In this document: piece by piece, positions 1-64,000 of the stretch
Numbering within the stretch: position 1 is the first letter of the stretch
Layout: each line of letters begins with the position of its first letter
Origin: Xenophilus azovorans DSM 13620
GTDB taxonomy: Bacteria; Pseudomonadota; Gammaproteobacteria; Burkholderiales; Burkholderiaceae_C
NCBI RefSeq assembly: GCF_000745855.1
Contig: NZ_JQKD01000032.1
Coordinates: 1-64,000, forward strand
DNA: 64,000 nt
Reading direction: 5' to 3'
The notes under the pieces: model-generated
Databases searched by the model: none
What the model was told of the DNA's origin: nothing
The model's input: only the letters and a program-made list of their open reading frames with translations
Position numbers and translations under genes: made by a program

Positions 1-312
1 CGACGGCGACGTGCCGATCTCGAACAACTGGGTGGAGAACCACATCAGGCCCATCGCCCTCGGAAGGTCGAACTGGTTGTTCGCCGGCAGCCTGCGCGCG
101 GGCAAGCGCGCAGCAGCGATCATGAGCCTGCTGCACTCGGCGCGCATCAACGGGCACGAGCCCTATGCGTACCTCAAGGACGTGCTGGAACGACTGCCGG
201 CCCACCCGGCCAGCCGCATCGACGAACTGCTGCCGCACCGCTGGTCGCCTTCCGCTTGAGGGCTGTCACCGGCGACGCACTGGCGGTCAAGGTGACTTCG
301 CCGGACGCATAC
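1..312 (+). mobile_element. Right end of an IS66-family insertion sequence (partial)
   Basis: This is the 3' part of an IS66-type transposase gene followed by about 50 bp of non-coding end. The end, read inward from 312, begins GTATGCGTCCGGCG, which resembles the GTAA/GTAT-GCG start of IS66-family terminal repeats. The Kdo hydroxylase reading frame on the other strand loses homology at this same point, so the element boundary is placed at about 312. The left end lies outside the window, so the target duplication cannot be checked. Confidence 0.6.
2..259 (+). CDS. IS66 family transposase TnpC, C-terminal fragment
   Basis: The frame is open from the window edge and gives the last 85 residues of a TnpC transposase. 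It carries the conserved stretch NNWVENHIRPIALGRSNW, whose Glu is the last acidic residue of the DDE catalytic triad. It then shows the typical IS66 tail with SLRAGKRAAAIMSL, ARINGHEPYAYL and a final LLPHRW. The start is outside the window, so it is unknown whether the gene is intact. In IS66 elements TnpC acts with TnpA and TnpB, which would lie upstream. Confidence 0.85.
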   Translation, partial: DGDVPISNNWVENHIRPIALGRSNWLFAGSLRAGKRAAAIMSLLHSARINGHEPYAYLKDVLERLPAHPASRIDELLPHRWSPSA

Positions 313-757
313 CGCCGTAGTTCGGCCGCGAGGGAAAGGAATCGACGTGCAGCCGCCGGTCGTCGGCGCGCCAGGACTGGCTGCGCGTCTCCACCTGCGA
401 GGGCCGGTAGCTGGTGGGCGCCGGCCGCAGCGCGGGCACGTAGTGCGGCAGCAGGCCCGCGATGAGCGCGTTCGCCTGCTCGCGGAAACGCCCGATCATC
501 CGCGCCAGCGCCGCCTGGGTGGCCGCGTCGCCGGCGGCGCCCTTCAGGGCGCCATCGACGTTCAGGCTGATGTTGCGCGACTTGGGGTCGCGGATGTCCG
601 GCCGCAGGAAGGCCTTTTCCTCGGGCAGGAACTCGAAGCGCAGGCGCGGGAAGAACAGCACCTTGCCCGCTTCCAGCCCCGCCGTCCACTCCGGCCGGCC
701 GGCCACACCCTGCCACTGGTCGGCGTCGATCTCGATGATCTGCGATTCCATGCTCAT
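287..757 (-). pseudogene. 3-deoxy-D-manno-octulosonate (Kdo) hydroxylase, truncated by IS66
   Basis: The N-terminal half of a Kdo 3-hydroxylase, the Fe(II)/2-oxoglutarate-type enzyme that hydroxylates Kdo in lipid A-core. Recognisable parts are the start [11 protein letters not shown], the LRFEFLPEEKAFLRPDI block and VDSFPSRPNYG, where the metal-binding region begins. Just after PNYG the sequence changes to GMRPAKSP and stops, at the IS66 end near position 312. About 156 residues remain of a family near 300, so the catalytic half is lost. The start ATG (757) overlaps the stop of the upstream DUF4149 gene as ATGA, which shows the two were translationally coupled. The product is very probably inactive. 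Confidence 0.8.
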
Positions 758-1164
758 CCTCGCGGCCGGCCGAGGCGCCAGAGGAAGGCGCCGGCGCACA
801 GCCATTGCAGAAGATACATCCCGCTGCCCACGCCGTGCCACAGCCGCAGGTTCTCGCGGGCCACGATGCGCGGGGCGACGCCGTATTCGAGCAGCAGCGC
901 CAGCAGCAGCCCGGCCAGCAGGAGCATCAGCCCCGGCGGCGCCGAAGCGCCGGGCCCCGCATCGCGCCGCGTGGTGACGAGCAGCAGCACCAGCACGCAG
1001 CCCACCGAGACCCAGCTCTGCGCCGTGAACAGCCTCGCCGCCATCTGGCCGGCCATGGCCGGCGTGGCCAGGTGGGCGAACAGCATCGGCACCACCAGGA
1101 AGCCGATGGCCGTCAGGCTGCCCCACCACAGGGCCGCGGCGAGCAGGGCGGCGCGCTGCTTCAC
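754..1164 (-). CDS. DUF4149 domain-containing membrane protein
   Basis: A 136-residue protein with about four hydrophobic segments: near residues 7-28 ([18 protein letters not shown]), 48-65 ([13 protein letters not shown]), 77-98 (a Leu/Ala-rich run) and 112-130. This fits DUF4149, a small inner-membrane family of unknown function. The start is GTG at 1164, overlapping the greA stop as GTGA. The stop overlaps the next start as ATGA, so greA, this gene and the truncated Kdo hydroxylase form one transcript. No catalytic motif is visible and I assign no function beyond membrane location. Confidence 0.8.
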
Positions 1165-1640
1165 TGGTAGCTGACGGCGACGATCTCGTAGCGCTTCTCG
1201 CCGCCGGGCGCCTGCACCACGGCGGTGTCGCCCTCCTCCTTGCCGATCAGCGCGCGGGCGATCGGGCTGGAGACGTTGATCAGGCCCTGCTTCAGGTCGG
1301 CCTCGTCCTCGCCGACGATCTGGTATTTCACCGCCTCGCCGGAGCTTTCCTCTTCCAATTCCACGGTGGCGCCGAAGACCACCTTGCCGCCGGCGTCGAG
1401 TTCGCTCGGGTCGATGACCTGCGCCACCGACAGCTTGCCTTCGATCTCCTGGATGCGGCCCTCGATGAAGCCCTGGCGGTCCTTGGCCGCGTCGTAGTCG
1501 GCGTTCTCGCTCAGGTCGCCCTGGGCGCGCGCCTCGGCGATGGCGTTGATCACCGCCGGACGCTCCACCGTCTTGAGGCGGTGCAGTTCCTCACGCAGCT
1601 TCTCGGCGCCGCGCTTGGTGATGGGAAGGGTCGTGGCCAT
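1161..1640 (-). CDS. greA: Transcription elongation factor GreA
   Basis: GreA rescues backtracked RNA polymerase by stimulating cleavage of the nascent transcript. The 159-residue product matches the usual length (158 in E. coli). The N-terminal coiled-coil hairpin (about residues 1-75) has the tip sequence [16 protein letters not shown], with the acidic residues that coordinate Mg2+ in the polymerase channel. The C-terminal FKBP-like domain follows, with the typical GKVVFGATV and [22 protein letters not shown] at 1640 is chosen because homology begins there ([19 protein letters not shown]); the frame stays open further upstream without homology. It lies downstream of carB, with a terminator in between. 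Confidence 0.97.
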
Positions 1641-1703
1641 GTCGGCAATCTCCGTCGTTGGCAGGCCCGCGCCGCCTGACAGGCAGGGCGGCAGGCCGTC
1701 ATC

Positions 1704-1738
1704 AAAAGCAAAACCGCCGGGCGTTGCCGCCTGGCGGT
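1704..1738 (-). terminator. Intrinsic terminator between carB and greA
   Basis: Read on the minus strand, an 11-bp stem (ACCGCCAGGCG pairing with CGCCCGGCGGT, one mismatch) closes a GCAA tetraloop and is followed by TTTTGCTTTT. This is a canonical Rho-independent terminator about 64 nt before the greA start. It probably ends carAB transcripts. A possible -10 (CATAAT, 1753-1758) lies just upstream of it, so it could also act inside a greA leader. Confidence 0.85.
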
Positions 1739-1752
1739 GTCGAGTTGGGTCC

Positions 1753-1758
1753 ATTATG
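1753..1758 (-). promoter_or_regulatory. Candidate -10 element upstream of greA
   Basis: CATAAT on the minus strand, in the sequence GGCATAATGGACCC, about 110 nt before the greA start. No good -35 is visible: a GC-rich hairpin (GCCGGCCGC / GCGGCCGGC, about 1765-1795) occupies that position. Weak evidence; greA may instead be served by readthrough from carAB. Confidence 0.35.
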
Positions 1759-1799
1759 CCGCGCCGGCCGGCCGCATCAAGCGGCCGGCGGCAGCGGCC

Positions 1800-6219
<4,420 letters not shown>

Positions 6220-6360
6220 TGGGTTCTCCGAAACTGGATGACGCCCAAAGCGAACCCAAGGTGCCTGGCGGTCAGGCGAGGGGTTGCGGCTTTCGTCGAA
6301 TGAGTAGGCTACTAACGCAATGAGCGCGCTGTGGGCAGGGTGTGTGCGGGAAAGCCCTTG

Positions 6361-6366
6361 ATTATA
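6361..6366 (-). promoter_or_regulatory. -10 element of the carAB promoter
   Basis: A perfect TATAAT on the minus strand (CGGGCTATAATCAAGGG), giving a predicted start near 6354 and a leader of about 135 nt before the carA GTG. It abuts a perfect palindrome AGCCCGCGGGCT (6366-6377). No convincing -35 is present 16-18 bp upstream. The leader holds only a small hairpin (GCCTG/CAGGC, 6263-6277). The promoter sits at the 3' end of the trmH gene. Confidence 0.65.
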
Positions 6367-6380
6367 GCCCGCGGGCTCCT

Positions 6381-7169
6381 TCACCCGGGCGAATTCAGGG
6401 CTTGCGCCGCGCTCGCGTGCAGGCAGATCGCCGCCGCCGCCGCCACGTTCAGCGACTCCTCCCCGCCCGGCTGGGCGATGCGGACGTGCGCCGCCGCCAG
6501 CGCCTGGAGTTCATCGCCCACGCCCTGCCCCTCGTGGCCCATCAGCCAGGCGCAGGGATGGGGCAGCCGCGCGGCGTGCAGCCACTGTCCCTGGTGCGAA
6601 CTGGTGGCCACGGCCGGCACGCCCAGCGCCGCCACGTCGGTCGCCGAGGCGCCCTCGACCAGCCGCAGCCCGAAATGCGCGCCCATGCCGGCGCGCAGCA
6701 CCTTCGGGCTCCACAGCGCCGCCGTGCCCTTCAGGGCCAGCACCTGGCCGAAGCCGAAGGCCGCCGCGCTGCGCAGGATGGAGCCGACGTTGCCGGCGTC
6801 CTGCACGCGGTCAAGCACCACCGTGGCGATGCCGGCCTGCGGCAAGGGCGCGGGCGGCAGGTCGATCACGAAGCCCATCGGGGCCGGCGACTCCAGCGTG
6901 CTCAGCGCCGGCCAGAGCGCGTCGTCGACCACCATCGTCCGGGCAGCGGCCCCCGCCCACTTCCCCTGCTGCGCCGCCCAGCACGACGCAGCGAACAACG
7001 CCGCCGCCGGCCGGACGCCGCGCTGCAGGGCGGCCCGGCACAAGTGATCGCCCTCGACCCAGACCCGGCCGGTGCGGCGGTAGGCGCCGGGGTCGCGCAG
7101 CAGGCGCCGCAGTTCCTTGAGCAGCGGATTGGCCGCCGATTCGATGTGGACCGGATCCGGGGCGGTCAT
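6381..7169 (-). CDS. TrmH/SpoU-family RNA 2'-O-methyltransferase
   Basis: A 262-residue SPOUT methyltransferase that probably 2'-O-methylates a ribose in tRNA or rRNA using S-adenosylmethionine; the target nucleotide cannot be read from sequence. An N-terminal substrate-binding region (about 1-105) with [10 protein letters not shown] precedes the SpoU domain. All three SpoU motifs are present: [23 protein letters not shown] and [15 protein letters not shown], which build the trefoil knot. The ATG at 7169 overlaps the rnhB stop as ATGA. It is the last gene of the long operon that begins at rpsB. Confidence 0.9.
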
Positions 7170-7864
7170 GGCGCGGCCCGCACCAGCGTGACCGCCGCCA
7201 CCTCGGCCTGCACGACGACCGTGACGCCCGCCTCCGCCGCCGGCCCGCGGGCCAGTGCCTCGGCCACCGGCGAGAAGGAGCGCCGGTGGTGCGCGCAGGC
7301 GCCGTGGCGCCGCAGCGCCTCCAGGTGCTCGGGCGTGCCGTAGCCCTTGTGGGCCGCGAAGCCGTAGTGCGGAAATTCCTCGTCCAGTTGCCGGCACAGC
7401 CGGTCGCGATGCACCTTGGCCAGGATGGAGGCGGCGGAGATGGCCTTGACCAGCGCGTCGCCCTTGACCACCGCCTCGGCCAGCACGTCCAGCGGCGGCA
7501 GCCGGTTGCCGTCCACCAGCACCTTCACCGGCCTCAGGCGCAGGCCGTCGACCGCCCGGCGCATGGCCAGCATCGTGGCCTGCAGGATGTTGTGGGTGTC
7601 GATCTCCTGCACGCTGGCCTGCGCGACGGAGCAGCACAGGGCCTTGGCCAGGATTTCCTCGTGCAGCCGCTCGCGCTGCAGCGCCGTCAGCACCTTGGAA
7701 TCGGCCAGGCCCTTGATCGGGCGCTGGTCGTCGAGGATCACCGCCGCCGCCACCACCGGGCCGGCCAGCGGGCCGCGGCCGGCCTCGTCCACGCCGGCGA
7801 CCAGGCCGGGCGCGTCCCAGGGGAGCCGGGTCTGTTCAGCCTTCAAGAACCTTCTGGATCGCAT
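7166..7864 (-). CDS. rnhB: Ribonuclease HII
   Basis: RNase HII cuts the RNA strand of RNA-DNA hybrids and single ribonucleotides in DNA. The 232-residue product has the signature [20 protein letters not shown] near residue 24, with the two catalytic acids, and LVDGNRLP with a third. [21 protein letters not shown] matches the family block that holds a further acidic metal ligand. ATG at 7864 overlaps the end of lpxB by 29 nt; a TTG at 7846 is an alternative start. Its place after lpxB matches many betaproteobacteria. Confidence 0.96.
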
Positions 7865-8984
7865 CGGCGCACAGGGTGGGCGTGTCGCGGCGCAATTGCT
7901 CGTGCATGGCGGTGAATTGTCTCTCCAGCGCCCGCACCTCGCCGGGCGACTGGAGCCATGCCAGCGTGGCTTCCGCCAGCGCCTCGGGCGTGGCGGCGTC
8001 CTGCAGCAGCTCGGGCACCACGAACTCGTTGCACAGGATGTTCGGCAGGCCGACCCAGGGCTGCAGCTGCTGGCGGCGCATCAGCCGCCACGACATGCGG
8101 TTCATGTTGTAGGCGATGACCATCGGCCGCTTGAAGAGGGCCGCCTCCAGCGTCGCCGTGCCGCTGGCGATGAGCGTCGCGTCGCAGGCGGCGAGCACCG
8201 CATGCGACTGGCCGCCCACCAGCCGCACCCGGCCGGCCATGCCGCTGGCGGCCAGCATCTGCTGCGCCTCGTCGCGCAGGCTGGGGATCGCGGGCATGAC
8301 GAACTGGATGTCCGGACGCGCCCGGTGCATCAGCGCGGCGGCTTCGAAGAAGCGGGACGCCAGGTAGCGCAGCTCGGAACGCCGGCTGCCCGGCAGCAGC
8401 GCGACCACCGTGCCCTCCTCCGGCAGACCCAGCGCCCGGCGCGCGGCAGGGCGGTCGGGCTGCATCGGGATCACGTTGGCCAGCGGGTGACCGACGTAGC
8501 TGGCCTGCACGCCCTGCCCCTCCAGCAGTGCCGGCTCGAAGGGGAAGATGCACAGCACGTGGTCGGCCGCGGCGCGGATCTTCTCGATGCGCTCCGGACG
8601 CCAGGCCCAGATCGACGGGCAGACGAAGTGCACCGTCTTCATGCCGCGGCTGCGCAGCGCGGCCTCGAGTTCGAGGTTGAAGTCGGGCGCATCCACGCCG
8701 ATGAACAGCGGCGGCCACGCCTGCAGCAGGCGCGCCTTGAGCTTGCGGCGGATGCCGGCGATCTCGGCATAGTGGCGCAGCACCTCGATGTAGCCGCGCA
8801 CGGCCAGCTTTTCCTGCGGCCACCAGCTCTCGAAGCCGCGGGCCAGCATCTGCGGCCCGCCGATGCCCGCGGCCTGCATGCCGGGCCAGCGCGCCTTGAG
8901 GCCGTCGAGCAGCAGCCCTGCGAGCAGGTCGCCGGAGGCCTCGCCGGCGACCAGGGCGAAACGACGCGCCTCCTGGCCGGCCAT
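7836..8984 (-). CDS. lpxB: Lipid-A-disaccharide synthase
   Basis: LpxB joins UDP-2,3-diacylglucosamine and lipid X to make the tetra-acylated disaccharide precursor of lipid A, at the inner face of the inner membrane. The 382-residue length is typical. Recognisable GT19 features are the start [16 protein letters not shown], the block [39 protein letters not shown] and [17 protein letters not shown]. The start ATG overlaps the lpxA stop as TGATG, so the two are coupled. Confidence 0.98.
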
Positions 8985-9772
8985 CAGCGCGCGATGCCGC
9001 CGACGCTGCTGCCGAGGAAGCCGTCCATCAGCGCCACGTCGTCTGCGGCCTCCGGTGTGGCCTGCGCCAGCCCGCGGATGCCGGCGCGCGCCTCGTCGAG
9101 CGTGAGGCCCTGGCGGTACAGCAGCTTGTGCATCTCGCGGATCGCCGCCAGCCGGGCGGCGGAGAAGTCGCGCCGGCGCAGGCCCACCAGGTTGACCCCG
9201 CGCACCGCCAGCGGATGGCCGTCCACCGTCATGAAGGGCGGCACGTCCTTGTTGACGTGGCTGGCGAAACCGACCATCGCGTGCGCGCCGATGCGCATGC
9301 GCTGCAGCACGCCCGTCAGGCCGCCGATGGTGGCCCAGTCGCCCACCTGCACGTGGCCGGCCAGGGTGGTGTTGTTGGCCATCGTCGTCTGGTTGCCCAC
9401 CTGGCAGTCGTGCGCGATGTGCACGTAGGCCATGATCCAGTTGTCGTCACCGATGCGGGTGGCGCCGGCGTCCTGCACGGTGCCGAGGTTGAAGGTGCAG
9501 AACTCGCGCACGACGTTGCGGTCGCCGATCACCAGTTCGGTGTCCTCGCCGGCATGCTTTTTGTCCTGCGGCACCGCGCCCAGCGACGCGAACTGGAAGA
9601 TGCGGTTGTCGCGCCCGATGGTGGTGCGCCCTTCGATCACGCAATGTGCGCCCACGCTCGAACCCGCGCCGATGCGCACCCTGGGGCCGATGACGGCATA
9701 GGGCCCGACCTGCACCGAGGCATCGAGCTCGGCGCCCGGATCGACCAGGGCCGTGGGATGGATCCGCGTCAT
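8984..9772 (-). CDS. lpxA: UDP-N-acetylglucosamine acyltransferase
   Basis: LpxA carries out the first step of lipid A synthesis, moving a 3-hydroxyacyl chain from acyl carrier protein to UDP-GlcNAc. The 262-residue product has a left-handed beta-helix of hexapeptide repeats over about residues 5-185 and an alpha-helical C-terminus. The catalytic His lies in the stretch [14 protein letters not shown], followed by [13 protein letters not shown]. It sits 10 nt after fabZ and overlaps lpxB by one base. Confidence 0.98.
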
Positions 9773-9782
9773 GCGCCTGCGG

Positions 9783-10241
9783 TCACCGGCTGTCGATGCG
9801 CCGCATCGCGCACATCAGCTCCGCCTCGCAGGCCAGTTCGTCCCCCACCCGGGCGCGCCCGCGGAACTTGGAGATGCCGGCCTTCATGCGGTCGATCTCC
9901 ACCTCCAGCGTGAGCTGGTCGCCCGGCTCCACCGGCCGCTTGAAGCGGGCGCCGTCGATGGCGGCGAAGTAGTAGACGGTGTTCTCGTCGGGCACGATGT
10001 CCAGCGACTTGAAGGACAGCAGCGCCGCCGCCTGCGCCATCGCCTCCAGCATCAGCACGCCCGGCATCACCGGCCGGTGCGGGAAGTGGCCGTTGAAGAA
10101 GGGCTCGTTCATCGTCACGTTCTTCAAGGCCGTGATGCGCTTGCCCTTCTCCATGTCCAGCACGCGGTCCACCAGCAGGAACGGGTAGCGGTGCGGCAGG
10201 AGCTTGAGGATCTGGTGGATGTCCAGCGTGGTGGTCGTCAT
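9783..10241 (-). CDS. fabZ: 3-hydroxyacyl-[acyl-carrier-protein] dehydratase FabZ
   Basis: FabZ dehydrates 3-hydroxyacyl-ACP in fatty acid elongation and competes with LpxA and LpxD for the same substrate pool, which explains its place between their genes. The 152-residue hot-dog-fold protein has the catalytic His in [15 protein letters not shown] and the Glu in [11 protein letters not shown]. The N-terminus [17 protein letters not shown] is highly conserved. ATG at 10241 overlaps the lpxD stop as ATGA. Confidence 0.98.
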
Positions 10242-11227
10242 GGTGCAGCGTCGTTCGCGCCCGCCGATTTCTCGAGGGCCTTGATTCGGTCTCTGAGGGT
10301 GTGCAGTTGCCGGAGCGTGGCTGCGTTCCTCTCCCACGCCGCATTGTCGTCGATGGGGAACATGCCGGTGTACTGGCCCGGCTTGAGGATCGAGCGCGTG
10401 ACCACCGAGGCGGCCGAGATGTGCACGCCGTCGGCCAGCTTCAGGTGGCCCAGCACGATCGCGCCGCCGCCGATGGTGCAGCCGGCGCCGATGTCGGCGC
10501 TGCCGGCCACGCCCACGCAGCCGGCCATCGCCGTGTGGCGGCCGACGCGCACGTTGTGGCCGATCTGGATCAGGTTGTCGAGCTTGACGCCGTCCTCGAT
10601 CACAGTGTCTTCCAGCGCGCCGCGGTCGATGCAGGTGTTGGCGCCGATCTCCACGTCGTCGCCGATGCGCACCGCGCCGAGCTGCTCCATCTTCACCCAG
10701 GCGCCCTGGTGCGGCGCCAGGCCGAAGCCGTCGGCGCCGATCACCACGCCGGGATGCAGCAGGCAGCGCTCGCCGACGACGCAGTCCTCGCCCACCGTCA
10801 CGCGCGACTTGAGCACGGTGCCGGCGCCGATGCGCGCGCCGCGCTCGACCACGCACAGCGCGCCGATGGAGGCGCTGGGATCGACCTGAGCGCCCTCCTC
10901 CACGACGGCGCTCGGATGGACGCCCGGCCGCGGCGGCCGGCCGTGCCGGGCCTTCCACAACTGCGTCAGACGGGCGAAGTACAGGTAGGGGTCGTCCGCG
11001 ACGATGCAGTCGCCGCGCTGCGCCGCCGCATCGCGCATGGCCGGCGCGACGATGACGCAGCCGGCCCGGGAAGCGGCCAGCTCCTTGCGGTACTTCGGGT
11101 GGCTGAGGAAGCTCAGCGCGTCGGGCCCGGCCGCGGCCAGCGGCGCCAGACGCTCGACGAGGCGCGCACCGTCGCCGTTCAGTTCGCCGCCCAGGGCGGC
11201 GACGATCTCATCCAGCCGCAGCGCCAC
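10238..11227 (-). CDS. lpxD: UDP-3-O-(3-hydroxyacyl)glucosamine N-acyltransferase
   Basis: LpxD adds the N-linked 3-hydroxyacyl chain in the third step of lipid A synthesis. Of 329 residues, roughly 1-100 form the uridine-binding domain. The middle is a left-handed beta-helix of hexapeptide repeats with [17 protein letters not shown], which contains the catalytic His. A C-terminal helix follows ([20 protein letters not shown]). It lies 12 nt downstream of skp and overlaps fabZ by 4 nt. Confidence 0.98.
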
Positions 11228-11239
11228 GCCGCCCGCGCA

Positions 11240-11779
11240 TCACTTGCCGCCGCCGTTGCCGGCCTGCGGCGCGTTGAGCGCCCGGATCACCTTGTCGGTG
11301 ATGTCGTGCTTGGGATTGACGTACACCGCGTCCTGCAGGATCACGTCGTACTTCTCGGCCTCGGCCACCTGCTTGATGGCGCGCTGGGCGCTTTCGTAGA
11401 CCTTCTGCAGTTCCTCGCTGCGGCGCAGGTTCAGGTCCTCCTGGAACTCGCGGCGCTTGCGCTGGAAGTCGCGGTCCTGGTCGATCAGCTGCCGCTGGCG
11501 CGCCCCGCGCTGGGATTCGGGCAGCGTGGGCGCGTCGCGCTCGAACTTGTCGGAGGCGGTTTTCAGCGCCTCTTCCTGGTCCTTGAGGTCCTTCTCGCGC
11601 TTGAGGAACTCCTGCTCGAGCCGCGCCTGCGCCGCCTTGGCGGCCGGCGCCTCGCGCATCACGCGATCCGGGTTGACCACGCCGAAACGGAACGCCTCCT
11701 GGGCGTGGGCCGCGGCAAGGGGGGCAAGGCTCGCGCACGCCACCACCAGCGCGCCGGCCCAACGGGAAATGGTCTTCAT
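11240..11779 (-). CDS. skp: Periplasmic OmpH/Skp-family chaperone
   Basis: Skp holds unfolded outer-membrane proteins in the periplasm on their way to BamA. The 179-residue product starts with a signal peptide (MKTISRWAGALVVACASLAP, cleavage near AHA-QE). The mature part has the core start FRFGVVNPDRVMREAP and a long charged coiled-coil arm (about residues 50-130), as in the jellyfish-shaped trimer. The ATG at 11779 overlaps the bamA stop as TGATG. Confidence 0.93.
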   Translation of the reverse strand: MKTISRWAGALVVACASLAPLAAAHAQEAFRFGVVNPDRVMREAPAAKAAQARLEQEFLKREKDLKDQEEALKTASDKFERDAPTLPESQRGARQRQLIDQDRDFQRKRREFQEDLNLRRSEELQKVYESAQRAIKQVAEAEKYDVILQDAVYVNPKHDITDKVIRALNAPQAGNGGGK

Positions 11780-14277
11780 CAGAAAGAGGTTCCGATCTGG
11801 AATTGGATACGTTGCACCCGGTCGCCCGGGATCAGCGGCAGGAAGGGGTTGTTGGGGTCCACCACCTCGTCCTGCTTGCGCAGCGGCACGGCGTAGGCCA
11901 GGCGCAGCGGCCCCAGCGGGGAGATCCAGCTGATGCCCACGCCGGCCGAGGCGCGCCACTTGCGCTCGGCCTTGTAGCGCTGGTCGCACTGGGCCTGGGT
12001 ATCGGCGATGCGGCACTCCTTGTCGCCGAACACGTTGCCCACGTCCAGGAAGGTGTACATGCGCAGCGTGCGGTCGTTGCCCGCGCCCGGGAAGGGCGAG
12101 GACAGCTCGATGTTGAACACGGCCTTCTTGGTGCCGCCCAGCGACGCCTGCGTGATGGAGTCGCGCGGACCCAGCGAGTTCTGCTCGAAGCCCCGGATCG
12201 AACCCAGGCCGCCGGCGTAGAAGTTCTTGAAGATCGGGTAGTCCTTGCCGCCGAAGGCCTTGGCCGCGCCGATCTCGCCGTTCAGCGCCAGCGTGTACTG
12301 CTTCGACAGCGGGATGTACTGCTGGTATTGGTAGCTCGCCTTGGCGTACTTGTAGTCACCGCCCACGCCGACTTCCAGGTTGGCGCGCTGCAGGCGGCCG
12401 CGGGTGGGCACCAGGGCGCTGTCGCGGTCGTCGCGCGACCAGCCCACCGTCAGCGGGATGCCCCACACCGAATCGCGCGAGCAGTTGAGCGCCAGGTTCA
12501 CGCCGCCGTATTCGCAGCCGAAGTAGCGCAGGTACGCGTTGGGCACGCTGTTCAGGTAGAGCAGGCGGAAATATTCGGCGTAGTTGGACATGCCCAGCAG
12601 GTCGTACCACTGCGACATCGTCAGGAAGGTCGACGAGCGCGGCTGGAACTTGAACCGCTCGATGCCCACGCCGAAGAACACCGTGTCGACTTCGCTGAAC
12701 GGCACGCCGAAGCGGATCGCCCCGCCTTCGCTGGTCAGCGTGTAGTCGCCGTCGGCAGAGTAGTACGGCGTGGTGCGCTGGTGGAAGATGCTCAGCGTGC
12801 GCGAGATGCCGTCCTTGGTGAAGTACGGATCGGTCGTGGTCAGCGAGATCGTGCGGTTGTACTTGCTGGTGTTGACGTTGAAGCCCAGGTAGTTGCCCGA
12901 GCCGAACACGTTCTCCTGCGTGATGCCGAAGTTGAACGACACCTTGTCGGCACTGGAGAAGCCCGCGCCCAGTTGCAGGGTGCCGGTGGGCTTCTCGACC
13001 ACGGCCACCGTCAGGTCCACCTGGTCGGGCGTGCCGGGCACCTCGGTGGTCTCGACGTTGACCTCGGTGAAGTAGCCCAGGCGGTCGACGCGCTCGCGCG
13101 AGAGCTTGATGCGGTCGCCGTCGTACCACGAGGCCTCGAACTGGCGGAACTCGCGGCGGATGACCTCGTCGCGCGTCTTGTTGTTGCCGGCGACGTTCAC
13201 GCGGCGCACGTACACGCGGCGGGAGGGCTCGGCCTGCAGCACCAGCGCCACGCGGCTGTTCTGGCGATCGATCTCGGGGCGCGTCTGCACGCGCGCGAAG
13301 GCGTAACCGAAGCTGGCGAAGTAGTCGCTGAAGGCCTTGGTGGTCTCCGTCACCTGGTCGCCGTTGTAGGGCTCGCCGGGCTGGATCTTCACCAGCGTCT
13401 TGAACTCGTCCTCGCGGCCCAGATAGTTGCCTTCCAGCCGCACGCCGGAGACCACGTACTTCGGCCCCTCGGTGACGTTGACGGTGATCGACAGGTCCTG
13501 CCGGTCGGGCGAGATAGCGACCTGCGTGGAGTCGATGCGGAAGTCCATGTAGCCGCGCGTGATGTAGTGCGAGCGCAGCGCCTCCAGGTCGGCGTTGAGC
13601 TTGGCGCGCGAATACTGGTTGGACTTGGTGTACCAGGCCAGCCAGCCGCCGGTGTCCTGGTCGAACAGGTCCAGCAGGGTCGATTCGCTGAAGGCCTGGT
13701 TGCCGACGATGCGGATGTCCTTGATGCGCGCCGGCTCGCCCTCGGTGACGGTGAAGGTCAGGTTGACGCGGTTGCGCTCGATGGGCGTGACGGTCGTCGT
13801 GACCTCGACGTTGTACAGGCTGCGCGTGATGTACTGGCGCTTGAGCTCCTGCTCGGCGCGGTCGGCCAGCGCCTTGTCGTAGGGCCGCCCGTCGGCCAGG
13901 CCGACGTCGCGCAGCGCCTTCTTCAGATTGTCCTTGTCGAACTCCTTGGTGCCCGCGAAGTCGACGTCGGCGATGGTGGGGCGCTCCTCCACGATGACCA
14001 CCAGCACGTTGCCGTTCACGTCGATGCGCACGTCCTTGAACAGGCCCAGGTCGAACAGCGCACGGATGGCTGCCGAACCGCGGTCGTCCGTGTAGGTGTC
14101 GCCCACCCGCAGCGGGATCGACGCGAAGACCGTGCCTGGCTCGACGCGCTGCAGGCCTTCGACGCGGATGTCGCGCACGGTGAAGGGCTCGACGGCCCAG
14201 GCTGCGGTCGCCGCCAGCGCGCTGGCAACCACCGCTGCCATGCTGCGCAGGCGAAAGCGACTGATGTGTTTGTTCAT
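11779..14277 (-). CDS. bamA: Outer membrane protein assembly factor BamA
   Basis: BamA is the beta-barrel core of the machine that folds proteins into the outer membrane. The 832-residue product has a signal peptide ending at AAWA-VEPF, five POTRA domains (about residues 25-420, the first beginning FTVRDIRVEGLQRVEPGTVF) and a 16-strand barrel. Barrel features include GIPLTVGWSRDDRD and the lid motif GLGSIRGFEQNSLGPRD (VRGF/IRGF). The final residue is Phe (QIGTSF), the BAM recognition pattern. ATG at 14277 gives a proper signal peptide; an upstream TTG at 14325 would add 16 residues without homology. Confidence 0.97.
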   Translation of the reverse strand: MNKHISRFRLRSMAAVVASALAATAAWAVEPFTVRDIRVEGLQRVEPGTVFASIPLRVGDTYTDDRGSAAIRALFDLGLFKDVRIDVNGNVLVVIVEERPTIADVDFAGTKEFDKDNLKKALRDVGLADGRPYDKALADRAEQELKRQYITRSLYNVEVTTTVTPIERNRVNLTFTVTEGEPARIKDIRIVGNQAFSESTLLDLFDQDTGGWLAWYTKSNQYSRAKLNADLEALRSHYITRGYMDFRIDSTQVAISPDRQDLSITVNVTEGPKYVVSGVRLEGNYLGREDEFKTLVKIQPGEPYNGDQVTETTKAFSDYFASFGYAFARVQTRPEIDRQNSRVALVLQAEPSRRVYVRRVNVAGNNKTRDEVIRREFRQFEASWYDGDRIKLSRERVDRLGYFTEVNVETTEVPGTPDQVDLTVAVVEKPTGTLQLGAGFSSADKVSFNFGITQENVFGSGNYLGFNVNTSKYNRTISLTTTDPYFTKDGISRTLSIFHQRTTPYYSADGDYTLTSEGGAIRFGVPFSEVDTVFFGVGIERFKFQPRSSTFLTMSQWYDLLGMSNYAEYFRLLYLNSVPNAYLRYFGCEYGGVNLALNCSRDSVWGIPLTVGWSRDDRDSALVPTRGRLQRANLEVGVGGDYKYAKASYQYQQYIPLSKQYTLALNGEIGAAKAFGGKDYPIFKNFYAGGLGSIRGFEQNSLGPRDSITQASLGGTKKAVFNIELSSPFPGAGNDRTLRMYTFLDVGNVFGDKECRIADTQAQCDQRYKAERKWRASAGVGISWISPLGPLRLAYAVPLRKQDEVVDPNNPFLPLIPGDRVQRIQFQIGTSF

Positions 14278-14317
14278 CTGTGAAGTGATCCGGCGCGCGA
14301 CAGGGCCGGCAGAAGAG

Positions 14318-15688
14318 TTAACCAAAGAGCCGATTCACGTCGTTGAACAGCGCGATCGACATCATGACCAGCAGCAGAGCAACGCCTCCGCGCTGCAGCC
14401 GCTCCATCCAGGCGTCGGAGACGCCCTTGCCGGTCAGGGCCTCCCAAAGATAATACATCAGGTGCCCCCCATCGAGGACCGGCAAAGGCATCAGGTTGAG
14501 CACACCCAGGCTCACACTGATGAGGGCGAGGAACACCAGGTACTGGGTCAGTCCCAGGCTGGCGGACTTGCCGGCATAGTCGGCGATGGTCAGCGGGCCG
14601 CTGATGTTGCGGATCGAGGCTTCGCCGATCAGCATCTTGCCCATCATGCGCACCGTCAGCGCCGAGACCTCCCAGGTCTTGACCGCTCCGCGCCAGAGGC
14701 CGTCCACCGGGCCCTGCCGCACGGTGACCATTTCCGGCGGCGCGCCGACGTAGGCGCCGATGCGGCCGATGCGCTGGCCGCCCTCCTCCCGCACGTCGGG
14801 CGTCACATCCAGGGTCAGCACGCGCCCGTCGCGCTCGATGCGCCAAGCCTCCGTGCGCCCCCCGTCCGCGCCGATGGCGGTGCGGATGCGCTCGCGCAGC
14901 TGCTGCGCGTCCACGATCTCGTCGGCGCCCATCGCCAGCACCAGGTCGCCCTGGCGCAGCCCGTCGCGCTCGGCCGCGCCGCCCGACAGCAGCTCACCGA
15001 TCGCCGGCCGGGTGAAGGGCGCCAGCACGCCGATGCGGCGGAACATGCCGGGGTCGGCCTCCTTGGCGCCCATGCGGCTGAGCGGCAGCACGACCTCGTG
15101 CGGCGGGCGCCCGTTGGCGCCGGCGACCTCGAGCGTCAGGTCGCGGCCGTCGAGCGCCCCGCGGGTGATGCGCCAGCGCAGGTCCTCGAAGGACTCGACC
15201 GCATCGAGGTCGCCCTCGAAGCCGGCGCGGCTGATCCGCTCGCCGCCCCTCAGCCCGGCCTCCGCCGCCAGCGACGATGCCGGCGGCTGCCCCAGGACGG
15301 CCGTGGGCTCCTGCACGCCGATCCAGTTGACGACGCTGTAGAGCAGCACGGCCAGCAGCAGGTTGGCCAGCGGCCCGGCCGCCACGATGGCGGCGCGCGA
15401 GCCCAGCGGCTGGGTGTTGAAGGCGCGGTGGCGCTCCTGCGGATCGACCGGGCCTTCGCGTTCGTCGAGCATCCTGACGTAGCCGCCCAGCGGGATGGCG
15501 CCGATGACGAATTCCGTGTCCTGCCCCGGCCGCGGGCGCCGCGGCTTCCAGCGCACGAGCGCCCGGCCGAAGCCGATGGAAAAGCGGATGACCTTGACGT
15601 TGCAGGCCACCGCCACGCGGTAGTGGCCGTATTCGTGGACCGCGATCAGCAGGCCGAGCGCAACGACGAAGGCAACGATGGTGAGCAT
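14318..15688 (-). CDS. rseP: RIP zinc metalloprotease RseP
   Basis: RseP cuts membrane-embedded anti-sigma factors and remnant signal peptides inside the inner membrane. The 456-residue product has the zinc-binding motif HEYGH at residue 18 in the first membrane helix. PDZ-like regions (about 115-300) follow, then the third metal ligand in LNLMPLPVLDGGHL. The last helix ends the protein. It sits between dxr and bamA as in most proteobacteria. Confidence 0.96.
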   Translation of the reverse strand: MLTIVAFVVALGLLIAVHEYGHYRVAVACNVKVIRFSIGFGRALVRWKPRRPRPGQDTEFVIGAIPLGGYVRMLDEREGPVDPQERHRAFNTQPLGSRAAIVAAGPLANLLLAVLLYSVVNWIGVQEPTAVLGQPPASSLAAEAGLRGGERISRAGFEGDLDAVESFEDLRWRITRGALDGRDLTLEVAGANGRPPHEVVLPLSRMGAKEADPGMFRRIGVLAPFTRPAIGELLSGGAAERDGLRQGDLVLAMGADEIVDAQQLRERIRTAIGADGGRTEAWRIERDGRVLTLDVTPDVREEGGQRIGRIGAYVGAPPEMVTVRQGPVDGLWRGAVKTWEVSALTVRMMGKMLIGEASIRNISGPLTIADYAGKSASLGLTQYLVFLALISVSLGVLNLMPLPVLDGGHLMYYLWEALTGKGVSDAWMERLQRGGVALLLVMMSIALFNDVNRLFG

Positions 15689-15712
15689 GCGGCGACTCCC
15701 GGGGGTGGGGCT

Positions 15713-16909
15713 TCAGGCAGCCAGCCTCAGCACGGCCTTGCGGGCCGCGGCACGCGCGCTGGCATCCAGCGCCAGCAGGTCCGCCAGCGACGAAGGCTTG
15801 GACGGAGCAACGGCCTCCAGAGTTTCCAGGTTGACCGCGTGGATGCGGTCGAAGCGCAGTTGCCGCGCCAGGAACGCCTCGACGGCGACCTCGTTGGCGG
15901 CGTTGAGCACGGCGGTGGTGCCGGGCGCCGCGCGCAGCGTGTCCCAGGCCAGGCGCAGCCCGGGGAAGAGGTCGCCGTCCGGCACCTCGAAGCTCAGGTC
16001 GGCGAGCTGGCGGAAGTCGAGCCGTCCGGTGCCGCTTTCCACGCGCTCCGGCCAGGCCAGCCCGCAGGCGATCGGCACGCGCATGTCGGGCGTGCCCATC
16101 TGCGCCAGCACCGAGCCGTCGACGAACTGCACCATCGAGTGCACCACGCTCTGCGGGTGGATCACCACGTCGATCCGCTCCGGGCCCACGCCGAAGAGGT
16201 GGCGCGCCTCGATCACCTCCAGCGCCTTGTTCATCATGGTGGCCGAGTCCACCGAGATCTTGCGGCCCATCACCCAGTTCGGGTGCGCGCACGCCTCCTC
16301 CGGCGTCACGTCGCGCAGGCTGTCCGGCGCCCGCCCGCGGAAAGGCCCGCCCGAGGCGGTGAGGATGATCTTCTCGATGCGCCGGGGCCAGGCGGCCGGG
16401 TCTTCTGGCAGGCACTGGAAGATCGCCGAATGCTCGCTGTCGATGGGCAGCAGCGTGGCGCCGCCGCGGCGCACCGTCTCCATGAACAGCTCGCCGCCGA
16501 CCACCAGCGCTTCCTTGTTGGCCAGCAGCAGCCGCTTGCCGGCACGGGCCGCCGCCAGGCAGGGCGCCAGGCCGGCGGCACCGACGATGGCGGCCATCAC
16601 GATGTCGACGTCCTCGTCGGAAGCGATGGCCTCCAGTGCGTCGTCCGAGCGCAGCACCTGCGTCGGCAGGCCGTTCGCGGCGAGCCTGTCCGCCAGGAGC
16701 GCGGCGTGTTCCGGACTGGCCATCGCGGCGAAGCGGGGCCTGAAGCGGGCGCACTGGGCCAGCAGCTCGTCCACGCGCGTGGCGGCCGACAGCGCGAACA
16801 CCTCGAAGTGTTCCGGGTGGCGCGCGATCACGTCGAGCGTGCTCGTGCCCACCGAGCCGGTCGAGCCGAGCACGGTGATGCGCCGGGGAGGAAGGGACGG
16901 GGCCGACAT
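15713..16909 (-). CDS. dxr: 1-deoxy-D-xylulose 5-phosphate reductoisomerase
   Basis: Dxr (IspC) is the committed step of the MEP isoprenoid pathway, turning DXP into MEP with NADPH. The 398-residue product has the nucleotide-binding start ITVLGSTGSVGTSTLDVI, the metal/substrate motif LPIDSEHSAIFQCL, the flexible-loop block TASGGPFRG, and NWVMGRKISVDSATMMNK. The ATG at 16909 overlaps the cdsA stop by one base. The later pathway genes ispD and ispF are also in this window, at 41961-43189. Confidence 0.98.
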   Translation of the reverse strand: MSAPSLPPRRITVLGSTGSVGTSTLDVIARHPEHFEVFALSAATRVDELLAQCARFRPRFAAMASPEHAALLADRLAANGLPTQVLRSDDALEAIASDEDVDIVMAAIVGAAGLAPCLAAARAGKRLLLANKEALVVGGELFMETVRRGGATLLPIDSEHSAIFQCLPEDPAAWPRRIEKIILTASGGPFRGRAPDSLRDVTPEEACAHPNWVMGRKISVDSATMMNKALEVIEARHLFGVGPERIDVVIHPQSVVHSMVQFVDGSVLAQMGTPDMRVPIACGLAWPERVESGTGRLDFRQLADLSFEVPDGDLFPGLRLAWDTLRAAPGTTAVLNAANEVAVEAFLARQLRFDRIHAVNLETLEAVAPSKPSSLADLLALDASARAAARKAVLRLAA

Positions 16910-17754
16910 CACAGCGAAGCCAGCATCATCGCCAGCGGCAGCGTCGGCAACAGGGCATCCACCCGGTCCAGCACGCCGCCATGGCCCGGCAGCAACTGGC
17001 TGCTGTCCTTGGCGCCGACGCTGCGCTTGACCAGCGACTCGACCAGGTCGCCCACCACGCTCATCACCGCCATGAACAGCGCGCCCAGCACCAGCAGCCA
17101 CACGCCGCGCGAAGCCAGGTGCGAATAGAGGCTGGGCACGCCCGCGCCGACGGCGCGGTCCACCGCCGCCCATGCGAAGGCCAGCACCAGCACGCCGATC
17201 ATGCCGCCCCACACGCCTTCCCAGCTCTTGCCGGGGCTGATGGACGGCGCCAGCTTCGCCTTCGTGAAGCGCAGGCCGAAGGCGCGCCCGGCGAAATAGG
17301 CGAACACGTCGGCCACCCACACCAGCACCAGCACCGACAGCAGGAAGTTGATGCCGATGTGCCGCGCCTGCACCGCCGCCAGCCAGGCCGCCCACAGGGC
17401 CAGCAGGCCGCCCGTGACCCGCACCGCCTTCGGGATGCGCGGCCAGCCCGTGGGGCCGGCACGCAGCAGGGCCCCGCCGGCCAGCACCCAGCCGGCGCCG
17501 GCGATGGCCCACAGCACCGGCAGCGGGCGCTGCGGCAGGCCGAGCCACCACGACAGCGCGCACAGCGCCAGCGCCTCTGCCCCGAGGAACAGCGCCACGC
17601 CGCCGCCGTAGCCGTTCAGGCGCCCCCACTCCCAGCCGGCCGCGCCGATCAGCGCCAGCATGACGCAGGTGAAGGGCACGGGCGACGGATGGAACAGCGC
17701 CGGCAGCAGGACGGCCAGCAGGACGAGCGCGGTGATGATGCGTTGCTTGAGCAT
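16909..17754 (-). CDS. cdsA: Phosphatidate cytidylyltransferase
   Basis: CdsA makes CDP-diacylglycerol from phosphatidic acid and CTP, the precursor of all membrane phospholipids. The 281-residue product is an integral membrane protein with about eight hydrophobic segments. The C-terminal family signature is clear: SLVKRSVGAKDSSQLLPGHG followed by GVLDRVDALL, whose Asp residues bind the metal. It lies 6 nt after uppS and overlaps dxr by one base. Confidence 0.97.
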   Translation of the reverse strand: MLKQRIITALVLLAVLLPALFHPSPVPFTCVMLALIGAAGWEWGRLNGYGGGVALFLGAEALALCALSWWLGLPQRPLPVLWAIAGAGWVLAGGALLRAGPTGWPRIPKAVRVTGGLLALWAAWLAAVQARHIGINFLLSVLVLVWVADVFAYFAGRAFGLRFTKAKLAPSISPGKSWEGVWGGMIGVLVLAFAWAAVDRAVGAGVPSLYSHLASRGVWLLVLGALFMAVMSVVGDLVESLVKRSVGAKDSSQLLPGHGGVLDRVDALLPTLPLAMMLASL

Positions 17755-17760
17755 GCGCTC

Positions 17761-18498
17761 TCAGGCCGGCTGCCGCCGGTCGGGTTGCCCGGCGGCATCG
17801 GCCACCTGCGCCGAGGTCTGGCCGAAGCGCCGCTCGCGCCGCGCGAAGGCGGCGATGGCCTCGTCCAGCGCCGCCTCGTCGAAGTCGGGCCAGAGGCGCT
17901 CGCTGAAGAACAGCTCGGAATACGCGCTCTGCCAGAGCAGGAAGTTGGACAGGCGCTGCTCGCCGCCGGTGCGGACCACCAGGTCCGGGTCCGGCACGTG
18001 CGCCAGCGCCATGGCACCGTGCAGGTTCGCCTCGGTCAGCGGCTCGCCGCGGGCCGCCAGGCTGGCCGCGGCCTGGGCGATGTCCCAACGCCCGCCGTAG
18101 TTGAAGCACACGTTGAGCACGAGGCGCTCGTTGACCGCCGTTTCCTGCTCGGCCTTGGCCAGGCCGGCAGCGATGCGCTCCGACAGGCCCGAGCGCTCGC
18201 CCACGAAGTGCAGCCGCACCCCGTCGGCCGACAGGCGCGGCACCTCGCGCGCCAGCGCACCGGCCAGCAGGTCCATCAGGCCGGACACCTCGTCGCGCGG
18301 GCGGTTCCAGTTCTCCGAGGAGAAGGCGAAGACGGTGAGGACGCGCACGCCCCGCACGGCGCAGGCCCGCACGCAGCGGCGCAGCGATTCCACGCCCTGC
18401 TTGTGGCCCGCCACCCGCGGCAGAAAGCGGCGCGTCGCCCAGCGGCCGTTGCCGTCCATCACGATCGCGATGTGATGCGGGATGGCGGGGGCGCTCAT
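17761..18498 (-). CDS. uppS: Isoprenyl transferase (undecaprenyl diphosphate synthase)
   Basis: UppS extends farnesyl diphosphate with isopentenyl units in cis to make the C55 carrier for peptidoglycan and LPS O-units. The 245-residue product has the substrate loop IAIVMDGNGRWA at residue 11, LTVFAFSSENWNRP in the flexible lid and RTGGEQRLSNFLLWQSAYSE near residue 195, where the conserved Arg/Ser bind IPP. The last dozen residues (DAAGQPDRRQPA) look like an unconserved tail. Confidence 0.97.
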   Translation of the reverse strand: MSAPAIPHHIAIVMDGNGRWATRRFLPRVAGHKQGVESLRRCVRACAVRGVRVLTVFAFSSENWNRPRDEVSGLMDLLAGALAREVPRLSADGVRLHFVGERSGLSERIAAGLAKAEQETAVNERLVLNVCFNYGGRWDIAQAAASLAARGEPLTEANLHGAMALAHVPDPDLVVRTGGEQRLSNFLLWQSAYSELFFSERLWPDFDEAALDEAIAAFARRERRFGQTSAQVADAAGQPDRRQPA

Positions 18499-18556
18499 GG
18501 GGCCGTGGCGGAGAAGACGGCGCGCAGAAGGCCGGGACGAAGCAGAGCCCGTGTCC

Positions 18557-19117
18557 TCAGACGGCCAGGATGTCCGCTTCCTTGGCGGCCACCAGCTTGT
18601 CGATTTCCGCGATGTAGCGGTCGGTCATCTTCTGGATCTCTGCCTCGGCGCGCTTCTGCTCGTCCTCGGAGGCCTGCTTGTCCTTGACCAGCTTCTTGAC
18701 CGCCTCGTTGGCGTCGCGGCGCAGGTTGCGCGTAGCGACCTTGGCGTTCTCGCCCTCGTGGCGCGCCAGCTTGGTCATCTCCTTGCGGCGCTCCTCGCTC
18801 ATCGGCGGCATCGGCACGCGGATCAGGTCGCCCATGCTGGCGGGGTTCAGGCCCAGGTCGCTCTCGCGGATGGCCTTCTCGATCTTGGCGGCCATGTTCT
18901 TTTCCCAGGGCTGGACGCTGATGGTGCGCGCGTCCAGCAGCGCCACGTTCGCCACCTGCGACAGCGGCACCTGCGAGCCGTAGTACTCGACGTGGATGCT
19001 GTCCAGCAGCGCCGGGTTGGCCCGGCCGGTGCGGATGCGGGAAAGGTTGTTCTGCAAGGCGGAGATGGATTGCTTCATCTTGCCTTCGGTGGATGCGTGG
19101 ATGTCGGCAATGGTCAT
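18557..19117 (-). CDS. frr: Ribosome recycling factor
   Basis: RRF works with EF-G to split the post-termination ribosome. The 186-residue length is standard. The three-helix bundle with an inserted beta domain is seen from the conserved pieces [32 protein letters not shown] and the strongly conserved [15 protein letters not shown]. It starts 1 nt after the pyrH stop, so it is probably coupled to it. Confidence 0.98.
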
Positions 19118-19118
19118 G

Positions 19119-19856
19119 TCAGTCTTCCATGGCGCTGGCGTGGACCAGCGTGCCCTCGTCCTCGCCCATCACGACGCGCTTGAGCGCCCCGTGCTTGAAG
19201 ATCGAGAACACCTTGATCGGCAGGTTCTGGTCGCGGCACAGCGCGAAGGCCGTCGCGTCCATGATGCCGAGGTTCTTCGCGATCGCCTCGTCGAAGCTCA
19301 GGCGGGCGTAGCGCTGGGCGGAGGGGTCCTTCTTCGGATCGGCGCTGTACACGCCGTCCACCTTGGTGGCCTTGAGCACCAGCTCGGCGCCGATCTCCGC
19401 GCCGCGCAGCGCGGCGGCGGTGTCGGTGGTGAAGAAGGGGTTGCCGGTGCCGGCGGCGAAGATCACCACCTTGCCTTCCTCGAGGTACTGCAGCGCCTTC
19501 GGCCGCACGTAGGGCTCGACCACCTGGTCGATGGCGATGGCCGACATCACGCGGGCGGTGAGGCCCTGCTTGTTCATGGTGTCGGCCAGCGCCAGCGAGT
19601 TCATCACCGTGGCCAGCATGCCCATGTAGTCGGCGGTGGCGCGGTCCATGCCGACCGAGCCGCCGGCCACCCCGCGGAAGATGTTGCCGCCGCCGATGAC
19701 GACGGCCACCTCCACGCCCAGGTTCACCACCTCGGCCACCTCCTCCACCATGCGCACGATGGTCGCCCGGTTGATGCCGAAGGCATCGTCTCCCATCAGC
19801 GCCTCACCCGACAGCTTGAGCAGGATGCGCTTGTGGGCCGGTCGGGTGTCGGGCAT
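19119..19856 (-). CDS. pyrH: UMP kinase
   Basis: PyrH phosphorylates UMP to UDP in pyrimidine synthesis; the bacterial enzyme is hexameric and allosterically controlled by GTP and UTP. The 245-residue product has the amino-acid-kinase fold with [15 protein letters not shown] at the start, [11 protein letters not shown], the UMP-binding region [13 protein letters not shown] and [20 protein letters not shown] at 19856 is chosen because homology begins right after it. It lies 95 nt after tsf, a gap in which I see no site. Confidence 0.98.
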
Positions 19857-19951
19857 GGGGGAAGGTCCTCTGGAGTTGGCGGGAGCGAGTGTAAGGCGGG
19901 GCAGTGGAAAGCGCGGCGGGCCGGCAGGCCGCGCCGCGGGGCTGGGAACGG

Positions 19952-20875
19952 TCAGGCAGTGCCCTTGGCGGCAGCCACCTGGGCGGCCACCTCGGCGGCG
20001 AAGTCGTCGACCTTCTTCTCGATGCCTTCGCCCACCACGAACAGCGTGAAGCCCTTCACCGCGGTGCTCTTTTCCTTGAGCATCTGCTCGACGGTCTGCT
20101 TGTCGTTCTTCACGAAGGCCTGGTTGTGCAGCGAGACCTCCTTGAGGAACTTCTGCACGCCGCCCTCGATGCGCTTGGCGACGATGTCGTCCGGCTGCGG
20201 CTTCTTGCCGGCGGCCTCGGCGGCCTTGCGGTCCTCGTCGGCCTTGCCGGCGGCCACCGCGCGCTCGCGCTCGATCAGCTCGGCCGGCACGTCGGCGGCC
20301 GTCAGCGCCACCGGCTTCATGGCGGCCACGTGCATCGCCACGTCCTTGGCGGCCGTGTCGTCGCCTTCGTACTCGACCACCACGCCGATGCGCGTGCCGT
20401 GCAGGTACGAGGCCAGCTTGGCGTCGGAATCGAAGCGCTTGAAGCGGCGGAAGCTCATGTTCTCGCCGATCTTGCCGATCAGGCCCTTGCGCACGTCTTC
20501 CAGGGTGGGGCCGAAGCCGTCCTGGCTGTAGGCGAGCGCGCCCAGGGCGGCCAGGTCGGCCGGGTTGTTCTTGGCCACCAGCTCGGCCGCGGCCTGCGCC
20601 ATGGCGATGAAGGAGTCGTTCTTGCTGACGAAGTCGGTCTCGCTGTTGACCTCGACGATGGCGCCGGTCTTGCCGTCGATGTAGGCGGCGACCACGCCTT
20701 CGGCGGTGATGCGCGAGGCGGCCTTGCCGGCCTTGCTGCCCAGCTTGACGCGCAGCAGTTCCTCGGCCTTCTCCATGTTGCCGTCGGCCTCGGTCAGGGC
20801 CTTCTTGCACTCCATCATGGGGGCGTCGGTCTTGGCGCGCAGTTCGGCGACCATGCTTGCGGTGATTGCTGCCAT
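19952..20875 (-). CDS. tsf: Elongation factor Ts
   Basis: EF-Ts recycles EF-Tu by releasing GDP. The 307-residue product begins with the UBA-like domain ([20 protein letters not shown], about residues 7-40). The core follows, with the EF-Tu-contacting motif [16 protein letters not shown] near residue 75 and two globular subdomains. It is the second gene of the rpsB operon and is separated from rpsB by a strong terminator-like hairpin. Confidence 0.98.
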
Positions 20876-20916
20876 TGGGATGTTCTCCAGGATGCTTGTC
20901 TTGCGTGATACGGATG

Positions 20917-20940
20917 AAAAAAAGGGGCAGCGAGCCCCTT
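20917..20940 (-). terminator. Terminator/attenuator hairpin between rpsB and tsf
   Basis: On the minus strand AAGGGGC-TCGCT-GCCCCTT forms a perfect 7-bp stem with a 5-nt loop, followed directly by a run of T residues. It lies in the 87-nt gap after rpsB. It would end part of the rpsB transcripts and so lower the output of tsf and the genes after it relative to the ribosomal protein. Confidence 0.85.
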
Positions 20941-20962
20941 CACTTCAGGCTGGTGCCGGCGC

Positions 20963-21718
20963 TCAGGCCGAGGCGCCTTCCTCGACCTCGATGAACTCGT
21001 CGCCCTCGCCTTCGCCGGCGGCCTTGGCCACGTCGGCCACGGCGTTGTTGCGGCCCTCGACGACGGCGTCGGCGATGCCGCGGGCGTACAGGGTGACGGC
21101 CTTGGAGGAGTCGTCATTGCCCGGGATCACGTAGTCGATGCCCTCGGGCGAGTGGTTGGAGTCCACCACGCCGATCAGCGGGATGCCCAGCTTCTTGGCC
21201 TCGGCCACGGCGATCTTGTGGAAGCCCACGTCGATCACGAAGATGGCGTCGGGCAGCGCGTTCATGTCCTGGATGCCGCCGATGTCCTTCTCCAGCTTCT
21301 CGATCTCGCGGGTGAAGGTGAGCTGCTCCTTCTTGGACAGCCCGTCCAGGCCGGCCTCCTGCTGGGCCTTCATGTCCTTCAGGCGCTTGATGGAGGTCTT
21401 GACCGTCTTGAAGTTGGTCAGCATGCCGCCGAGCCAGCGGGTCTCGACGTAGGGCATGCCGGCGCGGCGAGCTTCCTCGGCGACGATCTCGCGCGCCTGG
21501 CGCTTGGTGCCCACGAAGAGGATGGTGCCGCGGTTGGACGCCAGCTGGCGGGCGTACTTCTGCGCTTCCTGGAACATCGGAAGCGACTTTTCCAGGTTGA
21601 TGATGTGAATCTTGTTGCGGCTGCCGAAGATGTAGGGGGCCATCTTCGGGTTCCAGAAGCGGGTCTGGTGGCCGAAATGGACACCGGCTTCCAGCATTTC
21701 GCGCATGTTGGTCGACAT
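20963..21718 (-). CDS. rpsB: 30S ribosomal protein S2
   Basis: S2 is a late-binding protein of the small subunit. The 251-residue product shows the conserved [20 protein letters not shown] start, [31 protein letters not shown] and [16 protein letters not shown]. The C-terminus is acidic ([16 protein letters not shown]). ATG at 21718 has a good ribosome site (TTGGAGCAAACA-ATG). It is the first gene of the long operon and has a structured leader. Confidence 0.98.
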
Positions 21719-21801
21719 TGTTTGCTCCAAAGGTTAGGTCTTGAAGCCAGCCCGTTTTCGCGCATCGCATGCCCGGCGGGCTTCTGGCGACGCTGCGAAC
21801 A

Positions 21802-21856
21802 CCTTGAGGGGGCTGGTTCGCGGATGCGTTCCGCCTTCCAGCCGCCCCTCACAAGG
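21802..21856 (-). promoter_or_regulatory. Structured rpsB mRNA leader element
   Basis: In the 5' untranslated region of rpsB, CCTTGTGAGGGGCGGCTGG pairs with CCAGCCCCCTCAAGG (a small bulge) to form a long outer helix. The enclosed segment folds into GCGGA-ACGCA-TCCGC. Such bulged double helices are typical of ribosomal protein autoregulatory leaders, and rpsB of E. coli is repressed by S2 through its leader. That this one binds S2 is inference. Confidence 0.5.
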
Positions 21857-21885
21857 AGGAAAGTCAGCCTGGGCGAAACCCGAAA

Positions 21886-21891
21886 AGTATA
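21886..21891 (-). promoter_or_regulatory. -10 element of the rpsB operon promoter
   Basis: TATACT on the minus strand (GCTATACTTTTCGGG), predicting a start near 21879 and a leader of about 160 nt that holds the structured element at 21802-21856. The -35 region has no clear TTGACA match. Confidence 0.6.
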
Positions 21892-21955
21892 GCATGGCGG
21901 CTCCTTTCCGACGGGGCCGCGCCCCGCCTTCCGCCCCTGCCACCGCCGCCCCGAC

Positions 21956-23290
21956 ATGCCCGTTTCCGCCGACCTGAACGCCACCCTCGCCGCCCTGCGC
22001 GCCGGCCGCACCGATGCGCCGGCGCAGATCGAGCTCGCCCTCGAGGCCGCCGGCTCGCCGGCCTGCGCGCACGCCTTCGTCGCCCCGCACGCCGAGGGTG
22101 CGCGCCGGCAGGCCGCCGCCGCGGCGCCCGGCCAGCCGCTGGCCGGGCTGGCCTTCTCCGTGAAGGACCTGTTCGACGTCGCCGGAGCACCCACCCCCGC
22201 CGGCTCCGTGGTGCTGGCCCACGCGCCGGCCGCCGCGCGCAGCGCGCCGGCCGTGCAGCGCCTGCTGGACGCCGGCGGGGCGCTGGTCGGGCGCACCAAC
22301 ATGACCGAGTTCGCCTTCTCCGGCGTCGGCGTCAACCCGCACCACGGCACGCCGGCCAACCCGGCGGACACGGCGATCGCACGCATCCCGGGCGGCTCCT
22401 CGTCGGGGGCCGCGGTGTCGGTGGCCGCCGGCGCCGCCTTCATCGGCCTGGGCTCGGACACCGGCGGCTCGATCCGCATCCCCGCCGCCCTGTGCGGCAT
22501 CGTCGGCTTCAAGAACACCGCGCGGCTGGTGCCCACCGAGGGCGCCGTGCCCCTGTCGACCACGCTGGACACGGCCTGCGCCATGACGCGCTCGGTGCGC
22601 GACGCGGTGCTGGCGCACGAGATCCTGGCGGCACGGCGCGTGCGGCCCGACCCGACCCCGCTCGCGCAGCGCCGGCTGGCCGTGGTGAAGGACCTCTTCC
22701 TCGACGGCATGGACGCCGGCGTGGGCGCCGCCTTCGAACGCGCCCTGCGGCGCCTGCGGGACGCCGGCGCCCGCATCGACGAGATCGTGCTGCCGCCGCT
22801 GGCCGACCTGCCGGCCATCAACGCCACCGGCGGCTTCTCGGCCGCCGAGAGCTACGCCTGGCACCGCCTGCTGCTGGAGCGCAGCGGCGCCGGCTACGAC
22901 CCGCGCGTGGCGCAGCGCATCCTCAAGGGCGCCGGCATGACGGCCTGGCAGTACCTGGACCTGGTGCGCGAGCGCGCCGCCTGGATCGAGCGCATGCAGG
23001 TCCTGATGGCGCCCTACGACGCCCTGCTCTCGCCCACCGTGCCGATCGTCGCGCCGCCCATCGCCGACGTGGCGCCGGGCGCCGAGCGCGACGACGCCTT
23101 CTTCCGCGTCAACGCGCTGCTGCTGCGCAACCCCTCGGTGGTGAACATGCTGGACGGCTGCGCCATCTCCATCCCCTGCCAGGCGCCGGGCGAACTGCCC
23201 GCCGGCCTGATGCTGTGGCAGGCCGCCCTGCACGACGACACGGTGCTCGCCGTCGCGGCGCAGGCCGAAGAGTTGCTTCAAAAAGAATAG
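21956..23290 (+). CDS. Amidase (amidase signature family)
   Basis: A 444-residue amidase-signature hydrolase that cleaves an unidentified amide. The Ser-cisSer-Lys triad can be placed: Lys in GLAFSVKDLFDVAGAPT (about residue 71), the cis-Ser in RIPGGSSSGAAVSVAAG and the nucleophile in GLGSDTGGSIRIPAALCG. GatA also belongs to this family, but here no gatB or gatC is adjacent and the protein is shorter than most GatA, so a catabolic amidase is more likely. It is transcribed away from rpsB; the 237 bp between them hold the rpsB leader and promoter. Confidence 0.88.
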   Translation: MPVSADLNATLAALRAGRTDAPAQIELALEAAGSPACAHAFVAPHAEGARRQAAAAAPGQPLAGLAFSVKDLFDVAGAPTPAGSVVLAHAPAAARSAPAVQRLLDAGGALVGRTNMTEFAFSGVGVNPHHGTPANPADTAIARIPGGSSSGAAVSVAAGAAFIGLGSDTGGSIRIPAALCGIVGFKNTARLVPTEGAVPLSTTLDTACAMTRSVRDAVLAHEILAARRVRPDPTPLAQRRLAVVKDLFLDGMDAGVGAAFERALRRLRDAGARIDEIVLPPLADLPAINATGGFSAAESYAWHRLLLERSGAGYDPRVAQRILKGAGMTAWQYLDLVRERAAWIERMQVLMAPYDALLSPTVPIVAPPIADVAPGAERDDAFFRVNALLLRNPSVVNMLDGCAISIPCQAPGELPAGLMLWQAALHDDTVLAVAAQAEELLQKE

Positions 23291-23349
23291 CGATCATCGC
23301 CCACCGGGCGGTCGCTTCCGGGCGATCTGCTTCGGATTGGTTTCGTCGA

Positions 23350-23355
23350 TATAAT
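23350..23355 (+). promoter_or_regulatory. -10 element of the marR-MFS promoter
   Basis: TATAAT immediately overlapping the left half of the 20-bp palindrome at 23351-23370, about 29 bp before the marR start codon. No clear -35 is visible. Occupation of the palindrome would block polymerase at this site. Confidence 0.6.
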
Positions 23356-23370
23356 TTCATATGAAATTAT
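23351..23370 (+). promoter_or_regulatory. MarR operator: perfect 20-bp palindrome
   Basis: ATAATTTCATATGAAATTAT is a perfect inverted repeat in otherwise GC-rich DNA, 14 bp before the marR start. Its length and AT-rich arms fit a MarR dimer site, and its overlap with the -10 points to negative autoregulation of the marR-MFS operon. Confidence 0.8.
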
Positions 23371-23383
23371 CTCAAAAGAAACC

Positions 23384-23872
23384 ATGGACACCGGATCACG
23401 CCTTCACCGCCTGCTGGCCGACCGTCCTGCACCGCTGCGGGACGCCGTGATCGCCTCGCGCATGCTGCTGCGCACCGCCTCGCTGCTGGAGCAGCGCATC
23501 GACGCCGCGCTGGCGCCGCACGGCCTGACGATGCGCGAATACCTCGCGCTGGTGCTGATCGCCGACGACGCCGTCGAGCCGCTGCGCCCCTCCGACCTCG
23601 GCACCTCGCTGAATGCCAATCGCACCCGCATCACGCGGCTGCTCGATGGGCTGGAGGCCCGCGGCCTGATGCGCCGGGTGCCCGATCAGGCCGACCGGCG
23701 CAGCCTGCACCTGGCGCAGACCGAGGCCGGCGCCGCGCTGGTGGCCGCCGCCACCCCGCTGGCGCACGCCGCCTACCTGGCCGCCTGGGCTCCGCTGGGC
23801 GAGGACGGCACGCGCCGCACCGGCGGCGCCCTGCGCCGGCTGCACGAGCACTTGACGAAAGAAGCGCCGTGA
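23384..23872 (+). CDS. MarR family transcriptional regulator
   Basis: A 162-residue winged-helix regulator. After an N-terminal dimerisation helix come the recognition helix region LRPSDLGTSLNANRTRITRLLDGLEARGLMRR (given here in parts: residues about 67-98) and the wing with DQADRRSLHL, the DxRxx(x)L pattern of the family. It overlaps the downstream MFS gene as GTGA, so it most likely represses its own operon and responds to a transported compound. The operator is the palindrome just upstream. Confidence 0.92.
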   Translation: MDTGSRLHRLLADRPAPLRDAVIASRMLLRTASLLEQRIDAALAPHGLTMREYLALVLIADDAVEPLRPSDLGTSLNANRTRITRLLDGLEARGLMRRVPDQADRRSLHLAQTEAGAALVAAATPLAHAAYLAAWAPLGEDGTRRTGGALRRLHEHLTKEAP

Positions 23873-25407
23873 GCATCACGCCGCTGCTGCACCACGCCGA
23901 CCGCAAGCGCCTGCTGATGCTGCTGCTGGGCCTGCTGGTCGGGCTCGACTTCCTGGAGAACGGGATGTTCATCTTCGCCGCCAGCCACATCGCCGGCGGC
24001 GTGGGGGCGGGCCCGCGCGAGTTCGCCGAGGTGCAGGCTGCCTATGCGGTGGCCAGCATGCTGTCCATCGCGGCGCAGCAATGGCTGTCGCGCCACTTCG
24101 GCTACCGGCGCTACCTGGCCGGCGCGCTGGTGCTGTTCATCGCCGGCGCCCTGGCGGCCGCGCAGGCCGGCAGCACCGCGGGACTGACGCTGGCGCGCAC
24201 GGTGCAGGGCCTGGGCAGCGGCGCGCTGTTCACCAGCAGCCGCGTTCTGGTGCAGATGCTGTTCGCGGCGGCCGACCGGCCGGCAGCGACCAAGTGCTTC
24301 ATGATCGGCGCCTTCGGCACCGGCGCCCTCTCGCCGATCCTGGCCGCGACGATGGTCGAGGCATGGGGCTGGCAGTGGGTCTTCCTGGCCGCGCTGCCGC
24401 CGGCCGGCATCGCACTGGCCGGCGTGCTCGCGCTGCTGCCCGGCGGCATCGGCCGCGGCGGCGAGCCGGTGCGCTGGGCGGCCGGGCCGCTGCTCTTCTT
24501 CGCCGCGGCCATCGGCTGCGTGCAGTGGGCGCTGTCGGAGGCGCGCTACGAGGTGTTCTCGCACCCGGCACGCCTCGTGCTCGCCGTGCTGGGCGGCGCG
24601 GTGCTGGCGGGCGCCTTCCTGCGGCACCAGTGGCACCACCACGAGCCGCTGCTGCGCCTGCGCGAGTTGCGCCACCCGGCCTACGTCATGGGCCTGGGGC
24701 TGTACTTCCTCTACTACTGCCTCACCAACTTCAGCGCCTACCTGTTCCCCATCTTCGCCGAGCGCAGCCTGGGCCTGCCCCTGGCGACCACCGGCTGGCT
24801 CAACGGCTTCGCCGGCGTGGCGAGCGTGGGCATGGCCTGGCTGTACATCCGCTTCGGGCCGCGCATGGCGAAGAAGAAGCCACTGGTCGCCGGCGGCGCC
24901 CTGGGGCTGGCGCTGGCCTCCTGGCTGTTCGCCGTGCTGCCGCCCGAGGCGCCGGCCGCCGCGCTGTGGCTGGGCGTGGCCGTCAAGGGCCTGTTCGGCG
25001 TGCTGATGATCCTGCCGGTGGCGGGCCTGACCTTCCGCAGCCTGGGCGAGGCCCAGTTCGCGCACGGCTACCAGAGCAAGAACCTGATGCGGCAACTGGC
25101 CGGCTCCTTCTCCACCGCGGTGGCGGCCATCGCGCTGCAGGACCGGCAGTTCGCCACCGCGAGCGACCTGGCCGCACGCCTGAACGCCGCCAACCCCGCC
25201 GCCACCCAGTGGCTGGACACGCTGCAGGCCGGCTTCGCCGCCCACGGCATGGCGCCCGCGCAGGCGCACGGCGCCCCCCTGGCGGAACTCTCGCGCGCGG
25301 TCGACCAGCAGTCGCTGCTGATGGCCTGCGAGGACCTGTACCGCGGCCTGGGCCTGCTGGCCCTGGCGACAGCGGTGGTGGTGCTGGTGCAACGGCGGCT
25401 CAAATAG
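23869..25407 (+). CDS. MFS transporter (drug/H+ antiporter type)
   Basis: A 512-residue integral membrane protein with about 13-14 hydrophobic segments, which suits the DHA2-type major facilitator transporters. The first helix region LLMLLLGLLVGLDFLENGMF, the motif ARTVQGLGSGALF and the RFGPRMAKKKP loop are consistent with MFS. The start is GTG at 23869 inside the marR stop. Coupling to marR suggests an efflux pump induced by its own substrate, which I cannot identify. A periplasmic loop near residues 430-485 is relatively hydrophilic. Confidence 0.88.
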   Translation: MSITPLLHHADRKRLLMLLLGLLVGLDFLENGMFIFAASHIAGGVGAGPREFAEVQAAYAVASMLSIAAQQWLSRHFGYRRYLAGALVLFIAGALAAAQAGSTAGLTLARTVQGLGSGALFTSSRVLVQMLFAAADRPAATKCFMIGAFGTGALSPILAATMVEAWGWQWVFLAALPPAGIALAGVLALLPGGIGRGGEPVRWAAGPLLFFAAAIGCVQWALSEARYEVFSHPARLVLAVLGGAVLAGAFLRHQWHHHEPLLRLRELRHPAYVMGLGLYFLYYCLTNFSAYLFPIFAERSLGLPLATTGWLNGFAGVASVGMAWLYIRFGPRMAKKKPLVAGGALGLALASWLFAVLPPEAPAAALWLGVAVKGLFGVLMILPVAGLTFRSLGEAQFAHGYQSKNLMRQLAGSFSTAVAAIALQDRQFATASDLAARLNAANPAATQWLDTLQAGFAAHGMAPAQAHGAPLAELSRAVDQQSLLMACEDLYRGLGLLALATAVVVLVQRRLK

Positions 25408-25498
25408 CGCCCGCCGGCGACCGGCGCGCCGCCGCGCGTCTACTATCCTCGCTACCTCCGGCGCAGCCGCGGCGCGCCCTGTTCCTGCCCCTGTCTTC

Positions 25499-26761
25499 AT
25501 GAAAATCGCCATCGTGGGCGCCGGCATCATCGGCGTCACCACCGCCTGGGAGCTGGCCTGCGATGGCCATGAGGTCCACGTCTTCGACCGCCGCAGCGCC
25601 GCGGCCGAGGAATCCAGTTTCGCCAACGCCGGCGTGGTCGCGCCCGGCTACGTCACGCCCTGGGCCGCGCCCGGCATGCGCATGAAGGTGCTGCGCTCGC
25701 TGCTGTCCTCGCACGGCGCGATCAAGCTGCGCTGGCCGCTCAGCGGGCGCGACGTCGGCTTCATGCGCGCCTGGCAGCGCGCCTGCCGGCTGGAGACCTA
25801 CCTGGCCAACCGCGCCCGCATGCAGCGCCTGGCCTTCTACAGCCGCCAGCGGCTGCACGGCATCGTGGCGGCGCGCGAGTTCGTCTACGAGCGCAGCGAC
25901 GGCTACCTGGTGCTGCTGCGCGGCAAGCGCGAGAAGAAGCTCGTGCGGCCCGGCCTGGAGGTGCTGCGCCAGGCCGGCGCGGTGTTCCGCGAGATCGACG
26001 CCGACGAGGCGCGGCGCATCGAGCCCGCCCTGTCGCCCGACACCGACCTGGCCGGCGCCATCCACCTGCCCGACGACGAGGTGGGCAACTGCCGCCAGTT
26101 CGCGATGCTGCTCAAGCGCGAGGCCGAGGCGCTGGGCGCGCAGTTCTTCTTCGACTGCGACATCGCGCCGCTCGCGCGCGCGGCGCCCCGCTCGCTCTCG
26201 CTGGCGGCCGGCTCGCCGGCGCTGGAATTCGACGCCGTCATCGTCTGCGCCGGCGTCGCCAGCGCCGCGCTGCTGGCGCCGCTGGGCGTGCGGGTGCCGC
26301 TGGCGCCGGTGTACGGCTACTCGATCAGCGCGTCCATCCGCGAGCCGCTCAACGCGCCGCGAAGCGCGGTGATGGACGAACGCTTCAAGGTCGCCATCTC
26401 GCGCATGGGCCTGCGCGTGCGCGTGGCCGGCAGCGCGGAGCTGGGCGGGCGGCCCGGCGAGTTGCATCCGGGGGCCGTGCAGACGCTGTACAAGGTGCTG
26501 CACGACTGGTTCCCGGCCGCGGCGCAGATCGAATCGGGCGGCGTGCAGCAGTGGAAGGGCGCACGGCCCATGCTGCCCGACGGCCCCCCCGTCATCGGCC
26601 CGAGCGGCGTGCCCGGCGTGTGGCTGAACCTGGGCCACGGCTCCAGCGGATGGGCGCTCTCGTGCGGCAGCGCGCGCGTGCTGGCCGACATGGTGGCCGG
26701 CCGCGAGGCGGAGATCGACCTGGAGGGCCTGGGGCTGGAGCGGCTGCTGCCCGGCGCCTGA
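25499..26761 (+). CDS. dadA: D-amino acid dehydrogenase
   Basis: A 420-residue FAD-dependent DAO-family dehydrogenase that oxidises D-amino acids to keto acids and passes electrons to the respiratory chain. It starts with the dinucleotide-binding loop IAIVGAGIIGVTTAWELA, then the DadA-typical SSFANAGVVAPGYVTPWAAPG. The C-terminal FAD-contacting segment is NLGHGSSGWALSCGSARVLA. No alanine racemase gene is beside it, so the preferred substrate is uncertain. A TACTAT at about 25441 could be its -10. Confidence 0.88.
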   Translation: MKIAIVGAGIIGVTTAWELACDGHEVHVFDRRSAAAEESSFANAGVVAPGYVTPWAAPGMRMKVLRSLLSSHGAIKLRWPLSGRDVGFMRAWQRACRLETYLANRARMQRLAFYSRQRLHGIVAAREFVYERSDGYLVLLRGKREKKLVRPGLEVLRQAGAVFREIDADEARRIEPALSPDTDLAGAIHLPDDEVGNCRQFAMLLKREAEALGAQFFFDCDIAPLARAAPRSLSLAAGSPALEFDAVIVCAGVASAALLAPLGVRVPLAPVYGYSISASIREPLNAPRSAVMDERFKVAISRMGLRVRVAGSAELGGRPGELHPGAVQTLYKVLHDWFPAAAQIESGGVQQWKGARPMLPDGPPVIGPSGVPGVWLNLGHGSSGWALSCGSARVLADMVAGREAEIDLEGLGLERLLPGA

Positions 26762-26789
26762 ATCCCCCGCGCGGCGGCAGAATCGGCCG

Positions 26790-28247
26790 ATGCGCCCGAT
26801 CCGCCCGTCCGACCTCGCCGCACCGCTGCCCCTCTTCGGCGTCGAGGCCTCGCGCCGCATCGAAAGCCTGGCCGCCGCGCCGCTGCCCCCGCACACGCTG
26901 ATGCAACGCGCCGGCCTGGCCGTGGCGCGGCTGGCGATGGCGCTGGCGCCGCGCGCCCGCACCGTGTGGATCGCCTGCGGGCCGGGCAACAACGGCGGCG
27001 ACGGCTTCGAGGCCGCGATGCACCTGGCGGCGCGCGGCTTCGCGCCGGTCGTCACCTTCGCCGGCGACGAAGCGCGGCTGCCGCAGGACGCCGCCGCCTC
27101 GCTGCGCCGCATGCGCGCGGCCGGCGTGGCGCTGGCCGATGCGCCCCCCGCGCAGTTCGGCCTCGCCATCGACGCCCTCCTCGGCCTGGGCGCGCGGCGG
27201 GCGCCGGAAGGCACGATGGCCGACTGGCTGCGCCGGATGCGTTCGGGGCCGGCGCCGCTGCTGAGCGTGGACCTGCCCTCCGGCCTGGACGCCGACAGCG
27301 GCCGGTTAGGGCCCGATGGCGGCGCAGCCCCCCGCTTCTGCCTGAGCCTGCTGACGCTCAAGCCCGGCCTGTTCACGGCCCACGGCCGCGACGCGGCGGG
27401 CGAAGTGTGGTTCGACGACCTGGGCTGCGCGCCCGGCGACGTGGCGCCGGATGCCCTGCTGGCCGCCGCGCCGGCCCCCGCGGCACGGCCCCACGCCTCG
27501 CACAAGGGCAGCTTCGGCGACGTGGCGGTGATCGGCGGCGCCGAGGGCATGGTCGGCGCGGCCGTGCTGGCCGGCACGGCCGCGCTGCATGCCGGCGCCG
27601 GGCGCGTGTTCGTCGCGCCGCTGGCGCCGCCGGCCGCTGCGCCGGCATGGGACGGCACGCAGCCCGAATTGATGTTCCGATCGCCCGGCGCGCTGGCGCA
27701 CCAGGCCGTCGTGTGCGGCTGCGGCGGAGGCGAAGCAGTGCGCGCCCTGCTGCCGCGCGTGATCGACGAAGCCGGCTCTCTGGTGCTGGATGCCGACGCA
27801 CTCAACGCGCTGGCCGCCGACGCGCCGCTGCGTGATGCCGTGGCGCGCCGTGCCGGCCGCGGCCTGCCGACGGTGCTGACGCCGCATCCGCTGGAGGCGG
27901 CGCGGCTGGCGGGCTGTTCCGCCGCCGAAGTGCAGGCCGATCGCCTGCGCCACGCCCGCGACCTGGCGACCGCGCTGGCCTGCACGGTGCTGCTCAAGGG
28001 CTCCGGCACGGTGATCGCTTCGCCGGGCGAGACGCCACGGATCAACCCGACCGGCAACGCCCGGCTGGCGACCGCAGGCACCGGCGACGTGCTGGCGGGC
28101 ATGGTGGGCGCCGCGCTCGCCGCAGGCCTGCCGCCACACGAGGCGGCGGCCGCGGCCTGCTGGCACCACGGCGCGCTGGCCGACGGCTGGCCGCCCGCAC
28201 GCGCGCTCACCGCATCGGCACTGGCCCGCGCCGCGCAACCAGTCTGA
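26790..28247 (+). CDS. nnr: Bifunctional NAD(P)H-hydrate repair enzyme
   Basis: This 485-residue fusion repairs damaged NAD(P)H hydrates. The N-terminal epimerase domain (NnrE, about residues 20-225) carries WIACGPGNNGGDGFEAA and LLSVDLPSGLDADSGR. The C-terminal ADP-dependent dehydratase domain (NnrD, about 240-480) is ribokinase-like. It has GSFGDVAVIGGAEGMVGAA, LTPHPLEAARL and, at the ATP site, NARLATAGTGDVLAGMVGA. The ATG at 26790 is 28 nt after dadA. Confidence 0.95.
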   Translation: MRPIRPSDLAAPLPLFGVEASRRIESLAAAPLPPHTLMQRAGLAVARLAMALAPRARTVWIACGPGNNGGDGFEAAMHLAARGFAPVVTFAGDEARLPQDAAASLRRMRAAGVALADAPPAQFGLAIDALLGLGARRAPEGTMADWLRRMRSGPAPLLSVDLPSGLDADSGRLGPDGGAAPRFCLSLLTLKPGLFTAHGRDAAGEVWFDDLGCAPGDVAPDALLAAAPAPAARPHASHKGSFGDVAVIGGAEGMVGAAVLAGTAALHAGAGRVFVAPLAPPAAAPAWDGTQPELMFRSPGALAHQAVVCGCGGGEAVRALLPRVIDEAGSLVLDADALNALAADAPLRDAVARRAGRGLPTVLTPHPLEAARLAGCSAAEVQADRLRHARDLATALACTVLLKGSGTVIASPGETPRINPTGNARLATAGTGDVLAGMVGAALAAGLPPHEAAAAACWHHGALADGWPPARALTASALARAAQPV

Positions 28248-28258
28248 ATGCCCCCAGG

Positions 28259-28325
28259 GCCGGGCTGCGCCCGACCCGCCCCCCGAGGGGGACAAGAAAA
28301 CTTGGGGCGGCCCGGCGTTTTCTTG
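28259..28325. repeat. Triple-hairpin intergenic element between convergent genes
   Basis: Three perfect inverted repeats lie in a row: CGGGC-TGC-GCCCG (28261-28273), CCCCC-GA-GGGGG (28280-28291) and CAAGAAAAC...GTTTTCTTG (28293-28301 with 28317-28325). The last has AAAA/TTTT at its base, so it can serve as a terminator for nnr on the plus strand and for the SDR gene on the minus strand. The composition resembles intergenic elements that recur in Burkholderiales genomes, but only one copy is in this window. Confidence 0.6.
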
Positions 28326-28335
28326 GGAAACCGCC

Positions 28336-29094
28336 TCAGCCGCGCCCGACGAAGGGCATCTTGGTCGCCATCACCGTGTGGAAGAGCACGTTGGCCTCCA
28401 GCGGCAGGTTGGCCATGTAGAGCACCGACTGGCCGACGATGTTCACGTCCATCACCGGCTCCACCGCGATCTCGCCGCTGGCCTGCGGCACGCCCTTCTG
28501 GAAGCGCGCCGCCAACTCGGTGAGCGCATTGCCCACGTCGACCTGGCCGACGGCGATGTCGTACTTGCGCCCGTCCAGCGAGGCCGTCTTGGTCAGCCCG
28601 GCCACCGCGTGCTTGGTGGCGGTGTAGGCGATGGAGTTGGGCCGCGGCGTGGTGGCGGAGATCGAGCCGTTGTTGATGATCCGCCCGCCGCGCGGCGACT
28701 GGTCGCGCATCACGCGGAAGGCCTGCTGAATGCAATAGAACATGCCGTTCAGGTTGATGTCGACCACGCCCTTCCACTGCTCGGCCGTCCAGTCCTCGAA
28801 GGGACCCTGCGGGTTGCCGACGCCGGCGTTGTTGAACAGCAGGTCGACGCGGCCGAAGCGCTCGACCACCGCGGCGAACAGCGCGGCCACCGATTCCTGC
28901 CGGGCCACGTCGGTGGGCACGGCGAAGGCGCGCGCGCCGGCGCCGGATTCGTCGGCCACCGCTTCCAGCGGCTCCAGCCGGCGCCCGGCCAGGGCCACGC
29001 TCCAGCCGTCGGCCAGCAGCGCCAGGGCGGCGGCGCGGCCGATGCCGGAGCCCGCCCCGGTGACGATGGCGATGCGGGAGGTCTTGTCGTTCAT
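28336..29094 (-). CDS. Short-chain dehydrogenase/reductase
   Basis: A 252-residue classical SDR that oxidises or reduces an unidentified alcohol/ketone with NAD(P). The cofactor motif is TGAGSGIG at residue 12 and the structural motif is NNAGVG near 89. The catalytic Ser and YxxxK are in [20 protein letters not shown] and TATKHA. An Arg after the second strand (LAGRR) favours NADPH. It is 33 nt downstream of rnr on the same strand but has no functional tie to it. Confidence 0.88.
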
Positions 29095-29127
29095 GCGGTC
29101 TTCTCCTTGGGTGCGGACCGGCCGCGC

Positions 29128-31356
29128 TCAGCCGCGCGGCCCCTTGTTGCTGCGCTTGTTCTTCATCTTGCCGGCGGCCTTCTTGACCGCCGACGTCAGG
29201 GCCTGGATGGGCGAGGTCGGGCGCGCGTCGCGCGCCTTGCTGCGCGACTGGCGCTTCTTGTCGGAGGCCTTGGCGGGCACGCCCGAAGGAGGCGCGACGC
29301 CCTTGTCCTTCATCGCGCGCGCCGCCAGTTCCTCGCCCTCGCGCACCAGGCGGAAGTCGATCTTGCGGCCGTCCAGGTCGACCCGGCTGACCTGCACCCG
29401 CACCCGGCTGCCGATGGCATAGCGGATGCCGGTGCGCTCGCCGCGCAGCTCCTGGCGCGCCTCGTCGAACTTGAAGTACTCGCCGCCCAGCTCGGTGATG
29501 TGCACCAGGCCCTCGACGTACATCGCGTCCAGCGTGACGAAGATGCCGAAGGTGGTCACGGCCGTGACCACGCCGCCGTACTCCTCGCCCAGGTGCTCGC
29601 GCATGTACTTGCACTTGAGCCAGGCCTCGACGTCGCGGCTGGCCTCGTCGGCGCGGCGCTCGTTGGCGCTGCAGTGCAGGCCGGCGGCCTCCCAGGCCTG
29701 CACTTCCTTGCTGTGCGGCGCCGCCGGCTTGGCCTGCCGGGCGACCGGCGCCTTCACCCGCGAGGCCAGGCGCTTGGCCAGCTTGGCGTGCGCCTCGCCC
29801 GGCGTGGGCAGCACGGGGAGCTGGTACTTGGTGTTGCCCAGGATCGCCTTGATCACGCGGTGCACCAGCAAGTCCGGATAGCGGCGGATCGGGCTGGTGA
29901 AGTGCGTGTAGGCCTCGTAGGCCAGGCCGAAGTGGCCGCTGTTGATCGGCGTGTAGATCGCCTGCTGCATCGAGCGCAGCAGCATTGTGTGGATCTGCTG
30001 CGCGTCGGGGCGCTCCTTGGTCGCCTGCGCGATGGCCTGGAACTCCGACGGGTGCGGCTCGTCGCTGATCGACATGCCCACCGCCATCGCCTTGAGGTAG
30101 TTGCGCAGGATCTCCTTCTTCTCGGGCGTGGGGCCTTCGTGCACGCGGTACAGGCCCGGATGCTTGCCCTGCGCGATGAAGTCGGCGCTGCACACGTTGG
30201 CCGCGAGCATGGCCTCTTCGATCAGGCGGTGCGCGTCGTTGCGGATGCGCGGCACGATCTTCTCGATGCGGCCGGCGTCGTCGCAGACGATCTGCGTCTC
30301 GGTGGTCTCGAAGTCCACCGCGCCGCGCTTCTCGCGCTGCGACAGCAGCGCGCGGTACACGTCGTGCAGGTTCAGCAGGTCCTGCACCCTCTCCTGCCGC
30401 CGCATCGCCTCCGGCCCGCGCGTGTTCGCCAGGATCGCCGCCACCTCGGTGTAGGTGAAGCGGGCGTGGCTGAACATCACGGCCGGGTAGAACTGGTAGG
30501 CCTCGATCTCGCCGGCGCCCGTCACCACCATGTCGCACACCATGCACAGGCGCTCGACCTCGGGATTGAGCGAACACAGCCCGTTGGACAGCTTCTCCGG
30601 CAGCATCGGGATCACCCGGCGCGGGAAGTACACGCTGGTGGCGCGGTCGTAGGCGTCGATGTCGATCGGCGAACCGGTCTTCACGTAGGCGCTGACGTCG
30701 GCGATCGCCACCAGCAGGCGCCAGCCGTTCTTGGCCGACCGGCCGCGGCCGATCTTCGTCGGCTCGCAGTACACGGCGTCGTCGAAGTCGCGCGCATCCT
30801 CGCCGTCGATGGTGACCAGCGGAACGTCGGTCAGGTCCACGCGGTTGCGCTTGTCGGCGGGGCGTACCTTGTCCGGCAGCGCCTTGGCTTCCGCGAGGCA
30901 GGCCTCGGAGAACTCGTGCGGCACGCCGTACTTGCGCACCGCGATCTCGATCTCCATGCCCGGGTCGTCGATCTCGCCCAGCACCTCGGTCACACGCCCG
31001 ACGGGCTGGCCGAACAGGGCCGGCGGCTCGGTGAGCTGCACCACCACCACCTGGCCCGTCTTCGCGGCGCCGGTGGCGCCCTTGGGGATCAGCACGTCCT
31101 GCCCGTAGCGCTTGTCCTCCGGCGCGACCAGCCAGATGCCGCCTTCGTGCAGCAGCCGGCCGATGATCGGCTGCTCGGGCCGCTCGATGATCTCTACCAC
31201 GCGGCCCTCGGGGCGGCCGCGGCGGTCGGTGCGCACGATGCGCGCCTTGACGCGATCCTTGTGCAACACCGCGCGCATCTCGTTGGGGGGCAGGTAGATG
31301 TCGGCCTCGCCGTCGTCGCGCTGCACGAAGCCGTGCCCGTCTCGATGCCCCAACAC
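29128..31356 (-). CDS. rnr: Ribonuclease R
   Basis: RNase R is a processive 3'-5' exoribonuclease that degrades structured RNA. The coded part contains a cold-shock-like OB domain (from GHRDGHGFVQRDDGEADIYL), the RNB catalytic domain with TIDGEDARDFDDAVYC (acidic Mg2+ ligands) and HFTSPIRRYPDLLVHR, an S1 domain (GVVTAVTTFGIFV) and a basic Lys/Arg-rich tail. The first ordinary start codon is GTG at 31356, but the conserved frame continues upstream (LLEEIEGTV) for 17 codons to an ATC at 31407 behind a perfect Shine-Dalgarno. The true product is therefore probably 759, not 742, residues. The N-terminal helix-turn-helix of E. coli RNase R is missing. Confidence 0.95.
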   Translation of the reverse strand: MLGHRDGHGFVQRDDGEADIYLPPNEMRAVLHKDRVKARIVRTDRRGRPEGRVVEIIERPEQPIIGRLLHEGGIWLVAPEDKRYGQDVLIPKGATGAAKTGQVVVVQLTEPPALFGQPVGRVTEVLGEIDDPGMEIEIAVRKYGVPHEFSEACLAEAKALPDKVRPADKRNRVDLTDVPLVTIDGEDARDFDDAVYCEPTKIGRGRSAKNGWRLLVAIADVSAYVKTGSPIDIDAYDRATSVYFPRRVIPMLPEKLSNGLCSLNPEVERLCMVCDMVVTGAGEIEAYQFYPAVMFSHARFTYTEVAAILANTRGPEAMRRQERVQDLLNLHDVYRALLSQREKRGAVDFETTETQIVCDDAGRIEKIVPRIRNDAHRLIEEAMLAANVCSADFIAQGKHPGLYRVHEGPTPEKKEILRNYLKAMAVGMSISDEPHPSEFQAIAQATKERPDAQQIHTMLLRSMQQAIYTPINSGHFGLAYEAYTHFTSPIRRYPDLLVHRVIKAILGNTKYQLPVLPTPGEAHAKLAKRLASRVKAPVARQAKPAAPHSKEVQAWEAAGLHCSANERRADEASRDVEAWLKCKYMREHLGEEYGGVVTAVTTFGIFVTLDAMYVEGLVHITELGGEYFKFDEARQELRGERTGIRYAIGSRVRVQVSRVDLDGRKIDFRLVREGEELAARAMKDKGVAPPSGVPAKASDKKRQSRSKARDARPTSPIQALTSAVKKAAGKMKNKRSNKGPRG

Positions 31357-31404
31357 CGTTCCTTCAATTTCTTCCAGCAGACTGCCGGAGTGGCCTGAAT
31401 TTTT

Positions 31405-31418
31405 GATATGATCTCCTT
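31405..31418 (-). promoter_or_regulatory. Shine-Dalgarno and apparent ATC initiation codon of rnr
   Basis: On the minus strand AAGGAG (31418-31413) is followed after 5 nt by ATC (31407-31405), in frame with rnr. The peptide from there is (M)KNSGHSGSLLEEIEGTV, whose second half is conserved in RNase R. Between the in-frame stop at 31459-31461 and GTG 31356 there is no ATG, GTG or TTG in frame. A rare AUC start, or an error in the sequence, would explain this. Confidence 0.6.
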
Positions 31419-31461
31419 CTGTTCTGAAACGCAGACGTTCTTGCCTTAAGCGAGAACATCA

Positions 31462-31546
<85 letters not shown>

Positions 31547-31555
31547 AACACACAA

Positions 31556-31587
31556 AGCCACCGGCAACCCCGGTGGCTTTTTCTTTA
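31556..31587 (+). terminator. Terminator of tRNA-Leu
   Basis: AGCCACCGG-CAACC-CCGGTGGCT gives a 9-bp perfect stem followed by TTTTTCTTTATT. It lies 10 nt after the tRNA. On the other strand the stem is followed by TTTGTGTGTTT, so it may also stop rimO transcripts coming the other way. Confidence 0.9.
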
Positions 31588-31628
31588 TTCCTTCGAGCGG
31601 GAAGACGGGCGGTCACTCGAAGGGATTC

Positions 31629-33029
31629 TCAGACGGGCAGCGCGACGAGGTCGTGGCCCTCGGCCGCCACGATCCGCGCCCGGGTGAACTCGCCCACCTT
31701 CAGCTGCTTGCTGATCTTCTCGGGCGGCAGCAGGCGCACGATGCCGTCGATCTCGGGCGCATCCGCATAGCTGCGGCCCACCCCGCCCCGCCGCCCCATC
31801 GCCGGCGCCGAATCCACCAGCACCTGCATGTTCGCGCCGATGCGGCGCTTCAGGCGCTCGGCCGACACGACCTCGGCCACCTCCATGAACCGGGCGCGGC
31901 GCGCCTCACGCTCGGCCTCCGGCAGCATGCCGGGCAGCTCGTTGGCGGTAGCACCCTCCACAGGGCTGTAGGCGAAGCAGCCGGCGCGATCGATGCCCGC
32001 CTCTCGCACGAAGTCGAGCAGGTGCTCGAACTCCGCTTGCGTCTCGCCCGGGAAGCCGGCGATGAAGGTGCTGCGGATCACCAGCTCGGGGCACATCTCG
32101 CGCCAGCGCGCGATGCGCTCCAGGTTCTTCTCGCCGCTGGCCGGGCGCTTCATGCGCCGCAGCACATCGGGGTGGCTGTGCTGGAAAGGCACGTCCAGGT
32201 ACGGCAGCACGCGGCCTTCGGCCATCAGCGGGATGACCTCGTCCACGCTCGGGTACGGGTATACGTAGTGCAGCCGCACCCAGGCGCCGTAGGGCTCGGC
32301 GATCTCGCCCAACGTGCGCACCAGCTCCAGCATGCGCGTCTTGACCGGCTTGCCGTCCCAGAAGCCGGTGCGGTACTTCAGGTCGACGCCGTAGGCCGAG
32401 GTGTCCTGGCTGATCACCAGCAGCTCCTTCACGCCGCCCTCGAACAGCGCGCGCGCCTCCTTCAGCACGTCGCCCACCGGCCGCGACACCAGGTCGCCGC
32501 GCATCGAGGGGATGATGCAGAAGGTGCAGCGGTGGTTGCAGCCCTCGCTGATCTTCAGGTAGGCGTAGTGCTTCGGCGTGAGCTTGATGCCGGCCGGCGG
32601 CACCAGATCCACGAAGGGGTCGTGCGGCTTGGGCAGGTTGGCGTGGACGGCGTCCATCACCTCCTGCGTCGCGTGCGGGCCGGTCACCGCCAGCACGCTG
32701 GGGTGCATCTGCCGCACCAGGTTGCCGCCTGCGTCGCCCGTCTTGGCGCCCAGGCAGCCGGTGACGATCACCCGCCCGTTCTCCGCCAGCGCCTCGCCGA
32801 TGGTGTCCAGGCTCTCCTTCACGGCGTCGTCGATGAAGCCGCAGGTGTTCACGATGACGATGTCCGCGCCCTCGAAGGTCTTGGACGTGCTGTAGCCCTC
32901 GGCGCTGAGCTGGGTGAGGATGAGTTCCGAATCGGTCAGCGCCTTGGGACAGCCCAGGCTGACGAAGCCCACCTTGGGCGCTGCGGCGGCCGGCGGGCTG
33001 GTTCGTTCGGGGGAGGCAACTTCGCTCAT
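31629..33029 (-). CDS. rimO: Ribosomal protein S12 methylthiotransferase RimO
   Basis: RimO adds a methylthio group to the conserved Asp of ribosomal protein S12. The 466-residue product has the UPF0004 domain (about 20-130) with three Cys for an auxiliary [4Fe-4S] cluster ([27 protein letters not shown]). The radical-SAM core has the CxxxCxxC motif in [18 protein letters not shown], and a C-terminal TRAM domain binds S12. It shares a convergent end with tRNA-Leu. Confidence 0.97.
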
Positions 33030-33090
33030 CGCGCTATTGTCCCAGTTCCGGGGCGCCCCGGCCCGATGGCGCCCCGCCCGCGCGGGGTGT

Positions 33091-33624
33091 TCAGGGCCGC
33101 TTGATGCCGAAGGCGCCGAGGACCTGCTCGGTGTTCTTCTGCATCTGCTCCTGCATCTGCAGGAACACGTTCTTGGACTGCTCGACGTAGCTGCCCATCA
33201 GCCCCTGCAGCATGGGCGACTGCATCGACATGAAGCGGGCCCACATCTCGGGCGTGAGGCTCTGCGCCTTTTCGGCCAGCTGGGCCTGAACCTCGGTCAT
33301 GGCCTGGATGTTCTTCTCCAGGTACGGCGCCATGAAGCCCTGCATCGCGTGGCCGTAGAAGCGGATGATGCTGGCCAGCACCTGCTCGGTGAACATCGGT
33401 GCGCCGCCCGCCTCTTCCTCCAGGATGATCTGCAGCAGGATGCTGCGCGTGAGGTCGTCGCCGGTCTTCGCGTCGCGCACCACGAAGGGCGCGTTCTCCA
33501 TCACCAGTTGCTTGACCTCGGCCAGCGTGATGTACGCCGAGGTGTCGGTGTCGTAGAGCCTGCGGTTGGGGTACTTCTTGATGACGCGCTGCGGCGACTT
33601 GGAAGCGCCCTTCTTGCTCTGCAC
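33091..33624 (-). CDS. phaR: Polyhydroxyalkanoate synthesis repressor PhaR
   Basis: PhaR binds DNA and nascent PHA granules and represses phasin genes until polymer is present. The 177-residue product has the N-terminal DNA-binding domain [20 protein letters not shown], the PHB-accumulation regulatory domain ([10 protein letters not shown]) and a C-terminal Met/Gln-rich helix region. The start is GTG at 33624 with GGAGTGAGCA just before it. With the 3-hydroxybutyrate dehydrogenase at 37657 it suggests the host stores PHB. Confidence 0.94.
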
Positions 33625-33666
33625 TGCTCACTCCTTGCGGCGCCCGCTGGCGGGGCGGTCCGGATC

Positions 33667-33672
33667 ATTCTA
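33667..33672 (-). promoter_or_regulatory. -10 element upstream of phaR
   Basis: TAGAAT on the minus strand (TTCCTAGAATGATCC), 43 nt before the phaR GTG. The -35 is not clear. The same hexamer is used in the ispD/mfd intergenic region. Confidence 0.45.
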
Positions 33673-33726
33673 GGAAGCGGCATTGCTGCACCGCGCCAAG
33701 GTTTACCCTGACCGGCGCTGCCCGCC

Positions 33727-34089
33727 TCAGGGGGTGGTGGCGTACTCCGCGCCGCAACTGCGGCACCGGCCCGTTTCGGTGATGCCGTCGCCGGCGCGGT
33801 GGAAGCTCAGCACGTGCTTGAAGCCTCCGAGCACCCAGCAGCGCGGGCAGTGTTCGTGGCCGGCCACCGGCAGGTAGGCGCGCGCCCGCTGCTCGACGCG
33901 CTCGCGCGTCACGGCGGCACCGTGGCTTTCCGCGCGCAGCACGTCTTCGGCCGCCATGGTGTCGACGCGGCCTGCGGCGCGGTCGTTCATGCCGTAGACC
34001 GCCCGCGCGAACTCCAGCGGCGCCTGGCGCATGAGCGCTGCCAGGCGCGATTCCACGGCCTGGAGCTGCGGGGCGTCGATGGAGGTCAT
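33727..34089 (-). CDS. Small protein with a C-terminal zinc-ribbon-like motif
   Basis: A 120-residue protein I do not recognise. The N-terminal half is predicted helical and charged. The C-terminal part has two CxxC pairs, EHCPRCWVLGG and GRCRSCGAEYA, spaced by about 20 residues, which would bind one zinc ion. ATG at 34089 (MTSIDAPQLQ) is my choice. Further in-frame ATGs at 34119 and 34125 would add a short MRMPPDPYFFQP extension; no start has a strong ribosome site. It follows tRNA-Val on the same strand and may share its transcript. The function is unknown. Confidence 0.65.
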   Translation of the reverse strand: MTSIDAPQLQAVESRLAALMRQAPLEFARAVYGMNDRAAGRVDTMAAEDVLRAESHGAAVTRERVEQRARAYLPVAGHEHCPRCWVLGGFKHVLSFHRAGDGITETGRCRSCGAEYATTP

Positions 34090-34156
34090 GGGCTGGAAAA
34101 AGTACGGATCAGGCGGCATGCGCATGCCGGCGTCAAGGTACCACAAGCCAGGGGCC

Positions 34157-34222
34157 GCCTCCAGACATGCGCCGCGCACGAGGGCCCGGAGCCTGCCTCC
34201 CGCAAGGGAGGCCTCTGGAGGC
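34157..34222. repeat. Nested inverted repeats downstream of tRNA-Val
   Basis: An outer perfect 9-bp inverted repeat (GCCTCCAGA at 34157-34165 with TCTGGAGGC at 34214-34222) encloses an inner perfect hairpin GCCTCCC-GCAA-GGGAGGC (34195-34212). There is no T run, so it is not a simple terminator. It fills the 150-bp gap between tRNA-Val and the zinc-ribbon gene, where nothing else is visible. Confidence 0.5.
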
Positions 34223-34239
34223 AAGGAGAGAAAGGAAAT

Positions 34240-34316
34240 TGGTAGGCGCGATTGGACTCGAACCAACGACCCCCACCATGTCAAGGTGGTGCTCTAACCA
34301 GCTGAGCTACGCGCCT
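34240..34316 (-). tRNA. tRNA-Val (anticodon GAC)
   Basis: 77 nt on the minus strand, with acceptor stem AGGCGCG/CGCGCCT and encoded CCA. The D arm is TAGCTCAGCTGGTTAGAGC, the anticodon arm is CCACC-TTGACAT-GGTGG and the T arm is GGTTCGAGTCC. The anticodon is GAC, valine. The body is nearly identical to E. coli tRNA-Val(GAC). Confidence 0.97.
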
Positions 34317-34336
34317 AAGGGTGTTCGAGAAGCGAG

Positions 34337-34342
34337 ATTGTA
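34337..34342 (-). promoter_or_regulatory. -10 element of tRNA-Val
   Basis: TACAAT on the minus strand, 20 nt before the mature tRNA 5' end, in TGCTACAATCTCGC. The spacing fits a short 5' precursor. Confidence 0.5.
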
Positions 34343-34345
34343 GCA

Positions 34346-34373
34346 GGAAGAACGCGGCCTTCTTCGGGCCGCG
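34346..34373 (-). terminator. Probable terminator after relA
   Basis: On the minus strand CGCGGCC-CGAAGAA-GGCCGCG is a 7-bp GC stem followed by TTCTTCC, 22 nt after the relA stop. The T run is broken by C, so it is a moderately strong candidate. Confidence 0.55.
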
Positions 34374-34394
34374 CCCCTCTCTTTCCGTTTCTGC

Positions 34395-36614
34395 TCAGCG
34401 CCGGCGCGCCCAGCGCACGCCCGGCACGTTCGCCACGACGCCGAGCACCTGCGCCAGGCGGCTCGTGTCGGTGATCTCGATGGTGAAGGTCATCCATGCC
34501 GTGCCGCGCACCGACTGCGTCTGCACGCCGATGACGTTCATCTTCTCGCGGGCGAAGACGTCCGAGATGTCGCGCAGCAATCCCTGCCGGTCGGCGGCCT
34601 CGACCGCCACGTCGACGGCATAGACCGAGTCGCCGGCGCCGGCCTTGGGCTTGCCCCACTCCACCTCGATCACGCGCTCGCGGTTGCGGTTGGCCATGTG
34701 CCGGAAGGTGCTGCAGTCGGCACGGTGCACGCTCACGCCATGGCCGCGCGTGACGAAGCCGCTGATCGCGTCCGGCGGCGCGGGCCGGCAGCACTTGGCC
34801 AGTTGCGTCATCAGCGACGAGACGCCGACCACCAGCACGCCGCCCTTGCTGCCCTGCTCGCTGCCGCGCGGCTTGCGCACCAGGGGCACGTCGTCGGCCG
34901 GCGGCGCGGCCTCCTGCGGGCGCAGCAGGTTCTCGATGTTGCGCAGGGAGAACTCGTCCTTGCCCACCACCTCGAACAACTGGTCGGCCGAGCGGAAGCC
35001 CAGTTGCGAGGCCAGGTCGTCCAGCTTGAGCGCCGTCCTGCCTTCCCGCTGCAGCAGCCGCTCCACCGCCTCGCGGCCGCGGGCGACGGTCTCCTGCGTC
35101 GCCTGGGCGTTGAACCAGGCCCGCACCTTGGCGCGTGCGCGCTGGCTGGCCAGGTAGGCCAGGTCCGGGTTGAGCCAGTCGCGCGAGGGGCCGCCCTCCT
35201 TGGCCGCGATGACCTCCACCGTCTGCCCGTTCTGCAGCGGCGTGTTCAGCGGCACCATCGCGCCGTCGACCCGCGCGCCGCGGCAGCGGTGGCCCAGTTG
35301 CGTGTGGACGGTGTAGGCGAAGTCCACCGGCGTGGCGCCCTGCGGCAGCTCGACGATGGCGGCATCGGGCGTGAGCACGTAGATGCGGTCATCGAACAGC
35401 CCCTTGCCCTGGTCGCCGCCGGCGAGGTCGCGCTCCCAGGCCAGCAACTGGCGCAGCACGGCGATCTTGGCGTCGTACTCGCCGCCGGCCCACACCCCGG
35501 CGTAGCCGCGCGGGCCGGCCTCCTTGTAGGCCCAGTGCGCGGCCACGCCGTGCTCGGCGTGCTCGTGCATCTGCTCCGTGCGGATCTGGATCTCGATGGG
35601 CTTGCCGGCCTGCCCGTTCGCCACCTCGCGCACCACCGTGTGCAGCGACTGGTAGCCGTTGGCCTTGGGCCGGGCGATGTAGTCGTCGAACTCCTCGACG
35701 ATGGGCTGGAAGTGCGAATGCACCCAGGCCAGCACCGCGTAGCAGTCCTTCACGTCGGTCACGATGACGCGCAGCGCCAGGATGTCGAACACCTGGCCGA
35801 AGTCCAGCGACTTGCCGCGCATCTTCTTGACGATGCTGTAGATGTTCTTCGGCCGCCCCTGCACGGTGGCGGTGATACCCTGCGCCGCCAGCTCGCGCTC
35901 CAGGCGCTCGCGCAGCTGCGCCACGTAGCCCTCGCGCTCCACGCGCTTCTCGTCCAGGAGGCGCGCGATGAGCTTGTAGGTCTCGGGCTCCAGGAAGCGG
36001 AAGGACAGGTCCTCGATCTCCCACTTCACCTGCCAGATGCCCAGCCGGTTGGCCAGCGGTGCGAAAACCTGCAGCGACTCGCGCGCCAGGCTCTCGGGCA
36101 CCGGCGTCCTGGAGGCCGCCGCGTGCCGCAGCGTCTGCAGGCGCGAGGCCAGGCGCAGCATCACCACCCGCAGGTCGCGCGAGAAGGCGAGCAGCATCTT
36201 GCGCACGTTCTCGGTCTGCGCGCCGGCGTCCTGGTGGGCGGTGACGACCGAGCGGGTCTGCTTCTGCACCTGCACCAGCTTGGTGGTCTCCACCGCCAGC
36301 GCGGCGAAGTTGTCGCCGAAGACTTTCGCGATGACTTCCTGCGGCCGGTTCAGATGCTGACAGGAATAGACCAGGTAGGTCGCCGCCTGCATGGCTTCGG
36401 AGCCGCCCATGGACGCGACGATGGCGGCCACCGCGTCGGCATGCGCCAGCGTGTTCTCGCCGGTGTCGAGGAACTCGCCCTCGATCAGCGGCGCGGCGAA
36501 GGCGCGCGCCCGCTCCAGCATGTTCGCGATCGCCGGCTGCCCCTGCGCGGTGGCGGCGGACAGCGCGTGCTCGGCCGGCGCCGGCCGGGTGGTCGTCTCG
36601 GTCATCGAGCGCAC
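34395..36614 (-). CDS. relA: (p)ppGpp synthetase RelA
   Basis: RelA makes (p)ppGpp on stalled ribosomes. The 739-residue product has an N-terminal pseudo-hydrolase domain, where the HD metal motif is replaced (the position reads LVYSCQHLNRP), so it should not degrade ppGpp. The synthetase domain follows, with NIYSIVKKMRGKSLDF, FDDYIARPKANGYQSLHTVV and EIQIRTEQMHEHAEHGVAAHW. Then come TGS (IYVLTPDAAIVELPQGATP) and, at the C-terminus, a zinc-finger/ACT region with LAKCCRPAPPDAI. The start is taken as GTG 36614 because TGAGGGCGAC precedes it; ATG 36605 is an alternative. Confidence 0.95.
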   Translation of the reverse strand: MRSMTETTTRPAPAEHALSAATAQGQPAIANMLERARAFAAPLIEGEFLDTGENTLAHADAVAAIVASMGGSEAMQAATYLVYSCQHLNRPQEVIAKVFGDNFAALAVETTKLVQVQKQTRSVVTAHQDAGAQTENVRKMLLAFSRDLRVVMLRLASRLQTLRHAAASRTPVPESLARESLQVFAPLANRLGIWQVKWEIEDLSFRFLEPETYKLIARLLDEKRVEREGYVAQLRERLERELAAQGITATVQGRPKNIYSIVKKMRGKSLDFGQVFDILALRVIVTDVKDCYAVLAWVHSHFQPIVEEFDDYIARPKANGYQSLHTVVREVANGQAGKPIEIQIRTEQMHEHAEHGVAAHWAYKEAGPRGYAGVWAGGEYDAKIAVLRQLLAWERDLAGGDQGKGLFDDRIYVLTPDAAIVELPQGATPVDFAYTVHTQLGHRCRGARVDGAMVPLNTPLQNGQTVEVIAAKEGGPSRDWLNPDLAYLASQRARAKVRAWFNAQATQETVARGREAVERLLQREGRTALKLDDLASQLGFRSADQLFEVVGKDEFSLRNIENLLRPQEAAPPADDVPLVRKPRGSEQGSKGGVLVVGVSSLMTQLAKCCRPAPPDAISGFVTRGHGVSVHRADCSTFRHMANRNRERVIEVEWGKPKAGAGDSVYAVDVAVEAADRQGLLRDISDVFAREKMNVIGVQTQSVRGTAWMTFTIEITDTSRLAQVLGVVANVPGVRWARRR

Positions 36615-36621
36615 GTCGCCC

Positions 36622-37590
36622 TCACCGGTCCAGCAGGAAGGACGCGACGGCCCCGCTCTGCGCCGGATCGATCAGCGTCGGCGCATGGCCGACCCCGGCG
36701 AACTCGACCAGCCGTGCGCGCGGGCCGCGCTGCGTCATGGCCTGCGCGGTGGCTGGCGAGAGCAGATCGGACTGCGCGCCGCGCAGCAGCAGCGTGGGCA
36801 CGCGGATGGCGTCGTACAGGGCCCACGCGGCCTGCTCGGCCTGCGCGGCAATCTCGGGCGTGAGCGCGCGGATCGGCTCGGCGAGAGCCGGGTCGTAGTG
36901 CAGCACCACGCCGTCGCCGCCCTCGCCTGTGCCAGGCGCCTGCTTGCGCCGGCCGTCGGCGCTGCGCTCGCCCGCCGGCACGACCATCGGCCGCGTCAGC
37001 GCCAGCCACTGCTCGGGCGTGTGGGGACCGAAGCCGGTGGAAATCGACCACAGCGCATCGGCCGCGGCCTGCACGTCCGGGTAGCGTCCGCCGCGGCCGA
37101 CATACGAGGCGATGCGCGCGATGGCGGCGGCCTCGATCGCCGGCCCCACGTCGTTGAGCACGAGCCGGCGCACCGGTGCGGGCAACGGCAGGTCCTTGGC
37201 GCCTGCCAGCACCATGCCGATCAGCCCGCCCATGCTGGTGCCCACGACGTCGAGCGCACCGATCGGGGCCTCGGCCTGCAACGCCGCGAGCAGCGCCAGC
37301 ACGTCGCCGGCGTACTGCGGCACCTGGTAGCCCTGCGGATCGCGCAGCCAGTCGCTGCGGCCACGGCCGACGATGTCAGGGCAGACGATGCGCAGCGGCC
37401 CGTGCGCCTGCGCCAGCAGCACGCGCGCCAGCGTGTCGAAGTCGCGGCCCTGGCGCGTCAGGCCGTGCATGCACACGACGACGCGCGCCGCGGCGGGATC
37501 GCCCGGGCTGCTGTTCCATTGCCAGTACGCCATGCGATGACCGCCCTGCCCGTCGGGGCAGTTCACGAAATCGAGCCTGGGTTCAGTCAT
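36622..37590 (-). CDS. Alpha/beta fold hydrolase
   Basis: A 322-residue alpha/beta hydrolase. The oxyanion region is VVVCMHGLTRQGRDFD, the nucleophile elbow is VVGTSMGGLIG (Ser), and the catalytic His is in FAGVGHAPTL near the C-terminus. The substrate is unknown. It stops 8 nt before relA on the same strand and shares a 66-bp promoter region with the divergent 3-hydroxybutyrate dehydrogenase gene. An esterase or PHB-oligomer hydrolase role would fit that neighbour, but nothing in the sequence proves it. Confidence 0.85.
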   Translation of the reverse strand: MTEPRLDFVNCPDGQGGHRMAYWQWNSSPGDPAAARVVVCMHGLTRQGRDFDTLARVLLAQAHGPLRIVCPDIVGRGRSDWLRDPQGYQVPQYAGDVLALLAALQAEAPIGALDVVGTSMGGLIGMVLAGAKDLPLPAPVRRLVLNDVGPAIEAAAIARIASYVGRGGRYPDVQAAADALWSISTGFGPHTPEQWLALTRPMVVPAGERSADGRRKQAPGTGEGGDGVVLHYDPALAEPIRALTPEIAAQAEQAAWALYDAIRVPTLLLRGAQSDLLSPATAQAMTQRGPRARLVEFAGVGHAPTLIDPAQSGAVASFLLDR

Positions 37591-37656
37591 TCGAAGGGTC
37601 CGTCTTGCTGCGGATAATGGGCCGGTTCATCGTAATTGATCCGGAGTTCTCGCATC

Positions 37657-38427
37657 ATGCTCAAAGGCAAAACCGCCCTCGTCACCGGCTCCACCAGCGG
37701 CATCGGACTCGGCATCGCCAAGGCCCTGGCGCAGCAGGGCGCCCACATCGTCCTCAACGGTTTCGGCGACTCGGCCGCGCCGAAGGCGGAGATCGAGAAG
37801 TTGGGCGTGCGCGCCGAGTACCACGGCGCCGACATGAGCAAGCCTTCGGAGATCGAGGACATGATGAAGTTCGCGGCCGCCAAGTTCGGCCGCGTGGACG
37901 TGCTGGTCAACAACGCCGGCATCCAGCACGTGGCGAAGGTCGAGGACTTCCCGCCCGAGAAGTGGGACGCCATCATCGCCATCAACCTGTCCAGCGCCTT
38001 CCACACCACGCGCCTGGCCGTTCCCGCCATGCGCGAAGCCAACTGGGGCCGCGTGATCAACATCGCCTCGGCCCACGGCCTGGTCGCCTCGGCGCAGAAG
38101 TCGGCCTACGTGGCGGCCAAGCACGGCATCGTGGGGCTGACCAAGGCGGTGGCGCTGGAGACGGCCACCACCGGCGTGACCTGCAATGCCATCTGTCCCG
38201 GCTGGGTACTGACGCCGCTGGTGCAGAAGCAGATCGACGACCGCGCGGCGCGCGAAGGCATCCCGGTCGAGCAGGCGCGCAACGAACTGCTGGGCGAGAA
38301 GCAGCCTTCGCTGCAGTTCACCACGGTCGATCAGCTCGGCGGCCTGGCGGTGTTCCTGTGCTCGCCTGCCGCCGACCAGGTGCGCGGCGTGGCCTGGCAG
38401 GTGGACGGCGGCTGGACGGCCCAGTGA
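37657..38427 (+). CDS. bdhA: 3-hydroxybutyrate dehydrogenase
   Basis: A 256-residue SDR that interconverts D-3-hydroxybutyrate and acetoacetate with NAD+, in PHB breakdown. Family hallmarks are TALVTGSTSGIGLGIAKALA, LVNNAGIQHVAKVEDFP, the catalytic Ser/Tyr/Lys in NIASAHGLVASAQKSAYVAA and KHG, CNAICPGWVLTPLV and the C-terminal QVDGGWTAQ. ATG at 37657 is chosen over the upstream TTG at 37636 because homology starts at MLKGKTALVTG. The IQHVxxVEDFP and PGWVLTPLVxxQI blocks separate it from generic SDRs. Confidence 0.93.
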   Translation: MLKGKTALVTGSTSGIGLGIAKALAQQGAHIVLNGFGDSAAPKAEIEKLGVRAEYHGADMSKPSEIEDMMKFAAAKFGRVDVLVNNAGIQHVAKVEDFPPEKWDAIIAINLSSAFHTTRLAVPAMREANWGRVINIASAHGLVASAQKSAYVAAKHGIVGLTKAVALETATTGVTCNAICPGWVLTPLVQKQIDDRAAREGIPVEQARNELLGEKQPSLQFTTVDQLGGLAVFLCSPAADQVRGVAWQVDGGWTAQ

Positions 38428-38448
38428 AGGCCGGGCCGGCAGCTTCCT

Positions 38449-39144
38449 CTACTTGAGCTGCACCGAGCCTGAGACGTCGATGGTCACCGCCGTCGTGCCG
38501 GCTTCCACCGGCACCGGCGCATCGGACGAGAAGGACTTGGCGGCCGCAGCCATCACGCGCGGCTGCACCGGCCCGCCGTGGCTGGAATTGACCGATACCT
38601 CGCGCAGCGAATAGCCCGAGAAGCCGAAGCCGCGGGCCAGCTCGTCGGCCTTGCGCCGGAAGTTCTCGATGGCCAGCTGCTGCGCCTCGGCCTCCGACTT
38701 CTGGCGCTGCTCGCGGCTGAGGGCAAAGCCCACGTGGCTCACGGTCAGGGTGTCGATGCGCGAAGCGGTGCGCGTGATGCGGGCGAAGTCGCGCCCTTCG
38801 AGGATCAGCTGGGCGCTGCCCTGCCAGCCGCTGATCTTGCCCTCCCGGCTGTAGCGGGGACTGAGGCTGAAGTTGCCGGTGCGCACGTCGAGCTGGCCCG
38901 GCTGGGCTTCCTTCTTGGCCTGCGCCAGCGCCGCGTCGAGCGCGCTGCGCACCTGGGACTGCACGGTCGCCGCGTCCGCGCCGTCGCGCGTGGTGCCGAG
39001 CGTCATGTTCAGCAGGTCCTGCTGGACCTCGACCGTTCCGCTGGCGGACAGCTGCAGCACGTTCTGCGGCGGGGTCCACGGGACGTTCTGGGCTGCCGCC
39101 GCACCGGCGGCAGCCAGCGCGGCGCAGACCGCGATCAGCTTCAT
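38449..39144 (-). CDS. SIMPL (DUF541) domain periplasmic protein
   Basis: A 231-residue exported protein. Signal peptide MKLIAVCAALAAAGAAAAQ is followed by the SIMPL/DUF541 domain (VLQLSASGTVEVQQDLLNMT through AAVTIDVSGSVQLK), a family often annotated as oxidative-stress defence. E. coli YggE is the known relative. ATG at 39144 is used; a TTG at 39159 (MNLNAMKLIAV) with GGGAGAG upstream is an alternative start. It is on the same strand and 89 nt downstream of the next small envelope gene. Confidence 0.85.
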   Translation of the reverse strand: MKLIAVCAALAAAGAAAAQNVPWTPPQNVLQLSASGTVEVQQDLLNMTLGTTRDGADAATVQSQVRSALDAALAQAKKEAQPGQLDVRTGNFSLSPRYSREGKISGWQGSAQLILEGRDFARITRTASRIDTLTVSHVGFALSREQRQKSEAEAQQLAIENFRRKADELARGFGFSGYSLREVSVNSSHGGPVQPRVMAAAAKSFSSDAPVPVEAGTTAVTIDVSGSVQLK

Positions 39145-39233
39145 GGCATTCAAATTCAAGACAGGCTCTCCCTGTAGTGGGTGTGGATGGCTGGATACGG
39201 GAAGGGAACGGCGCGGCCCGGCGCCGTGCCGGC

Positions 39234-39593
39234 TCACTGCCGTGAGTTGGACGCCCAGGGCCAGAAGACGCGCCAGCCGCTGCCGGCCGGCTGTCCGCTA
39301 CCGCCGGACGATACCGCCGGGCCGGACTCGGCCGTCTGCGTCGCCTCGCTGCGGGCCGCCCATTCGCTGCGCAGCTGCTCGCGCAGCTGCGCCCTCTCGG
39401 CCGCCGTCAGCCGGCGCCCGGCCATGGCCTCGTCGGCGCGGATCTGCTCGCGCTGCTCGGCGCGGTGGTCGGCCACGGCGCGCCGCACGTCCAGGCGGTC
39501 GGGCTCGCCCGCACGCAGCCATTGCGCGCCCGCTGCCAGGGGCACGGCGACGGCGGCAAGGCACAGCAGACGCAGAATGACGGAACGGGGCAT
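39234..39593 (-). CDS. Small secreted hypothetical protein
   Basis: A 119-residue protein with a clear signal peptide (MPRSVILRLLCLAAVAVPLA, cleavage about AGA-QW). The mature region is charged, Arg/Glu/Ala-rich and likely helical (about 35-80), with AEQREQIRADEAMAGRRLTA and AERAQLREQLRSEW. The Ser/Gly-rich tail ends in RVFWPWASNSRQ. I do not recognise the family. An in-frame ATG at 39605 is an alternative start. It is divergent from ompR. Confidence 0.6.
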   Translation of the reverse strand: MPRSVILRLLCLAAVAVPLAAGAQWLRAGEPDRLDVRRAVADHRAEQREQIRADEAMAGRRLTAAERAQLREQLRSEWAARSEATQTAESGPAVSSGGSGQPAGSGWRVFWPWASNSRQ

Positions 39594-39687
39594 CGGCTCA
39601 GGCATCCATTGAAAAGCCTGACACTGTGCCACCCCAACGTGTCGCTTCGGCAAGGCGGGCGCGAGCGTGCGCAAGTTTTGTAGCTTA

Positions 39688-39701
39688 GTGTCAGACGACA
39701 C
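39688..39701. promoter_or_regulatory. Small inverted repeat in the ompR upstream region
   Basis: GTGTC-AGAC-GACAC lies in the 186-bp gap between the secreted-protein gene (minus) and ompR (plus). It could be an operator for either gene. Nothing else stands out in the gap except an AT-richer stretch just before ompR (TGTTACAAATTC) that may hold its promoter. Confidence 0.3.
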
Positions 39702-39779
39702 CGATTTCGCGGCAGACGTCAGAAGAACGCCTTCAGAATCGCCGCTGTTACAAATTCATCTCTCGGAACTGTTGCTCCA

Positions 39780-40511
39780 ATGACTCAAGCACCCGCCCGA
39801 ACCGACAAGATCGTCATCGTCGATGACGATGCCCGCATCCGCGACCTGCTGCGCCGCTACCTGACCCAGGAAGGCTTCGAGGTCATCGTGGCGGAGGACG
39901 GCAAGGCGCTCAACCGCATCCTGCTGCGCGACACGGTCGACCTGATCGTGCTCGACCTGATGATGCCCGGCGAGGACGGTCTGTCGGTGTGCCGACGGCT
40001 GCGCGCCGCCAACGACCGCACCCCGATCATCATGCTCACCGCCAAGGGCGAGGACGTGGACCGCATCGTCGGCCTGGAAGTCGGCGCCGACGACTACCTG
40101 GGCAAGCCCTTCAACCCGCGCGAGCTGCTGGCGCGCGTGCATGCGGTGCTGCGCCGCCGCCCGCCGCAGGAGGCGCCCGGCGCCCCCTCGACCGAGAACG
40201 AGATGGTCAGCTTCGGGCCCTTCGAGTTCGACCTGGGTTCGCGCACGCTCAAGAAGGACGGCGAGGAGCTTTCGCTGACCACCGGCGAGTTCGCCATGCT
40301 CAAGGCGCTGGTGCGCCATCCGCGCCAGCCGCTGTCGCGCGAGAAGCTGGCGCAACTGGCGCGCGGCCGCGAGTTCGAACCCTTCGACCGCAGCCTGGAC
40401 GTGCAGATCTCGCGCCTGCGCAAGCTGATCGAGTCCGACGCCGCCGCGCCGCGCTACATCCAGACGGTATGGGGCGTCGGCTACGTGTTCGTGCCGGACG
40501 GCACGGCGTGA
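39780..40511 (+). CDS. ompR: OmpR-family response regulator
   Basis: A 243-residue response regulator for envelope/osmotic signals. The receiver domain (about 10-120) has the acidic pocket IVIVDDDARI, the phospho-acceptor Asp in DLIVLDLMMPGEDG, and Lys in DDYLGKPFNPRELL. The C-terminal winged helix (about 140-238) has LTTGEFAMLKALVRHPRQPL and RLRKLIESD, with YIQTVWGVGYVFVPDG at the wing. It is followed by envZ after 6 nt. Confidence 0.94.
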   Translation: MTQAPARTDKIVIVDDDARIRDLLRRYLTQEGFEVIVAEDGKALNRILLRDTVDLIVLDLMMPGEDGLSVCRRLRAANDRTPIIMLTAKGEDVDRIVGLEVGADDYLGKPFNPRELLARVHAVLRRRPPQEAPGAPSTENEMVSFGPFEFDLGSRTLKKDGEELSLTTGEFAMLKALVRHPRQPLSREKLAQLARGREFEPFDRSLDVQISRLRKLIESDAAAPRYIQTVWGVGYVFVPDGTA

Positions 40512-40517
40512 CGCATC

Positions 40518-41957
40518 GTGGCGGCCGTCGCCGGCCCTGATACGACGCAGCCCAGCCCGCTGGCTGAGGATACGGCGTCGGTCACCCTGCCCACGCCGCT
40601 GGAGATGCGGCCGCACCGCGGCCGCCGGCGTCGCCTGCGGCTGGGCTTCAGCCTGTTCTGGCGCACCTTCTTCCTGCTGGCGCTGCTGCTGATGGGCTGC
40701 ATCTTCGTGTGGCTGCAGACCTTCCGTTCGCTGGAGGACGAGCCGCGCTCCGTGCAGACGGCGCACCAGATCGCCTCGCTGGTCAACCTCACGCGCGCGG
40801 CGCTGGTCTATTCGGACGCCATCACCCGCGTGTCGCTGATCAAGACGCTGGCCGACCAGGAGGGCGTGCGCATCCTGCCGCGCGAGCCGCACGACCGCTT
40901 CGAGGCCTACACCCAGGGCACGCTGGACCGCCGCGCGACGGAGGAACTGGTGGACCGCCTGGGGGAAGGCACGGTAATCGCCAGCCGCGTCAACGACGAG
41001 CCGGGCCTGTGGATCGGCTTCGCGATCGATTCGGACAACTACTGGCTGCTGCTGGACCCGGCGCGCTTCTCGCGCGTGGGGGGGCGCACCTGGCTGACCT
41101 GGCTGATCACGGCCGTCGCGCTGTCGCTGGCGGGCTCGGCGCTGATCACGCGCTTCATCAACCGGCCGCTCAAGCAGTTGTCGCGCACCAAGGAGATCCG
41201 CGACGTCAACGTCGGCTTCAACCGCATGGCCGACCAGCTCGCCAAGATCGAGCAGGAGCGGGCCGTGATGCTGGCCGGCATCTCGCACGACCTGCGCACG
41301 CCGCTGGCGCGCCTGCGGCTGGAAACCGAGATGAGCGTGGCCGACGAGGACGCGCGCGCCCACATGGCCGCCGACATCGCGCAGCTGGACGCCATCATCG
41401 ACAAGTTCCTCGACTACGCGCGGCCTGACCACGTGCAGTTCCTGCCCGTGCTGTTGCGCGACGTGATCGACGCCAGCATCTTCAGCGTGCAGGACTACGA
41501 CGACGTGGAGATCAAGGTCGAGGTGGACCCGGAGCTGGCCGTGATGGCCGACGAGGTGGAGCTGATTCGCGTGATCTCCAACCTGGTGGAGAACGCCCGC
41601 CGCTACGGCAGGACGCCCGGCACCGAGGTCGCGCAGATCAACATCCAGGCCCAGGCGCACAACGACGCGGTGCTGCTGAAGGTGCGCGACCACGGGCCGG
41701 GGGTGCCGCAAGCGCTGCTGGTGCAACTGACCAAGCCCTTCTTCCGTGGCGACGCGGCGCGCACCTCGGCGGCCGGCGCCGGGCTGGGGCTGTCGATCGT
41801 GGCCAAGAACATCGAGCGCATGGGCGGCAGCTTCGCGCTGACGAGCACGCCGGGACGCGGCTTCGCGGCCCACATGCGGCTGCAGCGGGCAGCCACCAGC
41901 CAGGCGGTGGCTGCGAAGAAGCAGAAGGCCGAAGGCAAGACGGCCCGGATGGTCTGA
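40518..41957 (+). CDS. envZ: EnvZ-like osmosensor histidine kinase with shortened HAMP domain
   Basis: A 479-residue inner-membrane sensor kinase, partner of OmpR. Transmembrane helices lie near residues 50-70 and 193-213, flanking a periplasmic domain. The phospho-His is in LAGISHDLRTPLARLRLE, the N box is LVENARRYG, and the ATP lid has DHGPGVP and GAGLGLSIVAKNIERMGG. Between the second helix and the dimerisation helix, FINRPLKQLS runs directly into RTKEIRDVNVGFNRMADQL. EnvZ homologues have about 20 more residues there (rest of HAMP helix 1 and the connector). The start is GTG at 40518. Confidence 0.92.
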   Translation: MAAVAGPDTTQPSPLAEDTASVTLPTPLEMRPHRGRRRRLRLGFSLFWRTFFLLALLLMGCIFVWLQTFRSLEDEPRSVQTAHQIASLVNLTRAALVYSDAITRVSLIKTLADQEGVRILPREPHDRFEAYTQGTLDRRATEELVDRLGEGTVIASRVNDEPGLWIGFAIDSDNYWLLLDPARFSRVGGRTWLTWLITAVALSLAGSALITRFINRPLKQLSRTKEIRDVNVGFNRMADQLAKIEQERAVMLAGISHDLRTPLARLRLETEMSVADEDARAHMAADIAQLDAIIDKFLDYARPDHVQFLPVLLRDVIDASIFSVQDYDDVEIKVEVDPELAVMADEVELIRVISNLVENARRYGRTPGTEVAQINIQAQAHNDAVLLKVRDHGPGVPQALLVQLTKPFFRGDAARTSAAGAGLGLSIVAKNIERMGGSFALTSTPGRGFAAHMRLQRAATSQAVAAKKQKAEGKTARMV

Positions 41958-41960
41958 GCC

Positions 41961-42464
41961 TCAGCGGTGCAGCAGCACCGCGGCGCGCGCTTCCATCGCG
42001 CGGCCCTCGCCCACCGGGCCGAGCTTCTCGGCCGTCTTGGCCTTCACGTTGACCTGGCCCGCATCGAGGCCGAGCACGCGTGCCAGCCGCTCGCACATGG
42101 CCGGGATGTGCGGCGCCAGCTTCGGCGCCTGCGCGATGACGGTGCTGTCGACGTTGCCGATCCGCCAGCCGGCGGCGCGCACGCGCCGCGCCGCCTCGGC
42201 CAGCAGCACCATCGAGTCGGCGCCGCGGAACTGCGGGTCGGTGTCGGGGAAATGGCGGCCGATGTCGCCGAGCGCCGCGGCGCCGAGCAGCGCGTCGGTG
42301 ATCGCATGGGCCAGCACGTCGGCATCGGAATGGCCGACGAGGCCCTTGTCGTGCGCGATCTCGACGCCGCCCAGCACCAGGCGGCGGCCTTCGGCGAGCT
42401 GGTGGACGTCCCAGCCCTCGCCGATGCGGATGGAGAAGGGGGCGGCAGGCGCGGATTCGGTCAT
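41961..42464 (-). CDS. ispF: 2-C-methyl-D-erythritol 2,4-cyclodiphosphate synthase
   Basis: IspF forms the cyclic diphosphate in the MEP pathway. The 167-residue product has the zinc-binding [40 protein letters not shown] and [13 protein letters not shown], then [17 protein letters not shown]. The first motif usually reads G.G.D.H, so the metal ligands are intact. The ATG at 42464 overlaps the ispD stop as ATGA. It converges on envZ with a 3-nt gap. Confidence 0.97.
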
Positions 42465-43189
42465 GGGATGCGGCGCGCCCCGGCGGTGGTGGCGCGCGCG
42501 GCAAGCACGGCCTCGGCCAGGGCGAAGTCCTCGGGATAGGTGATCTTGAAGTTCTGCGCGCTGCCCGGCACCAGGCGCGGCGCCAGGCCGGCGGCTTCGA
42601 TGGCGCCGGCCTCGTCGGTGATGGCGTCGCCGGCTTGCGCCAGCGCCTCGGCCAGCGTGCCCAGGCGGAACATCTGGGGCGTCTGCGCCAGCCACTTGCC
42701 GGCCCGCGGCAGCGTGCCTGCCACGCGGCCCTCGGGTGTGGCCGCCTTGAGCGTGTCGGGCAGCGGCAGCGCCAGCAGGCCGCCCACCGGGTCGTCGGCG
42801 CAGTCGGCCACCAGCCGCTCGACCAGCGCCGGCGTGACCAGGCAGCGCGCGGCGTCGTGGACCAGCACCCAGTCCTGCGCGCCCGCGCCCGCCGCAGCCA
42901 GCGCGCGCAGGCCGTTCGCCACCGTGGCGGCGCGGGTGGCGCCGCCCACGCGCAGCAGCCGCTCGCCGGCGCGGGGAAAGTCCGGCAGCACCTGCTCGAC
43001 GAACGCGTCGTCCGGCGCCACCACCAGCGCCAGCGTCGCCAGCCGGCGGCCCAGCGCGCGGAACGCCTCGACGGTGTGCGCCACGATCGGCCGCCCGGCC
43101 AGCGGCGCGTACTGCTTGGGCCCGGCCGCGCCGGCGCGCGCACCCACGCCGGCACACGGAACGAGCACATGCAGACGGGGTGCGGACAT
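42461..43189 (-). CDS. ispD: 2-C-methyl-D-erythritol 4-phosphate cytidylyltransferase
   Basis: IspD couples MEP to CTP. The 242-residue product has the nucleotide-binding loop [45 protein letters not shown] and the C-terminal [17 protein letters not shown]. The usual sequence after the loop, GxGxRMG..xPKQY, is slightly altered here ([11 protein letters not shown]), but the Arg/Lys that bind CTP phosphates are present. It is coupled to ispF. Confidence 0.96.
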
Positions 43190-43243
43190 GGATGGATGCG
43201 AGGGTTGGCGCGGGGCGGCAGGCCCTGCGGAAAGAGGGGCGCC

Positions 43244-43253
43244 ATTCTAGAAT
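43244..43253. promoter_or_regulatory. Overlapping back-to-back -10 elements of ispD and mfd
   Basis: ATTCTAGAAT is a perfect 10-bp palindrome that reads TAGAAT as a -10 on both strands (43248-43253 plus, 43244-43249 minus). It is 57 nt before the mfd ATG and 55 nt before the ispD ATG. Two polymerases could not use it at once. No strong -35 is visible on either side. Confidence 0.5.
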
Positions 43254-43263
43254 CGGGCCTCTC

Positions 43264-43292
43264 ACACCCCTCGCCCCCACGGCGCGGGGTGT
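43264..43292 (+). promoter_or_regulatory. Leader hairpin of mfd
   Basis: ACACCCC-T-CGCC-CCCAC-GGCG-C-GGGGTGT forms an 11-bp stem with one mismatch near the expected 5' end of mfd mRNA. It is followed by TTGTCATTT, so it may be an attenuator or a 5' stabilising structure. Confidence 0.45.
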
Positions 43293-43310
43293 TTGTCATT
43301 TCCCGCACCG

Positions 43311-46862
<3,552 letters not shown>

Positions 46863-46879
46863 GCCGCCGCGCCCGCGCC

Positions 46880-47497
46880 ATGCTCGCCGAAGCCGCCCTC
46901 CTTCTCGTCGCCCTGGCGGCGGCGCTCGCGCTGCGGCCGTGGCGACTGATGCCGCACGGGGAGCGCCTCGGCCCGCTGCTGGCCGTGCTGGTGCTGCTGC
47001 CGTGGGTGTGGGCGCTGCCGGCACTGCATCCGGTAGCTTCTCAGTTGCGCTGGTCGGGCGCCTGCCTGGCCGTCCTGCTGCTGGGCTGGCCGGTGGCGGT
47101 GCCCGCGCTGCTGGCCTGCGCCGCGCTGGCCTGGCTGATCGCCCCGCTTGGCCTCGACGACGTGGTCGGCATCGCCTTCTGGCAGGGCGTGCTGCCGGCC
47201 ACGTTGGCGCTGGGCCTGGGCGCGCTGCTGCGGCGCTGGCTGGGAGAGCATCCCTTCGTCTACCTGCTGGGCCGCGCCTTCCTGGGCACCGTGGCCTGCG
47301 TTTTCCTGGCCAGCGCGCTGCAGGTGTGGGCGGGCGAGCGCCTGCCCGGCACCGAACCCGGCCTCGCGCTGGTCGCCCACTGGCTGATGGCCTGGGGCGA
47401 CGGCATCGTCACCGGCATGCTGGCCAGCATCTTCGTGGCCTTCGCGCCGCAGTGGCTGGCCACCTGGTCCGATACGCTCTACCTGCGCCGGCCCTGA
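46880..47497 (+). CDS. CbiM-like integral membrane protein
   Basis: A 205-residue protein with about six hydrophobic segments and the C-terminal stretch HWLMAWGDGIVTGMLASIF followed by VAFAPQWL. This resembles the CbiM/ECF-type permease family (COG3235-like) of substrate-binding membrane components for cobalt, nickel or related uptake. No ECF ATPase or transmembrane partner is adjacent, so the transported ion, if any, is unknown. It begins 17 nt after mfd and may be cotranscribed with mfd and serB. Confidence 0.7.
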   Translation: MLAEAALLLVALAAALALRPWRLMPHGERLGPLLAVLVLLPWVWALPALHPVASQLRWSGACLAVLLLGWPVAVPALLACAALAWLIAPLGLDDVVGIAFWQGVLPATLALGLGALLRRWLGEHPFVYLLGRAFLGTVACVFLASALQVWAGERLPGTEPGLALVAHWLMAWGDGIVTGMLASIFVAFAPQWLATWSDTLYLRRP

Positions 47498-47532
47498 GGG
47501 CCGCGCTCCTTCCCGACTTTCCGCCTCCACCG

Positions 47533-48264
47533 ATGTCTTCCGCCCCGCTTCCCGCTCCCGTCGAATTCGCGCCCGGCCTCGTGCTGCGCGGCGTCCAGCC
47601 GCCGCTGGCGCTGTCGGACTTCCGCCTGATCGCCTTCGACATGGATTCGACGCTGATCACCATCGAGTGCATCGACGAGATCGCCGACGCGGTGGGCAAG
47701 AAGGCGGAGGTCGCCGCCATCACCGAGGCCACGATGCGCGGCGAGATCAAGGACTTCAAGGAAAGCCTGCGGCGGCGCGTGGCCCTGCTGCGCGGCGTGC
47801 CGGCCGGCGCCCTGCAGGAGGTGTACGACCAGCGGCTGCGCCTCACGCCCGGCGCGCCCGAGCTGGTGGCCGCCTGCCGGGCGGCGGGGCTGAAGGTGCT
47901 GCTGGTCTCCGGCGGCTTCACCTTCTTCGCCGACCGCGTGCGCGAACGGCTGGGCATCGACTTCGTCCGCTCCAACCTGCTGGAGCAGGACGGCGGCATG
48001 CTCACCGGCCGCGTGGTGCCGCAGAGCTGGGGCGACATCTGCGACGGCGCCGAGAAGCGCCGCACGCTGCTGGAAGTGGCCTCGCTGCTGCGCATCGACC
48101 CGGCGCAGGCGATCGCGGTGGGCGACGGCGCGAACGACCTGCCGATGATGGGCGAGGCGGGCCTGTCGGTGGCCTACCGCGCCAAGCCCCGGGTGCGCGA
48201 GCAGGCGATGGTCGCCATCGACGAGGGCGGGCTGGACCGCCTGCTGGCGCTGTTCGAGGGCTGA
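47533..48264 (+). CDS. serB: Phosphoserine phosphatase
   Basis: SerB removes phosphate from phosphoserine in serine synthesis. The 243-residue HAD-family product has the catalytic Asp in LIAFDMDSTLITIECIDEIA, the Ser in VLLVSGGFTFFADR, the Lys in the AEKRRTLLE region and the Mg2+ acids in AIAVGDGANDLPMMGEAG. A short N-terminus (about 30 residues) replaces the ACT-like part of longer SerB proteins. ATG at 47533. Confidence 0.95.
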   Translation: MSSAPLPAPVEFAPGLVLRGVQPPLALSDFRLIAFDMDSTLITIECIDEIADAVGKKAEVAAITEATMRGEIKDFKESLRRRVALLRGVPAGALQEVYDQRLRLTPGAPELVAACRAAGLKVLLVSGGFTFFADRVRERLGIDFVRSNLLEQDGGMLTGRVVPQSWGDICDGAEKRRTLLEVASLLRIDPAQAIAVGDGANDLPMMGEAGLSVAYRAKPRVREQAMVAIDEGGLDRLLALFEG

Positions 48265-48286
48265 GCGCCCTCGCCGCCGGCCTGCT

Positions 48287-49480
48287 TCAGCGCGGGTCGC
48301 GGAACCAGTTGCCGGCCTCGACGCGGATCAGCACCTTGTCGGGGTCGAAATTCACGCCGGCCGGGTTCCTGCCCTCCTGCACCGCCTTGATCTGCTGGCG
48401 CAGCGCGCGGCGCAGCATGCCCACGCCCTTGTCGCTGGTGGCCAGGTGCTCCTCGTTGTGGAAGGTGATCGGCCCCTGGCCCACCTGCGCCTCCCAGTCG
48501 CCGGGGTAGCGCTGCCGCTCCTCCTCGGTCATCTTCGACCACGGGCGCAGGTTGGGGCTGCGCGGCAGCGCGTTCTGGTCCTCGGGGATCTTCATCGCGA
48601 AGCACAGGCGGAAGTGGGTGTCGTCCACCGGCACCACGAAGCCGATGCCGCCGGCGGCGCCGTGGCGCAACTGCACGTTGGGCACCATGCGCACGTAGGG
48701 GAAGCTCGCCGCCGTGATGCGGTCCATTTCTCGCCCGTCGTCGAGCTTGCGGTAGGCGGTGTAGCGGATGCCGTCGTCGGTGTACTCCCATTCCACCTCG
48801 GGCATCACGCCCATCTCCAGCACGAACTGCACGCCGCTGAAGGTGGTGTGCAGCACCGGGATGTGGAAGGGGTCCATCACGTTCTCCCACTCCTGCAGCC
48901 AGTTGCAGGGCACGATCTCCACGTCGTCGTCGCCGCCGGCGTAGAGGCTGGAGTGCGAGACGTGCAGCTTCATGCCGGGCTCGATGGTCTCGAGGATGTC
49001 CCAGCGCGGCAGCAGCGGCATGCGATCGGGCGGGCCCATGTAGGCCCAGAGGATGCCGTAGCGCTCCTGCACCGGGTACCAGGGCTGGCGGATGCGCTCG
49101 CGGTTCGCGCCGCCGCCCTTCTCGCAGGGCTGGTCCAGGCAGCGGCCTTCGACGCTGAACAGCCAGCCGTGGTAGCAGCAGCGGATGCCCTCGGGCTCCA
49201 CGCGGCCGTAGAACAGGTCGGTGCCGCGGTGCGCGCAGCGGTTGTGCAGCAGGCCGGCGCGGCCGCTGCGGTCGCGGAAGACGATCAGGTCCTCGCCCAG
49301 GATGCGGATGCGCGCCGGCGTGGTGGTCACGCGCTCCGACAGGGTGACGGGGTGCCAGTAGCGGCGCATGAATTCGCCGCAGGGCGTGCCCGGCCCCACC
49401 TCGGTGAGCAGGGCGTCGTGCTGGCCGGCCGGGCGGCCGTAGGCCACGCCGGTCAGGTCGGGTTTCTCGTAGGCGCTCAA
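48287..49480 (-). CDS. Rieske non-heme iron oxygenase, alpha subunit
   Basis: A 397-residue aromatic-ring-hydroxylating-type oxygenase of the phthalate 4,5-dioxygenase-like group that could hydroxylate or N/O-dealkylate its substrate. The Rieske ligands are CAHRGTDLF and CCYHGWLF (CxH...CxxH, about residues 77-100). The mononuclear iron site has VMDPFHIPVLH (Asp plus two His, about residue 200). The start is TTG at 49480 with an excellent GGAGAAAGAAC upstream; frame-open codons further upstream lack homology. It is divergent from the binding-protein operon and has an operator just downstream of its -10. The reductase at 56524 is its likely electron donor. Confidence 0.92.
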   Translation of the reverse strand: MSAYEKPDLTGVAYGRPAGQHDALLTEVGPGTPCGEFMRRYWHPVTLSERVTTTPARIRILGEDLIVFRDRSGRAGLLHNRCAHRGTDLFYGRVEPEGIRCCYHGWLFSVEGRCLDQPCEKGGGANRERIRQPWYPVQERYGILWAYMGPPDRMPLLPRWDILETIEPGMKLHVSHSSLYAGGDDDVEIVPCNWLQEWENVMDPFHIPVLHTTFSGVQFVLEMGVMPEVEWEYTDDGIRYTAYRKLDDGREMDRITAASFPYVRMVPNVQLRHGAAGGIGFVVPVDDTHFRLCFAMKIPEDQNALPRSPNLRPWSKMTEEERQRYPGDWEAQVGQGPITFHNEEHLATSDKGVGMLRRALRQQIKAVQEGRNPAGVNFDPDKVLIRVEAGNWFRDPR

Positions 49481-49529
49481 GTTCTTTCTCCAGGTGCCCG
49501 CCGATCGGCGTCGTGGGTCCGCATCTGAA

Positions 49530-49547
49530 TTTGTCCAAACGGTCAAA
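49530..49547. promoter_or_regulatory. RutR-like operator A (Rieske promoter)
   Basis: TTTGTCC-AAAC-GGTCAAA, an 18-bp imperfect inverted repeat (one mismatch to site B), right after the minus-strand -10 TATGAT (49552-49557, with a TTGCGC at 49576-49581 as -35). It is placed to block transcription of the Rieske gene. It has the architecture of the E. coli RutR box (TTGACC-N4-GGTCAA). Confidence 0.8.
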
Positions 49548-49551
49548 TAAG

Positions 49552-49557
49552 ATCATA
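49552..49557 (-). promoter_or_regulatory. -10 element of the Rieske oxygenase promoter
   Basis: TATGAT on the minus strand, with TTGCGC at an 18-bp spacing as a possible -35. The transcription start would fall inside operator A. Confidence 0.55.
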
Positions 49558-49613
49558 CGAACACGCCATGCCACAGCGCAATGCCCTGGGCAAGCCCGGA
49601 TCTCGGGGAAAGC

Positions 49614-49619
49614 GATAAT
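49614..49619 (+). promoter_or_regulatory. -10 element of the binding-protein operon promoter
   Basis: GATAAT on the plus strand, whose last base begins operator B. No good -35 is present. The ribosome site AAGGA is 9 nt before the ATG at 49714. Confidence 0.5.
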
Positions 49620-49636
49620 TTGACCGAATGGTCAAA
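49619..49636. promoter_or_regulatory. RutR-like operator B (binding-protein promoter)
   Basis: TTTGACC-GAAT-GGTCAAA is a perfect 7-4-7 inverted repeat, directly after the GATAAT -10. It is the best copy of the three sites in the window. The TetR/RutR-like regulator at 57495 is the obvious candidate to bind it. Confidence 0.85.
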
Positions 49637-49713
49637 CCTCCCCAGAATCGCGACCCGCCTCCCCACAACTCTTCTGGGCGTTCGTCCATGACGCCCGACA
49701 AGGAATGCCCACG

Positions 49714-50727
49714 ATGAATCTGCCGCGCCTCTCCCGCTGCGTCCGGTCGTTCGCCACCTGCGCGCTGATCCTCGGCAGCGCGACCGCGGTGCTGGCACAG
49801 GACAAGGTGACCTTCGCCACCAACTGGCGCGCGCAGGCCACCCACGGCGGCTTCTTCCAGGCCGTGGCCGACGGCACCTACAGGAAGTACGGCCTGGAGG
49901 TGGAGATCCAGCAGGGCGGCCCGCAGGTGAACAACCGCGCCATGCTGCCGGCCGGGCGCATCGACTTCCTGATGACCGGCGGCCTGCTGACGGCGCTGGA
50001 GAACACGCGCAACAAGGTGCCCACGGTGATCGTGGCGGCCTACTTCCAGAAGGACCCCACCGCGCTGATCGCCCACAAGGGCGAGTACAAGAACTTCGCC
50101 GAGTTGAAGAACGCCAAGAGCGTCTTCATCGCCAAGAGCAACCAGTTCGGCTTCTGGCAGTGGCTCAAGGCCGAGCACGGCTTCAGCGACGAGCAGTTCA
50201 AGCCCTACACCTTCAACATCGGCCCCTTCATGGTCGACAAGAAGTCCGTGCAGCAGGCCTTCGCCACCTCCGAGGTGCTCTATGCGCGCGACCAGGGCGC
50301 CGAGGTGGACGTGTTCCTCCTGGCCGACCAGGGCTACAACACCTACGGCAACCTGATCGAGACGCGTACCGAGCTGGTGAAGAACAAGCCCGACCTGGTG
50401 CAGCGCTTCGTGGACGCCTCGACCATCGGCTGGAACAACTTCCTCTACGGCGACCCGAAGCCCGGCCTCGATCTCATCAAGAAGTTCAACCCCGACGTCA
50501 ACGACGCCAAGCTGGCCGCCGAGCGCGAGCAGATGATCCGGCTGGACCTCGTCGACTCGGGCGACGCCAAGACCAAGGGCATCGGCGCGATCGACATGCC
50601 CCGCGTGCGCGACTTCGCGGCCCGCATGGTCAAGGCCGGCATCTACAAGCCCGGCGAGGTCGACGCCGACCTGGCGGTGACCGACCGCTTCGTCAACAAG
50701 GGCGTGGGCGTCAAGGCCGCCAAGTGA
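49714..50727 (+). CDS. ABC transporter substrate-binding protein 1 (NMT1/THI5-like)
   Basis: A 337-residue periplasmic binding protein with a signal peptide (cleavage about VLA-QDKV). The mature part starts VTFATNWRAQATHGGFFQAV and has YGLEVEIQQGGPQVNNRAML, as in the NMT1/THI5-like family that binds pyrimidine precursors, nitrate or sulfonates. It is a close paralogue of the protein at 55483: the two share NWRAQ, IQQGGPQVNN, VAAYFQKDP and TKGIGAID/AKGIGAID. ATG at 49714 suits the ribosome site; ATG 49705 is too close to it. The stop overlaps the esterase start as TGATG. Confidence 0.92.
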   Translation: MNLPRLSRCVRSFATCALILGSATAVLAQDKVTFATNWRAQATHGGFFQAVADGTYRKYGLEVEIQQGGPQVNNRAMLPAGRIDFLMTGGLLTALENTRNKVPTVIVAAYFQKDPTALIAHKGEYKNFAELKNAKSVFIAKSNQFGFWQWLKAEHGFSDEQFKPYTFNIGPFMVDKKSVQQAFATSEVLYARDQGAEVDVFLLADQGYNTYGNLIETRTELVKNKPDLVQRFVDASTIGWNNFLYGDPKPGLDLIKKFNPDVNDAKLAAEREQMIRLDLVDSGDAKTKGIGAIDMPRVRDFAARMVKAGIYKPGEVDADLAVTDRFVNKGVGVKAAK

Positions 50728-52316
50728 TGCGCGGCGCCGCGGCCGTGCTCGCCCTTGCCTGGGGGCTCCTGCCGATCGGCGCTGCGGCCGCTTCGCCGGC
50801 ACCCCAGGCGCCCATCGTCCGCACGGCGCTGGGCCCGGTGCAGGGCAACTGGATGGAAGAAGGCCGCGTGGCGGCCTACCTGGGCATTCCTTTCGCCCAG
50901 CCGCCCGTCGCAGACCTGCGCTTCGAGAAGGCGCGACCGGCCAGCCCCTGGGGGCCGCAGCCCCTGCAGGCCACGCGCTTCAAGCCCGCCTGCATGCAGC
51001 AGGGCCAGGTGCCGGCGGACGTCGGCATGTCCGAGGACTGCCTGTACCTGAACGTCTATGCGCCGCAGGCCGCATCCGATGCGGGCCCCCGGCCGGTGAT
51101 GGTCTTCCTGCACGGCGGGCGCTACTGGACGGGCCGCGCCTCCGAGAACAAGGTCGAGAAGCTGGCGGCGCGCAGCGGCGCCGTCGTCGTGACCGTGGCC
51201 TACCGCCTCAACGCCTTCGGCTTCCTGGCGGACCCGGCCCGCGCCCGCGCCGGCGACGCCAACCTCGGCCTGCAGGACCAGCAGCTCGCGCTGCGCTGGC
51301 TGGCGCGCCATGTGCACGCGTTCGGCGGCGACCCGCGGCGCGTGATGCTCTTCGGCGAAAGCGCCGGCGCCGGCAGCGTGTTGGCGCAGTTGCTGGACCC
51401 TGCCGCCGCGGGCCTGTTCCAGCGCGCGATGCTGCAATCCACCTGGCAGTGGCGGCTGCCCACGCTGGCGCAGGCCACGGCCGGCACCCACGCGCTGGCG
51501 CGGCGCCTGGGCTGCACGACGGACGACGCCGCCGCGATGGTCGCGTGCCTGAAACGCGTACCGGCGGAGAAGCTGCTCCCGCCCCTGGCCGACAGCCATG
51601 CCTTCCAGCCCACCGTCGATGGCGTACGGCTGAAGGCGCAGCCGCTGGCCCTGCTGGAGCAAGGCCGCTTCCAGCGGCAGGTGCCCGTCCTCGTCGGCCT
51701 GAATGCCGAGGAAGGGAACTTCATGGCCATGTCCCGCACGGGCTGGAAGCGGCCCGACCAGCCGGTGCACGACGCCGCCTACCTGAAGGCCGCACGCGAT
51801 GCGCTCTCGCCCTTCTACCCGGCCGGCCAGGTGGAGGACATCCTCTCGTGGTACGCCCCGCAGCGCGCCACGCAGGGCAACTGGCACGCGCTGAGCCGGC
51901 TGCTGGGCGACTTCTACCTGAACTGCGGCAGCTACACGGCCGCCGCCGCACTGGCCCGGCACGGCCGGCGCCCGGCCTACGCCTACTGGTTCGCGCACGT
52001 GAGCCGGAACCATCCCAAGGCCTACCTGGGCGCGACGCACGGCGACGAACTGGACCTGCTCTTCGCCGCGCCGGTCTATCCGCCCGGCTATCCGCTGGAC
52101 CCGGACGACCGCGCGCTCTCGCATCGCATGATGCAGGCCTGGGGCGCCTTCGCCCGCAGCGGCGTCCCCGTCCAGGGCGAAGGCCACGGCCCATGGCCGC
52201 CGCTCACCGCCTCGTCCCGCATCGCGCCCGTCTGGTCCGAGCCCGCCGCGGCGGCGCCGCACCGCTTCGAGGACGCATCGGGGCAGTGCGCGAGATGGCA
52301 CGCCCTCCTGCGCTGA
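50727..52316 (+). CDS. Exported type-B carboxylesterase
   Basis: A 529-residue carboxylesterase of the cholinesterase/para-nitrobenzyl-esterase group. A signal peptide (about 1-25, ending AAAASPAP) sends it to the periplasm. The nucleophile is in LFGESAGAGSVLAQLL, the acid in GLNAEEGNFMAM and the His in YLGATHGDELDLLF, so the triad is complete. The oxyanion loop is VMVFLHGGRYWTGRA. It is translationally coupled to the binding protein before it and lies inside the transporter operon, which suggests it unmasks an ester or carbamate in the periplasm before uptake. Substrate unknown. Confidence 0.9.
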   Translation: MRGAAAVLALAWGLLPIGAAAASPAPQAPIVRTALGPVQGNWMEEGRVAAYLGIPFAQPPVADLRFEKARPASPWGPQPLQATRFKPACMQQGQVPADVGMSEDCLYLNVYAPQAASDAGPRPVMVFLHGGRYWTGRASENKVEKLAARSGAVVVTVAYRLNAFGFLADPARARAGDANLGLQDQQLALRWLARHVHAFGGDPRRVMLFGESAGAGSVLAQLLDPAAAGLFQRAMLQSTWQWRLPTLAQATAGTHALARRLGCTTDDAAAMVACLKRVPAEKLLPPLADSHAFQPTVDGVRLKAQPLALLEQGRFQRQVPVLVGLNAEEGNFMAMSRTGWKRPDQPVHDAAYLKAARDALSPFYPAGQVEDILSWYAPQRATQGNWHALSRLLGDFYLNCGSYTAAAALARHGRRPAYAYWFAHVSRNHPKAYLGATHGDELDLLFAAPVYPPGYPLDPDDRALSHRMMQAWGAFARSGVPVQGEGHGPWPPLTASSRIAPVWSEPAAAAPHRFEDASGQCARWHALLR

Positions 52317-52357
52317 GATTCCCGCCCCCCCGAACCCACACGGCCCAGCCCATCCCC

Positions 52358-53170
52358 ATGCCAAGCCTCCAGCCGCCCTCCGCCGCCGCCTCGCCGCCGC
52401 CGCTGTTCAGCATGCGCGACGTCGGCAAGCGCTTCCCGAACGGCACCCTCGCCCTGCAGGGCATGTCGCTGGAATGCGGCGACCACGAGTTCATCAGCTT
52501 CCTCGGCCCCTCGGGCTGCGGCAAGAGCACCGCGCTGCGCCTGATCGCGGGCCTCACGCGCATCAGCGAAGGCGCCCTGGAATGGCCCGAGCGCCCGGCG
52601 CCGGCGGACGGCCAGCGCGAACTGGGCTTCGTGTTCCAGGAGCCCACGCTCATGCCCTGGGCCAAGGTCTTCGACAACGTCTGGCTGCCGCTCAAGCTGG
52701 CCGGCGTGAAGCGCGACGCGGCGGCGCCCGTGATCCGGCAGGTGCTGGAGATGGTGGGCCTGTCGCGCTTCGCCGACGTGTACCCGCGCGAGCTGTCGGG
52801 CGGCATGAAGATGCGCGTGTCCATCGCCCGCGCGCTGGTCACGCAGCCGCGCCTGCTGCTGATGGACGAGCCCTTCGCCGCGCTCGACGAGATGACGCGC
52901 ATCAAGCTCAACAACGACCTGCTGGCCATCTGGCGCGAGCACCGCTTCTCGGTCGTCTTCGTCACGCACAGCGTCTACGAGTCGGTGTACCTGTCCAGCC
53001 GCATCGTCGTGATGGCCGCCCGGCCGGGCCGCGTGGTCGAGACCTTCGGCATCGAGGAGCCCTACCCGCGCGGCGAGGAGTTCCGCACCTCCAGCCGCTA
53101 CAACCAGCATTGCATGGCGGTGCAGCGCTCGCTGCACGGCGCGCTGGGCGGCCAGGACATCGACCACTGA
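52358..53170 (+). CDS. ABC transporter ATP-binding protein
   Basis: A 270-residue ATPase of the nitrate/sulfonate/thiamine-precursor importer group. Walker A is GPSGCGKST, Q-loop is VFQEPTLM, signature is LSGGMKMRVSIARAL, Walker B is LLLMDEPFAALDE and the H-loop is FVTHSVYESVYL. ATG at 52358 adds a short Pro/Ser-rich N-terminus. It works with the permease at 53186 and one or both binding proteins. Confidence 0.94.
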   Translation: MPSLQPPSAAASPPPLFSMRDVGKRFPNGTLALQGMSLECGDHEFISFLGPSGCGKSTALRLIAGLTRISEGALEWPERPAPADGQRELGFVFQEPTLMPWAKVFDNVWLPLKLAGVKRDAAAPVIRQVLEMVGLSRFADVYPRELSGGMKMRVSIARALVTQPRLLLMDEPFAALDEMTRIKLNNDLLAIWREHRFSVVFVTHSVYESVYLSSRIVVMAARPGRVVETFGIEEPYPRGEEFRTSSRYNQHCMAVQRSLHGALGGQDIDH

Positions 53171-53185
53171 GAGAGCGAGGCGAAC

Positions 53186-54013
53186 GTGAGCAAGCCCCAC
53201 CTGGACGCACACCAGCGCAAGGCGCAGCGCCGCGAGGCCGTCATGCGCGTCGCGGTCCCGGCCGTCATCATCCTTGCCATCCTCGTCGGCTGGGAAATGA
53301 TGGTGCGCGTCAACGAGATCCCGCACTACATCATTCCCGCGCCGTCGCTGATCTGGCGCACGCTGCTCGACAACTGGGCCACGCTGTGGCCGGCCCTGTG
53401 GTTCACCGTCAAGCTGACCCTGTTGGCCCTGCTGGCGGCCGTGGTCGGCGGCGTGCTGCTGGCCATCGCCTTCGCCCTGTTCCGCTGGGTGGAGATCGGC
53501 TTCTTCCCCATCGCCGTGGTGCTGCAGGTCACGCCGATCATCGCCATCGCGCCGCTGATCCTGATCTACGTGTCCAACACCACGGCGGCGCTGCTGCTGT
53601 GCGCCTGGATCGTCGCCTTCTTCCCCATCCTGTCGAACACGGTGATCGGGCTCAAGAGCGCCGACAGCAACCTGCGCGACCTGTTCCAGCTCTACAAGGC
53701 CACGCCCTGGCAGCGCTTCCGCTACCTGCTGGTGCCCAGCGCCCTGCCCTACTTCATGGCGGGCCTGAAGATCGCCGGCGGCCTGGCGCTGATCGGCGCG
53801 GTGGTGGCCGAGTTCACTGCCGGCACGGCGGGCCGCGAGACGGGCCTGGCCTCGCGCATCCTGGAGTCGAGCTTCCGCACCGAGATCCCGATGATGTTCG
53901 CCGCGCTGTTCCTGGTCTCCGCGCTGGGCGTGGTGATCTTCCTGGTCTTCGCCGTCCTCTCGAAGATGGTGCTGGGGCACTGGCACGAGAGCGAGATGCG
54001 CCGGGAGCAATAG
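53186..54013 (+). CDS. ABC transporter permease
   Basis: A 275-residue BPD-type inner-membrane permease with about six helices. The EAA loop that contacts the ATPase is YKATPWQRFRYLLVPSALPY. The start is GTG with GAGGCGAAC upstream. Family and length match SsuC/TauC/ThiX-like permeases. Confidence 0.93.
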   Translation: MSKPHLDAHQRKAQRREAVMRVAVPAVIILAILVGWEMMVRVNEIPHYIIPAPSLIWRTLLDNWATLWPALWFTVKLTLLALLAAVVGGVLLAIAFALFRWVEIGFFPIAVVLQVTPIIAIAPLILIYVSNTTAALLLCAWIVAFFPILSNTVIGLKSADSNLRDLFQLYKATPWQRFRYLLVPSALPYFMAGLKIAGGLALIGAVVAEFTAGTAGRETGLASRILESSFRTEIPMMFAALFLVSALGVVIFLVFAVLSKMVLGHWHESEMRREQ

Positions 54014-54018
54014 CAAAG

Positions 54019-55446
54019 ATGACCGACATGCCGATCTCCATTCCCGCCGCGCCGCCCACCGGCCACGCGGGCTTCGCCTACGACCTGTCCCGCGTGGACT
54101 GGCAACAGGTGCAGGCCGACTTGCAGGGCCTGGACGTGATCACGCGGCTGCCGCAGCGGCGGCAGCTGTCCAAGGACTTCTTCTGGTACAGCCCCGTGCT
54201 GGTCGACCTGCTCGCCGACTGCGTGGCCGACGTCGTGGTGCGCGTGGGCACCGAGGAGGACGTGCGCCAGGTGGCGCAGGTGGCCGCGCGGCATCGGGTG
54301 CCGCTGACGGTGCGCGCCGGCGGCACCGGCAACTACGGCCAGTGCGTGCCGCTCAACGGCGGCATCGTGATGGACGTGAGCGGCCTGGCGCGCGTGCTCG
54401 ACATCCAGCCCGGCCGCGTCCGCGCCCAGGCCGGCGCGCGCATGTACGACATCGAGATGGCCGCGCGCGAGACCGGCCAGGGCCTGCGCATGTGGCCCTC
54501 GACCTGGCACGTGGCCTCCATCGGCGGCTTCATCTCGGGCGGCTTCGGCGGCATCGGCTCGATGCGCAACGGCATCCTGCGCGATCCCGGCAACATGCTG
54601 CGCGCGCGCGTGATGACGGTCGAGCAGGAGCCGCGCATCATCGAGCTGGCGGGCGACGATATCCAGAAGGTGCAGCATGCCTTCGGCACCAACGGCGTGA
54701 TCCTCGACGTGGAGGTGGCGCTGGACCCGCACGTGGAATGGCTGCACACGACGGTGCTGTTCCCGACCTACCGCGGCGCGCTGGACTTCGCCTGCGCCGC
54801 CAGCACGCCCGCGCTGGACCTGTTCCTGCTCTCCACCGTGGAAGCGCGCTTCTCGCCCTACTACACCAGCATGGGCGACAGGTTCCCGGCCGACCGGCAT
54901 GCGGTCTTCACCATGGTCTCGCCCGACTCCATCGGCGAGGTGCGCGCGCTGGCGCGGCGCATGGGCGGCGAGATCTCGGTCTGCGGCACCGAGCAGGAGC
55001 TGCTGGACGCCGGCCTGCCGCCGGCCTACGAGTGCGCCTACAACCACACCACGCTGCAGGCGCTGAAGGTGGACCGCAGCTGGACCTACCTGCAGGTGGC
55101 CTACGCCCAGCCCTTCGACCCGGCCGTGGTGCAGCGGCATCTCGACGTCTTCGGCGACGACGTGCTGCAGCACCAGGACTTCGCGCGCGCCGGCGGCGAG
55201 TTCGGGACCTTTGGCATCATCCTGGTCCGCTGGAAGGGCATCGAGCACCAGTACGAAGTGATCCGCGAAATCGAATCGCAGGGCGGCTGCCAGATCTTCA
55301 ATCCTCACGTGGTCACCATCGAGGAAGGCGGCATGAAGGCGATCGACGACCAGCAGATCGATTTCAAGAGACACGGCGACCCGATGGGCCTGATGAATCC
55401 CGGCAAGACGCGCGGCTGGCGGCCGGAGATGGCCCGCCCGGCCTGA
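54019..55446 (+). CDS. FAD-linked oxidoreductase (VAO/PCMH type)
   Basis: A 475-residue flavoenzyme with an N-terminal FAD_binding_4 domain (about 60-240). The FAD loop is LTVRAGGTGNYGQCVPLNGG, and the family block is IGGFISGGFGGIGSMRNG. The His that binds FAD covalently in some members (RSGGH) is Thr-Gly here, so FAD is probably not covalent at that site. The C-terminal cap (about 250-470) should set substrate choice and is not one I recognise. It follows the permease by 5 nt. A role in oxidising a C-N or C-OH bond of the imported compound is inference. Confidence 0.87.
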   Translation: MTDMPISIPAAPPTGHAGFAYDLSRVDWQQVQADLQGLDVITRLPQRRQLSKDFFWYSPVLVDLLADCVADVVVRVGTEEDVRQVAQVAARHRVPLTVRAGGTGNYGQCVPLNGGIVMDVSGLARVLDIQPGRVRAQAGARMYDIEMAARETGQGLRMWPSTWHVASIGGFISGGFGGIGSMRNGILRDPGNMLRARVMTVEQEPRIIELAGDDIQKVQHAFGTNGVILDVEVALDPHVEWLHTTVLFPTYRGALDFACAASTPALDLFLLSTVEARFSPYYTSMGDRFPADRHAVFTMVSPDSIGEVRALARRMGGEISVCGTEQELLDAGLPPAYECAYNHTTLQALKVDRSWTYLQVAYAQPFDPAVVQRHLDVFGDDVLQHQDFARAGGEFGTFGIILVRWKGIEHQYEVIREIESQGGCQIFNPHVVTIEEGGMKAIDDQQIDFKRHGDPMGLMNPGKTRGWRPEMARPA

Positions 55447-55482
55447 ACCCAACACCTCATTCGTCAACCGGAGTAGCACAGC

Positions 55483-56496
55483 ATGCGCAAGAAGCTCTTT
55501 CTCGGCCTCGGCCTTGGGATGTCCCTGCTCGCCCACCTCGCCGCGGCGCAGGACAAAGTGACCCTCGCCACCAACTGGCGGGCCCAGCCCGGGCACGGCG
55601 GCTTCTACCAGGCGCTGGCCGACGGCACCTACAGGAAGTTCGGCCTGGACGTGACCATCCAGCAGGGCGGGCCGCAGGTGAACAACCGGCCCATGCTGCC
55701 GGCGGGCCGCGTGGACTTCCTCATGTCCGGCAACATGCTGCTGCCCTTCGACAACCTCAAGGCCGGCGTGCCCACCGTGGTGGTGGCGGCCTACTTCCAG
55801 AAGGATCCGCAGATCCTCATCGCGCACCCGGGCCAGGGCTACGAGAAGTTCACCGACCTGACCCGCGCACCCACCATCCTCATGGCCAAGGACGGCCAGA
55901 TCAGCTACTTCCAGTGGATGAAGAAGGCCTACGGCTTCCGCGACGAGCAGGTGCGACCGTACAACTTCAGCCTGTCGCAGTTCCTGGCCGACAAGAAGGC
56001 GGTGCAGCAGGGCTACGCCACCTCCGAGCCCATCTCGGTGGAGGCGCAGGCCGGCTTCAAGCCGCTGGCCTTCTCGCTGGCCGACGCGGGCTGGTCCACC
56101 TACGGCATGGTCATCGAGACGCGCAGGGATCTGGTCGGGAAGGAGCCCGACCTGGTCAGGCGCTTCGTCGAGGCCAGCAACATCGGCTGGTACAACTACC
56201 TCTACGGCGACCGCACGGCAGCCGACAAGCTGATCCGCGAATCCAACCCCGACATCACGCCCGAGTACACGGCCAAGTCCATCCCGATCCTGCGCGAGCA
56301 CATCGACAGCGGCGACGCGCTCGCCAAGGGCATCGGCGCGATCGACCCGCAGCGCATCAAGGACTTCCACGCCAAGACCGTGGAGGCCGGCCTGTTCACC
56401 GCGGGCCAGATCGACCCCGAGGCCTCCTACACCACCCAGTTCGTGAACAAGGGCACCGGCCTGGACGTGCGCAGGCAGCTGACCGGCGGCAAGTGA
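55483..56496 (+). CDS. ABC transporter substrate-binding protein 2 (NMT1/THI5-like)
   Basis: A 337-residue periplasmic binding protein with its own signal peptide (MRKKLFLGLGLGMSLLAHLA, cleavage AAA-QDKV), clearly paralogous to the product at 49714. Differences cluster in the middle (MAKDGQISYFQWMKKAYGF against IAKSNQFGFWQWLKAEHGF) and in the TSEPISVEAQAG segment, which may alter ligand choice. It is separated from the transporter genes by the FAD oxidase. Only one permease/ATPase pair is present, so both proteins probably feed the same pump. Confidence 0.92.
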   Translation: MRKKLFLGLGLGMSLLAHLAAAQDKVTLATNWRAQPGHGGFYQALADGTYRKFGLDVTIQQGGPQVNNRPMLPAGRVDFLMSGNMLLPFDNLKAGVPTVVVAAYFQKDPQILIAHPGQGYEKFTDLTRAPTILMAKDGQISYFQWMKKAYGFRDEQVRPYNFSLSQFLADKKAVQQGYATSEPISVEAQAGFKPLAFSLADAGWSTYGMVIETRRDLVGKEPDLVRRFVEASNIGWYNYLYGDRTAADKLIRESNPDITPEYTAKSIPILREHIDSGDALAKGIGAIDPQRIKDFHAKTVEAGLFTAGQIDPEASYTTQFVNKGTGLDVRRQLTGGK

Positions 56497-56523
56497 TGAA
56501 GAAGAACGAGAAGTGAGCCAAGC

Positions 56524-57489
56524 ATGAGCCAGACGCGCATCCTCACCCTGCGGGTGGCGCGCATCACGCGCCAGACGCCCGAGATCCTCGGCTTCGAGCT
56601 GGCGCATCCGTGGGGCCGGGAACTCCCCGCCTACGAGGCCGGCGCCCACATCGACGTGCACATGCCCGGCGGCTTCTCGCGCCAGTACTCGCTGGCGCAG
56701 GCGCCGCACGTGGCGGACAACCGCTACCTGATCGGCGTCAAGCGCGAGCCGGCGGGCCGCGGCGGCTCGGCCTCTATGCACGAGCGCGTGCGCGAAGGCG
56801 ACCTGCTGCCGGTCGGCGAGCCGCGCAACACCTTCACCCTGGCGCCCGGCGCGGCGCACCACATGCTGCTGGCCGGCGGCATCGGCATGACGCCGCTGCT
56901 GGCGATGGCGCAGACGCTCGCGGCGCGCGGCGAGCGCTTCACGCTGTGCGTGTTCGCGCGCAGCCCCGAGCACCTGGCCTTCGCCGACGCGCTGGGCGCC
57001 TCCTCGCTGGCGCCGCACGTGCGGCTGCACTTCGACGAGGGCGGCACGCCGGCGCAGAAGATCCGCCTGGCCGAGCTGCTGGCCGCGCCCGCCGCCGGCT
57101 CGCACCTGTACATGTGCGGCCCGGCGGGCTTCATGCAGGCGGTGCGCGGCGCGGCCGGCGAATGGCCCGAGGACAACATCCACGCCGAGTACTTCGCGGC
57201 GCCCGACGGCATGGTCGCCTCGACCGGCCGGCCCTTCACGCTGCGGCTGCTCCAGCGCGGCATCAGCGTGCCGGTGGCGGCCGAGCAGACCGCCGTGGAG
57301 GCGCTGCACGACGTGGGCATCGACATCCCGGTGTCGTGCCAGCAGGGCCTGTGCGGCACCTGCGTGGTGCCGGCCGAGGGCGACGGCGCCGAGCACCGCG
57401 ACTTCTGCCTCAGCGGCACCGAGCGCCGCCACAAGGTCGCGCTGTGCTGCTCGCGCGCCAGGGGCGACCAGTTGAGCCTGCACATCTGA
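56524..57489 (+). CDS. Flavin/[2Fe-2S] oxygenase reductase (phthalate dioxygenase reductase-like)
   Basis: A 321-residue electron-transfer protein that should pass NADH electrons to the Rieske oxygenase. The flavin domain has SRQYSLAQAP (FMN binding), the NAD domain has MLLAGGIGMTPLLAMA and LYMCGPAGFM, and the C-terminal plant-type ferredoxin has CQQGLCGTCVV plus a later Cys in RDFCLS. This order (flavin, NAD, [2Fe-2S]) is that of class IA reductases. It follows binding protein 2 by 27 nt. Confidence 0.93.
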   Translation: MSQTRILTLRVARITRQTPEILGFELAHPWGRELPAYEAGAHIDVHMPGGFSRQYSLAQAPHVADNRYLIGVKREPAGRGGSASMHERVREGDLLPVGEPRNTFTLAPGAAHHMLLAGGIGMTPLLAMAQTLAARGERFTLCVFARSPEHLAFADALGASSLAPHVRLHFDEGGTPAQKIRLAELLAAPAAGSHLYMCGPAGFMQAVRGAAGEWPEDNIHAEYFAAPDGMVASTGRPFTLRLLQRGISVPVAAEQTAVEALHDVGIDIPVSCQQGLCGTCVVPAEGDGAEHRDFCLSGTERRHKVALCCSRARGDQLSLHI

Positions 57490-57494
57490 CGACA

Positions 57495-58214
57495 ATGCCG
57501 CGGATGGCCAACGCGAAGCCGCACCGTCACTCGCCCGAGGAACTGCACGCGCCTGCGCCGGGCAGCGAGGCGCTGCAGCAGCGCGGCCGCTCGCGCAAGT
57601 ACGCGCAGGTGATGGCGCAGATCCACGCCGCCGCCATCGAGGTCTTCGCCAGCGAGGGCCCGGCGGGCGCGACGACGCAGGCCATCGCCGACCGCGCCGG
57701 CCTCTCGAAGGCGCAGCTGCACTACTACATCGAGACCAAGGACGCGCTCTACCGCGAGGTGATCCAGGACATCCTGGACGACTGGGTGGCGGTCTTCGGC
57801 TACGGCGACGAGGCGCTGGGCCCACGCAAGGTGCTGGGCGACTACATCCGCCGCAAGATGGTGTTCTCCTTCGAGGAGCCGCTGCGCTCGCGCATCTTCA
57901 CGGCCGAGATGATGCGCGGCGGCCCGGTGGCGCTGCCGCTCATGGGCGGCAGCGGCCGCCGCACGTGGCAGGCCGACTCCGTGATCCGCAACTGGATCCA
58001 GGCCGGCCTGATGGCGCCGGTGGACCCGCTGCTCTTTCTCTTCCACATCTGGGCGATCACGCAGTTCTACGCGGACCAGGCCGCCCAGGTGCACCTGTTC
58101 CTGCCGGGCGAGCTGGACAGCGCCGAGGGGCGCCAGCGCCTCATCGACGAGGCGACGCTGCACATCTTCCGCGCGGCGGGCATCGAGGCCGCACCGCCCG
58201 GCGCGCCGGCCTGA
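57495..58214 (+). CDS. RutR-like TetR family regulator
   Basis: A 239-residue TetR regulator. The helix-turn-helix is at about residues 40-85 (IEVFASEGPAGATTQAIADR, AGLSKAQLHYYIETKDALYR). The C-terminal ligand domain is of the RutR/YcdC type, with IRNWIQAGLMAPVDPLLFLF and HIWAITQFYADQAAQV, as in E. coli RutR, which senses pyrimidines. A 30-residue basic N-terminal extension precedes the DNA-binding domain. ATG at 57495 is used, 57504 is possible. Three RutR-like operators lie in this cluster. It probably represses the cluster until the substrate or an early product binds. Confidence 0.9.
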   Translation: MPRMANAKPHRHSPEELHAPAPGSEALQQRGRSRKYAQVMAQIHAAAIEVFASEGPAGATTQAIADRAGLSKAQLHYYIETKDALYREVIQDILDDWVAVFGYGDEALGPRKVLGDYIRRKMVFSFEEPLRSRIFTAEMMRGGPVALPLMGGSGRRTWQADSVIRNWIQAGLMAPVDPLLFLFHIWAITQFYADQAAQVHLFLPGELDSAEGRQRLIDEATLHIFRAAGIEAAPPGAPA

Positions 58215-58217
58215 GCC

Positions 58218-58676
58218 TCAGCGCCGCGGCAGGTACATCGTCGCCTCGACCTCGACCAGCACCTCGTCGCCGGGCAGGAAGCGCGACACCTCGACCACCG
58301 TGCTGACCGGCGGCTCGCCCGGATAGAACAGGCCGCGCACGCGGTTGTAGGGCGCGTAGTCGCGCAGGTGGCGGAAGTACTGCACCAGCTTCACCACGTC
58401 GTCCATGGTCCCGCCATGCTCCGCCGCGAGCTGGCGGATGCGCTCCAGAACGAACCAGCTCTGCGCCACGATGGCCGCCTCGAACACGTCCACCGACATC
58501 TGGCCCGTGACGTAGCCCAGGCCCTGCAGGGCCGTGCGCGCGTGCTCGGGCAGTTCGTCGTAGTGCGCGACGGCGCGGCGCGTGGCCGGATTGGTGGCGA
58601 CCACGCCGCTCATGAAGACGAAGTCGCCCACGCGCTTCGCGGCGGCGTACCTGGCCATGGGGGTTCCGGTGTTCAT
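58218..58676 (-). CDS. RidA/YjgF-family protein, catalytic Arg apparently replaced
   Basis: A 152-residue member of the Rid family. Archetypal RidA hydrolyses reactive enamines/imines. The fold is supported by FVFMSGVVATNPATRR, SWFVLERIRQLAAEHGGTMD, DVVKLVQYFRHLRDYAPYNR and the end VVEVSRFLPGDEVLVEVEAT. In RidA the residues PARSCVEVARLP include the active Arg; here the same place reads PVSTVVEVSRFLP, so the Arg seems to be Ser. That points to one of the non-archetypal Rid subgroups found in catabolic operons. The ATG overlaps the amidohydrolase stop as ATGA. Confidence 0.85.
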   Translation of the reverse strand: MNTGTPMARYAAAKRVGDFVFMSGVVATNPATRRAVAHYDELPEHARTALQGLGYVTGQMSVDVFEAAIVAQSWFVLERIRQLAAEHGGTMDDVVKLVQYFRHLRDYAPYNRVRGLFYPGEPPVSTVVEVSRFLPGDEVLVEVEATMYLPRR

Positions 58677-59863
58677 GCGGGCATCTCCAGAAGGCGTCCG
58701 GCGCGGATCACCCGCCGGGCGCGGCCGTGCGGGCCGATGAGTTCGTATTCGCTGCGCGCGGCCAAGCACAGCAGGTCGGCGGGGCAGCCTTCGTGCAGGC
58801 GGCCGTCCCAGGCCAGGCCCAGGGCACGCGCGGGGTTGGCGGTGATGGTGTCGATCCAGTCCAGCGCGGGCGCCAGGTGTGCGGCCTGCACGCCCAGGCC
58901 GAAGGCGTCGAGCAGGTCGTAGCCGCCGTAGGGATAGAAGGCATCCTGCACGTTGTCGGTGGCCAGGCTCGTGCCGACGCCGGCCGCGCGCGCCTCGCGC
59001 AGCCGGGTGATGCCGCGCGGCACGGGCGTGCGCTCCCAGGCGCCCTGGAGGTAGAGGTTGGTGCTGGGCAGCGCCACCAGGTGCAGGCCGGCGCGGGCGC
59101 ACAGCGCCAGCGTGGCTTCGGCCTCGTCGTCGGGCTGGACCGACAGCGAGCAGGCATGGCCGCAGACCACGCGGCCCTGCATGCCGTGCTCCAGCGTCAT
59201 CTGCGCGATCAGGGCGAGGCCCTGCGCGTCCCGGTCCAGACCCTCGTCGACGTGGAAGTCGAGCGCCAGCCCGTGCTGCGCCGCCAGCGCGAACACGCGC
59301 CGCAGCCTGGCTGCCAGGTCGGCGTTGCGGTAGACGAAGGCGCCGAGCACGCCCCCGGCGCGCCGCACCTCGCGCGCGATCCGCGCACCGGCCGCCTCGT
59401 CGGCGTACACGTCCAGCGGCGTGAGCGCGACGAACTGCAGCTCGATCCGCCCGCGCCAGGCCTCGCGCAGCGCCTCCAGCACGGCCAGCGAGGCCGGCGG
59501 CGCGGCGCCGCCCCAGTCCAGGTGGGTGCGCAGCGCGCGGGTGCCGAAGGCCCACGCCTCCTGCAGCGCGCGCTCCATGCGCGGCCGCAGGGTGGCGCCG
59601 CTCCAGCTTGCGCGATGCGCCTCCATGCGCCGGATGGCGCTGAACAGGTCGCCCTGCGCGCCGCCGGTTTCCTCCACGGTGTAGTTCTTGTCGATGTGCG
59701 CGTGCGCCTCGACGGGTGCGCTCAGGAGCAGGCCGCGCGCGGGCTGCGCGCTGGGCCGGATCGCGGCGACGCGGCCACCTTGCAGCGCCACGTCGAAGAC
59801 CTCGACACCGCCCGCGTCGAAGGCGCGCAGCGCGCGGGGGATGTGCAGGGCGGTCAGTTCCAC
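58673..59863 (-). CDS. Cytosine-deaminase-like amidohydrolase
   Basis: A 396-residue metal-dependent hydrolase of the amidohydrolase superfamily. Metal ligands are PVEAHAHIDKNYTVEE (HxH, near residue 55), LDFHVDEGLD, VVCGHACSLSV and SLATDNVQDAFYPYG (Asp). The last block is very like the CodA segment around the catalytic Asp. It should deaminate or dechlorinate/dealkylaminate a pyrimidine- or triazine-type ring, but substrate cannot be read. The start is taken as GTG 59863, 10 nt after the creatininase stop; no strong ribosome site is visible and start confidence is low. Confidence 0.88.
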   Translation of the reverse strand: MELTALHIPRALRAFDAGGVEVFDVALQGGRVAAIRPSAQPARGLLLSAPVEAHAHIDKNYTVEETGGAQGDLFSAIRRMEAHRASWSGATLRPRMERALQEAWAFGTRALRTHLDWGGAAPPASLAVLEALREAWRGRIELQFVALTPLDVYADEAAGARIAREVRRAGGVLGAFVYRNADLAARLRRVFALAAQHGLALDFHVDEGLDRDAQGLALIAQMTLEHGMQGRVVCGHACSLSVQPDDEAEATLALCARAGLHLVALPSTNLYLQGAWERTPVPRGITRLREARAAGVGTSLATDNVQDAFYPYGGYDLLDAFGLGVQAAHLAPALDWIDTITANPARALGLAWDGRLHEGCPADLLCLAARSEYELIGPHGRARRVIRAGRLLEMPA

Positions 59864-59873
59864 GCGCAGGGGC

Positions 59874-60686
59874 TCAGCGCCACGCGGGCTCGTTGGCCAG
59901 CCGCGCGAGCGGAAAGCGGTCGACTTCCTGCAGCAGTTGCACGAAGCGCCGCCCCACGTGGTCGAGCACCGCCGCGCCCTTCTGCGCCGTGGCGCGCGAG
60001 GCATCGCCGGCCGCCCCCCAGGGGTTGATGTCGTGCATCTGCCAGCCAAGCTTGCCGCTGGGCGTGATCGAGAGGAAGCTGTTCTCCGCCGCGAGGTCCT
60101 GTGTCATCGAGTGGAAGTTTCGCAACTGGCCGTGCTGCACGTCGTCGGGGGCGACGTGCATCATGATCGAGGATTCGAGATCGCCCGCGTGGATGCCGTG
60201 GCGGCCCTCCTCCTCGGTGAACATGCCCTGCGGCAGGCCCAGCGTGTACCAGTTGGCCGCCACCACCATCATGCCGTGCGCCTCGCGCAGGTCGCGCGCG
60301 ACGATGTCCATCGGCGCCATCTGGCCGCCGTGGCTGTTGTAGAGCACCAGCTTGCGCACGCCGGCGCGGGCCACGCAGGCGCCGATCTCCATCCACAGCG
60401 CGATCAGCGTGCTGGCCGAGACCGTCAGCGTGCCCGGATAGCGCGAATGCTCGTTGCTCTTGCCGTAGGGCACGGTGGGCAGGAAGAGCACGGGCAGCTC
60501 GCCGGGGAGATAAGGCAGGCAGGCCCGCACCATCGCGTCGATGGTCACGGTGTCGGTGGACATGGGCAGGTGCGGCCCGTGCTGCTCGGTGGCCCCCACG
60601 GGCAGCACGGCGATGAGGCGCTCCCGGTCGAGCCGCGAAAACTCCTCGCTCGTCAGGTCGGACCAGTAGCGTGTGCGCAGTTTCAT
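59874..60686 (-). CDS. Creatininase family amidohydrolase
   Basis: A 270-residue creatininase-family enzyme. The metal site shows VLPVGATEQHGPHLPMSTDT (Glu, His, Asp ligands), PTVPYGKSNEHSRYPGTLTV, LYNSHGGQMAPM and the late acid in GIHAGDLESSIMMH. All ligands of this fold appear intact. The family opens amide rings (creatinine) or cleaves similar amides in cofactor pathways. Here the neighbours (cytosine-deaminase-like enzyme, RidA-like protein) suggest cleavage of a deaminated ring. ATG at 60686; operator C lies 34-51 nt upstream. Confidence 0.9.
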   Translation of the reverse strand: MKLRTRYWSDLTSEEFSRLDRERLIAVLPVGATEQHGPHLPMSTDTVTIDAMVRACLPYLPGELPVLFLPTVPYGKSNEHSRYPGTLTVSASTLIALWMEIGACVARAGVRKLVLYNSHGGQMAPMDIVARDLREAHGMMVVAANWYTLGLPQGMFTEEEGRHGIHAGDLESSIMMHVAPDDVQHGQLRNFHSMTQDLAAENSFLSITPSGKLGWQMHDINPWGAAGDASRATAQKGAAVLDHVGRRFVQLLQEVDRFPLARLANEPAWR

Positions 60687-60719
60687 GGGATCGGGCGTGT
60701 GGGGTGGAGAAGATCGAAA

Positions 60720-60737
60720 TTTATCCAATCGGTCAAG
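60720..60737. promoter_or_regulatory. RutR-like operator C (creatininase upstream region)
   Basis: TTTATCC-AATC-GGTCAAG, matching site B at most arm positions (TTTGACC/GGTCAAA). It lies 34 nt before the creatininase start and 103 nt before the divergent nitroreductase. Its left half reads GATAAA on the minus strand, a possible -10. It places the minus-strand RidA-amidohydrolase-creatininase block in the same regulon. Confidence 0.7.
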
Positions 60738-60840
60738 AAAGGGGGAGCGGGACAACCCACACCCGAGTGGGGCCGGTGGGCTTTGGCGGCGCCTGCACGG
60801 GCACGGCCCCGCCCGGCGGGCGCCGCTACAGTGGCAGGCC

Positions 60841-61524
60841 ATGACCGCCGCCGCATCCACCGTCCGCGAGGCCGTGCAAAGCCGCCTGTCGGTACGCGCC
60901 TTCCTGCCCGACCCGGTTCCGCCCGACATCATCCGCCAGGTGCTGGAGGACGCCGCCCGCGCGCCCAGCGGCGGCAACCTCCAGCCCTGGCACGTCGACG
61001 TGCTGGCCGGCGGCACGCTGGCGCGCTTCAAGGCGCTCATGCAGGCACGCCTGGCCCCCAATGCCGAGCCCGAGACGCCGGCCTACGACGTGTACCCGCC
61101 GCAGTTGCCCTCGCCCTGGCGCGAGCGGCGCTTCCGCGTCGGCGAGGACATGTACGCGCTCCTGGGCATCCCGCGCGAGGACAAGCCCGCCCGCCGGCGC
61201 TGGTTCGCCAACAACTTCGCCTTCTTCGGCGCGCCGCTGGCGCTCATGTGCTCGGTCGACCGGCGCATGGGGCCGCCGCAGTGGTCCGACCTGGGCATGT
61301 TCCTGCAGACCGTGATGCTGCTGCTGCGCGAACGCGGCCTGGACAGCTGCGCGCAGGAATGCTGGGCCTTCCACCCGCAGACGGTCGGCCGCTTCCTCGG
61401 CTGGCCCGACGAGCGCATGATCTTCTGCGGCATGGCCATCGGCCGGCGCGACCCGGAGCACCCCGTCAACCGGCTGCGCAGCGAGCGCGCCCCGCTGGAC
61501 GAGTGGCTGCGCTTTCACGACTGA
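60841..61524 (+). CDS. Nitroreductase family protein
   Basis: A 227-residue FMN-dependent nitroreductase-fold protein. The FMN-binding start is QSRLSVRAFLPDPVP and DAARAPSGGNLQPWHV, and the C-terminal flavin contact is ERMIFCGMAIGRRDPEHPVN. It reduces nitro groups, quinones or similar with NAD(P)H. It is divergent from the creatininase gene, and operator C could serve both. Some Rut-like pathways use a nitroreductase-fold enzyme (RutE), so membership of the catabolic regulon is possible. Confidence 0.88.
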   Translation: MTAAASTVREAVQSRLSVRAFLPDPVPPDIIRQVLEDAARAPSGGNLQPWHVDVLAGGTLARFKALMQARLAPNAEPETPAYDVYPPQLPSPWRERRFRVGEDMYALLGIPREDKPARRRWFANNFAFFGAPLALMCSVDRRMGPPQWSDLGMFLQTVMLLLRERGLDSCAQECWAFHPQTVGRFLGWPDERMIFCGMAIGRRDPEHPVNRLRSERAPLDEWLRFHD

Positions 61525-61543
61525 GACCCGAGGAGACCGAGAC

Positions 61544-61933
61544 ATGAGCCTGCGCATCGTGCGCCTGGGCAGCCCGCGCGCCGAAGGCGAAGGGCTGCGC
61601 ATCGGCACCGTGCGGCGCCCGCCGCGCGGGGTGCCCAAGAGCGAGTTCGCCAGCGGCGACTGGTACGACGTGTGGTTTCCCGAGCTGGCGCCCTCCGCCG
61701 AGACGGTGAAGCAGGCGCAGGCCGCGCAGACGCCCGCCGAGTGGAAGGCCTTCCAGCGCCGCTACCGCAGCGAGATGAACGAAGCGCACGCCAGCCACAG
61801 CCTGGACCTGCTGGCGGCCCTGTCGCACCGCAGCGCGCTGTCGGTGGGCTGCTACTGCGAGAACGAGGCGCACTGCCACCGCTCCGTCCTGCGCGAGCTG
61901 CTGGCCGAGCGCGGCGCCGACATCGTGGATTGA
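61544..61933 (+). CDS. DUF488 family protein
   Basis: A 129-residue DUF488 protein. It begins LRIVRLGSPRAEGEGLRIGT and has DWYDVWFPELAPSAE and the Cys/His cluster VGCYCENEAHCHRSVLRELL, which is the conserved end of the family. The function is unknown. It follows the nitroreductase by 19 nt with a GAGG ribosome site and is probably cotranscribed with it. Confidence 0.85.
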   Translation: MSLRIVRLGSPRAEGEGLRIGTVRRPPRGVPKSEFASGDWYDVWFPELAPSAETVKQAQAAQTPAEWKAFQRRYRSEMNEAHASHSLDLLAALSHRSALSVGCYCENEAHCHRSVLRELLAERGADIVD

Positions 61934-61937
61934 GAAA

Positions 61938-62840
61938 GTGCTGCCGGTGACATCGACCCCCTCCCCCTCCCCCTCCCTCGCCCCGCTGGCCGGCGTGCGC
62001 GTGCTCAGCCTCGCGCTCAACCTCCCGGGCCCCGCCGCCCTGCTGCGCTGCCGCGCCATGGGCGCGCACTGCCTCAAGCTGGAGCCGCCCTCGGGCGACC
62101 CGATGCGCCTGTACCAGCCCCGCGCCTACGCCGACCTGCACCAGGGCATCGAGGTGCGCGAGGCCGACCTCAAGACCGCGCCCGCGCAGGCCGCCCTGCG
62201 CGAGGAACTGGCCCGCACCGACGTGCTGCTCACCTCCTTCCGCCCCTCCGCGCTGCGCAAGCTGGGCCTGAACTGGGAGGTCCTGCACGAACGCCACCCG
62301 CGGCTGGCGCAGGTCGCCATCGTCGGCGCGGCCGGCGCGCGCGCCGAGGAGCCCGGCCACGACCTCACCTACCTGGCCGATGCCGGGCTGGTGGCGGGCA
62401 CCACGCTGCCGCCCACGCTGTTCGCCGACATGGCCGGCGCCCTGATGGCCGCCGAGGCGGTGCTGCAGGCCGTGCTGCACCTGCGCACCCACGGCGCCGG
62501 CACGTGCGTCGAGGTGGCCCTGCACGGCGCGGCCGAGTGGCTGGCGCTGCCGCGCACCTGGGGCCTGACCACGCCCGACGGCGCCGTGGGCGGCGCGCAT
62601 GCCGGCTACCGCGTCTACCCCTGCGCCGACGGCCGCGTGGCGGTGGCCGCGCTGGAGCCGCACTTCGCCCGGCGCCTGGCCGAGGCGGCCGGCCTGGACA
62701 CGGCCGACCTGGGCGCGCCCGCCGCGCACCGCGGCGTGGCCGCGTGGATCGCCGGCCGCACGCGGGCCGAGCTCGACGCGCTCGCGGCGGAGCGCGACAT
62801 CCCGCTGCACACGCTCCCGCCCGAGCCAGCGCCGCAATGA
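61938..62840 (+). CDS. CaiB/BaiF (family III) CoA transferase
   Basis: A 300-residue, short version of a family III CoA transferase. The N-terminal Rossmann part is LAGVRVLSLALNLPGPAALL and the expected catalytic Asp is in EEPGHDLTYLADAGLVAG. Family members swap CoA between carboxylic acids. Full CaiB-type proteins run to about 400 residues, but 300-residue forms with this C-terminus are common. The start could be GTG 61938 or GTG 61947. An Asn-Leu-Pro-Gly-Pro follows the first strand as in racemase-type members. Substrate unknown. Confidence 0.85.
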   Translation: MLPVTSTPSPSPSLAPLAGVRVLSLALNLPGPAALLRCRAMGAHCLKLEPPSGDPMRLYQPRAYADLHQGIEVREADLKTAPAQAALREELARTDVLLTSFRPSALRKLGLNWEVLHERHPRLAQVAIVGAAGARAEEPGHDLTYLADAGLVAGTTLPPTLFADMAGALMAAEAVLQAVLHLRTHGAGTCVEVALHGAAEWLALPRTWGLTTPDGAVGGAHAGYRVYPCADGRVAVAALEPHFARRLAEAAGLDTADLGAPAAHRGVAAWIAGRTRAELDALAAERDIPLHTLPPEPAPQ

Positions 62841-62855
62841 CCGCGACACGGGTTT

Positions 62856-62869
62856 TTGAGCCACATCAA
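62856..62869. promoter_or_regulatory. FNR/Anr-like box upstream of the universal stress gene
   Basis: TTGAG-CCAC-ATCAA matches the FNR consensus TTGAT-N4-ATCAA at 9 of 10 arm positions. If centred at -41.5, transcription would start near 62904 with CACACT (62891-62896) as a -10. This predicts induction when oxygen is low. Confidence 0.65.
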
Positions 62870-62928
62870 ACCACCAGCGTGCAATCGGCCCACACTCGGC
62901 AGCATCGAACCACCACAAGGAGCCTTCC

Positions 62929-63453
62929 ATGTACCAACGCATCCTGGTCCCCATCGACGGCAGCGCCACCTCGCGCAAGGGCCTGGACGAAGCGGTCCGC
63001 CTGGCGAAGCTCACCGGCGGGCAGCTGCGCCTGATCCACGTCGTCGACGAGCTGTCGCTGGCGGCCGGCATGGGCGGCTACGCCGGCCCCATCGAGGGCT
63101 GGACCGAGCAGTTGCGCGACGCCGGCCAGAAGGTGCTGGACGAGGCCGCCGCCACCGCCAAGGCGGCCGGCGTCGCCTGCGACACCGCGCTGCACGACAA
63201 CATCGGCGCCCCCGTCACCGACGTCGTGCTGCACGAGGCGCAGGCCTGGCCGGCCGAGCTGCTGGTGATCGGCACCCACGGCCGCCGCGGCGTGGGCCGC
63301 ATGCTGCTGGGCAGCAGCGCCGAGACCATCGTGCGCGCGGCCACCGTGCCGGTGCTGCTGATCCGCGCGCCGGAAGAGGCGGCCGCGCCCGAGCAGGAGG
63401 AAAGGCGCACCATCCGCGTGAGCCTGCCCACCGCCGCGCTGAAGATCGAGTAG
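62929..63453 (+). CDS. Universal stress protein (UspA family)
   Basis: A 174-residue single-domain Usp. It starts MYQRILVPIDGSATSRKGLD and carries the ATP-binding motif VIGTHGRRGVGRMLLGSSAE (G-2X-G-9X-G-S/T) followed by TVPVLLIR. It therefore belongs to the ATP-binding Usp group. The roughly 25-residue C-terminal tail (EEAAAPEQEERRTIRVSLPT) is not part of the core. The FNR-like box upstream fits a role in oxygen limitation. Confidence 0.93.
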   Translation: MYQRILVPIDGSATSRKGLDEAVRLAKLTGGQLRLIHVVDELSLAAGMGGYAGPIEGWTEQLRDAGQKVLDEAAATAKAAGVACDTALHDNIGAPVTDVVLHEAQAWPAELLVIGTHGRRGVGRMLLGSSAETIVRAATVPVLLIRAPEEAAAPEQEERRTIRVSLPTAALKIE

Positions 63454-63541
63454 GCCCGGGCACCGCCGCCGCGCGCCGGCGGCCTATCTCCTTCGCGGGA
63501 TCGGCAGCGCTGTTGACGTTAGTTCACAATTCTGCGCGCCA

Positions 63542-64000
63542 ATGCCCGCCGACGCCGCGCCCCTGCTCGCCCCCGAGCACATCGCCCTGATCGACAAGGG
63601 CGTGTCGGCCATCGTCGCCTCGCGCGACGCCGCCGGGCAGCCGAGCCTGATGCGCGCGGTCGGCACCGCCATCCGGGCCGACGGCCGCCACGTCACGGCC
63701 TACCTGTGCCGCAGCCAGTCGCGCCAGCTCCTGCAGGACATCGCCGCCACCGGCCAGGTGGCCGTCGTGTTCAGCCAGCCGCTGAGCCACCGCACCGTGC
63801 AGCTCAAGGCCGACGGCGCCGCGCTGCGGCCGGCCAGCGAGGACGACCTGCCGCACCTGACCCGCTACCGCGCCTCGATGGTGGAGGAGATCGCCGCCGT
63901 CGGCTTCGAGGCGCGCTTCGTGCACGCCATGCTGGACTTCGCGCTGGACGACCTGGTGGCCGTCGAGTTCGCGCCCGGGCAGGCCTTCGACCAGACCCCC
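63542..64000 (+). CDS. Pyridoxamine 5'-phosphate oxidase-like flavin-binding protein (partial)
   Basis: An open frame from ATG 63542 that runs off the window edge after 153 codons. It begins MPADAAPLLAPEHIALIDKG, then VSAIVASRDAAGQPSLMRAV, as in PNPOx-like split-barrel proteins that bind FMN or heme. VAVVFSQPLSHRTVQLKADG is the second strand pair. The exact substrate and end are outside view. A TTGACG at 63512 may be part of its promoter, about 30 bp upstream. Confidence 0.7.
   Translation, partial: MPADAAPLLAPEHIALIDKGVSAIVASRDAAGQPSLMRAVGTAIRADGRHVTAYLCRSQSRQLLQDIAATGQVAVVFSQPLSHRTVQLKADGAALRPASEDDLPHLTRYRASMVEEIAAVGFEARFVHAMLDFALDDLVAVEFAPGQAFDQTP

Follow-up and report, generated by a model that had tools for sequence, protein, structure and literature searches.

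A conserved gene cluster of Xenophilus azovorans probably devoted to the uptake and catabolism of a pteridine

The Rut pyrimidine pathway of Escherichia coli comprises the regulator RutR with its own type of operator, RutC, the flavin monooxygenase RutA and the amidohydrolase RutB, and the RutR consensus is a palindrome of the TTGACC-N4-GGTCAA type. Cytosine-deaminase-like amidohydrolases hold their metal through ligands arranged as HxH...H...H...D. A pterin deaminase gene has been described in Variovorax sp. F1, with a product of 399 aa and an endoribonuclease gene downstream, and Arad3529 of Agrobacterium radiobacter is cited there (PMC9513972). According to the accessible portion of this 2022 study, cell-free extracts of strain F1 hardly degraded deaminopteroate, the work stops at that compound and the authors ask if and how bacteria degrade it further (PMC9513972). 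The PDB additionally holds 6v42, whose title names a flavin oxygenase 'involved in folate catabolism', and 6v43 of identical sequence; no paper giving either code was found in the open-access literature.

The window analysed here is a stretch of 64,000 nucleotides of Xenophilus azovorans DSM 13620 (contig NZ_JQKD01000032.1), which carries 13 genes (A to M) at 48287..61524, with families assigned using Pfam and NCBIfam. Every family named in a previous sequence-only reading of this DNA is indeed present where it had been placed (Pfam, and PDB relatives for the amidohydrolase), namely Rieske (PF00355), two NMT1 (PF09084), COesterase (PF00135), the ABC ATPase and permease, FAD_binding_4, the reductase with its NAD-binding and Fer2 domains, TetR_C_3, Ribonuc_L-PSP, Amidohydro_1, Creatininase and Nitroreductase. 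With the proteins F, I, J, K, L and M, none of the NCBIfam models reached its cut-off. A Rieske oxygenase gene of phthalate-4,5-dioxygenase-like type (A, 48287..49546, minus strand, start codon uncertain; Pfam Rieske 4.2e-16) is followed on the plus strand by B to I, which are tightly packed with intergenic gaps of -1 to 41 nt. This run consists of an extra copy of an NMT1/THI5-type substrate-binding protein (B, 49705..50727; Pfam NMT1 1.9e-20), a type-B carboxylesterase with a hydrophobic N-terminus (C, 50727..52316; Pfam COesterase 2.7e-116), the ATPase (D, 52358..53170; Pfam ABC_tran) and permease (E, 53186..54013; Pfam BPD_transp_1) of an ABC importer, an FAD-dependent enzyme, putatively a flavin oxygenase of pteridine catabolism (F, 54019..55446), the NMT1/THI5-type substrate-binding protein G (55483..56496), a reductase with a C-terminal 2Fe-2S domain as putative electron donor (H, 56524..57489; Pfam Fer2 and NAD_binding_1) and a RutR-like TetR regulator (I, 57495..58214; RutR in PDB 3loc, E 3.5e-30). 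The minus strand carries a creatininase-family hydrolase, the proposed lactam opener (L, 59874..60686; Pfam Creatininase 4.2e-72), a pterin deaminase-type amidohydrolase (K, 58673..59863) and a RidA-type imine/enamine deaminase (J, 58218..58676; Pfam Ribonuc_L-PSP 2.4e-16), with a gap of 10 nt between L and K and an overlap of 4 nt (gap -4) between K and J.

On comparison across 82 loci, D, E, F, G, J, K and L emerge as a core, with K counted in 68, L in 69, J in 54, D in 59 and E in 61 of them, and with the frequent RutR-like gene I in 42; K lies within 10 kb of F at 31 of 33 places, and a K-type gene was not found nearby at 14 of the 82 loci. Conserved co-occurrence, which the sequence-only reading had set as its own test, therefore holds for the importer and for F, J, K and L, frequently joined by the RutR-like gene. 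The view of a single catabolic system that imports, deaminates, oxygenates and ring-opens an N-heterocycle is supported. The gene set as listed in that reading co-occurs above chance, but A, B, C and M fall outside the conserved core. A, B and C are lineage-specific additions, found with the cluster only in the window and in the congener G211, which has a cluster-linked homolog of A (96 %) and a 75 % homolog of C; C occurs in 0 of the 82 counted loci. A was rejected as a core member, since of its 20 homolog places in the family sample only one, the window itself, has F within 20 kb. The nitroreductase M had also been counted as a member and was dropped, since homologs of 76-85 % in seven other genomes sit on contigs apart from the F genes; within the genus, 10 of 15 genomes have a homolog of M, counting that of the window, and among the 1.5 kb flanks examined, other cluster genes of the window appear in none save the window's own. 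An empty-site comparison at serB found serB and M far apart or on other contigs.

We consider it likely that the cluster serves the uptake and catabolism of a pteridine (pterin or folate), of the kind known from Variovorax, with a few extra genes. This reading is based on the match of F to 6v42, including the same-core Agrobacterium plasmid cluster whose F scores 696 bits against 6v42, on the placement of K in the Variovorax K clade with RidA next to K as published, and on the co-occurring core, the conserved operator and a predicted binding-protein model that is closest to aminopyrimidine binders. B and G are 51-52 % identical to each other, and a phage search with G gave zero matches. Against the pteridine reading count the poor degradation of deaminopteroate by F1 extracts, the 14 of 82 loci with no K-type gene close by and the Variovorax locus L164 described below.

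F shares 40 % identity and a common fold over 445 residues with 6v42, a kinship along the full length. The Agrobacterium cluster with the same core encodes a close relative of 6v42. The F of the window and a clade II F reach 356-360 bits against 6v42; given an identity of only 40 % and several lineages at about equal distance, another pteridine may be the substrate here. In the 12 loci with an F of at least 60 %, H is present in 12/12 and A in 0/12, and H therefore probably did not evolve for A. This bears on a different reading, in which the cluster would be centred on the side chain of folate or some other aromatic compound, with the Rieske/reductase pair A and H as the key enzyme (e.g. for C9-N10 cleavage or 4-aminobenzoate oxidation) and the pterin genes finishing the work. 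A is phthalate-dioxygenase-like, its best PDB relative being 7fhr, 'Putative Phthalate 4,5-dioxygenase' (E 4.3e-56), two operators are flanked by A and B, A is kept with the cluster in G211, and an Aminobacter plasmid carries a related Rieske gene (51 % identity) among genes for the catabolism of aromatics; yet H occurs without A in all 12 of those loci and the core is found elsewhere without A, which makes this reading very unlikely. In the middle group of loci the electron-donor modules seem to be mutually exclusive (one-sided Fisher p 0.006, a hint only since kinship is ignored), and at 23 of the 82 loci none of the modules probed for was found. Two annotated rhizobial plasmid clusters carry a LysR regulator in place of the RutR-like one and a flavodoxin-like-fold NAD(P)H oxidoreductase in place of H.

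The nearest PDB relative of K is the cytosine deaminase 4r7w (E 1.3e-38), and in an alignment of 20 rows its residues H54, H56, H204, H236 and D303 are invariant and reproduce the HxH...H...H...D ligand pattern. In the tree, K falls in a clade of nine rows with the K of Variovorax and relatives (support 95/98). J is directly downstream of K, as described for the Variovorax pterin deaminase gene, and of the Variovorax loci within L109-L120, the eight that extend as far as K (L109, L110, L111, L114 and L117-L120) have RidA next to it in 8/8, L112 and L113 ending before K and standing outside this count; in L164, likewise from Variovorax but with an F at 47 %, no K and no RidA were found. We take K as the putative ortholog of the F1 pterin deaminase, matched by position, length (396 aa here, 399 aa there) and family per the published description. 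In common with that system are an amidohydrolase and the RidA gene after it; the paper, in its accessible portion, covers deamination and carboxypeptidase G, while the importer, F, L, H and the regulator are not described there (PMC9513972).

F and K hence indicate pteridines, which contain a pyrimidine half, instead of the pyrimidine-, hydantoin- or creatinine-like substrate that had been suggested for a simple pathway related to Rut. In favour of that pathway, the cluster encodes proteins resembling RutR, RutC and cytosine deaminase along with a member of the creatininase family, and the locus shares with Rut the RutR-like regulator, the operator type, the RutC-like RidA and, in the proposed lumazine, a uracil-like ring. 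On the other hand, no relatives of RutA or RutB were found among the 13 genes with Pfam and NCBIfam, M is unlinked to the cluster elsewhere, and the shared families all score below curated cut-offs: I against RutR TIGR03613 (138 bits, cut-off 368), J against the RutC equivalog (42, cut-off 169), K against cytosine deaminase NF005759 (345, cut-off 403) and L against creatininase TIGR04448 (90, cut-off 235, though the wider Pfam Creatininase is matched) as well as its best NCBIfam model MftE (119, cut-off 172). Such a simple pathway is accordingly highly improbable.

The claim that shared operators link the genes was right in kind, as palindromic TTGACC-N4-GGTCAA-type sites, predicted by sequence comparison, precede the operons. 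Two lie at the A/B gap, operator 1 at 49531..49546 (TTGTCCAAACGGTCAA, one mismatch to TTGACCN4GGTCAA) and operator 2 at 49620..49635 (TTGACCGAATGGTCAA, perfect), and a weaker one precedes L (operator 3, 60721..60736, TTATCCAATCGGTCAA). The TTG start implied earlier for the Rieske gene (49546) falls inside operator 1, so that the true start of A is probably further in. With up to three mismatches to TTGACCANNTGGTCAA allowed, 8 matches were counted in the window where 0.50 would be expected; three of these are operators 1-3 and five lie elsewhere, one of them within J. The site at 49620 is the sole perfect TTGACCNNNNGGTCAA across the 6.5 Mb genome; sites with at most one mismatch number 7 genome-wide, however, which is no excess over the 25 obtained with the reversed control pattern. 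G211 has counterparts of operator 1 (L221 8881-8896, three mismatches to TTGACCANNTGGTCAA), operator 2 (L221 8967-8982, two mismatches) and operator 3 (L222 606-621), and the identical 16 letters of operator 3 precede the creatininase gene in L089. A RutR-type site was found in 21 of 36 upstream regions of loci carrying a RutR-like gene, including one in L152 that may be spurious, as the locus is incomplete and the distance nonsensical. Near-type loci with no RutR-like gene detected have a site in 4 of 22 cases (0.30 expected), three of these on truncated stretches (L112, L113, L144), and clade II loci gave 0/15 and 0/14.

A purine-type pathway, in which the same core would act on an oxidised purine (of the xanthine/urate family, or modified), has also to be weighed. 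The purine genes of Klebsiella, with HpxDE and a xanthine riboswitch, share with the window a Rieske oxygenase with its reductase and NMT1-type genes near amidohydrolases, whereas the window cluster is without such a riboswitch and the core enzymes differ from those in the accessible part of that description (PMC7373994). A purine-like substrate is conceivable because the xanthine riboswitch RF03054 occurs near the core in 5 of 14 scanned loci with an F below 45 % (L071, L072, L077, L107 and L098; of the 14, L098 and L099 carry the nearer F type too) and because the 78 % homolog of A in G132 lies near a Urate_ox_N gene; in L071, moreover, Rieske-type genes and a second amidohydrolase adjoin the core, and a RutR-like regulator is also compatible with a xanthine-like dione. 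In L071 and L072, however, the aptamer lies between RidA and a second NMT1 gene, and therefore probably controls add-on genes rather than the core. RF03054 was not found in window positions 44000-64000 (Rfam, E up to 1) nor in six more cluster loci (L089, L109, L117, L142, L221 and L190), and the evidence from F and K favours folate and pterin, so that we regard a purine substrate as unlikely. The Rfam scan of the window gave one hit, within mfd, at 27.8 bits against a gathering score of 97, which was taken as chance.

Under the pteridine reading, G (and B) with D and E would import a pterin or folate fragment, and K would remove its 2-amino group to yield a lumazine, as shown for the Variovorax F1 enzyme. 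F, receiving electrons from H (which might instead serve another oxygenase), may oxygenate the ring, we propose at C7, to a lactam whose C7-N8 bond L would hydrolyse, and J would then hydrolyse the remaining C6=N5 imine to 5,6-diaminouracil and a 2-oxo acid bearing the side chain. Both operons would be repressed by I through its TTGACC-N4-GGTCAA sites, the conservation of which was observed across loci, and binding of a lumazine or uracil-like intermediate would lift this repression. The lineage-specific add-on comprises A, the additional binding protein and the esterase, A and B having their operators in common. That all of this amounts to a complete new route for the pteridine ring, with deamination by K, a 7-oxo lactam from reductase-fed F, opening by L, 5,6-diaminouracil released by RidA, interchangeable electron donors (a reductase-ferredoxin fusion, a flavodoxin-like reductase, or a ferredoxin reductase, alone or together with a ferredoxin) and lumazine sensing by a RutR-like protein, is a tentative proposal that we consider less likely than not.

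The cluster cannot be called undescribed as a whole, as it had been, since the pterin deaminase of Variovorax has been reported (PMC9513972) and the PDB contains a flavin oxygenase of folate catabolism, but work on this pathway has so far covered no more than one or two of its enzymes. Among the open-access matches listed, no paper was found that describes the cluster as a unit or the steps after deamination, a weak absence as most subscription journals lie outside that scope. For the steps still missing in the breakdown of folate (vitamin B9) and its pterin ring by soil bacteria, the core offers candidate enzymes. It is conserved in both Alphaproteobacteria and Betaproteobacteria and comes with a regulator and a recognisable operator, which makes the pathway directly testable. 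The results also suggest that, in such loci, the annotations 'cytosine deaminase', 'creatininase family protein' and 'FAD-binding oxidoreductase' should be taken to mean enzymes of pteridine catabolism.

In the interval 48287-61524, codon-position GC together with family searches led to the calling of 13 genes, beginning on the reverse strand with a Rieske oxygenase (A), followed on the forward strand by an NMT1-type binding protein (B), a carboxylesterase (C), an ABC ATPase (D) and permease (E), an FAD oxidase (F), a second NMT1 protein (G), a reductase (H) and a RutR-like regulator (I), then on the reverse strand by a RidA protein (J), an amidohydrolase (K) and a creatininase (L), and lastly by a forward nitroreductase (M, 60841-61524). 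Intergenic spacing is -1 to 41 nt from B through I, and -4 and 10 nt along L-K-J. To the left its neighbours are mfd and serB, to the right DUF488 and a CoA-transferase; the window constitutes contig C28 in a genome of 6.5 Mb.

In a sample of 200 genomes of the family, own genome included, with 8 or 9 candidates scored per genome, F (E <= 1e-40) was found in 28, K in 26 and both in 24, and F lay within 10 kb of K at 31 of 33 K places. Loci were gathered as 40 stretches around these F/K places, the best 80 of at least 593 from the genome collection and 3 plasmid loci, and the window genes were mapped onto all 123 by tblastn. Of these, 34 were dropped for short flanks, 5 for a near-identical F and 2 for lacking F, and the remaining 82 were grouped by F identity (>= 60 %, n=12; 45-59 %, n=42; < 45 %, n=28). 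In that order, neighbours within 9 kb included K at 8, 35 and 25 loci, L at 11, 39 and 19, NMT1 at 9, 35 and 17, ATPase at 9, 35 and 15, permease at 9, 36 and 16, RidA at 10, 28 and 16, RutR-like genes at 9, 22 and 11, H at 12, 1 and 3, A-like Rieske genes at 0, 0 and 2, nitroreductase at 0, 1 and 0, and the esterase at none (0/12, 0/42, 0/28). These counts define a core of K, L, F, J and an NMT1-type importer, with a RutR-like gene in about half of the loci. The sequence-only reading had proposed a catabolic cluster comprising all these families, and the recurrence of K, F, L, J and the importer across the 82 loci bears out conserved co-occurrence for this core. The core recurs in two rhizobial plasmid loci, where LysR replaces the RutR-like gene, and one Variovorax locus (L164, F 47 %) showed neither K nor RidA by tblastn.

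Which electron-donor gene is present depends on lineage: H, a flavodoxin-like reductase, or a ferredoxin reductase that may or may not be accompanied by ferredoxin. At least one class occurs in 59 of the 82 loci, exactly one in 54 of those 59, and none of the probed classes in 23, a pattern expected of a replaceable partner supplying reducing power to F or another oxygenase, in counts that ignore kinship. At the position of H, many alphaproteobacterial versions carry either a flavodoxin-like NAD(P)H reductase or a ferredoxin reductase, the latter sometimes alongside a 2Fe-2S ferredoxin (e.g. L126 4861-6063, L189 14060-14383, L190 11401-11991).

An F-type gene is present in each of the genus's 15 genomes, the window's own among them, and in 13 it is solely of a 36-39 % kind; the window and congener genome G211 (91-92 %) have the near kind besides, and G211 keeps the complete A-to-L order at 75-96 % identity. 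Of the 20 places in the family sample with a homolog of A, a single one, the window itself, has F within 20 kb. Around A's 78 % homolog in genome G132 (L223 4055-14740) lie a reductase gene of that homolog's own, a MOFRL-family gene and an amidohydrolase together with a urate oxidase (Urate_ox_N); this is likely a purine-degradation locus. Since that homolog has its own reductase and H occurs in 12/12 of the nearest clusters in other genera, all without A, H is probably part of an older cluster to which A, B and C were later arrivals. The nitroreductase M, previously counted as a member, is not supported as one: its 76-85 % homologs in 7 other genus genomes lie on contigs other than those of the F genes, and its position next to the cluster here may mark an insertion site. 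The window's own genome also holds, on contig C43, a distant second, double copy of the core (L105 8085-19583), which comprises two F-type oxidases and has a RutR-like gene to itself; all 15 genus genomes carry F-type genes of this sort.

The shared operators claimed earlier are upheld as candidate sites of the TTGACC-N4-GGTCAA type, two at the A/B gap and one before L, resembling the E. coli RutR consensus. The site at 49620 is the sole perfect copy genome-wide, and the A/B gap holds two of the 7 sites that have no more than one mismatch; the genome-wide number is not raised, as a reversed control pattern gave 25 matches. G211 has a counterpart to each of the three sites in the corresponding position, with 3, 2 and 3 mismatches. 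Where the creatininase shares at least 44 % identity with L and a RutR-like gene is also present, 21 of the 36 distinct upstream regions, window included, carried a site with at most 3 mismatches (expected 0.77; largest of 30 shuffles, 3), as did 4 of 22 where no RutR-like gene was detected (expected 0.30). At loci with creatininase below 44 %, 0/15 and 0/14 regions carried one; the operator therefore tracks the near type, with the closer creatininase, and not clade II.

In the proposed pathway, pteridine would be imported by G-D-E and, after deamination as demonstrated for a Variovorax enzyme (PMC9513972), the lumazine would be oxygenated by F. C7 is proposed as the position, because the resulting lactam would suit opening by the creatininase-family hydrolase L and an imine would remain as substrate for RidA (J). 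I would act as a repressor until uracil-like lumazine binds. A purine-like substrate is possible for some members, since several F lineages are about equally far from 6v42, a flavin oxygenase of folate catabolism, and xanthine riboswitches lie beside 5 of 14 scanned loci of the F < 45 % type. These RF03054 (xanthine, NMT1) elements accompany distant core versions; at L071 13260-13315 and L072 12957-13012 they separate RidA from a second NMT1 gene, and they lie beside the core at L077 (17017-17083 and 17357-17427), L107 (2030-2100 and 2378-2441) and L098 (2112-2183), but none was found at the window's cluster (44000-64000) or in six further cluster loci scanned. In L071 the second NMT1 gene follows the aptamer, and Rieske-type genes and another amidohydrolase come next.

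In the Variovorax study, strain extracts barely degraded deaminopteroate (PMC9513972), so later steps of pteridine catabolism may need other conditions than those used there, or other genes. The cluster is real and conserved, most likely serves pteridine catabolism and is described in part; the variant here carries a Rieske oxygenase, a binding protein and an esterase as extras.
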